A stretch of 41,757 nucleotides of DNA. Origin: Betaproteobacteria bacterium (GTDB taxonomy: Bacteria > Pseudomonadota > Gammaproteobacteria > Burkholderiales > Thiobacillaceae). Positions 1 through 41,757 of this stretch are shown here, piece after piece. Position numbers and translations under genes: made by a program. The notes under the pieces were generated by a model that saw only the letters and a list, made by a program, of their open reading frames with translations, had not been told where the DNA came from and did no database searches. Each line of letters opens with the position of its first letter. The first letter of the stretch is position 1. The stretch spans positions 1 to 41,757 of the forward strand of contig JAGUXX010000074.1 of NCBI GenBank assembly GCA_020061585.1. Direction: 5' to 3'.

Positions 1-1
1 C

Positions 2-418
2 TGGGTCAGCAGCCACCATGCGGCGCTGGCCTGCGGCGACTTTCCGACCTGCGGCGGCGCCTGGTGGCCGGCGGCGGACTGGGCCAACGCCTTTCGCCTC
101 GATCACGATCCGAACGCGGTGGCCAATGCCGAAGCGCGTATCGCCATGCACTGGGCGCACCGTCTGGGCGCGGTGCTGGTCACCCTGGCGGTAGCCGTCC
201 TGAGCGTGCGTCTGATCTTGATGCCGGGCTATATTGCGCTGGGCGGCATCCTGCTCGGCCTGCTGCTGATCCAGGCCAGTCTCGGCATCATCAACGTCCT
301 GGCCAGCCTGCCGCTGGCCGTGGCGGTGGCGCACAACCTGGGCGCGGCGCTGTTGCTGGCAAGCCTGATCCGGGTGAATGTCAGATTATCCTTGAATCCT
401 CTGTCGACCGCTCCTTAG
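2..418 (+). CDS. ctaA: Heme A synthase CtaA/COX15, C-terminal part (5' end outside window)
   Basis: This is the C-terminal ~138 residues of a COX15/CtaA-type heme A synthase, the membrane enzyme that converts heme O to heme A for cytochrome oxidase. The open frame runs in from the window edge with WVSSHHAALACGDFPTC near its start, which fits the conserved loop of this family. It then has His-containing helices (AMHWAHRLGA and AVAHNLGAALLL) of the kind that hold heme. CtaB follows downstream, as expected for the pathway. The reading frame enters the MITE-like repeat at about nt 388, so the last residues (SLNPLSTAP) and the TAG stop come from the repeat rather than from the original gene end. 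The identity is well supported; the effect of the altered tail is unknown. Confidence 0.88.
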   Translation, partial: WVSSHHAALACGDFPTCGGAWWPAADWANAFRLDHDPNAVANAEARIAMHWAHRLGAVLVTLAVAVLSVRLILMPGYIALGGILLGLLLIQASLGIINVLASLPLAVAVAHNLGAALLLASLIRVNVRLSLNPLSTAP

Positions 419-625
419 CCTTTGAGATGTCCCATGAATACATACGTTAGCGCCTTCGATCACGTTCACCAATTGGGTGAGCCCGCTACGCGTCCGATTG
501 CGGGCCTGCCGGGCCGTCTGGCTGCGTTGCTCGTCGTTGCAGGGAGTGACCATGCGCCTCCTCGCGCCTTGCCAAACAACCCGGCAGGCCCACACTCGGC
601 CGCGTTCAACAGAGGATTCAAGGAT
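388..625 (+). mobile_element. MITE-like repeat, copy 1 (238 bp, 20-bp terminal inverted repeats)
   Basis: The left end ATCCTTGAATCCTCTGTCGA (388-407) is the reverse complement of the right end (606-625) except for one base. The interior is about 85% identical by eye to a second copy at 26762-26995 in the same orientation. It carries no transposase. A 62-64 codon frame beginning near 434 is open in both copies, but so is much of the opposite strand, so I do not call a protein. The element supplies the stop codon of ctaA and ends 13 bases before the ctaB start codon. It could equally be a structured RNA or DNA element. Confidence 0.8.
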
Positions 626-638
626 TGAGGAGCGCGAG

Positions 639-1544
639 ATGACCGCTATCGCCTGGCAAGGCGCCGCCCTGAAAGAGCGCGGCAACGCCTATCTGAGCCT
701 GTGCAAACCGAAAGTGGCGAGTCTGGTGGTATTCACCGCCATGATCGGCATGGCGCTGGCGACGCCGGGACTGCCGGAACTGGGCCGATTCCTGATCGCC
801 AGCCTCGGCATCGCCCTGGCGACGGCGGGCGCGGCGGCCTGCAACTGCCTGCTGGAACGGCGCATCGACGGCGAAATGGCGCGCACCCGCGCCCGACCGT
901 TGCCGCGCGGCGGCATCACCGTGCTGGAAGCCCTGCTGCTGGCCGGCGGCCTGGCCGGCCTGGGCTTGTTCCTGCTCTACCACTACATCAACCCGCTCAC
1001 CGCCGGGCTGACCGCCGCCACCTTCATCGGCTACGCGCTGGTCTACACCCTGCTGCTGAAACCGGCGACGCCGCAGAACATCGTCATCGGCGGCGCCTCC
1101 GGGGCGATGCCGCCGCTGCTGGGCTGGGTGGCGATGACCGGACAGATCGGCCATGAAGCCCTGCTGCTGTTCCTCATCATCTTCGTCTGGACACCTCCGC
1201 ATTTCTGGTCGCTGGCGCTGTATCGCAAGGAAGAATACGCCCGCGTCGGCCTGCCCATGCTGCCGGTGACGCACGGCGAGGACTACACCCGGCTGCACAT
1301 CCTGTTCTATACCGTGCTGCTCGCCGCCACCACCGCCCTGCCGCTGGCAACCGGCATGAGCGGCCTGTTCTACGGCGTCGCCGCGCTGCTGCTCAACACC
1401 CTCTTCCTGGCTCACGCCTGGCGGCTATACCGGCACGGCGGCGCGCCCCTGGCGCGGCAAACCTTTGCCTGGTCGATCCGCTACCTCGGCCTGCTGTTCG
1501 CGGCCTTGCTGGTGGATCATTGGCTGCGGAACGGCGGGGGATAA
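639..1544 (+). CDS. ctaB: Protoheme IX farnesyltransferase (heme O synthase)
   Basis: A 301-residue polytopic membrane prenyltransferase of the UbiA superfamily that makes heme O by adding farnesyl to protoheme IX. CtaA then oxidises heme O to heme A. The prenyl-diphosphate motif is visible at about residues 70-90 (ACNCLLERRIDGEMARTRARPLPRG), with the Glu variant I recall from beta- and gammaproteobacterial CtaB. A second loop, KEEYARVGLPMLPVTHG, is also typical. The ATG at 639 is chosen because GAGGAG lies six bases upstream (627-632). An in-frame extension to 477 would run through the MITE-like repeat and is unlikely. Length matches the family. The repeat sits directly upstream, so it may affect transcription from ctaA into ctaB. 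Confidence 0.93.
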   Translation: MTAIAWQGAALKERGNAYLSLCKPKVASLVVFTAMIGMALATPGLPELGRFLIASLGIALATAGAAACNCLLERRIDGEMARTRARPLPRGGITVLEALLLAGGLAGLGLFLLYHYINPLTAGLTAATFIGYALVYTLLLKPATPQNIVIGGASGAMPPLLGWVAMTGQIGHEALLLFLIIFVWTPPHFWSLALYRKEEYARVGLPMLPVTHGEDYTRLHILFYTVLLAATTALPLATGMSGLFYGVAALLLNTLFLAHAWRLYRHGGAPLARQTFAWSIRYLGLLFAALLVDHWLRNGGG

Positions 1545-1680
1545 ATCAGATTCGATGCTCACGCAACGGGCAAGCAAATCCAAGGCCGCCAAGCTCTCAT
1601 TGAATCAGGCAATACAGGTAGCACAGGGGTGGCGCAGAAAACTGTGGGCACCTTCAAGCATGCGCTAACCAATTGATTAT

Positions 1681-1725
1681 TGGTGCCCCCGACACGAATC
1701 GAACGTGTGACCCTCCCCTTAGGAG
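1681..1725 (-). repeat. Left att: duplicated 3' half of tRNA-Arg(CCT)
   Basis: This 45-bp segment matches 12873-12917 with two differences. On the minus strand it reads from the anticodon CCT through the T-arm to the CCA end, so it is a 3' tRNA fragment with no 5' half. The two differences fall opposite each other in the T-stem (ACACG/CGTGT here, ACCCG/CGGGT in the intact tRNA), so pairing is kept. With the intact tRNA at the far end, this marks the boundary of an element integrated in the tRNA gene. Confidence 0.92.
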
Positions 1726-1856
1726 TAGGCGAGTTTTACGGTTTTCCATCAATTTCAATCAACGCCGAAAACCCGCAAGAACCCAGCAATATCAAGGCTT
1801 AGTGGCTTATTTCGTGTAAATCCGCATTGATTTAAATTGAGGCGAATTGCTCAAAA

Positions 1857-1896
1857 TTGGCTACACTGTGGCTACACCGAATCAACTTGTAGCCAA
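1857..1896. promoter_or_regulatory. Left arm-type integrase sites (three TTGGCTACA-like motifs)
   Basis: TTGGCTACA lies at 1857-1865, GTGGCTACA 11 bases further on at 1868-1876, and an inverted copy (TGTAGCCAA) at 1888-1896. The same direct pair with the same 11-base spacing recurs near the other end at 12796-12815. One-helical-turn spacing and presence inside both att ends are typical of integrase arm-binding sites. The sites also overlap the region where the integrase promoter should be, which would allow autoregulation. Confidence 0.6.
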
Positions 1897-1907
1897 GCGA
1901 GGGCGCC

Positions 1908-3245
1908 ATGAAACGCGAACGTCTGACCCCTGAGCGCATCCGCCTCTTCACCTGTCCACCCGATACGAAACAAGCATTCTTCTGGGATACCCTGGCCCCG
2001 CGTCTTGCTGTTCGTGCGACCGCCACCGCCAAGAGCTTCATCTTCGAGGCCAAGCTGAACCGCCAGACTATCCGCACCACGATAGGCGATGTGCGAGCCT
2101 GGAACCTGGACGATGCGCGCCAAGAAGCCAACCGCCTGCAAACTCTGACCAACCAAGGCACCGACCCCCGCGAACAGAAGCGCGAGCGCATCGCCGCCGC
2201 CGAAGCCAAGAAGGAAGATGAGCGCCGCCAAGATGTAACGGTCTCGGAAGCATGGGACGCCTATATCGAGGCCCGTAAATCACGGTGGAGCGCCCGTCAT
2301 TTGCAAAATCACCTGACGCTTGCCCAAGAAGGCGGGGTGAAGCGGAAAAGTGGGCGTCACCCTGGCGAAGCTGAAACCACCAGACCCGGCCCGCTTCGCT
2401 CATTGCTGCCGATGCGCCTTGCCGACATTGACAGCAACACGGTCAAGACCTGGCTGTCCGATGCAATCGAGCGCGGCCCATCGCAAGCGGAACAGGCTTT
2501 CCGTATCTTCCGGACCTTCATTGGCTGGTGCGCCGAACATGACGACTACAAGGCGGCAGCGAACGCCGATGCCTGTGCATCCAAGGTAGTGCGGGAGATG
2601 GTTCCCAAGGTGAAACCGAAGGATGACGTGCTACAGAAGGAACAGCTTTCCTCATGGTTCGCCGCCGTTCGCCGGATTCAGAACAACGTGATTGCCGCCT
2701 ATCTGCAAACCCTGTTGCTGACTGGTGCGCGCCGCGAGGAACTGGCCGGCCTGACCTGGGATGGCCTCGACTTCGCATGGAACAGCATGACGATTCATGA
2801 CAAGGTGGAAGGCCAGCGCGTCATTCCACTGACGCCCTATGTCGCTTCATTACTCGCCGCCCTGCCACGCCGCAAGGACAAGGACGGCAAGCCCTTGCCT
2901 TGGGTATTCAGTAGCCCGACCGCCGCCAATGGCAGACTTCAGGAACCGCGAAAGCAGCATGTCAACGCACTTGATGCCGCTGGCCTACCTCATGTCTCAC
3001 TGCACGGTCTACGCCGCTCATTCGGCACCCTGGCGGAATGGACTGAGGCACCCGTGGGCGTTGTGGCTCAAATCATGGGGCACAAGCCGAGCGCCATTGC
3101 CGAAAAGCATTACCGCCGCCGTCCGCTCGACCTACTGCGCATGTGGCACACGAAGATTGAGGCTTGGATGCTGGAACAGGCCGGCATCGAACAGCCTAAT
3201 GAAGAACAGGCCGGCTTAAGGCTGGTGAATGGGGGGAAGGCATGA
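1908..3245 (+). CDS. int: Tyrosine site-specific recombinase (integrase)
   Basis: A 445-residue integrase that would catalyse element insertion into and excision from tRNA-Arg. The N-terminal ~100 residues resemble the arm-binding domain of P4-type/DUF4102 integrases. A core-binding helical domain follows. The catalytic domain shows the expected residues: R275 (TGARREEL), K299, H366 and R369 (HGLRR), H392 (GH), and the nucleophile Y402 (EKHYRR). All six catalytic positions are present, so the protein is probably active. The ATG at 1908 follows a GAGGG-containing stretch and lies just after the arm-type repeats. Its stop overlaps the next start as ATGA. The last residues include AGLRLV, a string also found at the end of the next protein. 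Confidence 0.95.
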   Translation: MKRERLTPERIRLFTCPPDTKQAFFWDTLAPRLAVRATATAKSFIFEAKLNRQTIRTTIGDVRAWNLDDARQEANRLQTLTNQGTDPREQKRERIAAAEAKKEDERRQDVTVSEAWDAYIEARKSRWSARHLQNHLTLAQEGGVKRKSGRHPGEAETTRPGPLRSLLPMRLADIDSNTVKTWLSDAIERGPSQAEQAFRIFRTFIGWCAEHDDYKAAANADACASKVVREMVPKVKPKDDVLQKEQLSSWFAAVRRIQNNVIAAYLQTLLLTGARREELAGLTWDGLDFAWNSMTIHDKVEGQRVIPLTPYVASLLAALPRRKDKDGKPLPWVFSSPTAANGRLQEPRKQHVNALDAAGLPHVSLHGLRRSFGTLAEWTEAPVGVVAQIMGHKPSAIAEKHYRRRPLDLLRMWHTKIEAWMLEQAGIEQPNEEQAGLRLVNGGKA

Positions 3246-3889
3246 GCAACGGACTACTTCGCCTGATTATCGAGGATAAGCTGTCACGCCTGCTTGAACC
3301 TTGGGCCTTGCCGCACCTTGCCCCCGCTCTGGATGGCGATGTGGAAGCCGCATCCAGCCTTGTCTGGGCAGCGGGTAACGCCAAGCGCGGCTTATTGGCT
3401 GTCGCTTTCTGGCGCTGCAAGGCCCCTGTTCCCGCCTATCGCGCCATGCTGTCGAATGTTTGGGACCATGACCACCGCGAAGCTATCGCCGCCGCTGGCA
3501 ACCGCCGCACCCTTCGCGCCATGTTTCGATATGCAGCATTCCCACTTCCCAATGACATGCCGGAAGTGGTGAGGGTTTGGCGGGGAACGTCCTATCTGAG
3601 CGAAAAGGAAAGCGCAAAAGGCTATTCATGGACCATTGATAGGGATGTTGCTTGCTGGTTCGCGATGCGCTTTGCCGACAGGAACAATAATCCACTTGTA
3701 CTTGCCGCCGATGTACCCATGGCCGAAATCCTGCTTTATCACGATGAGAGAAGCGAAAAGGAGGCCGTGCTATTCAAGCCGCCAGCCTATTGGATAGACG
3801 GACACCCGGAAGAATGGCGGGATGGGTATGAGCGACACCAAGCCGAGAACGCCGGCTTACGGCTGGTTAAGATCAACACCGCCGCCTGA
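3242..3889 (+). CDS. ADP-ribosyltransferase-like protein
   Basis: A 215-residue protein I do not recognise as a named family, but its C-terminal half has the R-S-E layout of mono-ADP-ribosyltransferases. R114 lies in VWRGTS, an S-x-T element (S129-W-T131) sits in GYSWT, and there is an E-x-E pair (E172, E174) in RSEKEAVLF. Between them, ACWFAMRF and NPLVLAADVP resemble the core strands and helices of the ART fold. The first ~100 residues are helical and unassigned. Its ATG overlaps the integrase stop (ATGA), so it is probably translated together with the integrase. In a satellite, such an enzyme could modify a host or competing-phage protein. That role is inference; the ART assignment rests on motifs only. 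Confidence 0.6.
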   Translation: MSNGLLRLIIEDKLSRLLEPWALPHLAPALDGDVEAASSLVWAAGNAKRGLLAVAFWRCKAPVPAYRAMLSNVWDHDHREAIAAAGNRRTLRAMFRYAAFPLPNDMPEVVRVWRGTSYLSEKESAKGYSWTIDRDVACWFAMRFADRNNNPLVLAADVPMAEILLYHDERSEKEAVLFKPPAYWIDGHPEEWRDGYERHQAENAGLRLVKINTAA

Positions 3890-3972
3890 CGGTTTCAGGC
3901 AAAAGCGGGGCGCAAGAGTGAAGCAACACCCGAGCGCCCCTAACCGCAATGCAACTGGAATGGAGTTACACC

Positions 3973-4254
3973 ATGGCTAAAACAGAAGATAGCATCACCA
4001 ACCCGAACAACATCATTCGGTTCCCTGGTACCACGTTCGAAACACCCGCCAGCACGGATAGAAAGCCAGCCAAACGGGCCAAGACAAGCCCGGCCCTATC
4101 GCCCGAGGATGCCGCGCTGCTGGAAGCGTTTCACCGGCTTTCTGAATATGGTCGGAAAATTGCCGCATCAACGGTGAGTCATTGGGCCCGTTGCGAAGCC
4201 ATCGAAGTGGAGTGTGGAAAATCGGCTTGGAATGCCTGGCGCGGCATTGGCTGA
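3973..4254 (+). CDS. Hypothetical protein (93 aa)
   Basis: I do not recognise this gene. The ATG at 3973 is preferred over 3949 because GGAG lies about seven bases upstream. The first ~45 residues are polar and likely disordered, rich in Pro, Thr and Lys. The C-terminal half is predicted helical (SPEDAALLEAFHRLSEYGRKIAASTVSHWARCEAIEV) and could form a small helical bundle. It sits between the ART-like gene and another hypothetical gene on the same strand. No membrane segment or metal motif is seen. Confidence 0.6.
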   Translation: MAKTEDSITNPNNIIRFPGTTFETPASTDRKPAKRAKTSPALSPEDAALLEAFHRLSEYGRKIAASTVSHWARCEAIEVECGKSAWNAWRGIG

Positions 4255-4334
4255 TAACCAGTGCCCCAGCATCCGCGCCGCCAGCAAGGGGGGCGTTCCC
4301 CCCGCTTCACCCCAGATTACGCGAAAGGAATTGC

Positions 4335-5063
4335 ATGACCGACCCTTGGACAACCCTATTTAGGGTGGGATTAAACGATGGAAGAAAATACGAAGCCAAT
4401 GCCAAGATCGCCGCCGCGCTGGAGCTTGACGCCTCGTTTTTCGAAGTGAAATGGGGCGAATTCGGCGCACCCGCATTGGCGCTGAAAACGATATTGCCGC
4501 TATCGCTGGGCATCAATCCAACACACCTATGCGGGAGCGTCGAGTGGGCAGAAACCTATGCAAAATACGCTACTGGCGCTGTCGCCGAAAAGTTCGCGGA
4601 AATGCTGAATCGGTATAAGACGCTTGTCGAAAACCTAGAAATCAATGGCGGCGACGTGCCTATCGCGGTCAAGGGAAATACCGACCTCGAACATCGAATC
4701 AAGGTTGCCGTTTTTGTGGCTTTTGCCGACGCCAAGGGATGGGATCTGCCGGTACAGTTAGCGACGGGGAGTGCCGCCAGCCGGGCCGAAACGCCCGAAA
4801 TTGGCAAGCCGACACCCCGCAAGGATTGCCGCGATACTGGCAAGCGTGAAAGCCAGATTCAGGCCATTGAAAATGCCGCGCGTGACATTGGCTATCTGAA
4901 CCCGCTTGAAATCCCGACCGGGGGCCGCGCCGCAATCAAGGCGCATTGCATTGCTTGGAAGGTATTTGGAAAATCGGAAAGCGGCTTTCGCGCCGCATGG
5001 CGTGAAGCCAACAGGCAAGACCGAATCCGCCTCGCTGAGAAAGAAAAATACATGAGCAAATAA
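4335..5063 (+). CDS. Hypothetical mobile-element protein (242 aa)
   Basis: Not assigned to a named family. The N-terminal ~140 residues appear soluble and mixed in structure. After a short Pro/Lys-rich linker, the C-terminal ~70 residues (from RESQIQAIENAARDIGYLNPLEIPTGGRAAIK to the Lys-rich end) form a compact domain that I recall seeing in proteins of proteobacterial plasmids and prophages. It may be a DNA-binding or replication-accessory module. The ATG at 4335 has AAAGGAA just upstream. It is followed by a block of GGGGGCAC repeats before the next gene. Function unknown. Confidence 0.65.
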   Translation: MTDPWTTLFRVGLNDGRKYEANAKIAAALELDASFFEVKWGEFGAPALALKTILPLSLGINPTHLCGSVEWAETYAKYATGAVAEKFAEMLNRYKTLVENLEINGGDVPIAVKGNTDLEHRIKVAVFVAFADAKGWDLPVQLATGSAASRAETPEIGKPTPRKDCRDTGKRESQIQAIENAARDIGYLNPLEIPTGGRAAIKAHCIAWKVFGKSESGFRAAWREANRQDRIRLAEKEKYMSK

Positions 5064-5121
5064 AGGGGGCACCAAAAAGGGGGCACTGAAAAAGCACCCT
5101 TGCACCCTTTGCGTGCCCCCT
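5064..5121. repeat. GGGGGCAC repeat block with potential hairpin
   Basis: AGGGGGCAC occurs at 5064-5072 and 5078-5086, and its exact reverse complement GTGCCCCCT at 5113-5121. The block begins one base after a stop codon and precedes the AlpA-like gene. It could form a stem (no U-tract follows), or be a protein-binding site for an element regulator. Confidence 0.5.
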
Positions 5122-5182
5122 GGGTGGCCCGGAAACACTGGCAACACCGCTGCATGTCGCAGCATTCAAAAGGTGAAGCCAG

Positions 5183-5398
5183 ATGCAAACACATACCGCC
5201 ACCAGCACCACTCAAGCGCACCGCCTGAGCACCGAGGAAGCCGCCGCCCGCCTAAAAATCAAGCCCCAAACCTTGCGCGCCGCGCTTTGTCGAGATGGGC
5301 ACTATCTCGGGGCCAGACCCATAAAAAGCGCCAACCGTTTTTTGCTCTGGCCGGCCGACCAAATCGAGCGCCTGGCCGCTGGTGAGGTGGCAGTGTGA
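5183..5398 (+). CDS. Small helix-turn-helix protein, AlpA/excisionase-like (71 aa)
   Basis: A short DNA-binding protein. The central stretch LSTEEAAARLKIKPQTLRAALCRDGHYLGARPIKSANRFLLWPADQIERL has the layout of MerR/AlpA/Xis-type winged helix-turn-helix proteins: helix, turn, recognition helix, short wing, then a tryptophan-proline motif before the last helix. Such proteins in satellites act as excisionases or as transcription activators of the integrase or replication module. AAAGGTGAAG upstream of the ATG at 5183 is a good ribosome site. The stop overlaps the GTG start of the next gene, implying coupling. Family-level assignment is fair; role is inferred. Confidence 0.7.
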   Translation: MQTHTATSTTQAHRLSTEEAAARLKIKPQTLRAALCRDGHYLGARPIKSANRFLLWPADQIERLAAGEVAV

Positions 5399-5577
5399 CC
5401 ACCAAACAAGTAGTAGATGCCATCGCGGCCAACCACAAATCGCCGGGTTTCGAGACCGCTGATTTTATCGCGGCGTCGCTGCCATTCTTACCGCCTGAGC
5501 GGCGTAAAGATGCCGAACGTCTGATATTGCGCAACCTCATTGCTGGTTTGCGGGCCAAGGGAGACCCACGTCGATGA
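5395..5577 (+). CDS. Small hypothetical protein (60 aa, GTG start)
   Basis: Unrecognised. It begins with GTG overlapping the stop of the AlpA-like gene (GTGA) and ends overlapping the ATG of the O-like gene (ATGA), so it lies within a translationally coupled trio. The protein is mostly helical and charged, with LPPERRKDAERLILRNLIAGLRAKG near the end. Its position directly ahead of the replication protein suggests a part in replication or its control, but nothing in the sequence proves this. Confidence 0.6.
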   Translation: MTTKQVVDAIAANHKSPGFETADFIAASLPFLPPERRKDAERLILRNLIAGLRAKGDPRR

Positions 5578-6257
5578 GCCTGGACGCGACGCGGTGGGCG
5601 TGGCAGCAAACTCTCCGGCCATCGCACAAACTGCTGCTGTTGTCCCTTGCTGATCGGGCTGGCGAGGGGCATGAGTGCTTCCCATCAATCGCCCGCCTTG
5701 TCGGTGACACCGGCTTGGACCGTGAAACGATCATGCAGGCCGTTTGCCAGCTTGAGCAACTCGGTCTGCTGTCTGTAAATCGAGCGGCCGGCAAGGGCAA
5801 CCATTACCGGCTAATTGGCGTTCTGAATCGGCACGCAGACGATAACCAGTCGGCAAAACCAGTAGGGAAAACAGGACCAGTAGGGAAAACAGGACCAGTA
5901 GGGAAAACAGGACGGGACCAGTCGGGAAAACCCGACCACCACCAGTCGGGAAAACCCGACACTGAATCTACCAATGAATCTACCAATAACCCGACCACGG
6001 TAATTGATGCGATTTCATCCCTTCCTGACGGTCTGGATTTGACTGCCTGGGAACGTTGGACCGAGTACAAAAAGCAGATAAAAAAACCTATCCGCCCAAT
6101 ATCGGTTCAACCAGCACAGAAAAAAATGGCCACATTCGGTACGAACCAAGCCGCCGTGGTCGAGCAAGCAATAGCAAATGGCTGGCAGGGGCTTTATGCC
6201 CTCAAATCTGGCGCGGACGTCGTGGCAGGAAGCGAGGCAAAACATGACTGGATTTGA
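5574..6257 (+). CDS. Phage O-like replication initiation protein with embedded iterons
   Basis: A 227-residue protein whose first ~90 residues form a winged helix-turn-helix like those of phage replication initiators (HKLLLLSLADRAGEGHECFPSIARLVGDTGLDRETIMQAVCQLEQLGLL). The middle (about residues 93-130) is a low-complexity segment of repeated PVGKTG and SGKPD units, encoded by 18-bp DNA repeats. The C-terminal part is a small helical domain (WERWTEYKKQIKKPIRPISVQPAQKKMATF). The layout of binding domain, iterons inside the gene, and C-terminal domain matches lambda O, where the origin lies within the gene. A helicase-like ATPase is encoded just downstream. The start overlaps the preceding stop, and the 3' end overlaps the next gene by 14 bases. 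Confidence 0.75.
   Translation: MSLDATRWAWQQTLRPSHKLLLLSLADRAGEGHECFPSIARLVGDTGLDRETIMQAVCQLEQLGLLSVNRAAGKGNHYRLIGVLNRHADDNQSAKPVGKTGPVGKTGPVGKTGRDQSGKPDHHQSGKPDTESTNESTNNPTTVIDAISSLPDGLDLTAWERWTEYKKQIKKPIRPISVQPAQKKMATFGTNQAAVVEQAIANGWQGLYALKSGADVVAGSEAKHDWI
5858..5958 (+). repeat. Iteron array, candidate replication origin
   Basis: Three perfect tandem units of ACCAGTAGGGAAAACAGG start at 5858, 5876 and 5894. Two variant units ACCAGTCGGGAAAACCCG start at 5917 and 5941, and a partial unit lies near 5845. The variants contain a CGGG-AAAA-CCCG dyad. A duplicated GAATCTACCAAT follows at about 5963-5990, and A-rich tracts at about 6068-6130. The array lies inside the O-like gene. Confidence 0.65.
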
Positions 6258-6666
6258 AAGCTTCTTGAACCGCGTCACCGGCATTCCGCGAGAGCCAACC
6301 GTCGTTGACGCCGTGCAAGCGGTGACGCTTTACCGCAATAGCTTTCAACGCAAAACCCGGCCTGGCGGATTCGCCGAACTGAAGGCCATCCGGGACAAGC
6401 GGATGAAACCCGCATGTCGAATCGTGGTGACTGATGAGAGAAGCATTGCGGAAGCCCTGCGCGAATCGGGCGAAGCGTTCCCGTTACTGATCTCCGGCTT
6501 TGCGGACTACGACTTCTCGCCGGTCTACGGACTGAATGTGTTGTTCCTGATGCCTGATACCGGACTGTGGGCTGTTGATGTGGCTCACCAGATCGCTGAC
6601 GTGGAACCCAAAGCCTTCGCCTTGCAATGGCCCGGCAACGAACTGGAGGAAGTGCTGTGGAACTGA
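6244..6666 (+). CDS. Hypothetical protein between O-like and helicase genes (140 aa)
   Basis: Unrecognised. The chosen ATG at 6244 gives 140 residues and overlaps the 3' end of the O-like gene by 14 bases. The protein has a basic N-terminal half (LYRNSFQRKTRPGGFAELKAIRDKRMKPACRIVV) and a more hydrophobic, acidic C-terminal half (GLNVLFLMPDTGLWAVDVAHQIADVEP). No catalytic motif is evident. Its place between a replication initiator and a helicase suggests a helicase loader or replication accessory role. That is only a positional guess. Confidence 0.6.
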   Translation: MTGFESFLNRVTGIPREPTVVDAVQAVTLYRNSFQRKTRPGGFAELKAIRDKRMKPACRIVVTDERSIAEALRESGEAFPLLISGFADYDFSPVYGLNVLFLMPDTGLWAVDVAHQIADVEPKAFALQWPGNELEEVLWN

Positions 6667-7547
6667 TACCTGACGACGTTAATTTCGGAGAATTCGAACA
6701 CCGCGAAGAGTGGCACAAGGTCAAGGCCGCATCCTCGTGGCTGGCCGATGTGCAAGACCGCTTTGCAAATCCTGACGTTCATCAAGGCGATGCGTTGCCG
6801 TGGTCCAAGGTTGATGGCTACAGGATGCGAAAGAGCGAGGTATCCGTGTGGTTCGGCATCAACGGGCATGGCAAGTCGATGCTGCTGTCGCAAGTCATGT
6901 TGCAGACCATCGCCACCGGCAAGCGCGTCGTAGTGTGTTCGATGGAGATGACGCCGACAAAAACGATGATGCGCATGGTTCGGCAGGCTTCTTGCGGCGA
7001 TAACCCTGCGCCCGGTTACATCAACAAATTTCACCAGTGGACCGATGGACGTTTGTGGATATACGACCACCTGGGAATGGTCAAGCCGGACAAGATGTTG
7101 GCGGTACTGCGCTACTGCCACACGAAGCTGAAGGCTGACCACGTTGTTGTCGACTCACTTATGAAATGCGGCATGGCACCGGATGACTACGGCAAGCAAA
7201 AAGCCTTTGTCGATGGCCTTTGCGGCGTGGCGCTCGAAACCGGGATGCACATCCACCTTGTTGCGCACGCTCGCAAAGGCGAAAAGGAAACCGACCGCCT
7301 GGACAAGTTCGACCTGAAGGGAAGCAGCGAGATTGCCGACCAGGTGGACAACCTGTTGATCGTTTCGAGGAACAAGAAAAAGGAAACCGACCGTGACGCG
7401 AAGTTTGCCGACGAACCGGATGCGTTTCTGAGCGTCGTCAAGCAGCGTCACGGCGACTGGGAAGGGACGGCCGGCCTTTGGTATGACCAGGGCAGTCAGA
7501 GCTACCTGCCGGCCCCGAATGCACCGCTGATAGGCGTCGATCTATGA
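6657..7547 (+). CDS. Replicative-helicase-like RecA-fold ATPase (DnaB/RepA type)
   Basis: A 296-residue ATPase with the RecA fold of hexameric phage helicases. Walker A is GINGHGKS (K73, S74), in the GxxGHGKS form I recall from phage primase-helicases. Walker B is DHVVVDS (D166). A sensor-like HLVAHARKGE and the later EIADQVDNLLIVSRNKKKE follow the DnaB_C/gp4 order. No TOPRIM primase domain is present, so it would be a helicase only, with priming supplied by host or helper. The start is GTG at 6657 with GGAGGAA upstream at 6645. It overlaps the previous gene by ten bases. Together with the O-like protein and iterons it forms a replication module. Confidence 0.78.
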   Translation: MELIPDDVNFGEFEHREEWHKVKAASSWLADVQDRFANPDVHQGDALPWSKVDGYRMRKSEVSVWFGINGHGKSMLLSQVMLQTIATGKRVVVCSMEMTPTKTMMRMVRQASCGDNPAPGYINKFHQWTDGRLWIYDHLGMVKPDKMLAVLRYCHTKLKADHVVVDSLMKCGMAPDDYGKQKAFVDGLCGVALETGMHIHLVAHARKGEKETDRLDKFDLKGSSEIADQVDNLLIVSRNKKKETDRDAKFADEPDAFLSVVKQRHGDWEGTAGLWYDQGSQSYLPAPNAPLIGVDL

Positions 7548-7675
7548 CCGGACTGGCACAAATCAGCAAGCAGCATTCAGCCGGCTTGAAAGTGCGGAAA
7601 ACCGGACGGAACCGCACTGTTGCAGCCCCTTAAAGTTGCTCCATGAATATCCAACAGGACAAACCGGAGCGAGAA

Positions 7676-7927
7676 ATGGGCACGATTGGCAACAGCTTCG
7701 AACGAGCAAAAACGGCAATCCAGAAACTTGGGATCAGCCATTCGGCTTGGTATGACTGGCGTCAGCGCGGATTGCTGCCGCCTGGCATCCGTCTGGGCGC
7801 GCGTACCGTGGTCTATCCATCAAGCGAGATCGCGGCCGTTGTCGCAGCGCGCAGCGAAGGGCAGACAGACGACGAAATCAAAGCGTTGGTTATTCAGCTT
7901 GTCGCAGCGCGTCAGGTGACGGCATGA
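7676..7927 (+). CDS. AlpA-like helix-turn-helix regulator (83 aa)
   Basis: A small DNA-binding protein. IQKLGISHSAWYDWRQRGLLPPGIRLGARTVVYPSSEIAAVVAAR has the full AlpA signature: turn, recognition helix with W-x-x-R-G-x-x-P-P, and a YP-x-x-E-I wing. AlpA proteins activate integrase or replication genes in P4-type elements and in Gram-negative satellites. The ATG at 7676 is preferred because GAGCGAGAA lies just upstream; an earlier ATG at 7643 would add 11 residues. Its stop overlaps the micro-ORF start (ATGA). This is the second HTH of this type in the element, so one may be an activator and the other an excisionase. Confidence 0.78.
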   Translation: MGTIGNSFERAKTAIQKLGISHSAWYDWRQRGLLPPGIRLGARTVVYPSSEIAAVVAARSEGQTDDEIKALVIQLVAARQVTA

Positions 7928-7995
7928 CCGAACCGTACAGCAAGCCAAGCCGCGCGAACCGTCGCCAAAAACGCGGATGGAAGCGGTCAAAATGA
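7924..7995 (+). CDS. Basic micro-ORF (23 aa)
   Basis: A 23-codon frame reading MTEPYSKPSRANRRQKRGWK then RSK. It starts within the stop of the AlpA-like gene (ATGA) and ends within the start of the XRE-like gene (ATGA). It is strongly basic. It may be a real peptide or only a translational bridge that couples the two neighbours. Confidence 0.4.
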   Translation: MTEPYSKPSRANRRQKRGWKRSK

Positions 7996-8777
7996 GCATG
8001 CAGCTGCCATTCCGGCAAGCCGCGCTGACGGCGGCAATCGCTGCCATCGATACGAGCGACTTCGTGAACGTCAAGCAGCCGGCACAGCTCGACGCTGAAG
8101 GCGAAGATTGGAATGACGACGACGATGCCCAGCCAGATACGCTTGAGGCTGAGCCAGATGATGCCGACGACGACGTTGTTGTCGTCGACATTCCACTACC
8201 CAGAATCAGCGATGAAGAGCGGCGCGCGCGGGCCAACGAATTGCGCCGTTTGATCGGCCAGCGGTTTCGTGCGGCACGCGATTTGTGCGGCTTCAGCGCA
8301 TCCGATGCGGCAAACAAACTTGGCATGGCTGTTCGCGCACTTGAGCGAATTGAAAGCCCTATCGGGCGCGTGCCGAGTCACCCCGAAATCGTCGCAGCGG
8401 CAGGCGTCTACGAGGTTTCCATCGACTTCTTGTACGGCGCAACCGAAGCATTCGAGACCGACTTTGCAACGGCTCAAAGACGCGCGGCCGGCGCATGGTT
8501 GTTCAAACGATTTGAGCAGAACTGGCGCGATCAACTTGCCAAGTTTGCGCGCCTGGATAGGCAACTTGAAAAGTTCGCCGGGCTCATCGAAGCCATGGCG
8601 GTTGTAGCAGATGAAAACGCAGCCGCGATTGCAAGTCTGCGCACACGAAACCCCGAGTTTGACGACATACGCGGTGGCGCAACTGTTGTTCGGCTCACTG
8701 AAACACTTGTTCGACGTGGTGCTGAAGGGCGCGCCCTACTAAAACGGTTTTGCACAGAAGTGGGGGCGGTCGGATGA
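7992..8777 (+). CDS. XRE-type helix-turn-helix domain protein (261 aa)
   Basis: The N-terminal ~70 residues include a very acidic segment (EGEDWNDDDDAQPDTLEAEPDDADDD). Residues of about 80-145 look like a lambda-repressor-type HTH (LRRLIGQRFRAARDLCGFSASDAANKLGMAVRALERIESPIGRVPSHPEIVAAAGVYEVSIDFLYG). The C-terminal ~100 residues are helical and probably mediate oligomerisation. The start at 7992 is chosen because it overlaps the preceding stop; the frame is also open from 7977. Its stop overlaps the next start (ATGA). It could be the element's master repressor or a protein that responds to a helper phage. The acidic arm might mimic DNA, but that is speculation. Confidence 0.65.
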   Translation: MSMQLPFRQAALTAAIAAIDTSDFVNVKQPAQLDAEGEDWNDDDDAQPDTLEAEPDDADDDVVVVDIPLPRISDEERRARANELRRLIGQRFRAARDLCGFSASDAANKLGMAVRALERIESPIGRVPSHPEIVAAAGVYEVSIDFLYGATEAFETDFATAQRRAAGAWLFKRFEQNWRDQLAKFARLDRQLEKFAGLIEAMAVVADENAAAIASLRTRNPEFDDIRGGATVVRLTETLVRRGAEGRALLKRFCTEVGAVG

Positions 8778-9862
8778 TCAAGAAACCGAACCTCGATTGG
8801 CTTAAAACCAAGGGCCACGTTGCAGAAGCGAAAGCCCGTTTGGCCGAAGATGCCGCGCAACGCAAGGCGGCGGAGAAAGCGCCGAACTCGATCATTTTCG
8901 GCAAGCAGGATGCACAAGGCGAATACGACGCACACCGCGCGTTGATGACTACCTTGGGCGGCCAGCATCGCTTGATTACTGCGACCGACCTCGCAACCTT
9001 TCGGGCGAACATCAAGAAGCACCAGGCGCGGTTTGCAAGCGCCGGTATCACGGCCAAACAGGTGCTTTCGCTGGCATCGTCGCAACCGATCAGGAACCCG
9101 ACAACCGGCTCATCTGACCTGTCACGCGCTGACGCCGAGATACGCGTTTCAATTCCAGTTACTGCAATGGTTACGAGCGCATCGGGCCGCAAGAGTCTTG
9201 ATGTCAGGTTTCAGACGAATGCCGGGCCAAACTCTGAAGTTACTCGACACAATGTCTTGGTCCGATTCTTCGGTTATGACGAGCAATCGCGCGCACTTTC
9301 CGCCACACCTACGACTGGCGACAAACCGAAGAAGGCTGTCACCCCAAAACAGGCCGCGAACGCGCTACGGCGTGGCTATCTGGCATTCGAGTGCGATTGC
9401 AAAAGACATAGGTTCTTCTTCAGATACTTGGCTACGGCAGGCGGATTCAATTCCGGTCGAGATGAATTAGGCTACCCCAAAATAAATAATCCTGGACTGC
9501 ATGGCGTGGCCTGCAAGCATGTCTTGCGCACGATGGCTGAAATTAATTCATCAATGCCTGTTCTTGGCTTCCTTGAGCGCGCAATGAACAAGGCTTTGCT
9601 GTCGGCAGACAACACGGTACGGATTCAGCAAAGCCAAGCAGATGCGCGCGCAATGGCAGCAAAACAGCAGGCATCCCCACGAGTTATCGCCGCGCTTGCC
9701 GAAGCCGCAAAGCAGGCACCAAAAGCGAAAAGAACAAGCCATCGCGCACGAAAGATGGCGTCGTCTGACGCTGAAACCCGCGAACGTGCAGCAGCTACTT
9801 TGGCGAAGGAATTCGGCATGTCGCCTGAACAATTGTTGGCCCTACTTGCGAGACACAAATGA
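8774..9862 (+). CDS. SWIM-like zinc-finger protein (362 aa)
   Basis: Unrecognised as a whole, but residues 207-249 contain a C-x-C ... C-x-H pattern (C207, C209, C247, H249; FECDCKRHRFFF and GVACKHVLR). This matches the SWIM zinc-binding motif found in proteins that act on nucleic acids. The N-terminal ~100 residues are helical and charged. The middle (about 120-180) looks beta-rich (AEIRVSIPVTAMVTSASGRKSLDVRFQTN). The C-terminus is Ala- and Lys-rich and may be disordered, ending in a short helical motif. It overlaps both neighbours by ATGA. A structural or DNA-processing role in the satellite cycle is possible but unproven. Confidence 0.65.
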   Translation: MIKKPNLDWLKTKGHVAEAKARLAEDAAQRKAAEKAPNSIIFGKQDAQGEYDAHRALMTTLGGQHRLITATDLATFRANIKKHQARFASAGITAKQVLSLASSQPIRNPTTGSSDLSRADAEIRVSIPVTAMVTSASGRKSLDVRFQTNAGPNSEVTRHNVLVRFFGYDEQSRALSATPTTGDKPKKAVTPKQAANALRRGYLAFECDCKRHRFFFRYLATAGGFNSGRDELGYPKINNPGLHGVACKHVLRTMAEINSSMPVLGFLERAMNKALLSADNTVRIQQSQADARAMAAKQQASPRVIAALAEAAKQAPKAKRTSHRARKMASSDAETRERAAATLAKEFGMSPEQLLALLARHK

Positions 9863-10173
9863 CATTCACATCAAACATTGACGCAGCGGAAAACGACGAT
9901 CTTTCGGAGATTCTGTCCGTTGAATCCATAAAAAACTTGGCAATCGAGGTTCACGCACTGAGCCAGAAACTGGCAGCGATACAACAACCCATCGACCACC
10001 TATTGTCAGCGGCAAGCGCGGTGAACATGGAGGGCCGGCTGTGCGTTGACGCTGTTGCGCTTGAGCTTATGGGATGGCGCGAGGGCCTGCTTGAACGGCT
10101 TGCCGAGATCCAGTTGCACCGGACCGGACTGGCGTACTCACTCGGGGAGGGAATCGAGCCAATCATGCAATGA
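9859..10173 (+). CDS. Hypothetical protein (104 aa)
   Basis: Unrecognised. It starts within the preceding stop codon (ATGA). The sequence is helical with heptad-like spacing (EILSVESIKNLAIEVHALSQKLAAIQQPIDHLLSAASAV, then LELMGWREGLLERLAEIQLHRTGLAYSL), so a small coiled-coil or helical-bundle protein is likely. There is no membrane segment or catalytic motif. Its coupling to the SWIM-like gene suggests the two products act together. Confidence 0.6.
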   Translation: MTFTSNIDAAENDDLSEILSVESIKNLAIEVHALSQKLAAIQQPIDHLLSAASAVNMEGRLCVDAVALELMGWREGLLERLAEIQLHRTGLAYSLGEGIEPIMQ

Positions 10174-10222
10174 AAGACAGCATCTTCCCAAACATTCAAT
10201 CAACCGAAAAGGAACAACCATC

Positions 10223-10813
10223 ATGACCACCAACATCCACAAGAAAACTCTCCGCACGATGATCGGAGCGCATCCTGAGCTGAAAAAGCTGGCTGGCCTT
10301 TGCGCACGGCAGCGCGTCAAGAACTTCGCCCAACTTGGGCAGATTGCGATCATGAATCGCGCCGCGCAAGCGCCTGACCCCGGCGCATTCCTTACCGACC
10401 TGCTCGAAAAGCTACAGGCCGAGGGCGCGGAGTTTGATGCGCTTCATGAAGCCTACGAAACGGAGCGCAAAGTTGTCATGGACGAATCCGCGCCGCGTCG
10501 CCAGGCGGCAACGAACCGGCGTTTCGAAATCGCCAAACTTGTTGAAAAACTCGACGCGCGAGTACGTTCAAGCAGTGCGCAGCGCCAGGTTGAAATGAAG
10601 CGTTACCGCGATGCTGGGCTGTCTGTTGAAAACCTCGCGGCGATCAAGTTTGTTTACACCCCGGAAGCAATCGCCGGATGGCAAGCCGAAATCGATGCCT
10701 TGAAAGCCGAAGCTGTGAAGCTTGATGAATTCATCGCGTCTGGACCGTTCTACAAGACCGAATTGCTCGACGGAACAACACTGGCGGTAGCGCCTGAAGC
10801 GCTCGCTGCATAA
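10223..10813 (+). CDS. Hypothetical coiled-coil protein (196 aa)
   Basis: Unrecognised. The ATG at 10223 has AAAAGGAAC upstream, a good ribosome site. The N-terminal ~60 residues are basic and helical. From about residue 60 to 150 the protein is rich in Glu, Lys, Arg and Ala with long helices (LLEKLQAEGAEFDALHEAYETERKVVMDESAPRRQAATNRRFEIAKLVEKLDARV), consistent with a coiled coil. It lies between the SWIM-like operon and the small-terminase-like gene, separated from each by about 50-110 bases. Confidence 0.62.
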   Translation: MTTNIHKKTLRTMIGAHPELKKLAGLCARQRVKNFAQLGQIAIMNRAAQAPDPGAFLTDLLEKLQAEGAEFDALHEAYETERKVVMDESAPRRQAATNRRFEIAKLVEKLDARVRSSSAQRQVEMKRYRDAGLSVENLAAIKFVYTPEAIAGWQAEIDALKAEAVKLDEFIASGPFYKTELLDGTTLAVAPEALAA

Positions 10814-10921
10814 ATCAATGCCGGGCCGAAGATATGGTTGGACTAAAACACCCGACAGGGAAATAAAACCAGCGCTTGCATGGCGTCGACTTCGTCCCGG
10901 CACCCAATTCAAAGGAATAAC

Positions 10922-11707
10922 ATGGCCGCAAAAGCAAAGCTAAGTCCTGAACAATGGAACGAGGTTCGTGCTCGATGGGAGGGCGACGAACGTAAAGGTT
11001 TCCCCTGGCTGGTTGCCGACATGGCGTTGCCTGTGAGCGACGAAGCTGTACGACAACGCGCCAAGGCCGAAGGTTGGTCAAAGCTTGCTGCGAAGGTCGG
11101 CAAACAGCCTGAATCCAAGCTTGTGAAAGCGACCAAATCCAAACTTGCCGATGACGCTGAAGCCGACCAAGACGCGCGCACACCAGGCCGGCCTACCCTT
11201 TACCGCGTCGAGTATATCGAGCAAGCGCGCCGGCTGGCGTTGCTTGGATTGACGAACGATGAGATGGCCGACTTCTTCGGAGTTGGTCCGGCAACGTTCG
11301 ACCGGTGGATGGCTGCGCATGATGAATTTCGATGCGCCATAAGCGATTCCAAGCTGATAGCGGATGGCGAGATCGCACTGAGCCTGTACAAGCGAGCCAA
11401 GGGCTACTCGCATCCGGATGTGCATATCAGCAACTTCCAGGGTGAGATAACCGTCACCGAACTGACGAAACACTATCCTCCGGACACTGGGGCCGCGCGG
11501 TTATGGCTGTTCAATCGCCAGCCTGAGTTATGGCGTGACAAAGTTGAAGTCAAGTCAGACGTGAACCTGAACGTATTCCCGCCCAAGGAAGTTCTGGATG
11601 CGATCTACGAAAAGGCATTGGCGGAAGCGGCCGAGCGTGAAGCCTTCCTAATCGGCCGGCGCGAAAGGCTGCTTGGGTCAAGCACTGAACAAGAGGAAGT
11701 TGATTAA
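10922..11707 (+). CDS. terS: Terminase small subunit-like protein (261 aa)
   Basis: The product resembles phage small terminases, which recognise packaging sites and feed DNA to the large terminase. Residues of about 5-60 form one DNA-binding unit (EQWNEVRARWEGDERKGFPWLVADMALPVSDEAVRQRAKAEGWSKLA). A second HTH lies at about 98-130 (RLALLGLTNDEMADFFGVGPATFDRWMAAHDEFRCAI). The family hallmark follows: ADGEIALSLYKRAKGYSHPDV, then TKHYPPDTGAARLWLFNRQPELWRDK at about 185-210. No large terminase, portal or capsid gene is in the element. A lone small terminase is known from phage satellites, where it diverts helper packaging to satellite DNA. The ATG at 10922 has AAAGGAAT upstream. Confidence 0.82.
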   Translation: MAAKAKLSPEQWNEVRARWEGDERKGFPWLVADMALPVSDEAVRQRAKAEGWSKLAAKVGKQPESKLVKATKSKLADDAEADQDARTPGRPTLYRVEYIEQARRLALLGLTNDEMADFFGVGPATFDRWMAAHDEFRCAISDSKLIADGEIALSLYKRAKGYSHPDVHISNFQGEITVTELTKHYPPDTGAARLWLFNRQPELWRDKVEVKSDVNLNVFPPKEVLDAIYEKALAEAAEREAFLIGRRERLLGSSTEQEEVD

Positions 11708-11956
11708 CCGCCCACTCTTTTTTGGGGCGTTGACCGAAGCGATACCCGAATTATGGGCATCGGTAAGTTCGGCAGGGAGATGGTCGAATGCAAAACTCAA
11801 TTTTGAGCTTGCTTTGGAATCAGCGACTTGGCAAGGGACTGTCTCTCCAACAATGGTCAGACGGTGAATCTTCGGAATCAACCGCCCCAAAATTGGGTTG
11901 GTTATTGAATCAATGGCTTGCCGCGACATCTTCCATTGCGGGCGAAGAGGCAAGTC

Positions 11957-12388
11957 ATGTCAAACATCATTCCGTTTCAGTTCGAGAAGCACTCTGTTCG
12001 CGTCGTTACTGACGACAACGGAGAGCCGCTGTTTGTTGACAAGGACATCTGCGATGCGCTTGGCTATGCAGACCACACCAACGCAATGAAGCAGCATTGC
12101 AAGGGGGTGGTAAAACGCCACCCCCTTCAAACTCCTGGTGGAATGCAGGAATTGCGCGTTCTCTCAGAGCCGGACGTTTTTCGACTTACCATCAAGAGCG
12201 AACTTCCCGGCGCTGAAAGATTCGAGGCGTGGGTTTTTGAAGAAGTCCTGCCATCCATCCGCAAGACAGGCGCGTATGCCATGCCAGGCGTCGAGTTCGC
12301 GCTTCCCGCGCCGCTGATTTTGTTTAAATCAGCCAAATTGGCTGAATGCTTGCGGCGCGGAATGAAGGCCATCCCGGTTACGCTGTAA
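11957..12388 (+). CDS. BRO-N domain protein (143 aa)
   Basis: Residues of about 5-115 form a BRO N-terminal DNA-binding domain, as in baculovirus BRO and phage antirepressors: FEKHSVRVVTDDNGEPLFVDKDICDALGYADHTNAMKQHCKG, then ELRVLSEPDVFRLTIKSELPGAERFEAWVFEEVLPSIRKTGAY. The usual second domain (KilA-C or ANT) is missing, and only ~30 residues follow. GAAGAGG lies upstream of the ATG at 11957. The stop codon TAA is inside the palindrome GTTAC-GCT-GTAAC that forms the first operator of the downstream regulator. It could be an antirepressor that responds to a helper phage; that is inference from family. Confidence 0.82.
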   Translation: MSNIIPFQFEKHSVRVVTDDNGEPLFVDKDICDALGYADHTNAMKQHCKGVVKRHPLQTPGGMQELRVLSEPDVFRLTIKSELPGAERFEAWVFEEVLPSIRKTGAYAMPGVEFALPAPLILFKSAKLAECLRRGMKAIPVTL

Positions 12389-12423
12389 CTGATCTTGCTC
12401 TATCATCCGGTTACAGTGTAACC
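12376..12423 (+). promoter_or_regulatory. Promoter with two palindromic operators ahead of the RHH-like gene
   Basis: Operator 1 is GTTAC-GCT-GTAAC (12377-12389). Operator 2 is GGTTAC-AGT-GTAACC (12409-12423). Their centres are 33 bases apart, about three helical turns. A possible promoter sits between them: TTACGC at 12378, 17 bases, TATCAT at 12401. Operator 1 would then cover the -35 and operator 2 the start point, a layout typical of autorepression. Confidence 0.6.
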
Positions 12424-12439
12424 AACGAAGGGGCGCACA

Positions 12440-12688
12440 ATGGCGATGACCAACGCACAGAAGCAAGCCAGCTACCGGCAACGGAAAATCAAGGAAGGCG
12501 AGGGCGAGCGGCTTCAAGCTGTTATCAGCCTGCATGCGAAACGAAGCATTGAACGCTTGGCGCGTCATTACGGCATCACTCAAGCCGCGCTGATTGAACG
12601 CCTGGCGATGGAAGAACAGCAACGTGTAACCGCCACCCTGGAAGGCGATGCGTATCGGGTTTTCCTTGGCGAGATGGTTACAGCGTAA
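12440..12688 (+). CDS. Ribbon-helix-helix-like regulator (82 aa)
   Basis: A small basic protein. RLQAVISL (about residues 28-35) can be the DNA-binding beta strand, followed by two helices (HAKRSIERLARHYG and QAALIERLAMEEQQRV). This is the order of a ribbon-helix-helix dimer and resembles RepB-type plasmid copy-control regulators. Two palindromes lie directly upstream and a third (GGTTAC-AGC-GTAACC, 12675-12689) overlaps its own stop codon, so it probably binds these and represses itself. It is the last gene of the element. Its operators also end the BRO-N gene, so it may control the right-end module. Confidence 0.7.
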   Translation: MAMTNAQKQASYRQRKIKEGEGERLQAVISLHAKRSIERLARHYGITQAALIERLAMEEQQRVTATLEGDAYRVFLGEMVTA

Positions 12689-12689
12689 C
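12675..12689. promoter_or_regulatory. Third copy of the palindromic operator
   Basis: GGTTAC-AGC-GTAACC, a perfect six-base inverted repeat with three-base spacer, identical in its arms to operator 2. The TAA stop of the RHH-like gene (12686-12688) is inside it. The regulator gene is therefore flanked by two copies in direct order. Confidence 0.6.
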
Positions 12690-12795
12690 CATTCGCGCGC
12701 GGGCCAAACCTGCGCTTTGCCGGTTTGGCGTATCGACAGCCAGCGAGTGAAGAGCGACGCTCACATCCGCTTACATGAACCGACATTGCCCGGAT

Positions 12796-12815
12796 TTGGC
12801 TACATGGTGGCTACA
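12796..12815. promoter_or_regulatory. Right arm-type integrase sites
   Basis: TTGGCTACA (12796-12804) and GTGGCTACA (12807-12815), spaced 11 bases apart, in the same order as the pair in front of the integrase. They lie about 60 bases inside the right att repeat, as expected for arm-binding sites. Confidence 0.58.
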
Positions 12816-12872
12816 CGGCACGAAATCCAAGGAGAAGCAGAAAGCAATATTATTGTAACACTTTGTTTTATT

Positions 12873-12948
12873 TGGTGCCCCCGACCCGAATCGAACGGGT
12901 GACCCTCCCCTTAGGAGGGGGATGCTCTATCCACTGAGCTACGGGGGC
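12873..12948 (-). tRNA. tRNA-Arg(CCT), chimeric with the integrated element
   Basis: A complete 76-base tRNA with CCA encoded. It folds as acceptor GCCCCCG/CGGGGGC, D-stem GCTC/GAGC, anticodon stem TCCCC/GGGGA with loop CTCCTAA (anticodon CCT), and T-stem ACCCG/CGGGT with TTCGATT loop. The 45-base 3' part is duplicated at 1681-1725. Because the element lies 3' of the anticodon, the present 3' half should come from the element and the original host half should be the left copy. Both versions keep T-stem pairing. Confidence 0.96.
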
Positions 12949-13263
12949 ATGCCTGACTGAGGGTACGATGTCGAAGCAATCGCACGCGCTGGATCAAACG
13001 GCGCGCATTTTAACCCAGGCGGAAGTGCGGCTCGCTGAAATTCCCGTGGCGGTTGATTTTTCCGGGCCTGCTGGATGTGCTGTTCGCGCGCTGATCGGTG
13101 TATCTCCGTGGTCATCAGCCTCGCCCATTTTGCGCATCTTCATGGCTTGCCGTGTTCATCGTTGAGCGATCCGAATCGGCTTGCTGAAAAGATTCAGCTT
13201 GTGGCGACCTGTTCCGGGGCCAATAATCAAAGCATCCCCCGCAACCCACAAGAAAGTGCTGTC
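12949..13263. other. Intergenic region between tRNA and dksA-like gene
   Basis: No gene is supported here; short frames at 12968-13165 look like chance. It should hold the divergent promoters of the minus-strand tRNA and the plus-strand dksA-like gene. A TAAAAT (minus strand, 13007-13012) is a weak -10 candidate for the tRNA, without a convincing -35. Confidence 0.35.
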
Positions 13264-13662
13264 ATGAGCCATTTGACCCAACAAGAACGCGCCGTGGTCC
13301 GTGCCGCTCTGGAAGAACAACGCGGCAAATTGATCAAGGCGATGCAAGCCGCGCTGGAAGAAAGCGGCCAGACCCAGTTTGCCGAGGTGCTCGGCCGCGC
13401 TTCTGGCGATAGTGCCGACGAAGCCCTGGCGGTGACGCTCGGCGATCTGTCCGCGGCGCGGCTGGAGCACGAGCTACGCACCTTGCAAGCGCTGGAAACG
13501 GCCCGCTTGCGGCTGGACGACGAAGATTTCGGTTTGTGCCGGGACTGCGAAGCCAAGATCCCCTTGGCCCGGCTTGCCGCCAACCCCGCCGCGATTCGTT
13601 GTGTGGCGTGTCAGAGCAAGTTCGAACACACCCACGCCGGCCATCAGCACGGTTCCTTGTGA
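13264..13662 (+). CDS. DksA/TraR-type C4 zinc-finger protein (132 aa)
   Basis: Residues 1-90 form a helical, coiled-coil-prone arm (QQERAVVRAALEEQRGKLIKAMQAALEES, then ARLEHELRTLQALETARLRL). A C4 zinc finger follows (FGLCRDCEAKIPLARLAANPAAIRCVACQSKFE) with two C-x-x-C pairs. This is the DksA/TraR layout; such proteins enter the RNA polymerase secondary channel and adjust transcription. It is shorter than E. coli DksA and has a His-rich tail (HTHAGHQHG). The ATG at 13264 has AAGAAAG upstream; an in-frame extension to 13075 is unlikely. A strong terminator follows directly. It may be a DksA paralogue rather than the main DksA. Confidence 0.85.
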   Translation: MSHLTQQERAVVRAALEEQRGKLIKAMQAALEESGQTQFAEVLGRASGDSADEALAVTLGDLSAARLEHELRTLQALETARLRLDDEDFGLCRDCEAKIPLARLAANPAAIRCVACQSKFEHTHAGHQHGSL

Positions 13663-13678
13663 GCCGCGACACCACGCG

Positions 13679-13711
13679 CGCGGGCGGCCAGACCGCCCGC
13701 GTGTTTTTCCT
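13679..13711 (+). terminator. Rho-independent terminator after dksA-like gene
   Basis: A nine-base GC stem CGCGGGCGG/CCGCCCGCG with loop CCAGA, followed by TGTTTTT. It lies just 3' of the dksA-like stop codon. Confidence 0.85.
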
Positions 13712-13742
13712 GCTGGTCTGATTCCGTTATTGCCGGTTCCGC

Positions 13743-15650
<1,908 letters not shown>

Positions 15651-15671
15651 TTGCGGCTCGAAGTTGGCGTT

Positions 15672-16475
15672 TCAACGTCCCAGCAACACTTCCAGCACGA
15701 ACTTGAATCCGACATAGGCCAGCATCAGGCTCACAAAACCGGTCAGCGTCCAGTAGATCGCGGTGCGGCCGCGCCAACCGTAGATGCGCCGGCCCAGCAA
15801 CAACGCGCCGAAAATCAGCCAGGAAGCGATGCCGAACACGGTTTTATGATTCAGCGTCACCGGCGTGCCGAAGATTTCCTCGGAAAACACCACCCCGGTC
15901 AGCAGAGTCAGGGTCAGCAGCAGAAAGCCGACCTGGATCATGCGGAACAACAACTTTTCCAGCGTCAGCAACGGCGGCAGACCGGAAACCAGCGTCGGCG
16001 GCACGGCTTTGTGCAGATGCTTTTGCGCCAGCGCAATCAGGCCGGCATGCAAGGCGGCGATGGTGAACAGGCTGTAAGCCGCGAACGCCATCGCAAGATG
16101 CAGCTTGAACATCGGCAAGGCGCTGTGCGCGGCCGCCTGTGGAATCGGAGCAATCGCCTCGATGCCCACCGCCACCCCGGCAAACGCCAGCACAAAGCCC
16201 TGCACGCCGCCCAGATGGTAACGCCAGGCGGCGGCGGCGTAGGTCATCACGGTCAATGCGGCGACCGCGGACAGCGAGGTGGCGAAACCGATGCGCACGC
16301 CTTCACCACCGAACACGCCTTGATTGAGCAAATAAAGATGCACCAGCAATGGCAAGACCGGCAGCACACGCGGCAGCCAATCGGTGCGGCAACACCCGGG
16401 CCGACCGGGCCAGAACCAGGCGGCGAGGCCCAGGTATGCGAGCGTGCACAAAATGAACAGCAGGTTTTCCAGCAT
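15672..16475 (-). CDS. YpjD/CcsA-like cytochrome c assembly family membrane protein
   Basis: A 267-residue integral membrane protein with about eight hydrophobic segments. It belongs to the CcsA/HemX-type family, with conserved His residues in LPMFKLHLAMAFAAYSLFTIAALHAGLIAL and in GTPVTLNHKTVFGIASWLIF. The E. coli relative YpjD also lies next to ffh, which is divergently transcribed here, so this is a conserved neighbourhood. The start at 16475 gives the hydrophobic MLENLLFILCTLAYLGL; longer frames to 16616 would enter the ffh gene. The gene converges on uup with a 21-base gap. Its precise function is not established; heme handling is a family inference. Confidence 0.85.
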   Translation of the reverse strand: MLENLLFILCTLAYLGLAAWFWPGRPGCCRTDWLPRVLPVLPLLVHLYLLNQGVFGGEGVRIGFATSLSAVAALTVMTYAAAAWRYHLGGVQGFVLAFAGVAVGIEAIAPIPQAAAHSALPMFKLHLAMAFAAYSLFTIAALHAGLIALAQKHLHKAVPPTLVSGLPPLLTLEKLLFRMIQVGFLLLTLTLLTGVVFSEEIFGTPVTLNHKTVFGIASWLIFGALLLGRRIYGWRGRTAIYWTLTGFVSLMLAYVGFKFVLEVLLGR

Positions 16476-16487
16476 GGTCTGCAAGCA

Positions 16488-16516
16488 TTGATTTGTTAGA
16501 CTGGGCGAGTTTATCC
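16488..16516 (+). promoter_or_regulatory. Possible sigma-70 promoter of ffh
   Basis: TTGATT (16488-16493), 17 bases, then TTATCC (16511-16516), about 25 bases before the ffh ATG in the 64-base gap between the divergent ypjD-like and ffh genes. Moderate match only. Confidence 0.35.
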
Positions 16517-16539
16517 CATCGCTCCTTGCCCAACCCACC

Positions 16540-17886
16540 ATGTTCGACAATCTCACCGACCGACTTTCCCGCGTTGTCAAAAACCTGCGCGGCCAGGGCC
16601 GCCTGACCGAAGCCAATATTCAGGATGCCCTGCGCGAAGTCAGGGTGGCCCTGCTGGAGGCCGACGTGGCGCTGCCGGTGGTGCGCGATTTCATCGCCAA
16701 GGTGAAGGAGCGCGCGCTCGGCCAGGAAGTCATGACCAGCTTGACGCCGGGGCAAGTGCTGATCGGCATCGTGCACAAGGAACTCACCGCGCTGATGGGC
16801 GAGCAGGCGGCGCCGCTGTCGTTCGCCACCCAGCCGCCGGCGGTATTCCTGATGGCCGGCTTGCAGGGCGCCGGCAAGACCACATCAACCGGCAAACTGG
16901 TGCGGGTGATCCGCGAAGCCGGCAAGAAGCGGATTCTGGTGGTCAGTTGCGACGTTTATCGCCCCGCCGCGATCGAGCAATTGCGGCTGGTGGCGGCGCA
17001 GGCCGAAGCCGACTTCTTCCCCTCCTCCGCCGACCAGAAGCCGGCCGACATCGCCCGCGCCGCGCTCGATCACGCGCGCAAACACTTGTTCGACGTGCTG
17101 ATCGTCGATACCGCCGGTCGCCTACATGTGGATACGGCGATGATGGATGAAATCAAGGATCTGCACGCACTGCTGAAACCCATCGAAACCTTGTTCGTGG
17201 TCGACGCCATGCAGGGCCAGGACGCGGTCAATACCGCCAAGGCGTTCAACGACGCGCTGCCGCTGACCGGCGTGATTCTGACCAAACTCGATGGCGATGC
17301 GCGCGGCGGCGCGGCGCTGTCGGTGCGCCAGATCACCGGCAAGCCGATCAAACTGGTCGGCGTCGGCGAGAAACTCGGCGGCATCGAGGTGTTCCATCCG
17401 GAACGCATGGCCAGCCGCGTGCTCGGCATGGGTGACGTGCTGTCGCTGCTGGAAGAAGCGCAGCGTTCGGTGGACAAGGACGAAGCGCTGAAAGCGGTAC
17501 AGAAGCTGAAGAGCGGCAAGGGCTTCGATCTGGAAGACTTCAAATCGCAGATGCAGCAGATGAAGAAACTGGGCGGCCTGTCGTCGCTGGTCGACAAGTT
17601 GCCCGGCGCCGGCAAGATCGGCGCCGGCGAACTGGCCCAGGGCGAAAACCAGATGCGCCGCATCGAAGGCATCATCAACTCGATGACGCCGCTGGAACGG
17701 CGTAAGCCGGAACTGCTGAAAGCCAGCCGCAAACGCCGCATCGCCGCCGGATCGGGGGTTCAGGTGCAGGACGTGAACCGCTTGCTGGCGCAGTTCGAAC
17801 AGGCGCAGAAGATGATGAAGTCGATGGGCAAGGGCGGCCTGGCCAAGATGATGCGCGGCATGAAGGGCATGCTGCCTGGGATGTAG
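16540..17886 (+). CDS. ffh: Signal recognition particle protein Ffh
   Basis: A 448-residue SRP54 GTPase that binds 4.5S RNA and signal sequences and delivers nascent membrane proteins to FtsY. The N domain is helical (MFDNLTDRLSRVVKNLRGQGRLTEANIQDALREVRVALLEADVALPVVRDF). The G domain has GLQGAGKTTSTGKL (about residues 107-120), the DTAGR switch, and TKLDGDARGGAALS. The C-terminal M domain is Met-rich and includes the RNA-binding GSGVQVQDVNRLLAQFEQAQKMMKSMGKGG region. Full length for the family. A bidirectional-type terminator follows at 17915. Confidence 0.97.
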   Translation: MFDNLTDRLSRVVKNLRGQGRLTEANIQDALREVRVALLEADVALPVVRDFIAKVKERALGQEVMTSLTPGQVLIGIVHKELTALMGEQAAPLSFATQPPAVFLMAGLQGAGKTTSTGKLVRVIREAGKKRILVVSCDVYRPAAIEQLRLVAAQAEADFFPSSADQKPADIARAALDHARKHLFDVLIVDTAGRLHVDTAMMDEIKDLHALLKPIETLFVVDAMQGQDAVNTAKAFNDALPLTGVILTKLDGDARGGAALSVRQITGKPIKLVGVGEKLGGIEVFHPERMASRVLGMGDVLSLLEEAQRSVDKDEALKAVQKLKSGKGFDLEDFKSQMQQMKKLGGLSSLVDKLPGAGKIGAGELAQGENQMRRIEGIINSMTPLERRKPELLKASRKRRIAAGSGVQVQDVNRLLAQFEQAQKMMKSMGKGGLAKMMRGMKGMLPGM

Positions 17887-17914
17887 TCGGCGGTACCACA
17901 CTAGCTGGACTGAC

Positions 17915-17942
17915 AAAAAACGCGCCTGATGGCGCGTTTTTT
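17915..17942. terminator. Bidirectional rho-independent terminator
   Basis: AAAAAACGCGCC, loop TGAT, GGCGCGTTTTTT. It is symmetrical, so it can stop ffh transcription (plus) and the convergent antiporter gene (minus). Confidence 0.92.
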
Positions 17943-17961
17943 GTTGCCGCCCGGAAAGGCC

Positions 17962-19176
17962 TCAGGCGCTCTTGAAGATCAGTTCCTTCACCTGCCGCAA
18001 CTTCGGCGTCACCACGGGGATGGTCAACATGGTGCTGACCACGGCCATCAGCAGCAGTGCGGTGAAGGTCTCGCTGGTGATGATCTCCTTGTCCAGCAGC
18101 ACGTTGGCGAAAATGATCATGATCAAAGCCTTGGTTTGCAGCAGCCAGCCGATGATGGAGGCTTCACCCGGACCCCACTTGAGGATCTTGCCGGCCAGAT
18201 GCAGGCCGGCCACCTTGCCCACCACCGACGCCGCCAGCAGGATGGCGGCGGCCACGAACACCGCTTCGCCGCCCATCGTCCAGTTGGTGCGCAGACCCGT
18301 GCTGAGGAAGAACACCGGCATCACCGCCAGCAGGATGTTGTGGCGGAAGGCGTCCAGCTTCTGCTGGTTGAACCAGGAACTGTCCATGACGGCGCCGGCC
18401 AGGAAGGCGCCCACCATGAAGTGCAATCCGGCCCAGTCTGCGGCGAAGCCCACGGCGGCCAACCAGATCAGGCCGACATACCAGCGGTCGTTGTCCTTCA
18501 GCTTCCACATGATCTTGCGGAACAGGAAGCCGATGACGATAAAGCCGATCAGGAAGCTCCCCTGGCGGCCGATGCGTTCCCAGTCCAGCAGGATCAGAGC
18601 CAGCACGCCCCAGATGGCGATATCGTCCATGCTGGCGTAGCGCAGGATGCGCTGGCCGATGGGCTGGCGAAGAATTTCCAGTTTCTCCATGAACAGCACC
18701 AGGATGGGCAGGGCGGTGACGGCGCAGGACATGCCGATGCCGACGATGAACTGCCAGTCATTGCCCTTGGTCCCGATCCAGCCAGGCTGCCAGGCCAGCA
18801 TGAACACGGCGGCGACACAGCCGAGCAGCAACGGCGAGCCCAGGGCCAGGCCGGCGGTGATGCCGGTCTCGCCCTTGTGCTTCCAGGCCTGCTTCAGGTC
18901 CAGTTCGATGCCGGCGACGAATACGAACATCATCACCGCCCACCAGGCGATGCCGTTCAGAGACTGGATGACCTGCGGGTTGAAGACGAAATCGTAATAT
19001 TCGGGGAAACCGGCGCCCAGTACACCTGGGCCGAGCAGGATGCCGGTGATGATCTGCACCACCACCAGGGGAGCGTAGTACTCGGTGCCGCCCACCCGCC
19101 AGATCAGGTAGGGCACGGTAAAAATGATCAGCATGGCGATCAGAAATATTTCCGAAGTGTTCATGGCGTGAGGCAT
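17962..19176 (-). CDS. CPA2-type cation/proton antiporter
   Basis: A 404-residue membrane protein with about 11-12 hydrophobic segments, of the Kef/NapA-like CPA2 exchanger family. The conserved acidic site is seen as RYASMDDIAIWGVLALI, the usual (S/T)-x-x-D-D element of the ion pathway. VGAFLAGAVMDSS is the family's outward-facing glycine-rich segment. No TrkA-N or other regulatory domain follows, so it is a bare transport core. The start is uncertain between ATG 19176 and 19164. It is separated from the TauE/SafE gene by about 195 bases but lies on the same strand. Substrate (Na+ or K+) cannot be told from sequence. Confidence 0.85.
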   Translation of the reverse strand: MPHAMNTSEIFLIAMLIIFTVPYLIWRVGGTEYYAPLVVVQIITGILLGPGVLGAGFPEYYDFVFNPQVIQSLNGIAWWAVMMFVFVAGIELDLKQAWKHKGETGITAGLALGSPLLLGCVAAVFMLAWQPGWIGTKGNDWQFIVGIGMSCAVTALPILVLFMEKLEILRQPIGQRILRYASMDDIAIWGVLALILLDWERIGRQGSFLIGFIVIGFLFRKIMWKLKDNDRWYVGLIWLAAVGFAADWAGLHFMVGAFLAGAVMDSSWFNQQKLDAFRHNILLAVMPVFFLSTGLRTNWTMGGEAVFVAAAILLAASVVGKVAGLHLAGKILKWGPGEASIIGWLLQTKALIMIIFANVLLDKEIITSETFTALLLMAVVSTMLTIPVVTPKLRQVKELIFKSA

Positions 19177-19308
19177 GGTTCGGTCCGCTTTCTTGTCTGA
19201 GTGGGCATGGTTTCCCGCGACACTCGAAGGTGGCATGGGCGTTATTGAATTGCCACGGTAATGTGCCTTGTTGGCGGATTTGCCTCAATGGGGTGACAAC
19301 CGCCCTGG

Positions 19309-19336
19309 GGGTGAGGGTTTACCCTCCCCCCAGGTC
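19309..19336. other. GC-rich hairpin between permease and antiporter genes
   Basis: CCTGGGGG-TG-AGGGT, loop TT, ACCCT-CCCCCCAGG: a long stem with one small bulge, located 3' of the TauE/SafE gene. No U-tract is seen on either strand, so it may be an attenuator or an RNA-stabilising stem rather than a simple terminator. Confidence 0.45.
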
Positions 19337-19370
19337 AGACCGCCCGATGACAACAGTGAAAGAGCGGAAA

Positions 19371-20363
19371 TCAGGCCAGGGCAGCAGCGGTTTCCTGGGC
19401 CCGTTGGCGGCGTTTCACCAGTTCGGCCATGCCGAAGTAGAAGATGGCGGTCAGCAGGATGGTGAACCCCAGCGACCACATGGTCTTCTCCAGACTGGGC
19501 TTGAAGATATTGAAGTAGGCCAGTTGCGCCAGGTTCAACACCAGCACGCCGCGCAGCATCCACTCCTTGTTGATCCGCTTGAGCACGTAAGCGCCCAGGG
19601 GGGCCATGATCATCACCACCGGGAAGGCGCACAGCCAGGTCTGCACCTGGTACTGGGTCAGGGCGCCTTCGTACAGGCCTCGGTAGGCATAGCCCAGGAT
19701 GCTCAGGGCGGCCATCATCATCACGCTCATCTCGGTGGAGAGTTTTTCCTTCATGGTGAAGTGAGTCACCAGCAAGGTGTAGATCATGATGTCGATACCG
19801 GTGCCGAACAGGCTGGTGAACAGCCCTCCGGTCAACAGGATGCCCATGGTGAAGGCCACGTCGCGCCAGGTCCTGGGCTGGTATTGATCGCGCGTGCCAC
19901 GATGGGTGCTGAAGTAGTAGGTCACGGTGAAGCTGGCGATGAGGGCCAGGAACAGGGCCTGGATGATGTACACCTGGATGCCCTGGAGCAGATGCATGCC
20001 GATGACGAAGCCGGTGAAAGCCACCGGAACCCACCACAGCAGGGGCTTGAAGGCCCGCACGTCGGTCTGCTTGTTGGTGAGGATGAAGATGCTGGCGCTG
20101 GTCATGCCGATGCTCTGGATCATGAGGCTGAAGTCCCGCGCCAGCACCCGGTCGATGTTGAGGAAGATGTTGAGCACCGGGAAGGCCACGGCGCCGCCGC
20201 CCTCTGGCGTGGAACCGGCGACGAAGGCACCTACCACCATGGTGGCGGGGTAGTACCAGTGGTCTATGAGGAAGTCGAGATTGTTGAACAACGAGAACAG
20301 CACGACCCAGGTGGATGCCGCGATCAGCAGCCAGATGCGGAATATCTTGCTTTCGAGAAACAT
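19371..20363 (-). CDS. TauE/SafE-family permease
   Basis: A 330-residue polytopic membrane protein of the sulfite exporter TauE/SafE family. The first helix region carries VVGAFVAGSTPEGGGAVAFPVL, the G-rich repeat motif of the family, and the matching second-half repeat is TMGILLTGGLFTSLFGTGIDIMIY. These are the two pseudo-symmetric halves. Length is slightly above typical because of an N-terminal hydrophobic segment and a short basic C-tail. Proteins of this family export sulfite, sulfoacetate or other organic anions; the substrate here is unknown. About 160 bases upstream of the start lies an FNR-like box, hinting at oxygen-responsive control. Confidence 0.87.
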   Translation of the reverse strand: MFLESKIFRIWLLIAASTWVVLFSLFNNLDFLIDHWYYPATMVVGAFVAGSTPEGGGAVAFPVLNIFLNIDRVLARDFSLMIQSIGMTSASIFILTNKQTDVRAFKPLLWWVPVAFTGFVIGMHLLQGIQVYIIQALFLALIASFTVTYYFSTHRGTRDQYQPRTWRDVAFTMGILLTGGLFTSLFGTGIDIMIYTLLVTHFTMKEKLSTEMSVMMMAALSILGYAYRGLYEGALTQYQVQTWLCAFPVVMIMAPLGAYVLKRINKEWMLRGVLVLNLAQLAYFNIFKPSLEKTMWSLGFTILLTAIFYFGMAELVKRRQRAQETAAALA

Positions 20364-20523
20364 GGCGGACTCCCTTGAAACGAAGAAATGGAGATCGCCG
20401 GAGGTAGCCTGCTGGGTAGGCTGACTTCACGCCCCGCGACAACAGTCGTGCCAGCGTATGCTTCCCCGCCGCGTTGTTTCGGCTACCACAGCGATCATGC
20501 CGGGAGTCACTTTGCGATCGGAA

Positions 20524-20537
20524 TTGACCTGGATCAA
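20524..20537. promoter_or_regulatory. FNR/ANR-like box
   Basis: TTGAC-CTGG-ATCAA differs from the FNR consensus TTGAT-N4-ATCAA by one base and sits in a perfect ATTGA...TCAAT frame. It lies in the 228-base gap between the response-regulator gene and the TauE/SafE gene (both minus strand), so it would serve the permease gene. Confidence 0.5.
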
Positions 20538-20591
20538 TCCGCTGGAACGGACATTGTGCTAGCGGGTAAACCCTCGCGCCTATGTCGGGTT

Positions 20592-21257
20592 TCAGGTATC
20601 CGGGTTGTCGGCATCCAGGGGAATGAGGCCCTGCATAAGGGCGATGCGGATCAGTTCCACCAGGTTGTGGGCATTGAGTTTCTGCATCAGGTTGGTCCGG
20701 TGGCGTTCCACCGTCTTGATGCTGATGCCCAGCTCCAGGGCCATCTGGGCGTTGGTGAGGCCCTTGCCGATCAGACGCAGCAATTCAAGTTCCCGGGCGG
20801 TCAGCGGGCCCGGCGCGCCGCGCGGCTTGGACTCGCCATCCTGGCCGGGGTGGGCCAGCAGGCTGGTGGATATGCTGGGGCTGAGATAGACGGCGCCGCG
20901 GCTGGCGGCGCGGATGGCGAACAGCAGTTCGTCGGACACCGAGCCCTTGGGCAGAAAGCCCTTCACCCCATGTTGCAGGGCCTGGCGTACCAGAATTTCG
21001 TCGGAATGCATGGAAAGGATGACGATGTGGGTAGCGGCGCTGGTGTCGCGCAACTGCTCCGCCGCCTGGATGCCATTCAAGCGAGGCATGGCGATGTCCA
21101 TCAGCAGCACGTCCGGAGCCAGACCGCGCACCAGTTCCACGGCTTCCAGGCCGTTAACGGCCTCGCCCACCACGTCGATGTCGCCGGCCCGTTCCAGCAG
21201 GGCGCGGATGCCCTCCCGGACCAGATGATGGTCGTCGGCGATGACCACCCGGATCAT
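20592..21257 (-). CDS. NarL/FixJ-type response regulator
   Basis: A 221-residue response regulator. The receiver domain has the acidic pair D8-D9, the phosphorylation site D54 (VLLMDIAMP) and K104 (FLPKGS). The C-terminal LuxR-type HTH runs from LTARELELLRLIGKGLTNAQMALELGISIKTVERHRTNLMQKL. Its start overlaps the stop of the sensor-kinase gene (ATGA), so the two form a cognate pair made from one transcript. Likely targets are nearby: the TauE/SafE and antiporter genes follow on the same strand, after a gap holding the FNR-like box. That target link is inference. Confidence 0.93.
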   Translation of the reverse strand: MIRVVIADDHHLVREGIRALLERAGDIDVVGEAVNGLEAVELVRGLAPDVLLMDIAMPRLNGIQAAEQLRDTSAATHIVILSMHSDEILVRQALQHGVKGFLPKGSVSDELLFAIRAASRGAVYLSPSISTSLLAHPGQDGESKPRGAPGPLTARELELLRLIGKGLTNAQMALELGISIKTVERHRTNLMQKLNAHNLVELIRIALMQGLIPLDADNPDT

Positions 21258-22342
21258 GCCGCCACCCGCAGCGGCAAGATGGCCCGCAGGCGCATGCCCT
21301 GGTCGGGCGCGGACACCAGTTCCAGTCGCCCGTCCAGCAGTTCCAGGCGCTCACGCATGCCCAGCATGCCGATACCGCCGGGATGCTGCTCGGCGGCGGC
21401 CAGGTGCATGCCGCAGCCGTTGTCCTCGACGTCCAATTGCACCGCCTCACCCTGGAAGCCCAGTTCCACCCGGACCCGGCTGGCCCGGGCATGCTTGACC
21501 ACATTGGTCAGGGCTTCCTGTAGCACCCGGTACAAGCAAATGTTCATGGCGTCGGACAGCCCGAAAACGGCGCTGCCGATATAGTCGATCGCCAGCCGAG
21601 AGCGTTGGGCGAAGTCGCGGCAATAGGCTCCCAGGGTCAGATCCAGGCCCAGGGTATCCAGGGCGGGGGGGCGCAGGCCGTGGGCCAGGTGGCGCACCCG
21701 GTCCATGGTGGTTTCGGTGAGGGCGATGGCTTGCGCCAGATTTCGGCGCAGCGGTTCGGCGTCGGCGGGGATGTCCGTGCGCAGCAGCTCCAGCCCGAGC
21801 TTCAGAGCGGTGAGCGCTTGACCTGCCTCGTCATGGAGTTCCCGGGACAGGCGCCGGCGTTCTTCTTCCTGGCCATACACGACCTGCCGGGCCAAGGTCT
21901 GGATGGCTTTTTCCGCCCGTTTGCGGCGGGTGATGTCGTGAACGTAGACGCGGATGCGTTCGCTGTCCGCTTCCCGGGCATGGCAAATCTGCCGCTCGAA
22001 CGAGGCGTCGCCCAGGCAGAGCTCGTCGGCGATATAGGATAGGTGTTCCGCGCGCATGGCGGCAATCAGTTCGGCCAGTCCCATCAATACGGGGTGTCCG
22101 AAACCATCCCGCAAAAGATCGGGAAATCGGGCCTGGGCCACCGGGTTCAGGTAGGTGACCTGACCGTGGAGATCGGTTTCCACCAGAATGTCCGGGTTGC
22201 GCTCGGGAAAATTGGCCAGTCGCGCCAGCCGCGCCTCGGTCGCCGACTGACGCGCCGACATGGCGCGCAGATGCGCCACCTCCTGGCGCAGGCGGCCCAG
22301 TTCTTCGAGGGCCAGACTGCCGATCTCGATATGCTGCTTCAT
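21254..22342 (-). CDS. NarX/UhpB-type sensor histidine kinase with PAS domain
   Basis: A 362-residue soluble kinase. A short coiled coil (about 10-45) leads into a PAS-like domain (DILVETDLHGQVTYLNPVAQARFPDLL, ending SERIRVYVHDITRRKRAE). The HisKA_3 dimerisation domain follows with the phosphorylated H170 (EERRRLSRELHDEAGQALTALKLGLELL). The ATPase domain has VLQEALTNVVKHARAS (N box), DNGCGM (G1) and GIGMLGMRERLELLDG. There is no membrane segment, so the signal is cytoplasmic. No Cys cluster of the NreB oxygen-sensor type is present. The ATG at 22342 is preferred to a TTG at 22405, though neither has a clear ribosome site. Confidence 0.9.
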   Translation of the reverse strand: MKQHIEIGSLALEELGRLRQEVAHLRAMSARQSATEARLARLANFPERNPDILVETDLHGQVTYLNPVAQARFPDLLRDGFGHPVLMGLAELIAAMRAEHLSYIADELCLGDASFERQICHAREADSERIRVYVHDITRRKRAEKAIQTLARQVVYGQEEERRRLSRELHDEAGQALTALKLGLELLRTDIPADAEPLRRNLAQAIALTETTMDRVRHLAHGLRPPALDTLGLDLTLGAYCRDFAQRSRLAIDYIGSAVFGLSDAMNICLYRVLQEALTNVVKHARASRVRVELGFQGEAVQLDVEDNGCGMHLAAAEQHPGGIGMLGMRERLELLDGRLELVSAPDQGMRLRAILPLRVAA

Positions 22343-22642
22343 GGTGCCGTGGACTGCCGGGGTATGAACGCCGGCAAAACTACCCCGCTGGCCGCGCCAA
22401 GGCAACCGCGAATCCTGAAATCCGCTTGAGCGTCTTGCTCGACGCCTCCGCCGGACGGGCCTGGACCCATGTCAAAAATGACTTGCACTCCTGCCATTCA
22501 TGTCAAGAAGGGGATGCGGCCAAACTACGGACCACCCAAAATAATCGACAATAATATTTATATTCAACAGCTTAAAAAACATTATCAATCTGGCCCGTTG
22601 CTTGCATAAGCACAGGCATCAAGGACAACCTGGAGTCAGATC
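22343..22642. other. Divergent control region, AT-rich, with sigma-54-type promoter
   Basis: This gap lies between the minus-strand kinase and the plus-strand NifX-like gene. It includes GTCA-AAAA-TGAC (22471-22482), two ATGTCAA motifs 30 bases apart, an A/T-rich stretch at 22545-22590 of the kind bound by IHF, and the sigma-54-like promoter listed separately. No coding sequence is supported. Confidence 0.5.
22591..22606 (+). promoter_or_regulatory. Sigma-54 (RpoN) promoter
   Basis: TGGCCCGTTGCTTGCA matches the -24/-12 consensus TGGCAC-N5-TTGCW with one mismatch and exact spacing. It lies 37 bases before the NifX-like ATG and just after an A/T-rich stretch suited to IHF. A dyad GTCA-N4-TGAC about 120 bases upstream could bind the activator. 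Confidence 0.72.
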
Positions 22643-23089
22643 ATGAAGATTGCCGTTACCAGTCAGAATCGCAAGAGCGTAACCGGTCATGCCGGCAAAT
22701 GTCGCAAATTCTGGATCTATCAGATTGCCGGCAAATCAGTCACGACGCGGGAACTGCTGGAATTGCCGATCGAGCAAAGTTTTCACGAAAGCAATCACGA
22801 TCAGCCGCACCCACTGGACGGAGTCGATGTATTGATCTGCGGCGGCATGGGCCAGGGCTTGCAGCAACGCCTGCAGCGAAAAGGCATCCTCGGCGTCGCC
22901 ACTTCGGAAACCGATCTGGAACGCGCCGTGGCGGGCTGGCTGGATGGCACGCTGCCCGCCGCCGCGCCGGAAGATCATGCGCATGGACAGGATCATGATC
23001 ATGGTCATGGTCATGGTCATGGTCATGGTCATGGTCGCCACCATCACCCCGCTCAGACCACTGTTGTGGAATTGAAGCGTCCGTTCTGA
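22643..23089 (+). CDS. NifX/NifB-fold protein with His-rich metal-binding tail
   Basis: A 148-residue protein. Residues 1-110 are a NifX/NifY/NifB-C-type domain (MKIAVTSQNRKSVTGHAGKCRKFWIYQI, then DGVDVLICGGMGQGLQQRLQRKGILGVATSETDLERAVAGWLDG). This family binds iron-sulfur or FeMo-cofactor precursors. The tail at about 113-136 is a HDHGHGHGHGHGHG-type run, which could bind Ni, Zn or Co. No nif genes are seen in the window, so a role in nitrogen fixation is not supported; metal-cluster carrying is more general. The repeated codons make a GGTCAT microsatellite that may vary in length. A sigma-54 promoter precedes it and two small genes follow on the same strand. Confidence 0.8.
   Translation: MKIAVTSQNRKSVTGHAGKCRKFWIYQIAGKSVTTRELLELPIEQSFHESNHDQPHPLDGVDVLICGGMGQGLQQRLQRKGILGVATSETDLERAVAGWLDGTLPAAAPEDHAHGQDHDHGHGHGHGHGHGRHHHPAQTTVVELKRPF
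23002..23034 (+). repeat. Tandem GGTCAT hexanucleotide repeat
   Basis: About five tandem six-base units inside the NifX-like gene encode alternating Gly-His. Loss or gain of units would keep the frame and change only the number of His residues. Confidence 0.75.
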
Positions 23090-23126
23090 CAACACCCTCT
23101 CACTCAACCATCGTCAAGGAAAGCCC

Positions 23127-23516
23127 ATGAAACAAACCCTGCTGCAAGAAAAGTACCCCGTGTTCGTCGCCGAGATCGGCAAGGACGAGACCGACTGCAA
23201 GACCGTCGAAGATGTGGCGGCCTATCTCAAGGCGCGCATCGCCGAGAAGGACAAGGTCGTGTTCATTGGCGTGTTCGACCACTATGCGCACACCAAGGGC
23301 ATCGGCGGCGAGATCGCGGCGGACATCGTCGGCGCGCTCGACGTGATCTTCTGCTTTGGCTTTGCGTTGCCCAACCCGCAAGTGCTGGCGGTGCGGCCGC
23401 GCTCCATCGGCGTCGCCGATATGGGCGACAAATTCGTTGTCAGCTTCCTGGAAGCGCCGATGAAACCGGCCAACGACGCCATGGAAGCCTGGGTCAAGGG
23501 CCTGCGCAAATCATGA
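23127..23516 (+). CDS. DUF6858-like protein (129 aa)
   Basis: A small soluble protein. KVVFIGVFDHYAHTKGIGGEIAADIVGALDVIFCFGFALPNPQVLAVRPRSIGV, followed by KFVVSFLEAPMKPANDAMEAWVKGL, matches my memory of the DUF6858 family from sulfur-metabolising and epsilonproteobacterial genomes. The function of the family is unknown to me. HYAHT and the lone Cys (CFGF) could be ligands. The ribosome site AAGGAAAG lies before the ATG at 23127. Its stop overlaps the next start (ATGA), and it follows the NifX-like gene by 37 bases, so the three are probably one transcript from the sigma-54 promoter. Confidence 0.72.
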   Translation: MKQTLLQEKYPVFVAEIGKDETDCKTVEDVAAYLKARIAEKDKVVFIGVFDHYAHTKGIGGEIAADIVGALDVIFCFGFALPNPQVLAVRPRSIGVADMGDKFVVSFLEAPMKPANDAMEAWVKGLRKS

Positions 23517-23932
23517 AATCACGCTTGATCAGCCTGGTTTTCCTCGGCCTTTTGACGGCTCAGGCCGCTGCCGCCGATCTGCAAGTCACGGTGGAGTCGA
23601 TACGCGGCGGCAAAGGCCAGGTCAAACTGATGCTGTTCGAGCGTGAGGAAGGCTTCCGCAAGGAGGATCAGGCACGCCAAGTGCTGGCCTTGCCGGCCAC
23701 AACCGGTTCGGTCAACGGCATATTCCGCGATCTGCCGCCTGGGCGTTACGCGGTGATTGCCTATCACGACGAAAACGCCAACGACAAACTCGATCTGCGC
23801 TTCGGCATGTTCCCCAAGGAAGGCTATGGCCTGAGCAACGATTACAGCCCCTCCGGCCCGCCCAAATTCAAGGCGGCGGCGATCGATGTCCCGCCCGCCG
23901 GAGCCGGCAGCGTGATTCGCTTGGCGTATTGA
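23513..23932 (+). CDS. Secreted DUF2141 protein (139 aa)
   Basis: An N-terminal signal peptide (MKSRLISLVFLGLLTAQAAAA, cut near AAA-DLQ) leads into a DUF2141 domain: LQVTVESIRGGKGQVKLMLFEREEGF, GRYAVIAYHDENANDKLDLRFGMFPKEGYGLSNDY and the final KFKAAAIDVPPAGAGSVIRLAY. The fold is probably a small beta-sandwich in the periplasm. Function of the family is unknown; the HDENANDKLD stretch could bind a metal such as calcium. The start overlaps the stop of the DUF6858-like gene. No terminator is obvious after the gene. Confidence 0.82.
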   Translation: MKSRLISLVFLGLLTAQAAAADLQVTVESIRGGKGQVKLMLFEREEGFRKEDQARQVLALPATTGSVNGIFRDLPPGRYAVIAYHDENANDKLDLRFGMFPKEGYGLSNDYSPSGPPKFKAAAIDVPPAGAGSVIRLAY

Positions 23933-23972
23933 CTGTGATCAGCATCGGTTTCGATCTATCTAATCGATCGAC

Positions 23973-23984
23973 TGTTTATAAACA
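23973..23984. promoter_or_regulatory. 12-base palindrome upstream of peroxiredoxin gene
   Basis: TGTTTATAAACA is a perfect palindrome about 100 bases before the peroxiredoxin ATG. A stem GCAAAC...GTTTGC follows at about 24030-24053 in the leader. Either could be a regulator site; neither matches a motif I can name securely. Confidence 0.35.
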
Positions 23985-24086
23985 ATCCATTTCACAGAAG
24001 TTAAGGGTATCCGGAGAATGCACTCCATCAGCAAACGCTAATACAGGTTTGCGGACACCCCCCCAACCGATACGAAAGGAAACATC

Positions 24087-24734
24087 ATGTCCGAAATGAA
24101 TACCGCTCCCGTCATGCCCCGCCTCAACGAAGCCGCGCCGGATTTCGAAGCCAAGACCACGCATGGCGTCAAGAAGCTCTCCGACTACAAAGGCAAGTGG
24201 CTGGTGCTGTTCTCCCACCCGGCCGACTTCACGCCGGTATGCACCACCGAGTTCATGGCCTTCGCCAAGTACTACCCGGCGTTCCAGGAACTGAATTGCG
24301 AATTGATCGGCCTGTCGATCGACAGCTACTTCGCCCACGTCGCCTGGGTACGCAACATCAAAGAGAAGTTCGGGGTCGACATCCCGTTCCCGATCATCGA
24401 GGACCTGTCGATGAAGGTGGCCAAGGACTACGGCATGATCATGCCGGGCGCTTCCGACACCTCGGCGGTGCGCGCCACCTTCATCATCGACCCCAACGGC
24501 GTGCTGCGCGCCATGGTGTATTACCCGATGAGCAACGGCCGTTCGATTGCCGAGTTCGTGCGACTGGTCGCCGCCATGCAGACCTCCGACGCCAACAAGG
24601 TCGCCACCCCGGAAGGCTGGCAGCCGGGCGACAAGGTCATCGTGCCGCCACCGCAGGATGTCGATGCCGCCGAGGCGCGCATGAGTGAAGGCCACGAGTG
24701 CGTCGACTGGTACTTCTGCAAGAAATCGCTGTAA
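24087..24734 (+). CDS. Peroxiredoxin, Prx6/1-Cys family
   Basis: A 215-residue thiol peroxidase that reduces hydrogen peroxide and organic peroxides. The peroxidatic Cys is C52 in HPADFTPVCTTE, with the supporting Pro and Thr of the active site. RATFIIDPNGVLRAMVYYP is the strand that carries the conserved Arg. Length and the C-terminal extension (GWQPGDKVIVPPPQDV...) are those of the Prx6 type. The end, HECVDWYFCKKSL, carries two extra Cys (C205, C211), as in archaeal-type members that use C-terminal Cys for resolution. GAAAGGAAAC upstream of the ATG gives a strong start. A terminator follows at 24757. Confidence 0.93.
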   Translation: MSEMNTAPVMPRLNEAAPDFEAKTTHGVKKLSDYKGKWLVLFSHPADFTPVCTTEFMAFAKYYPAFQELNCELIGLSIDSYFAHVAWVRNIKEKFGVDIPFPIIEDLSMKVAKDYGMIMPGASDTSAVRATFIIDPNGVLRAMVYYPMSNGRSIAEFVRLVAAMQTSDANKVATPEGWQPGDKVIVPPPQDVDAAEARMSEGHECVDWYFCKKSL

Positions 24735-24756
24735 GTCCCCCGGAAACATCCCTTAC

Positions 24757-24783
24757 CCCCAGCTTCGGCTGGGCGTTCTTTTA
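24757..24783 (+). terminator. Rho-independent terminator after peroxiredoxin gene
   Basis: CCCCAGC, loop TTCG, GCTGGG, then CGTTCTTTT. A stable UUCG tetraloop hairpin followed by a short T-rich tract. Confidence 0.85.
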
Positions 24784-24811
24784 TCGAAAACTCCGCAATC
24801 AAGGAAAACCC

Positions 24812-25531
24812 ATGCACTTTCCCCGTCGTTTCATCCGTCTGACCGTCGCGGCTTTGCTTGCCATGCCGCTGACCGCCTATGCCACGATCGACGCCCCGGC
24901 GCCGCTGAGCTTGGGCGAGCAATTCATCGTGCGCGCCTATGCCGGCCAGCTTGAGGGCAACGCCCTGAGCAAGGTGATCAAAGCCAAGACGCTGGGCATC
25001 GCCGTCAACGACAGCACCATCTGCGTGTCTCTGGCCGGCTCCCTGGCCGGGTCATACATCGCCAACAACAAGGACGTGGGCCTGGCCTTGTCCAAAGCCG
25101 GTGAACAACCGACGCGTCGTCTGGACATCGTCGCCTACAGCAAGCCGGATGACGCAATCAGCGCCGTTGCCAACCTGAAGGACAAAGAAGCGATTGCCCT
25201 GCTGTTCGGCGGTCAAGTCAGCGATGCCGACAACTACGCATCAGTCCACAACACGCTGCTTGAGCTGGCGAAAATTGATTACCCAGGCGCGATCTTTCTC
25301 CACCTGCCGGTCGCCGCAAAAAAGTGGCTGGAAAAAGCCGCTATCGAAGATGACGCAGTGGCCTCCTATCTGGTCAAGAAGAACAATATTTATGGCCTGA
25401 TGGTCAACCTTGACCAGAAAAAAGGCCTGATCAATCGGCTCAGCTTCAAGGGCGCCAAACAGAACGTCGCCATGACCGCCTTCCAGGCTGACTTGAACGA
25501 CAACTTTGTCAGCCTGTTCAAGCGTCGTTGA
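24812..25531 (+). CDS. Unrecognised secreted protein (239 aa)
   Basis: I do not recognise the family. A signal peptide is clear (MHFPRRFIRLTVAALLAMPLTAYA, cut near AYA-TID). The mature part is soluble, about 215 residues, with a single Cys (ICVSLAGSLAGSY) and a Lys-rich C-terminal half (KKWLEKAAIEDDAVASYLVKKNNIYGLMVNLDQKKGLI). There is no transmembrane or lipobox signal. AAGGAAAA lies before the ATG at 24812; a longer frame to 24698 would run through the terminator. It sits between the peroxiredoxin and another unknown gene and may be transcribed with the latter. Periplasmic location is the only firm inference. Confidence 0.7.
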   Translation: MHFPRRFIRLTVAALLAMPLTAYATIDAPAPLSLGEQFIVRAYAGQLEGNALSKVIKAKTLGIAVNDSTICVSLAGSLAGSYIANNKDVGLALSKAGEQPTRRLDIVAYSKPDDAISAVANLKDKEAIALLFGGQVSDADNYASVHNTLLELAKIDYPGAIFLHLPVAAKKWLEKAAIEDDAVASYLVKKNNIYGLMVNLDQKKGLINRLSFKGAKQNVAMTAFQADLNDNFVSLFKRR

Positions 25532-25605
25532 TCGCCTGAAACATCGCTGACGCCAAACCGCCACCCCGCCCCGAAAGTGGCGGATGCCGCATCCCAGGAG
25601 ACACC

Positions 25606-25995
25606 ATGTTCAACCCCATCACCATCCCCTTCGGCAGCAAAATGCTGTTCAACGCGGTCAAGCTCAAGCCCGGCGTCACCGCCAATGACATCGAACTGGC
25701 GCTCGGCGAGATGTGCCATGTGGTCAAGGAAACCTACGGCAACCAGGCGGGTGGTTTCATCGCCGGACAGGTTTTTGCCTACGCCGGCTTCATCAGCCAG
25801 GAAGGCTCGGTCAGTTCGCTGAAAGTGCCCGACTACGATGTCGCCATCGTCACCTATTGGGCTTCGTTCGAGCAGCACGAAAAGTCGCATGCCGACAAAA
25901 CCTTCAATGACAAATTCAGCGCCCTGGCCGAGATGTGCAGCGACACCTTCGAACTGGGCTTCGACATGCTTTGGCAGGGCGTGCCCGGCGAGTAA
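25606..25995 (+). CDS. Unrecognised small protein (129 aa)
   Basis: Not recognised. CAGGAGACACC before the ATG at 25606 is a strong ribosome site. The protein appears soluble and mixed alpha/beta: VKLKPGVTANDIELALGEMCHVVKETYGNQAGGFIAGQVFAYAGFIS, then VPDYDVAIVTYWASFEQHEKSHADKTFNDKF, then LAEMCSDTFELGFDMLWQGV. The pattern of a strand-helix start and a W-x-S-x-x-x-H-E-x-S segment is reminiscent of ABM/EthD-like ferredoxin-fold monooxygenases, where the substrate or heme sits between sheet and helices. That resemblance is weak. It precedes the ZIP transporter gene by six bases, so the two are probably co-translated. Confidence 0.6.
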   Translation: MFNPITIPFGSKMLFNAVKLKPGVTANDIELALGEMCHVVKETYGNQAGGFIAGQVFAYAGFISQEGSVSSLKVPDYDVAIVTYWASFEQHEKSHADKTFNDKFSALAEMCSDTFELGFDMLWQGVPGE

Positions 25996-26001
25996 GCGCG
26001 C

Positions 26002-26739
26002 ATGACCCTGGCTCTGTTCTTCAGCCTGCTGGGCAGCGTCGGCGCGATGGCCGGCGCGGCGCTGCTGCTGGCGTTTCCGGATGCCATGCGGCAGCGACTG
26101 CTACCCTGTCTGCTGTCCTACGCCACCGGCACGCTGCTGGGCGCGGCCTTTCTCGGCATGATCCCGAAAGGCCTCGAAATGGCGTCGCCGCTGGCCATCT
26201 CCGGCACGGTGCTGGCGGGTCTGGTGGGCTTTTTCATTCTGGAGAAACTGGTCATCTGGCGCCATTGCCATGATCAGGATTGCGCGGCGCACAGCCAGCA
26301 GGGCGGGACGTTGATCCTGGTCGGCGACGCCTTTCACAATTTCGTCGACGGCGTCGTCATCGCCGCCGCTTTCCTCACTTCCCCGGCACTCGGCATCGCC
26401 ACCGCGCTGGCCGTCATCGCGCACGAGATTCCACAGGAGCTGGGCGATTTCGCCATCCTGCTGCACAGCGGCCTGAGCAAGACGCGGGCCTTCATCTACA
26501 ACCTGATTTCGTCGCTGACCACGCTGCCCGGCGTCATTCTCGGCTGGTACTGGCTGGCCGACTTGCGTCAGGCGATTCCCTATGTGCTGGCAATTTCCGC
26601 CGCCAGTTTCATCTATATCGCCATCTCTGATCTGGTGCCCAGCCTGCATCGCCACACCACCCTGAAGTCCAGCGTGACCCAGGTGGTGTTGCTGTTGGCG
26701 GGCATTGCCACCATTGCCTTGTTTCGCTTCGGTCACTAA
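26002..26739 (+). CDS. ZIP-family metal transporter
   Basis: A 245-residue inner-membrane transporter of the ZIP family, importing or exchanging divalent metals such as zinc or iron. The metal site is formed by HNFVDG (H112, N113, D116) in the fourth helix and HEIPQE (H141, E142, E146) in the fifth. The cytoplasmic loop before them is His/Cys-rich (WRHCHDQDCAAHSQQ, about 86-100), a likely metal sensor. About eight helices are seen. It follows the unknown 129-residue gene with a six-base gap. The second copy of the MITE-like repeat starts 23 bases after its stop. Confidence 0.9.
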   Translation: MTLALFFSLLGSVGAMAGAALLLAFPDAMRQRLLPCLLSYATGTLLGAAFLGMIPKGLEMASPLAISGTVLAGLVGFFILEKLVIWRHCHDQDCAAHSQQGGTLILVGDAFHNFVDGVVIAAAFLTSPALGIATALAVIAHEIPQELGDFAILLHSGLSKTRAFIYNLISSLTTLPGVILGWYWLADLRQAIPYVLAISAASFIYIAISDLVPSLHRHTTLKSSVTQVVLLLAGIATIALFRFGH

Positions 26740-26761
26740 TCCACCTGGACAGCCACATGAA

Positions 26762-26995
26762 CCTAGATTCCTCTGTTGACCGCTCCTTAGCCTCTGAGAT
26801 GTCCTATGAATGCAAGCGTTAGTGCCTTCGATCACGCTCACCAATTGGGTTACCCCGCTACGCGTCCGATTGCGGGCCGGCCGGGCCGCCTGGCCTCGTT
26901 GCTCCTCCTTGCGGGGAACGACCACGCGCGTCGTCGCGCCTTGCCAGACAACCCGGCAGACCCACACTCGAACGCGTTCAACAGAGGAATCTAGG
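26762..26995 (+). mobile_element. MITE-like repeat, copy 2 (234 bp, 18-bp perfect terminal inverted repeats)
   Basis: The left end CCTAGATTCCTCTGTTGA (26762-26779) is the exact reverse complement of the right end (26978-26995). The body matches copy 1 (388-625) at about 85% by eye, same orientation, with no obvious indel. At two positions the outer ends differ between copies but remain paired within each copy. The right end touches the start codon of the DUF3817 gene and supplies its ribosome site (AGAGGA). Confidence 0.82.
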
Positions 26996-27301
26996 ATGAA
27001 AATTCCGCAATCGCTACGTTATCTCAGCGTCCTGGCCCTGGTCGAGGGCGCGTCACTGGTCGCGCTGGTCGGCATCGCCATGCCGCTCAAGTATTACGCC
27101 GGACTGCCCGAGGCCGTGCGCGTGGTCGGCATGGCGCATGGCGCCTTGTTTCTGCTGGCGACCGCCACCCTGGCCTGGGTGCTGAGTCGCGGCCATCTGC
27201 CGGCGGCCAAGGGCGCCGGCGTGTTTGCCGCATCACTGATCCCGTTTGCCGGCGTGTGGTCGCACCGCATGCTGGTCCGCAATATCAAGGAAAGGAGCTG
27301 A
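26996..27301 (+). CDS. DUF3817 membrane protein (101 aa)
   Basis: A small membrane protein with about three hydrophobic segments. The DUF3817 signature is visible: LRYLSVLALVEGASLVALVGIAMPLKYYAGLPEAVRVVGMAHGALFLL, then ASLIPFAGVWSHRML. The E-G conserved near the start and the G-M-A-H-G loop are typical. Function is unknown. Its ATG at 26996 immediately follows the MITE-like repeat, whose terminal AGAGGA lies about seven bases upstream and must serve as the Shine-Dalgarno. It ends one base before the ATG of the SLAC1 gene, so both are likely one transcript. Confidence 0.8.
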   Translation: MKIPQSLRYLSVLALVEGASLVALVGIAMPLKYYAGLPEAVRVVGMAHGALFLLATATLAWVLSRGHLPAAKGAGVFAASLIPFAGVWSHRMLVRNIKERS

Positions 27302-27302
27302 C

Positions 27303-28283
27303 ATGAGCACGACACCAGAAAAGAGTAGCGAACCCGCTCGCCTGAAGAACTTCCCCATCGCCTGGTTCGCGCTGATCATGGGGCTTTCCGGCCTGACCAT
27401 CGCCTGGGGCCGAGCAGAACAGGTCTTCGCGCTGCCGTTTGCGGTCAGCCCCGTGCTGCTCGGCATTACCGCCGCGCTGTTCGTGCTGCTGACCGGGCTC
27501 TACACCGCCAAGTTCATCAAGTATCCGCAAGAAGTGCTGGGTGAATTCAAGCACCCGGTCAAACTGGCCTTCGTCCCCAGCTTCTCGATCAGCCTGCTGC
27601 TGCTGTCCATCGCCGGCCTGCACGCCGCGCCAGGCATTTCGTTCTGGCTGTGGGTGGCGGGCAGCGTGCTGCATCTGGTTATCACGCTGTACGTGCTGTC
27701 ATCCTGGATACATCACACCAAATACGAAATCGCCCATCTCAACCCGGCCTGGTTCATCCCGGTGGTGGGCAACATCCTGGTGCCGGTGGTGGGCGTACAG
27801 CATGCCTCGGCGGAAATTTCCTGGTTCTTCTTCAGCCTCGGGCTGTTCTTCTGGCCGATTCTGACCGCCATCATCTTCTATCGCCTGATCTTCCACGCCA
27901 GCCTGCCCGAGCGTTTCATGCCGACGCTGTTCATCTTCATCGCGCCGCCGGCGGTGGGTTTCATCGCCTGGTTCAATCTGGTCGGCGACGTCGACGCCTT
28001 CGGCCGCGTGCTGTATTTCATCGCCCTGGCGTTCACGCTGCTGCTCGCCGCGCAGGCCTCTTATTTCGCCCGGTTGAAGTTCTTCCTGTCGTGGTGGGCG
28101 TATTCCTTCCCGATCGCCGCGATCACCATTGCCAGCCTGCTCATGGCCAGGGAAACCGGACTGGTGTTCTACGCCTGGCTGGCCGCCGCGCTGCTGGGCG
28201 TGCTGAACCTGGTCATCGCGGTGTTGCTGGCGCGCACCGCGAAAGCCGTGTTCAGGCGCGAGATCTGCGTCGAAGGGCACTGA
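27303..28283 (+). CDS. SLAC1/TehA-family anion channel
   Basis: A 326-residue membrane protein with about ten hydrophobic segments, of the SLAC1/TehA/Mae1 family of anion channels and C4-dicarboxylate or tellurite-linked transporters. NFPIAWFALIMGLSGLTIAWGRAEQ at the N-terminus and HLNPAWFIPVVGNILVPVVG in the middle are family hallmarks. A gating Phe is expected in one of the helices but I cannot assign it with certainty. AAGGAGCTGAC before the ATG at 27303 is a strong ribosome site. It is coupled to the DUF3817 gene. The substrate is unknown. Confidence 0.88.
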   Translation: MSTTPEKSSEPARLKNFPIAWFALIMGLSGLTIAWGRAEQVFALPFAVSPVLLGITAALFVLLTGLYTAKFIKYPQEVLGEFKHPVKLAFVPSFSISLLLLSIAGLHAAPGISFWLWVAGSVLHLVITLYVLSSWIHHTKYEIAHLNPAWFIPVVGNILVPVVGVQHASAEISWFFFSLGLFFWPILTAIIFYRLIFHASLPERFMPTLFIFIAPPAVGFIAWFNLVGDVDAFGRVLYFIALAFTLLLAAQASYFARLKFFLSWWAYSFPIAAITIASLLMARETGLVFYAWLAAALLGVLNLVIAVLLARTAKAVFRREICVEGH

Positions 28284-28336
28284 TCCTTGATTGATCGGCC
28301 GCTGTCGGCATGCCGACCAGATTCGAGGAGTTGATC

Positions 28337-29116
28337 ATGTCGGACATGGAGACCGTCTTCGGTCCCGTCCCCTCGCGGCGTCTCGGCCGCAGCCTGGGCA
28401 TCATCCACATCCCGACCAAGCATTGCGGCTATTCCTGCCGCTATTGCCAGGTCGGGCCGACGCCGCAGCCGGAAATCGTCCGCCACGCGTTTCATGCGCC
28501 GGAAGTCCTCTGCCGGGCGGTGGCCGAGCGGCTGAGGCTGTTGCGCGCACGCGGCGAGGCGGTGGATTACCTGACCTTGGCGCCGGACGGCGAGCCGACG
28601 CTGGACATCCACCTCGGCCAACTGATCGACGGCCTGCGCCCGCTCGGCTTGCCCATCGCGGTCATCTCCAATGCCACCCTGATCTGGCATGAGGATGTCC
28701 GCGGCGAACTGGCCCGAGCCGACTGGGTCAGTCTGAAAGTGGACAGCGTCGACAGCGCCACCTGGCGCGCCCTGAATCGGCCGCATCCCAGCCTGAAGCT
28801 GGCCGCCATACTCGACGGCATCCGTCTGTTCGCCGCCGACTACCGCGGCACGCTGGTCAGTGAGACCATGCTGGTGGCGGGCGTCAACGACGACGCGACG
28901 GGCGTCGAAGCGGTGGCGGATTTCCTCGCCCAGGCCGGCATCCGCCAGGCCTGTCTGAGCCTCCCCCGGCGCCCGCCGGCCGATCCGCTGTTGAGCTGTC
29001 CGGATGAGGCGGTGGTGACCCGCGCCCGGCACGCCTTTGCGCAACGACTGGAACGCGTGGAACTGCTCGCCGCCCACGCGGGCAAGGCTGCGCCAGCGCT
29101 GGACGCCCCGCGCTGA
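28337..29116 (+). CDS. Radical SAM protein (COG0731-like)
   Basis: A 259-residue radical SAM enzyme. The cluster motif is C30-x3-C34-x2-C37 (KHCGYSCRYCQVG), preceded by the family start SRRLGRSLGI. TLAPDGEPTLD is the glycine-rich SAM-binding element, and SNATLIW, KVDSVDSATWRALNRPH and TMLVAGVND follow in the usual barrel order. This layout resembles the COG0731 group related to wyosine-synthesis enzymes; the real substrate in bacteria is not known to me. No SPASM or auxiliary cluster is seen. GAGGAG lies before the ATG at 28337, which fixes the start. The gene converges on the HD-GYP gene with a 54-base gap. Confidence 0.86.
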   Translation: MSDMETVFGPVPSRRLGRSLGIIHIPTKHCGYSCRYCQVGPTPQPEIVRHAFHAPEVLCRAVAERLRLLRARGEAVDYLTLAPDGEPTLDIHLGQLIDGLRPLGLPIAVISNATLIWHEDVRGELARADWVSLKVDSVDSATWRALNRPHPSLKLAAILDGIRLFAADYRGTLVSETMLVAGVNDDATGVEAVADFLAQAGIRQACLSLPRRPPADPLLSCPDEAVVTRARHAFAQRLERVELLAAHAGKAAPALDAPR

Positions 29117-29170
29117 CATCTGCCGGCCAATGCCTTGGTGGACGACAGCGAACCGCGACACAAACCGCGG

Positions 29171-30235
29171 CTATCCGGAAGCAACGGCCGGTAACTGATA
29201 ACCGTCGATCTCGAACAGCGCCAGACAAGCCTCGACGATGTCCGCGTCGTACAGTTTGCCGGCGCCGGCGCGGATTTCGGCCAGCGCCACGTCGATGCCG
29301 AGCGCCGGTCGGTACGGTCGATGCGCGGCCATCGCTTCCACCACATCGGCGACCGCCAGGATGCGTGCTTCCAGGATGATGGCGTCGTCCATCAAGCCGC
29401 GCGGATAGCCGCTGCCGTCGAGGCGTTCGTGATGCTGGTGTATCATCTCCGCCACCGGCCACGGGAAGTCGACTTCACTGACGATGGCGCGGCCTACTTC
29501 GGAATGGGTCTTGATCAGCTCAAATTCGGTATTGCTGAGCCGGCCAGGGCGGCTGAGAATTTCCGCCGGCAGATAGATCTTGCCGATATCGTGAATCATC
29601 GCGCCCAAGCGCAGGCCTTCCTGCCGCTCCGCCGCCCACCCCAGTTTGCCGGCGATGGTGGTGGCCACTTGCGATACCCGCAACTGGTGTCCGGCGGTGT
29701 AAGGGTCGCGTTTCTCGATGGTCAACGCCATGGCATGGATGGTCTGGCCCAACATGCAGCGATATTGCCGACGGCTTGCCTCCAGGGCGGCGACGGCGGA
29801 GCGCAGTTCACCGGTTCGATCTTCCACCAGGCCTTCCAAGCTTTGCTGCAGCAGATGCAACTGCAAGTGGGCTTTGACCCGCGCCAGCACTTCCTCGGTC
29901 TGGAACGGCTTGGTCACGTAATCGACGCCGCCGGCCTGGAAGGCGGCCAGTTTGTCGTCGGTGTCGGTGAGCGCGCTGATGAAGATGACGGGAATGTCGC
30001 GGCAGCGCGGATCGGCCTTCAGGCGCTCGCAGGTCTGGTAACCGTCCAATCCGGGCATGCGGATGTCGAGCAGGATCAGGTCCGGCGGGCTGGCTTCGAT
30101 GCTGCGTAGCGCAATCTCCCCGCTCAGCGCCGGTCGCACTTTGTGTCCCGCCTGTTGCAGCATGCTGCTCAGCACCTGCAGGTTGCCGGGGTTGTCATCA
30201 ACAATCAGGATGGTGCTGGCACGGGTAGTGGTCAT
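29171..30235 (-). CDS. HD-GYP response regulator (c-di-GMP phosphodiesterase)
   Basis: A 354-residue protein with an N-terminal receiver domain (phospho-site D57 in DLILLDIRMPGLDG) and a C-terminal HD-GYP domain. The latter shows GAMIHDIGKIYLPAEILSRPGRL (HD), IKTHSEVGRAIV, and HHERLDGSGYPRGL (GYP). Such proteins hydrolyse cyclic di-GMP when phosphorylated. The ATG at 30235 has GAGAACGCC upstream; a longer frame runs into the kinase gene. It lies seven bases after the stop of the membrane hybrid kinase and is the last gene of the TonB-receptor operon, so it is the likely output of that pathway. The link to c-di-GMP is from the family. Confidence 0.93.
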   Translation of the reverse strand: MTTTRASTILIVDDNPGNLQVLSSMLQQAGHKVRPALSGEIALRSIEASPPDLILLDIRMPGLDGYQTCERLKADPRCRDIPVIFISALTDTDDKLAAFQAGGVDYVTKPFQTEEVLARVKAHLQLHLLQQSLEGLVEDRTGELRSAVAALEASRRQYRCMLGQTIHAMALTIEKRDPYTAGHQLRVSQVATTIAGKLGWAAERQEGLRLGAMIHDIGKIYLPAEILSRPGRLSNTEFELIKTHSEVGRAIVSEVDFPWPVAEMIHQHHERLDGSGYPRGLMDDAIILEARILAVADVVEAMAAHRPYRPALGIDVALAEIRAGAGKLYDADIVEACLALFEIDGYQLPAVASG

Positions 30236-30242
30236 GGCGTTC

Positions 30243-32810
30243 TCACGACGGTTCACACAACGCGACGATGCGATCAAACAGGTAATCATCCGACAATTGC
30301 TGTAATCGATCGGCCAATGCGGGAGCGCTGCCGCGTATCTGGGCGATCAGTTGATTGGTCGTTTCGACGTCGAGCAGGCTCGCCGCATCGCGCAGCGCTT
30401 GCATCTGGGCGGCCGGCGGCAGCAACCGCGGCGCGGCCACATCGGCGTCTTCGCCAGTGTCGATTGCCGCTTCATAGCGATAGCGCAGCCCGAGAAGATG
30501 CGCCATCTCGTCGAACAGTTGCGCTTCATCCAGGGGTTTGGACAACACGCGATCGCATCCCGCGGCGATGATCTCGGCGTGATTCTCGCGGAAGGCGCTG
30601 GCGGTCAGCGCGGCGATGCGGACCGCGTCACCGCCTGGCAGCGCGCGGATACGCCGGGTGGCGGCGTAGCCGTCGAGCACCGGCATACGCATGTCCATCC
30701 AGATGAAATGCGGCAACCAATCCTGGAACGCGACCACCGCTTCTTCGCCGTTAGCCACCGCCTTCACCTGAAAACCGGCGTGGTTCAGAATCTCGCACAA
30801 CAGTTCCCGGCTATCGGGATCGTCTTCCGCCACCAGCACGCGACACGGCGGCTGTTCCGGCGCCAGGCCGAGCACGCGACCGTGCGCCGGCGCGGCGGAT
30901 TGCGGCGCGCGCGCCAGCCGCACCGGCAAGCGCAAGCGGAAGCAACTGCCGCGATGCAGCTCGCTTTCGACGCTGAGTTGGCCGCCCATCAACGCGGCGT
31001 ACTCGTTGCAGATGGTCAGGCCGAGACCGGTGCCATCGCCCAGACGGACGCCGTAGTCGGTCTGATAGAAGGGTTGGAAAATCCGCAGCAAATCCGCGCC
31101 GGGAATCCCCACGCCGGTATCGCGTACGCTGAAATTCAGGGTTGCTCGCTCACCGGCGATCTCGGCGTCGGCGGATAGCTCGATGCCGCCGCTTTCCGTA
31201 TATTTCACCGCGTTGGTCAGCAGGTTCGACAGGATCTGGCGCAGCTTGCCGGCGTCGACTTCGATGTGGCGCGGCAGATCGGGCGACAGGGTCATGCGCA
31301 GGTAAAGGCCCTTGTCACGGGCCCGGAACTCCATCACTTCCGCCAGGCCGGTGAGCAGGTCGTGCAGTTCGCAGGTGGCCGCCTGGAGTTTCAATCGGCC
31401 GGCCTCGATGCGGGAAATTTCCAGCACGTCGTTGATCAGTGCCAGCAATTGCTTGCCGCTGCGATTGATGGTGGCGAGATTGCCGCGCCGGTCGGCCGGG
31501 ATGCGGTCATCGCGTTCCAGGATCTGGGCGAAGCCGAGAATGGCGTTGAGCGGCGTGCGCAATTCATGGCTCATGTTGGCCAGGAAGGCGGACTTCATCC
31601 GGTTCGCCGACTCGGCCGCGTCGCGCGCCTGAGCCAGTTCCCGGGTGCGGGTTTCGACCAACTCTTCCAGGTGATGCCGGTAGCGATCCAGTTCCGATGC
31701 GGCCTGCTTGCGCTCGGTCAGGTCATAGGTCAACCCGACGAATCCGGTGATCTGCCCTTGCTCCCCGCGCAAGGCACTGATGGACAACAGCACCGGCACC
31801 CGCGCCCCGTCCTTGCGGATGAAGGTCCACTCGTGTTCCTCGGGCAGGTTGCGCCGCGGGCGGGCCGCGAACACCTCGAAATCCGGCGGAATCGTTGCTC
31901 CCAATTCCGCCGACAATTCACTCGCGCGTTGGTCGATCTCCCGCGCATCGTGCCAGAACACCGGAGTGACTTTTCCGGTGACCTCCTCCGCCGTGTATCC
32001 CAGCAAGCGCTCGGCGGCGTGATTGAAGCTGGTGACCAGCCCGTCGGGGTCGCTGGAGATGATGCCGTAGGCCGCGTTGTCCAGTATCGTGCGTTGCATG
32101 AAAGTGAGTCGACGCAACTCGTCCTCGCGCGCCTGAATGACGCCGAGCATGTCGTTGAAGCGCTGGCCGAGACGGGCGACTTCGTCGGCGCCGGCCGACG
32201 GGACGCGGTGCTGGTAGTCCGCCCGGACACGCACCCGCTCGGCGGTTTCGGTCAGGGCGGCGATGGGATGCACGATGGTCCGCCGCAGCACCGCCAATTG
32301 GGCCAAGGTGACCGTCAACAGGACGAGCACGCCAAGGCCAAGAATCCACTGGGCTTGGCGCGTTTGCGCATTGAGCGGGTCCATCCCCATGCTCAGGCGC
32401 AGGCGTGCATCATGCGGCAGGGCCTGCAGCAGTTCCGCCGAGTCGTCGCTGAGGTAGACGCCATCCGGTCGGCTCGACGGGGCGCGCGGCTGAGCCCGCG
32501 GCGCGCGGCTGAAGCTGGCCAGTAGCCGCCCGTCTTCCAGGAAGATGTCCGCCCGCAGGATTTGCGGATTGGCGCCCAGGGTATCCAGGATTTCCTGGGC
32601 GCGGGACGGTTCCGCGAAGGCCACGGCCGCGTCGGCGCCGACCGAGACCAGTTGCGCGTAGGGTTGCATGATCTGTCGGGCGCGTTGTTCCAGGGTCAGG
32701 CTCTGGAACAGCAACAAGCCGGCGCCAACCACGACAAATGCCAACAGCGCGGCGCCCCAGAGCGCGATCGCCAGCTTGCCGCGCAGGCTGTTGCGTTGAA
32801 ACAGGCTCAT
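30243..32810 (-). CDS. Membrane hybrid histidine kinase (periplasmic sensor, HAMP, PAS, REC)
   Basis: An 855-residue kinase. Two membrane segments (about 13-36 and 155-175) enclose a periplasmic or extracytoplasmic CHASE8-like sensor. A HAMP domain (about 178-230) and a PAS domain (about 235-365, TFMQRTILDNAAYGIISSDPDGLVTSFN) follow. The kinase core has H415 (NMSHELRTPLN), N box NLLTNAVKY, and G motifs DTGVGI and GTGLGL. The receiver carries D706 (WMDMRMPVLDG). A short C-terminal helical tail may be an Hpt-like remnant without a clear His. It overlaps the yfiR-like gene by ATGA. Its C-terminal ~450 residues are nearly the same as those of the kinase at 35827-39138. Confidence 0.9.
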   Translation of the reverse strand: MSLFQRNSLRGKLAIALWGAALLAFVVVGAGLLLFQSLTLEQRARQIMQPYAQLVSVGADAAVAFAEPSRAQEILDTLGANPQILRADIFLEDGRLLASFSRAPRAQPRAPSSRPDGVYLSDDSAELLQALPHDARLRLSMGMDPLNAQTRQAQWILGLGVLVLLTVTLAQLAVLRRTIVHPIAALTETAERVRVRADYQHRVPSAGADEVARLGQRFNDMLGVIQAREDELRRLTFMQRTILDNAAYGIISSDPDGLVTSFNHAAERLLGYTAEEVTGKVTPVFWHDAREIDQRASELSAELGATIPPDFEVFAARPRRNLPEEHEWTFIRKDGARVPVLLSISALRGEQGQITGFVGLTYDLTERKQAASELDRYRHHLEELVETRTRELAQARDAAESANRMKSAFLANMSHELRTPLNAILGFAQILERDDRIPADRRGNLATINRSGKQLLALINDVLEISRIEAGRLKLQAATCELHDLLTGLAEVMEFRARDKGLYLRMTLSPDLPRHIEVDAGKLRQILSNLLTNAVKYTESGGIELSADAEIAGERATLNFSVRDTGVGIPGADLLRIFQPFYQTDYGVRLGDGTGLGLTICNEYAALMGGQLSVESELHRGSCFRLRLPVRLARAPQSAAPAHGRVLGLAPEQPPCRVLVAEDDPDSRELLCEILNHAGFQVKAVANGEEAVVAFQDWLPHFIWMDMRMPVLDGYAATRRIRALPGGDAVRIAALTASAFRENHAEIIAAGCDRVLSKPLDEAQLFDEMAHLLGLRYRYEAAIDTGEDADVAAPRLLPPAAQMQALRDAASLLDVETTNQLIAQIRGSAPALADRLQQLSDDYLFDRIVALCEPS

Positions 32811-33418
32811 CTTCGCCTCCGCACAACCCCGTTTTCCATGATTTCCTGGGCAACCTCCAGCATCCTGGTCTGGATCTTCAGCGAAGCAGAGTGGGCTTGA
32901 TCGAGGTTGACGCTGAATTGCACATGATCGGTTACCCGGAACTGGATGATGCCGCCTTCACGCAGGAAGTCGGGCGCCGAACCCACCGTCAGAATCGGCC
33001 GCTTGCGCAACTCGGCGAGCTCGGCACGGCGCTTTTCGCTGGCATTGCCGACGACATAGACGATCTGGCATGCCGGTAGCTCAGCCAGGCTATTCGCGCG
33101 AAACACTTCAAATTCGCGTCCTTGCTCGGTTCTTCCCTTGAGGGTGTTATCCAGAATCTCGCCAAACGGATCGTTGCCCAGAATGCAGATGCGCCAGGCC
33201 GCCCGCGCGTCGGGAAAGGCATGCGTCGGCCAGGTGATGTAGTGGGCAAAATTCCGCAGAAAAGCCGCTTCGACCCGCGTCGGATGGGTTTTCGCCGGAT
33301 CCTGGCCGATGGCGCGAGAAGCCGGCAAATAGAGCAACAGGACAGACAGCATGGCGCCACAGGCTCCCAGCAGACGCCGCGCGCTTTGTGGGCAGTTTCG
33401 GATCGCGGAGTCATTCAT
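32807..33418 (-). CDS. YfiR/DUF4154 family periplasmic protein
   Basis: A 203-residue protein with an N-terminal signal segment (LLGACGAMLSVLLLYLPASRAIG). The mature part shows the YfiR/DUF4154 pattern: VEAAFLRNFAHYITWP near the start, WRICILGNDPFGEILDNTLKG, LPACQIVYVVGNASEKRRAELAEL, ILTVGSAPDFLREGGIIQFRV, and the ending QFSVNLDQAHSASLKIQTRMLEVAQEI. In Pseudomonas, YfiR holds a membrane diguanylate cyclase in check; other members sit beside TonB receptors and HAMP kinases, as here. Its stop overlaps the kinase start (ATGA). It may sense periplasmic state and inhibit the kinase. That partner is inferred from gene order. Confidence 0.9.
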   Translation of the reverse strand: MNDSAIRNCPQSARRLLGACGAMLSVLLLYLPASRAIGQDPAKTHPTRVEAAFLRNFAHYITWPTHAFPDARAAWRICILGNDPFGEILDNTLKGRTEQGREFEVFRANSLAELPACQIVYVVGNASEKRRAELAELRKRPILTVGSAPDFLREGGIIQFRVTDHVQFSVNLDQAHSASLKIQTRMLEVAQEIMENGVVRRRR

Positions 33419-33424
33419 CGCGGT

Positions 33425-35785
33425 TCAGAACCGGGTGCTGAGCGTGAGGAGAAATTCGCGCGGGCGACTGCGCGTGCTTTGCGACGGCCGGTAGCGCGCG
33501 TCGAGCAGGTTCTTGCCGGTGAGTTCCAGGCTCAGGGGCTGGCCGTTCGATTGCCAGGTGTAGCCGACCGATGCGTTGAGCAGCGTATAGGTCTGGCGGG
33601 ACGATTTGGGGCTGTCGGACAGCAGCGTCTGGTCGCGCACGTGGTTGAAGCCGCCGGCGACATGCAGGCCGCGCAACCTGTCCTGGGTGAAGTTGTAGCG
33701 CGACCACAGGTTGGCCAGATGCGGCGCGCTCATCTGTAGGGGGGCGTCGTGAAATCTCGCCACCGTTTTGTAATACGACTGGTCGACGGCATTCAGCGTG
33801 TTCGGATCCTGTGCCAGGATGGCGGCGTCATTGCCGCTGAACTCGGTGATGCGCGCCCGCATGTAGCTGTACGAGAAATAGAGCTGCCAGTTGTCGCTCA
33901 ACGTGGCCGTGCTATCCAGCTCGATGCCGCGAGAGCGCTGTTCGCCGCTCTGCACGTTGTAGATATTCACGGCGCCGAACGCGTCGGTGACGGCAATATC
34001 GTTGACGATGTTGCGGTTGCGGATGTCGAACAAGGTCAGCGTGCCGGAGACACGGCCGTCAAACAGGTCGGCTTTGATGCCGATGTCGAACCCCTCGCCC
34101 TCGGTCGGCTTCGGCGTGGAAGTCGTGCCGTCGGGGTTGTTGAGCGAGTTGGTGCCGGGAACGAAGGACTCGGCGTAGGAGGCGAATGCCGAAACCTCGG
34201 GCGTCAGCTTGTACAGCACGCCATATTGCGGCGTGACCGCGCTCTCAGTGATCTTGGCGGCGTCCACGCCAGTCAGATGGTTGGTGGTCTGACTGTCGGT
34301 CGAGGTCTTGCGCCAGCCGGCCAGCAGCAGCAGGCGGTCGCCCAGCACGCCCAGGGTGGCGCCGCCGTACACGGACTGGTCCTGATAGCGGGTGGTCCGA
34401 TCGGTCGGGTTGGCGGTGAGCGCGTCTAGCGGAATGGTGACGATCCGGTTCCAGGTGGTGGGGTCCGCAAGATCCCACAGCGGCAGCGGCGATTCGGTCG
34501 GATTGCCACCGAGCGCCGGATCGTTGGGCGCCTGAGCGGCCCAATTGTCGAACCTGCGGTTGCTGTGCTGCATGCCCAGGAGCAAGCGCAGACTGGTGTC
34601 GTCGAAGGCATATTGTCCGACCGCCCGCGCCTCGAAACTGTCATCCTGATTGGTGTAGATCTGGCGCCTGAAGCGGCGCCCCTGCAACAAGGTGGTGTTG
34701 TTCGCCATGCCCAGGTTGCCGGAGAACAACGCGTCGATTTCGTAATTCAGATGTGAAAACCCGGTGCGCAGGTTCCAGTGCTCGTTGGCCTTGAAGTCTA
34801 GCCATGCGCTAAGGTTGTCGCTGTCGCTGCGCCGGAAGTCCGCGTAGGACATGCTGTTCCAGGTATCCGCCAAACCGGGCACGTCGACGCCGGAGAGATT
34901 GGGGTCGGAGACGCTGGGCAACACGCCGACCTGCGGGCCGTAGCCCGGCTTCTGCATCAACTGCGGCGTTTCCATTTTGTGGAAATTCTCGTATTTGAGC
35001 GAAACGCTGACCCGGTCGTTGGGCTGCCAGAGCAGGGAGGGTGCGATATTGCGGGAATGGGCGTCATAGGGTTCCCAGTAGCGCATGTCCTGGTCATAGG
35101 AAGCCGCCAGCCGGTAGAACAGCGTGTTCGACGCCGGTCCGGTCACATCGGCGTCGAAACGATACTGGTCGTGGGAACCGTAGCGGGCTTCGGCGCCGGC
35201 GGCGAACTCCGGTTGCGGGCTCTTGGTGATGACGTTGACGATGCCGCCGGGCGCGACCTGGCCGTAGAGAAACGAAGCGGGCCCCTTGACCACCTCGACG
35301 CGTGAAATATTGGTGAAATCGAAGATCGACGGGCCGTGGAAACCGTCGCGCAGGACCTGCGGGGTTCCCGGCGCGAAGCCGACGGCGAAGCCGCGAATCG
35401 CCAGGTTGGCATTGCCCTCGTTGAAGTCGTTGCCGCGGTAGGTGACGCCGGGCGAGTAACGCGCGATGTCGAACAGGTTGTTCGGCTTCTGGTCATCGAT
35501 GAACGACTCGGTGAATGCCTGGATGGCATACGGCAGGTCGCGGATCGGCGCGTCGAAGCGCGACGCCGACACCGAATTCGAGGCGCGGTAGCCGCTGTCG
35601 AGCCGGGTGGACACGTCGAACGGCGAGACGCGCACCCGCACCAGTTCCGCGATGTCCATATCAGCCACGTCTTGCGCCGGCAAGTCCGCCGCCCATGCGG
35701 CGGACGGATGCTGCATCGAGCCGATGCTAGTCAATACCGTCATCACCACCGCGCGCATACGAAATTCAGGCCTGGCACCTTGCAT
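33425..35785 (-). CDS. TonB-dependent siderophore-type receptor
   Basis: A 786-residue outer-membrane receptor. A signal peptide ends near AAWA-ADL. The plug domain (about 70-210) has IRDLPYAIQAFTESFIDDQKPNNLFDIARYSPGVTYRG, LAIRGFAVG and VEVVKGPASFLYGQVAPGGIVNVITKSP, the pattern of FhuA/FpvA-type receptors. The barrel ends with the usual aromatic residue (RPREFLLTLSTRF). No STN domain is present and a TonB box is not obvious. It is the first gene of the operon that continues with yfiR, kinase and HD-GYP, an arrangement I know from other proteobacteria. The ligand is unknown. The upstream gap is only 41 bases, too short for a cobalamin riboswitch. Confidence 0.9.
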   Translation of the reverse strand: MQGARPEFRMRAVVMTVLTSIGSMQHPSAAWAADLPAQDVADMDIAELVRVRVSPFDVSTRLDSGYRASNSVSASRFDAPIRDLPYAIQAFTESFIDDQKPNNLFDIARYSPGVTYRGNDFNEGNANLAIRGFAVGFAPGTPQVLRDGFHGPSIFDFTNISRVEVVKGPASFLYGQVAPGGIVNVITKSPQPEFAAGAEARYGSHDQYRFDADVTGPASNTLFYRLAASYDQDMRYWEPYDAHSRNIAPSLLWQPNDRVSVSLKYENFHKMETPQLMQKPGYGPQVGVLPSVSDPNLSGVDVPGLADTWNSMSYADFRRSDSDNLSAWLDFKANEHWNLRTGFSHLNYEIDALFSGNLGMANNTTLLQGRRFRRQIYTNQDDSFEARAVGQYAFDDTSLRLLLGMQHSNRRFDNWAAQAPNDPALGGNPTESPLPLWDLADPTTWNRIVTIPLDALTANPTDRTTRYQDQSVYGGATLGVLGDRLLLLAGWRKTSTDSQTTNHLTGVDAAKITESAVTPQYGVLYKLTPEVSAFASYAESFVPGTNSLNNPDGTTSTPKPTEGEGFDIGIKADLFDGRVSGTLTLFDIRNRNIVNDIAVTDAFGAVNIYNVQSGEQRSRGIELDSTATLSDNWQLYFSYSYMRARITEFSGNDAAILAQDPNTLNAVDQSYYKTVARFHDAPLQMSAPHLANLWSRYNFTQDRLRGLHVAGGFNHVRDQTLLSDSPKSSRQTYTLLNASVGYTWQSNGQPLSLELTGKNLLDARYRPSQSTRSRPREFLLTLSTRF

Positions 35786-35826
35786 TTTCTGCTTCCCTGA
35801 AGCGGGTTGAATACGTCATTGCATGC

Positions 35827-38800
35827 TCATTGATGTTCACACAACGCGACGATCCGGTCGAAGCGGAATTCATCCGACCACTGCTGCAAGCGTTCGGCCA
35901 ACTCGGGTTGGCTTTCTCTGATCCGGGCGATGAGTTGGTTGGTTACTTCAATATCCAGCAAGCATGCCGCATCGCGCAGTTCCGCCGACAGCTCCGCCGA
36001 CAGTCTGGCGCGGGGTGTCGTTTCACTCTCCGCCCGGTCTTTCTCGCGACTTTCTTCATAACGATAGCTCAGGCCAAGCAGATGGGCCATCTGCTCGAAC
36101 AGTCGCGCCTCCACCAGGGGCTTGGAGATCACGTTGTCGCAGCCCGCCGCCAGGATGTCGGCATGATCCTCGCGGAAAGCGCTGGCGGTCAGCGCCACGA
36201 TGCGAACCGCGTCACCGCCGGGCAGGGCGCGGATTTGCCGGGTGGCGGCGTAGCCGTCCAGTACCGGCATGCGCATGTCCATCCAGATGAAATGCGGCGA
36301 CCAGGCCTGAAAAGCGCTCACCGCCTCGGCGCCGTTGACCGCGGCGCGCACCTGGAATCCGGCGCGTTGCAGTATTTCCACCAGCAATTCGCGGCTGTCG
36401 GGATCGTCTTCCGCCACCAGCACGCGACACGGCGGCTGTTCGGGCGCCAGCCCGAGCACGCGACCATGCTCCGGCGCGACGGATTGCGGCGCATCCGTCA
36501 ATTGCACCGGCAGGCTCAGTTGAAAGCAGGTACCGCGGCGCAATTCGCTTTCGACGCCGAGTCCGCCGCCCATCAGCAGGGCATATTCATGGCAGATGGC
36601 CAGACCGAGGCCGGTGCCCTCGCCCAGGCGGACGCCGTAGGCGGTCTGGTAGAAGGGCTGGAAGATACGTTGCAGATCCTCTTCGGCGATACCGACGCCG
36701 GTATCGCGCACGCTGAATTGCAGCGTCGCCCGGTCGCCGACGATCTCGGCCTTGGCGGCCAGTTCGATGCCGCCTCGCTCGGTGTATTTGACCGCGTTGG
36801 TCAACAGGTTGAGCAGAATCTGGCGCAGTTTTCCGGCATCGACCACGACATGGCGCGGCAGTTCTGGCGAGATCGTCATGCTCAGGCCCTTGCCGCGAGC
36901 GCGGAATTCCACCACTTCGGTCAGGCTGGCAAGCAGCTCGCGCAGCTCGCAGACCGCCGGCTGCAAGCCCAGTCGGCCGGCTTCGATGCGGGAAATTTCC
37001 AGCACGTCGTTGATCAGCGCCAGCAATTGCTTGCCGCTGCGGTTGATGGTGCCCAGATTGGCGCGCCGGTCGGCCGGGATGCGGGCGTCACGTTCCATGA
37101 TCTGGGCGAAGCCGAGGATGGCGTTGAGCGGGGTGCGCAGTTCGTGGCTCATGTTGGCCAGGAACACCGACTTCATTCGGTTGGCCGACTCGGCGGTATC
37201 GCGTGCCAAGGCCAGTTCCCGGGTGCGGGTCTCCACCAGTTCCTCCAGATGAAGCCGGTGGCGCATCAGTTCCTGTTCGACCTGCTTGCGCTCGGTGATG
37301 TCCTGCATGGTGCCCAGGATCCGGCGCGGACGACCGCTCTCGTCGAGCGGAATATCGGCCTGGGCATGAACCACCCTGATCTCGCCGTCGGGACGCACCA
37401 CCCGGTATTCCACGTCGTAGTGCGGGCCGCCGGCAAGGGCAATCTGCAGGGCCCGCGCAACGCTCTCCCGGTCCTCCGGGTGGAGCAGCGTCAACCAGCG
37501 CGAGTGCCACTGTTCCAGGTCCTCGAAGCGATCCTCCGGCGACAGGCCGAAGATGCGGTAGGACTCGTCGGACAGGCGAATGGTGTTGTTCACCAGATCG
37601 CGATCCCAGTAACCGACATGAGCGATGCGCTCGGCCTCCTTCAGACGCCGTTCGCTCTCGCGCTGCTCCCGCTGGATCAGCAGGCTGGTGATGGCGTCGC
37701 CCAGACGGCGGCCGATTTCCTGGAACAGGCGCAGTTCCTCGTCGCTCCAGACCCGCGCCCGGTCGCACTGATGGATGCCGAATTCCCAGGGTTGGCCCAC
37801 CTTGGGCCTGATGGCCTGGGTCATCATGGACTGGATGTGAAACATTCTTGCGCTGGTTTGCGTTACCGGAAAGTCGCCCAGAGGACCGAAGCGCAACGGG
37901 GTTTGGGAAGCCAGCAGCCGGGCCATGCCTTGCTGGCGCTCGGGAAGCATGGGATAGGTAGTTCCGATACCCCCGGCGGTATAGCCTGGGCGAGCGCGTT
38001 GCACCATCACCCGCCAGGATTCGGCCTCGGGATCGCAAGGAACGACCAGACCCACTCGGTCGCAGGCGAAGATGTCCAGCACTTCCTCCAGCACCTCGCC
38101 CAGCATGATTTGCAGATCGTCGGCGCCCTGGATGGCGCGATTGACCCGATCCAGGCTTTCCAGGAAATACAGGTGTGCCAAGCGGTCCGCTTCGGCCTGC
38201 TTGGTTTCGGTGATGTCGTAGTTGATGCCGACCATGCGCAGGGGCTTGCCGGTCGCGTCGCGGATCGTGCGTGACGCGGCCTTGAGGTGATGGATCGAGC
38301 CGTCTGGCCAGATCACGCGAAACTCGGGCGCGTATTCGCGCTCGCCGCGCAGGGCGGCGTGGATCTCGTCGTCGACATACGGCTTGTCGTCGGGATGCAG
38401 AGCGCTGATCCAGGCCTGGTAGGCGCCGCCGAACTCCCCCTCGCGCTTGCCGTAGAGGCGGTCCATGGAAGCGTCCCAGTAAAGATCGTCATGCTCCACG
38501 TCCCAATCCCAGACGCCGATGATGCCGGCCTCGGTGGCGACTTGCAGACGTTCGGTGGCGCTGCGCAGCGCGGCTTCGGCGCGGTGTTGCGCGGTGTTGC
38601 GAATTTCGTTGTGGAGGATCAGCGCGGCATGGCTGAAGAAGAGGGGCAGATATTTGCCCAGCGCGGCGCCGTGGATGTGCAGGTTTTCCAGCTTGATGAC
38701 GCCGATCAGTTCCTTGCCGACCAGCAGCGGAAATGCCCAGGTCCAGGAGCCGCGCAGCATGCCGTGCATCAGCAGCGCCGCTTCCGTGTCGCCGCGTTGC

Positions 38801-39138
38801 TGTACAAACACTTGGCGCTCGGCGGCTTCGCGCGCCATCGGGTCGTCGTAGGTGGGCAGAACCTTGTTTTCGCCGTTAAAGTCGACGTAGTGCAATTCGT
38901 CTTCCAGCCAGTACCAGAACCGGATGTTGGTGCCGCCTATGCTCTCGACGATGTGATGGAGCAATGTCTTGATCATGTCGTCCAGGCCGATCAAGGGATT
39001 GAGTTGCTCCATCAGTTGCAGCAGCAACTGGAAGTACGACTTCTCCTCGATCAGCTTGGTGACGCGGGTATTCAGACGCTCGATTTCCGCGTTCTGGCTG
39101 GACATCTCCTCCGGCTGTTCCGGAAAAGCCGCGCTCAT
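35827..39138 (-). CDS. Cytoplasmic multi-sensor hybrid histidine kinase (GAF-PAS-GAF-PAS)
   Basis: A 1103-residue soluble hybrid kinase. After a short coiled coil come a GAF-like domain (LNPLIGLDDMIKTLLHHIVESIGGTNIRFWYWLEDEL), a PAS/PAC (VWDWDVEHDDLYWDASMDRLYGK), a second GAF (ALDRVN-type region through IHQCDRARVWSDEELRLFQEIGRRL) and a second PAS/PAC (VGYWDRDLVNNTIRLSDESYRIFG). The core has the phospho-His (NMSHELRTPLN, about residue 660), ATPase motifs and a receiver with WMDMRMPVLDG. No membrane segment is seen. The ATG at 39138 overlaps the DUF1638 stop (ATGA), placing it as the fourth gene of the corrinoid operon. Its C-terminal ~450 residues are nearly the same as those of the kinase at 30243-32810. 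Confidence 0.9.
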   Translation of the reverse strand: MSAAFPEQPEEMSSQNAEIERLNTRVTKLIEEKSYFQLLLQLMEQLNPLIGLDDMIKTLLHHIVESIGGTNIRFWYWLEDELHYVDFNGENKVLPTYDDPMAREAAERQVFVQQRGDTEAALLMHGMLRGSWTWAFPLLVGKELIGVIKLENLHIHGAALGKYLPLFFSHAALILHNEIRNTAQHRAEAALRSATERLQVATEAGIIGVWDWDVEHDDLYWDASMDRLYGKREGEFGGAYQAWISALHPDDKPYVDDEIHAALRGEREYAPEFRVIWPDGSIHHLKAASRTIRDATGKPLRMVGINYDITETKQAEADRLAHLYFLESLDRVNRAIQGADDLQIMLGEVLEEVLDIFACDRVGLVVPCDPEAESWRVMVQRARPGYTAGGIGTTYPMLPERQQGMARLLASQTPLRFGPLGDFPVTQTSARMFHIQSMMTQAIRPKVGQPWEFGIHQCDRARVWSDEELRLFQEIGRRLGDAITSLLIQREQRESERRLKEAERIAHVGYWDRDLVNNTIRLSDESYRIFGLSPEDRFEDLEQWHSRWLTLLHPEDRESVARALQIALAGGPHYDVEYRVVRPDGEIRVVHAQADIPLDESGRPRRILGTMQDITERKQVEQELMRHRLHLEELVETRTRELALARDTAESANRMKSVFLANMSHELRTPLNAILGFAQIMERDARIPADRRANLGTINRSGKQLLALINDVLEISRIEAGRLGLQPAVCELRELLASLTEVVEFRARGKGLSMTISPELPRHVVVDAGKLRQILLNLLTNAVKYTERGGIELAAKAEIVGDRATLQFSVRDTGVGIAEEDLQRIFQPFYQTAYGVRLGEGTGLGLAICHEYALLMGGGLGVESELRRGTCFQLSLPVQLTDAPQSVAPEHGRVLGLAPEQPPCRVLVAEDDPDSRELLVEILQRAGFQVRAAVNGAEAVSAFQAWSPHFIWMDMRMPVLDGYAATRQIRALPGGDAVRIVALTASAFREDHADILAAGCDNVISKPLVEARLFEQMAHLLGLSYRYEESREKDRAESETTPRARLSAELSAELRDAACLLDIEVTNQLIARIRESQPELAERLQQWSDEFRFDRIVALCEHQ

Positions 39139-39752
39139 GGGCGTTCCCGCTTTTCGGCAATGGCGTCGGCAAGCACCCGTTCCAGATGACTCAAATCGGC
39201 ATCCATCCAGGTCAGCGGCAGATCGACGAAGCGCGCGGCGGCTTCGGCGGCGGCGGTGAAATCGCCGGAACAAGGGGTGCGGATGGCGATGATCGACTTG
39301 TGGCTGCTGTGGAAGATCTCGCGGATCACCGTCAGATTCTTGCCGAAGGCTTCGCTGAGCATGGGCTCCCAGGTCAGCGCCCAGTCCTCCAGCAGGAAAT
39401 AGGCGCCCCGCTCCAGTTCCGCCATGAAGCGTTCATAGCCGAGCAACATGACGATGCAGTTCTGGCCCTGGGTGCGCACCGTGTGGTGCCGCTCCAGCAG
39501 ACGCTCCATCAACGGGTGGCAACTGCCGTAGAACACGATGCTGTCGTGGCCCTTCTGGTCTTCAAGGTCCAGCGCCGTGTCGAGCTGATTGGCGAGTCTG
39601 CCGAAATAATTGTGCAGCGCGGAATCAAGATAATGCGCTTCAATGTTCCAGGCATTCTTGCGGATCAGCATGTCGATTTCCTTGCGCAAGATGCCGCAGC
39701 CGACCATGGACAAAGGACGTTCGCTGACCACCGGGGGAATGACGGATTTCAT
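39135..39752 (-). CDS. DUF1638 family protein (205 aa)
   Basis: A soluble protein of about 205 residues. The start MVGCGILRKEIDMLIRKN is the DUF1638 hallmark; later elements are LDTALDLEDQKGHDSIVFYGSCHPLMERLL, NCIVMLLGYERFMAELERGAYFLLEDWA and ESFGK-like AFGKNLTVIREIFHSSHKSIIAIRTPCSGDF. Several Cys (CGIL, SCHP, TPCS) may bind metal. DUF1638 genes recur beside corrinoid proteins and methyltransferases in methanogens and bacteria, but the function is not known to me. It overlaps both neighbours by ATGA. Longer upstream frames overlap the UroD-like gene in another frame and are rejected. Confidence 0.85.
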   Translation of the reverse strand: MKSVIPPVVSERPLSMVGCGILRKEIDMLIRKNAWNIEAHYLDSALHNYFGRLANQLDTALDLEDQKGHDSIVFYGSCHPLMERLLERHHTVRTQGQNCIVMLLGYERFMAELERGAYFLLEDWALTWEPMLSEAFGKNLTVIREIFHSSHKSIIAIRTPCSGDFTAAAEAAARFVDLPLTWMDADLSHLERVLADAIAEKRERP

Positions 39753-40777
39753 GGATAGCGTCCGTATTCGAAGGCGGCGTCGAGCATGGCCTGGATATTG
39801 GCTTCCGGAATGTCCATCGGCATCACCCCGGTGCCGAACAGGAAATGCCCGCCCGCCTTGCCGGCTGCGCAGATGCGGCGCACCTCGGCGCGGGTTTCCT
39901 CGGGCGTCCAGTGGATCAGCTTGATGTCGTCGATGACGCCGCAGGTCAGACCCTGGTCGCCGATGATCGATTTGGCCTGGGCAATGTCGGCGCTGGGTCC
40001 GAGGTAGTGGACCATGATGCCCAGCTCGCCCATGACCTGCGCAATGACGTCGTTGAAATCGGTCATGCCGCAGTAATAGACCAGGCCGGCGCGGTCCACG
40101 CCGTCCAGATCGCGCCGCATCCAGGGCATGCTGAAAGTCTGGAAGCGTTTGTGACCGACGAAGGGCGTGCTGCCGAACGGCGTCGAATAGACCAGCACGT
40201 TGGCGCCGGCGGCGCGATAGGCGGCGAGTTGCTGGCGGGTGAGATCGGAACATTTGCGCAGCAGTTCGTCGCGCAGATCGGCCGGACCGCCAAGCAGCAG
40301 TTCCAGCCACTTTTCCATGCCCATCAGCAGCACCGGCAGGGTGTTGGCGGCGGTGACATAGGCGCACAGCGGATGGGTCGCGCCGACCTCGTCGCGCAAT
40401 ATGTTCAGACAGGTGGCGATTTCGTCCCAGGCCGGATGCGCGGTGATGTCGTCCGAGACTTCCAGTCTGGCGATGTCGTCCCAGTCCTTGATGACGAAGT
40501 CCGCCACGTTGGGCGTGCCGTTGTCGGCGAACAGAATGTCGTTGCAACCGAGCAATTCCGCTTCCTTGCCGACATAGAACAGGCTCCAGACCTGGTCGTA
40601 GCCGTAACGGGCGCGCATGCGCAACTGGCCCTCGGCGACGTGTTCGCCGCGCGCGTAATAGTCCTTTTGCGACAGGCCCAGTTCGCGCGCGCCCTGGTCG
40701 AGCAGATTGCAGAAGATCGGCAGGCGCGGCGCCGGCTGGCCGGTGACGGCGGCGGTGAGGATTTCGAGCGGCGTCAT
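39749..40777 (-). CDS. UroD/MtaA-family methyltransferase-like protein
   Basis: A 342-residue protein of the uroporphyrinogen-decarboxylase superfamily, in the branch of MtaA/MtbA/CmuA methyltransferases that move methyl groups between corrinoid proteins and thiols. MTPLEILTAAVTGQPAPRLPIFCNLLDQGA, then AKSIIGDQGLTCGVIDD and YG near the end, support this. The zinc site differs: the usual H-x-C is Y234-Y-C236, and the distal Cys appears replaced by T316 (FLFGTGVMP). The extra Cys at TCGV may compensate. It follows the corrinoid gene with an ATGA overlap, so the two are partners. Possible roles are methyl acceptor or donor transfer with a non-thiol substrate. Confidence 0.82.
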   Translation of the reverse strand: MTPLEILTAAVTGQPAPRLPIFCNLLDQGARELGLSQKDYYARGEHVAEGQLRMRARYGYDQVWSLFYVGKEAELLGCNDILFADNGTPNVADFVIKDWDDIARLEVSDDITAHPAWDEIATCLNILRDEVGATHPLCAYVTAANTLPVLLMGMEKWLELLLGGPADLRDELLRKCSDLTRQQLAAYRAAGANVLVYSTPFGSTPFVGHKRFQTFSMPWMRRDLDGVDRAGLVYYCGMTDFNDVIAQVMGELGIMVHYLGPSADIAQAKSIIGDQGLTCGVIDDIKLIHWTPEETRAEVRRICAAGKAGGHFLFGTGVMPMDIPEANIQAMLDAAFEYGRYP

Positions 40778-41442
40778 GATGGCCGCACCTGTTTCATCAG
40801 ATCGACGATCACCTTGCCGGCGCTGATGCCGTCGGATGCCCAGGCATCGGCGCCGACGCTCTTGTACAGCTCGGGATCGAAGCGGTATGGCGCGCCGCCG
40901 ACCACCAGACGAATCCGATCTTCCAGGCCGCGTTCACGCAGCAACTGGCGCACCTTGCGACAGCCCTGCTCGCCGGTGGCGGTGTGCACCATCATCGCGG
41001 AGATGGCGATGACCCGCGCGTCCAGCCGCACGGCTTCATCGACGAAACGCTCGGCCGGCACGTTCACGCCCAAGTCGATCACGTCCACCATCATCGATTT
41101 CAGACAGCCCATGACGATGCGCTTGCCGAGCGAATGCAGGTCGCCGCTGGCGGTGCCGATCACCGCCCGGCCGATGATTTCCGGCGGACTGCGGAACATC
41201 GGCAACATCTTCTCGGTGACCTCGGCGGCGATCTGCGCGGTCATGAAGTGCTGCGCCAGATTGGCGTCCGGATCCTGGGTGATGCGCGACATCATCACCT
41301 CGACGGCGGGAATCACCACCTTGAACACCATGTCCTCCGCCGACACGCCCTGCGCCAGCGCGTCGTTCACCACCGCGAAAGCGGCGTCCTTGTCGGTCTC
41401 GAAAACCGCTTCGTTGTAGGCCTTGATGATGCTGTCGAGCAT
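40774..41442 (-). CDS. Corrinoid (B12-binding) methyl-carrier protein
   Basis: A 222-residue protein with an N-terminal helical cap (about 1-90, IIKAYNEAVFETDKDAAFAVVNDALAQGVSAEDMVFKVVIPAVEVM) and a C-terminal B12-binding Rossmann domain. The cobalt-ligand motif D101-x-H103-x-x-G106 (GDLHSLGKRIV) is intact, with ISAMMVHT and LVVGGAPYRFDPEL forming the rest of the pocket. This is the MtaC/MtbC/MtvC type that carries methyl on cobalt between two methyltransferases. The start at 41442 is preferred because GGAG lies six bases upstream; ATG 41454 is the alternative. It heads the four-gene operon. A RACo-like gene lies upstream to reactivate oxidised cobalt. Confidence 0.92.
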   Translation of the reverse strand: MLDSIIKAYNEAVFETDKDAAFAVVNDALAQGVSAEDMVFKVVIPAVEVMMSRITQDPDANLAQHFMTAQIAAEVTEKMLPMFRSPPEIIGRAVIGTASGDLHSLGKRIVMGCLKSMMVDVIDLGVNVPAERFVDEAVRLDARVIAISAMMVHTATGEQGCRKVRQLLRERGLEDRIRLVVGGAPYRFDPELYKSVGADAWASDGISAGKVIVDLMKQVRPS

Positions 41443-41560
41443 GTCGCGCTCCATTCGGACTGACCAGAAACTTGCCTCCGGGCCTGGCGTCGCCGAGTAT
41501 ATGAATTTTATTACTTAAGTTATAGAACCCAAGCTGAAATCCCCGCCACCCGAACAGCGG

Positions 41561-41757
41561 CTAATGCATCGGGCGCAAGCGCAGATGATCAATGAAGAGA
41601 TCATCGAAACCGGTTGCCAATGACAGATTGAACGGACGTATTCCGCCGCGGAGTTCATCGAACAAGGCGCCGCCTTCGGCGCTCAGCAAGGCCCGCTCGC
41701 AGCCGGCCAGGCTGGCGTCGGCAAACAGTTCGATGCGCGCCGGATCGACCGGCGGCA
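41561..41757 (-). CDS. RACo/RamA-like corrinoid activation protein, C-terminal end (partial)
   Basis: Only the last 64 codons are inside the window. The frame reads from the edge to TAG at 41561: ...IELFADASLAGCERALLSAEGGALFDEL, then RPFNLSLATGFDDLFIDHLRLRPMH. ASLAG-x-x-x-A-L-L-S and the FDDLF-x-x-x-L end are the pattern of the ASKHA/DUF4445 domain of reductive activators of corrinoid proteins. Such proteins use ATP and an iron-sulfur cluster to reduce Co(II) to Co(I). The corrinoid operon starts about 106 bases downstream on the same strand, which strengthens the call. Confidence 0.8.
   Translation of the reverse strand, partial: PPVDPARIELFADASLAGCERALLSAEGGALFDELRGGIRPFNLSLATGFDDLFIDHLRLRPMH

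Follow-up and report, generated by a model that had tools for sequence, protein, structure and literature searches.

The window, i.e. the whole 41,757-nt stretch of DNA analysed here, harbours an element of 11.2 kb between two attachment repeats at a tRNA-Arg(CCT) gene, with the following features (coordinates, strand, description and basis of the call).

1680..1725, no strand: attL, 46 nt duplicating the 3' part of tRNA-Arg(CCT) (repeat comparison, empty sites)
1908..3245, + strand: tyrosine integrase (PF00589, 3.1e-15; Arm-DNA-bind_3)
3242..3889, + strand: g2, ATGA-coupled to int, function not assigned (phrog_4776, 1.4e-14)
3949..4254 (start 3949 or 3973), + strand: g3, small protein, no family (ORF list, family searches)
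4335..5063 (ATG at 4335; a longer ORF from 4182 is listed), + strand: g4, no family (ORF list)
5183..5398, + strand: AlpA/HTH_17-like regulator or excisionase 1 (HTH_17, 7.9e-05, under the curated cut-off)
5395..5577, + strand: g6, 60 aa, uncharacterised, GTGA and ATGA overlaps with its neighbours (ORF list)
5574..6257, + strand: O-like replication initiator (HTH_36, 2.6e-13; phrog_6643, phrog_678)
5845..5960, + strand: 20-nt repeat, six copies inside the O-like gene, putative iterons/origin (repeat search)
6244..6666, + strand: g8, no family (family searches)
6627..7547, + strand: short helicase, DnaB_C/AAA_25 type (Pfam, PHROGs)
7643..7927, + strand: AlpA-like regulator 2 (Phage_AlpA, 2.6e-07, over the cut-off)
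7977..8777, + strand: XRE-type regulator (homology to the Rb1-like phage protein whose gene lies shortly before terS)
8774..9862, + strand: P1 gp25 (tail stability) family protein, ATGA-coupled to xre (phrog_4315, phrog_1722, tblastn)
9859..10173, + strand: g13, small protein, ATGA-coupled to the gp25 gene (ORF list)
10223..10813, + strand: g14 (2.5e-08 to a profile from six other satellite-like loci)
10922..11707, + strand: terminase small subunit TerS, no terL after it (phrog_309, 1.9e-42)
11957..12388, + strand: BRO-N/antirepressor-type protein (Bro-N, 1.1e-20)
12440..12688, + strand: g17, small protein (weak RepB-RCR_reg, 4e-4, just under the cut-off)
12872..12917, no strand: attR core, within the intact tRNA-Arg(CCT) (tRNA call, repeat comparison)

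The tRNA-Arg(CCT) gene is intact (12948-12873, minus strand) and its 3' part constitutes the right 46-nt repeat (12872-12917), which is 96% identical to the left one (1680-1725). Integration is shown by the comparison with element-free junctions in same-genus genomes. In one of them, G031 (C71:2466-2616), the flank left of attL is joined directly to the intact tRNA without the element (131 of 151 alignment columns identical; part of the right flank resumes 127 nt beyond), and in G020 and G018 the alignment likewise crosses the empty junction, including 60 nt or more of the left flank. Empty sites were found in these three of the 23 same-genus genomes searched, the element's own genome being counted among the 23, which bears out the earlier note's placement of a satellite-like element in tRNA-Arg(CCT). 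The G+C content, calculated per 1 kb, is 0.54-0.60 inside the element as compared with 0.62-0.67 in the unmixed flanks. The same att core is present on the IMG/VR contig L182, where it is adjoined by an integrase 63% identical to that of the element; this contig also carries a Terminase_2 TerS and an LPD38 polyprotein, and no match to the phrog_2 TerL was obtained anywhere in its record. The att site is common to the element and to a second, phage-like one whose integrase is related, and it appears doubtful that the site would be exclusive to satellites and never occupied by a prophage, as is asked of a PICI.

The integrase, the AlpA-like pair, the O-like initiator, the helicase, the BRO-N protein and the small terminase named in the earlier note are all confirmed by family matches. 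The ATGA-coupled gene order is there as well, with four such overlaps (int/g2, g6/O, xre/swim and swim/g13, swim being the gp25-family gene), and the initiator gene does contain its own 20-nt repeats, which we infer to be putative iterons and a putative origin. A same-genus genome has, at this tRNA, an integrase 79% identical to that of the element; g2 has an 83% identical counterpart in L182 and is probably a swappable cargo slot. By eye, g2 also shows a motif resembling that of ADP-ribosyltransferases; this assignment was abandoned, the structural model being unusable (pLDDT 36.5) and no Pfam or PADLOC match being obtained. No PADLOC family matched the ten uncharacterised proteins searched, seven of them from the window. 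No Pfam primase family was found in the element's proteins; among primase-named PHROGs, phrog_239 meets the helicase in its helicase part (323-599 of 801) and phrog_23248 gives a weak match (5.4e-05). A consensus promoter scan returned 0 sites, where shuffled sequences gave an expectation of 4.5.

Three proteins of the element, XRE, gp25 and TerS, are homologues of those of one phage group; beside them, no gene for TerL, capsid or sheath was recognised. It is because of these three that we tie the element to P1/Rb1-like myophages. The protein previously called SWIM-like, with its conserved CxC...CxH residues, is a member of the tail-stability family of P1 gp25 (phrog_4315, 3.1e-66; phrog_1722 'tail protein', 2.6e-26). 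By tblastn, the gp25-type protein matches 23 of 50,697 phage records, and the 20 of these that were listed comprise Xanthomonas Rb1, Acinetobacter ABMM1, Cronobacter JK004, P1, D6 and similar Escherichia and Salmonella phages. The earlier claim that every structural gene is missing is therefore not strictly right: there is no match to TerL, capsid, sheath, protease, portal or baseplate-wedge proteins, yet a homologue of the P1 tail protein is present. The XRE regulator matches a single one of the 50,697 phage records, Rb1, in which the corresponding gene lies two places upstream of terS, and it shares 36% identity with a protein encoded beside terS in an Ideonella prophage. The small terminase is indeed a lone one, and it is 57%, 55% and 51% identical to the TerS of the Rb1-like contigs L016, L021 and L024, respectively. 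The idea that it is a chimera, with an N terminus like that of the Ideonella prophage, was discarded once full-length homologues had been found in Rb1-like contigs.

TerS gave no match among PDB sequences. The AlphaFold2 model of the gp25-family protein (pLDDT 78.5) had no PDB structural match at E<=0.001 and, at the same threshold, matched two uncharacterised viral proteins; TAL effector matches of the gp25 profile among PDB sequences were put down to chance resemblance of repeat motifs. The gp25-type protein was matched in two of 117 family genomes, namely the element's own and one with a weak match (4e-4), and phrog_4315 in one of 369 class genomes, again the own genome alone. A contig scan with gp25 recovered no relative, and a scan with the helicase recovered one. 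Among plasmids, 847 of 72,556 records matched gp25, mostly from Escherichia and Klebsiella; five of the 20 listed were inspected, two of the regions being copies in one Halomonas strain.

Eleven other satellite-like loci were identified (L015, L017, L061, L074, L084, L010, L011, L112, L116, L117 and L120), on nine IMG/VR contigs and two Halomonas plasmids. Left out of the counts were L014, which duplicates the L010 element; L115, L119 and L142, which are the contigs of L015, L074 and L017 again; L002 and L005, with one match that is weak or unrelated; L059, L075 and L082, which gave no match to the hallmarks but have gp25 among P1-like neighbours and neither XRE nor TerS; and loci with TerS as sole marker match. 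Two scans were capped at 80 relatives each, the best ones among 379 and among at least 582, so that the numbers of satellites are lower bounds and not frequencies. Among the 12 loci, the window included, XRE is found in 12, TerS in 10, a PmgG-like gene in 10 and gp25 in eight, the last figure being biased since gp25 was partly the bait or starting point and the four loci fetched with TerS are without it. The examined stretches of the eleven loci gave no match to TerL, capsid, sheath, protease, portal or baseplate-wedge proteins of P1/Rb1-like phages (E<=1e-4). Whole-record searches for TerL and capsid in nine loci produced a match in the positive control only, save for a 22-residue TerL match in L017; for the two Halomonas plasmids, the record search ran without a positive control. 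In L017, a short frame after terS begins like the terL of the phage contig L024 and then stops; this stub is, by all appearances, what capture out of a terS-terL operon left behind.

The order XRE - (gp25) - g14 - (tail-type gene) - TerS is found in seven loci (the window, L015, L017, L112, L116, L117 and L120). The blocks stand in another order in L061, L074 and L084, with gp25 preceding XRE and TerS; L061 has its O-like gene on the opposite strand, and no integrase was recognised in the examined stretches of L061 and L074. The two Halomonas elements keep XRE, gp25 and PmgG and have no recognised TerS. Related satellites carry other tail-type genes (PmgG-like, gp21-like, baseplate-hub-like) in the same stretch, and four relatives are contigs of 13.2-14.2 kb. 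The g14 profile matches nine of the 12 satellite-like loci, six of which were used to build it, and no locus examined outside this set. Relatives running on into capsid, tail and lysis genes, or a unique gene order full of frameshifts, had been named as evidence against a satellite; what we found are eleven loci without a match, in the stretches examined, to the particle and packaging proteins listed above, and an order that recurs in seven. In the gp25 tree (88 rows), the eight satellite sequences need four label changes, three of them forced by well-supported branches, and the window sequence pairs with L015 (SH-aLRT 99) within a 27-row, mostly phage clade. In the TerS tree (100 rows), 14 satellite TerS need seven label changes, three again forced by well-supported branches, and the smallest well-supported set containing the window TerS has 44 rows.

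Altogether, the element is probably an integrative satellite of P1/Rb1-like phages, with its own TerS that would redirect packaging and with one or a few tail-type genes. Activity of a P1/Rb1-like phage in the cell would be accompanied by excision of the element through AlpA and the integrase, and the repeats in the O gene would serve the O-like initiator and the helicase as the starting point of its amplification. On the helper TerL, the TerS of the satellite would then replace that of the helper, so that satellite DNA enters helper heads. XRE may tune late transcription, either of the satellite's xre-gp25 operon or of the helper, a role suggested by its place beside terS in the helper, and the gp25 copy could supply the helper's tail-assembly factor or compete with it. 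A search of the host genome for a helper prophage, proposed in the earlier note, came back negative, with no P1/Rb1-like TerL or capsid in the assembly (93.5% complete, 336 contigs) and no helper identified there. More tentatively, the loci might represent an unnamed satellite family with a usual core of XRE, TerS and g14, specialised on P1/Rb1-like myophages and customising the helper tail via interchangeable tail-assembly genes (gp25, PmgG-like, gp21-like, baseplate-hub-like); its tail-gene stretch would be the tail-side counterpart of capsid-forming satellites.

As with phage satellites in general, the element is integrative and has a phage-type packaging gene without recognised genes for making a particle. 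P4-like satellites have an integrase and an AlpA-like regulator, as does the element; however, the 17 proteins gave no Pfam or PHROGs match to a P4-specific family (psu, delta, sid, alpha), and the element has terS. P1/Rb1-like phages (NC_005856, PQ569993) have a homologous gp25 and, in the Rb1-like ones, also XRE and TerS, but they measure about 90 kb and encode TerL, capsid, sheath, baseplate and lysis genes; their TerL, capsid, sheath, protease, portal and baseplate-wedge proteins are unmatched in the element. The PICMIs of Vibrionaceae sit at fis and use a primase, and terS was not found in PICMI115; like the element they are small, with AlpA and an int often overlapped at ATGA by the next gene (PMC10803314). 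In contrast, the element is located in tRNA-Arg(CCT), carries terS and, where PICMIs have int, alpA and prim, shows no Pfam primase family. cfPICIs (named in PMC11389934) are, like the element, satellites with phage-type morphogenesis genes, but they build their own capsids, whereas in the element no capsid or TerL was found and one or more tail-type genes are present.

The earlier note had likened the gene set to the logic of PICI-type satellites; the satellite kind and the PICI-like logic fit, but membership in the PICIs is not secured, and the set is distinguished by P1/Rb1-like late genes that the note had missed. According to PMC6092414, Gram-negative PICIs (e.g. EcCICFT073) are about 12-15 kb long, some with terS, and have no structural or lytic genes; they are identified by a unique att site never occupied by a prophage, by an integrase, a replication module and a master regulator in conserved order, by orthologous genes confined to PICIs, and by induction, interference and packaging that depend on a phage. 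That the element is a true Gram-negative PICI which merely acquired a gp25 gene is unlikely, although worth serious consideration, and it overlaps the preferred explanation, both being satellites that differ in lineage. Several of these published criteria do fit: the element has the integrase, AlpA regulator and replication module of Gram-negative PICIs, together with terS, no structural cluster and a length slightly under their range, and its order of int, AlpA and O-like/helicase recurs in part of the relatives. Against it, terS, XRE and gp25 have their homologues in P1/Rb1-like phages and belong to a recurring set tied to that group, with XRE and, in the relatives, tail-type genes. Replication is of the O-like and DnaB type, with primase-named PHROGs matching the helicase part only or weakly, and the attachment site is apparently non-exclusive.

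A decayed P1/Rb1-like prophage, which lost most of its genome and kept a few late genes by chance, would account for the three homologues and for the terL stub in L017. However, Rb1 has XRE, terS and terL within 4 kb and gp25 about 29 kb further on, while the order in the element is xre-gp25-g13-g14-terS; a like arrangement with g14 recurs in six other loci, several with int, O-like and helicase genes, and the ORFs are open and overlapping. We therefore disfavour this explanation as very improbable. It is somewhat less far-fetched, but still improbable, that an integrative element uses gp25, XRE and TerS as anti-phage weapons, against late expression, tail assembly and packaging, and not for its own transfer. 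Phage late-gene homologues could act as dominant-negative factors, and the Halomonas elements retain XRE, gp25 and PmgG even without a recognised TerS; yet the integrase, excisionase-type and replication genes, along with TerS in most of the loci, point to mobility by packaging, and PADLOC was silent on the uncharacterised proteins.

Returning to a satellite of P1/Rb1-like phages, none tied to this group was found in the open-access literature searched. To our knowledge, known satellites alter the size of capsids, take them over or build their own, or else bring terS, and tail-type genes would be unusual for a satellite. The set of loci offers a model that can be tested directly, its recurring genes being few. 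Many P1/Rb1-like myophages live as phage-plasmids carrying cargo genes, and P1 is the classic transducing phage; if these phages have satellites of their own, this would add an extra layer of parasitism on a major route of gene transfer.

An earlier note had placed a compact satellite-like element in tRNA-Arg(CCT), and this placement was borne out: an 11.2-kb element, lower in G+C than its flanks, is bounded by 46-nt direct repeats at 1680-1725 (attL) and 12872-12917 (attR), the latter lying in the following gene.

12873-12948, minus strand: intact tRNA-Arg(CCT), which contains the right-hand repeat copy

As an integration test, both flanks were joined and searched against 23 same-genus genomes, including the element's own. 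In the same-genus genome G031, the DNA left of attL runs straight into an intact tRNA (131/151 columns identical), with a portion of the right flank resuming 127 nt further on. Two other genomes (G020 and G018) also align across the flank junction. The empty-site tRNA of G031 (contig C71, locus L193) has two bases as in attL and not as in the window's intact tRNA; by this comparison it looks as if the element itself had supplied the tRNA's 3' portion at attR. The site is also used by other elements. One in a same-genus genome (L190; G025 contig C205, 777-4807) encodes an integrase and a product like that of alpA1 (window 5183-5398), 79% and 60% identical to the window's, and next to int, in the slot of g2 (window 3242-3889), a pair that we take to resemble MqsR/MqsA toxin-antitoxin. 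Another, on an IMG/VR contig (L182, 1040-3304), shares the att core, with integrase and g2 63% and 83% identical; its TerS is of another type, it encodes an LPD38 polyprotein, a search of its record for a phrog_2 TerL was negative, and a trpD-like gene adjoins it. From these identities, the int-g2 module is shared among elements as unlike as those of the window and L182.

Scanning the element's 17 predicted proteins against Pfam and PHROGs recovered functions previously read from the sequence, namely integrase, AlpA-like regulators (AlpA/HTH_17), O-like initiator (HTH_36), helicase (DnaB_C/AAA), BRO-N protein and small terminase (TerS, phrog_309), together with an XRE protein. A 20-nt repeat occurs in six copies inside the O-like gene, and the proposed ATGA coupling was seen as overlaps at four junctions, with one more by GTGA. 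The product of 4335-5063 weakly matches (6e-4) the stretch between terS and gp25 in an Rb1-like phage contig (L055).

The protein formerly called 'SWIM-like' (8774-9862) belongs with phrog_4315 (3.1e-66) and phrog_1722 'tail protein' (2.6e-26). It matches 23 of 50,697 phage records, and the 20 listed comprise Xanthomonas Rb1, Acinetobacter ABMM1, Cronobacter JK004, P1, D6 and similar Escherichia/Salmonella phages; the P1 counterpart is gp25, annotated 'tail stability', and the CxC...CxH signature residues are invariant in a 20-row alignment. The only phage-record match of the XRE protein is in Rb1, two genes upstream of terS, and an Ideonella prophage encodes a homologue (36% identity) directly before terS. 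In P1, the late-promoter activator gene lpa precedes pacA; since P1 Lpa has no match in the window, XRE is comparable to lpa in position alone. Three Rb1-like contigs encode TerS proteins with 57% (L016), 55% (L021) and 51% (L024) identity to that of the window. Judged from these matches, three genes of the element (XRE, gp25 and TerS) are homologous to those of one phage group, the P1/Rb1-like phages.

When IMG/VR was scanned with an alignment of gp25, 379 relatives emerged; in most of the best 80, which were kept, genes for TerL, capsid, sheath, protease or portal lie close to gp25. Five contigs, L015 (13,245 bp), L017 (14,183 bp), L061, L074 and L084, all carry XRE, gp25, TerS and a PmgG-like gene, and their examined stretches contain none of these hallmark proteins of P1/Rb1-like phages, nor a baseplate-wedge. 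Because the gp25 bait biases the set, a second scan started from an alignment of TerS (no fewer than 582 relatives, best 80 kept); it contributed L112, L116, L117 and L120, having XRE, TerS and tail-type genes without gp25. XRE, gp25 and PmgG, with no recognised TerS, are present on the Halomonas plasmids pTHAF12_c and pZM3H1. These satellite-like elements (L010 and L014 in Halomonas sp. THAF12, two copies in one strain; L011 in pZM3H1) lie on mobilizable plasmids, with a mercury-resistance module a few kb away in pZM3H1. Over twelve loci including the window, XRE is present in 12, TerS in 10, PmgG-like genes in 10 and gp25 in 8.

Across these loci the gene arrangement recurs, in two or three forms, although not every part is seen in every locus. 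XRE, optional gp25, g14 (window 10223-10813), optional tail-type genes and TerS follow in this order in seven of them (window, L015, L017, L112, L116, L117 and L120); L061, L074 and L084 have a hub-like gene, PmgG-like gene, gp25, two XRE genes, TerS, further genes and a second TerS, with g14-like genes, where found, at the front; the Halomonas elements have XRE, small genes, gp25, small genes and PmgG. A profile for g14, derived from six of the satellite-like loci, matches 9 of the 12 and no other locus compared. The tail-type genes are as follows.

PmgG-like (phrog_1114): satellite-like loci
phrog_4333: satellite-like loci
gp21-like protein: L116
proteins related to Rb1 30122-32968: L017, L061, L074, L084 and L117 (baseplate-hub family in L074)
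tail-tube-like protein: L015

Where the upstream stretch was examined, it holds an integrase (by Pfam or annotation in the window, L010, L017, L084, L116 and L117, by similarity in L015; none recognised in L061 and L074), a gene adjoining int, which it overlaps by 4 nt in the window, L015 and L117, and an O-like gene, on the opposite strand in L061. A DnaB-type helicase lies upstream in the window, L015, L074, L084, L116 and L117, with no match in L017. Two TerS genes occur in a single element in L017, L061, L074, L084 and L120, and in L074 a gag-asp/aspartyl-protease-type protein (15754-16602; PF13975, 5.3e-18) adjoins the satellite genes.

At 11741-11833 in L017, the end of terS is overlapped by a short frame that begins as terL does in phage contig L024 but soon meets a stop; in this one of ten TerS-bearing loci, it has the appearance of a remnant left by capture from a terS-terL operon. 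Trees of gp25 (8 satellite rows of 88) and TerS (14 of 100) need 4 and 7 label changes, 3 in each forced by well-supported branches; therefore both genes seem to have been acquired by satellites more than once, with support mixed and long branches flagged. The window gp25 groups with L015 (SH-aLRT 99) within a clade of 27 rows, the majority from Rb1-like phages. Rb1-like phages are also the nearest rows to the window TerS, whose placement is not firm.

It is established that the element is inserted at the tRNA, which genes it contains and that three of them have homologues in a single phage group; we consider it fairly probable that the element is a satellite of P1/Rb1-like phages. TerL and capsid proteins of L021, searched against the whole records of the nine IMG/VR satellite loci and the element's own genome, matched the positive control and otherwise gave a single 22-residue TerL match, in L017. 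For the Halomonas plasmid records the queries came from the Ideonella prophage, in a search that had no control. In the host assembly (4.59 Mb in 336 contigs, completeness 93.5%) neither a P1/Rb1-like TerL or capsid nor a PF03354 terminase was found; its one Phage_capsid gene (PF05065; C190, 22322-23155), on a contig other than the element's, probably belongs to an unrelated prophage. The rival readings are a decayed prophage, an anti-phage island and a plain PICI with an acquired gp25, the last of which overlaps with the satellite reading. Criteria for identifying Gram-negative PICIs are set out in PMC6092414 and PICMIs are described in PMC10803314; passages of PMC11389934 enumerate the known satellite families and link none to P1-like helpers, and passages of PMC3606827, which describes pZM3H1, mention phage solely in other contexts. 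The parts covered of the literature on satellites and P1-like phages yielded no satellite of P1/Rb1-like phages, weak evidence of absence because coverage was of open-licence papers only.

As a satellite of P1/Rb1-like phages, going by known family roles, the element would be excised by its integrase and AlpA, would replicate by the O-like/helicase module and might be packaged by its TerS acting on the helper's TerL, with XRE exerting late control and gp25 taking a tail role. We file it under phage satellites.
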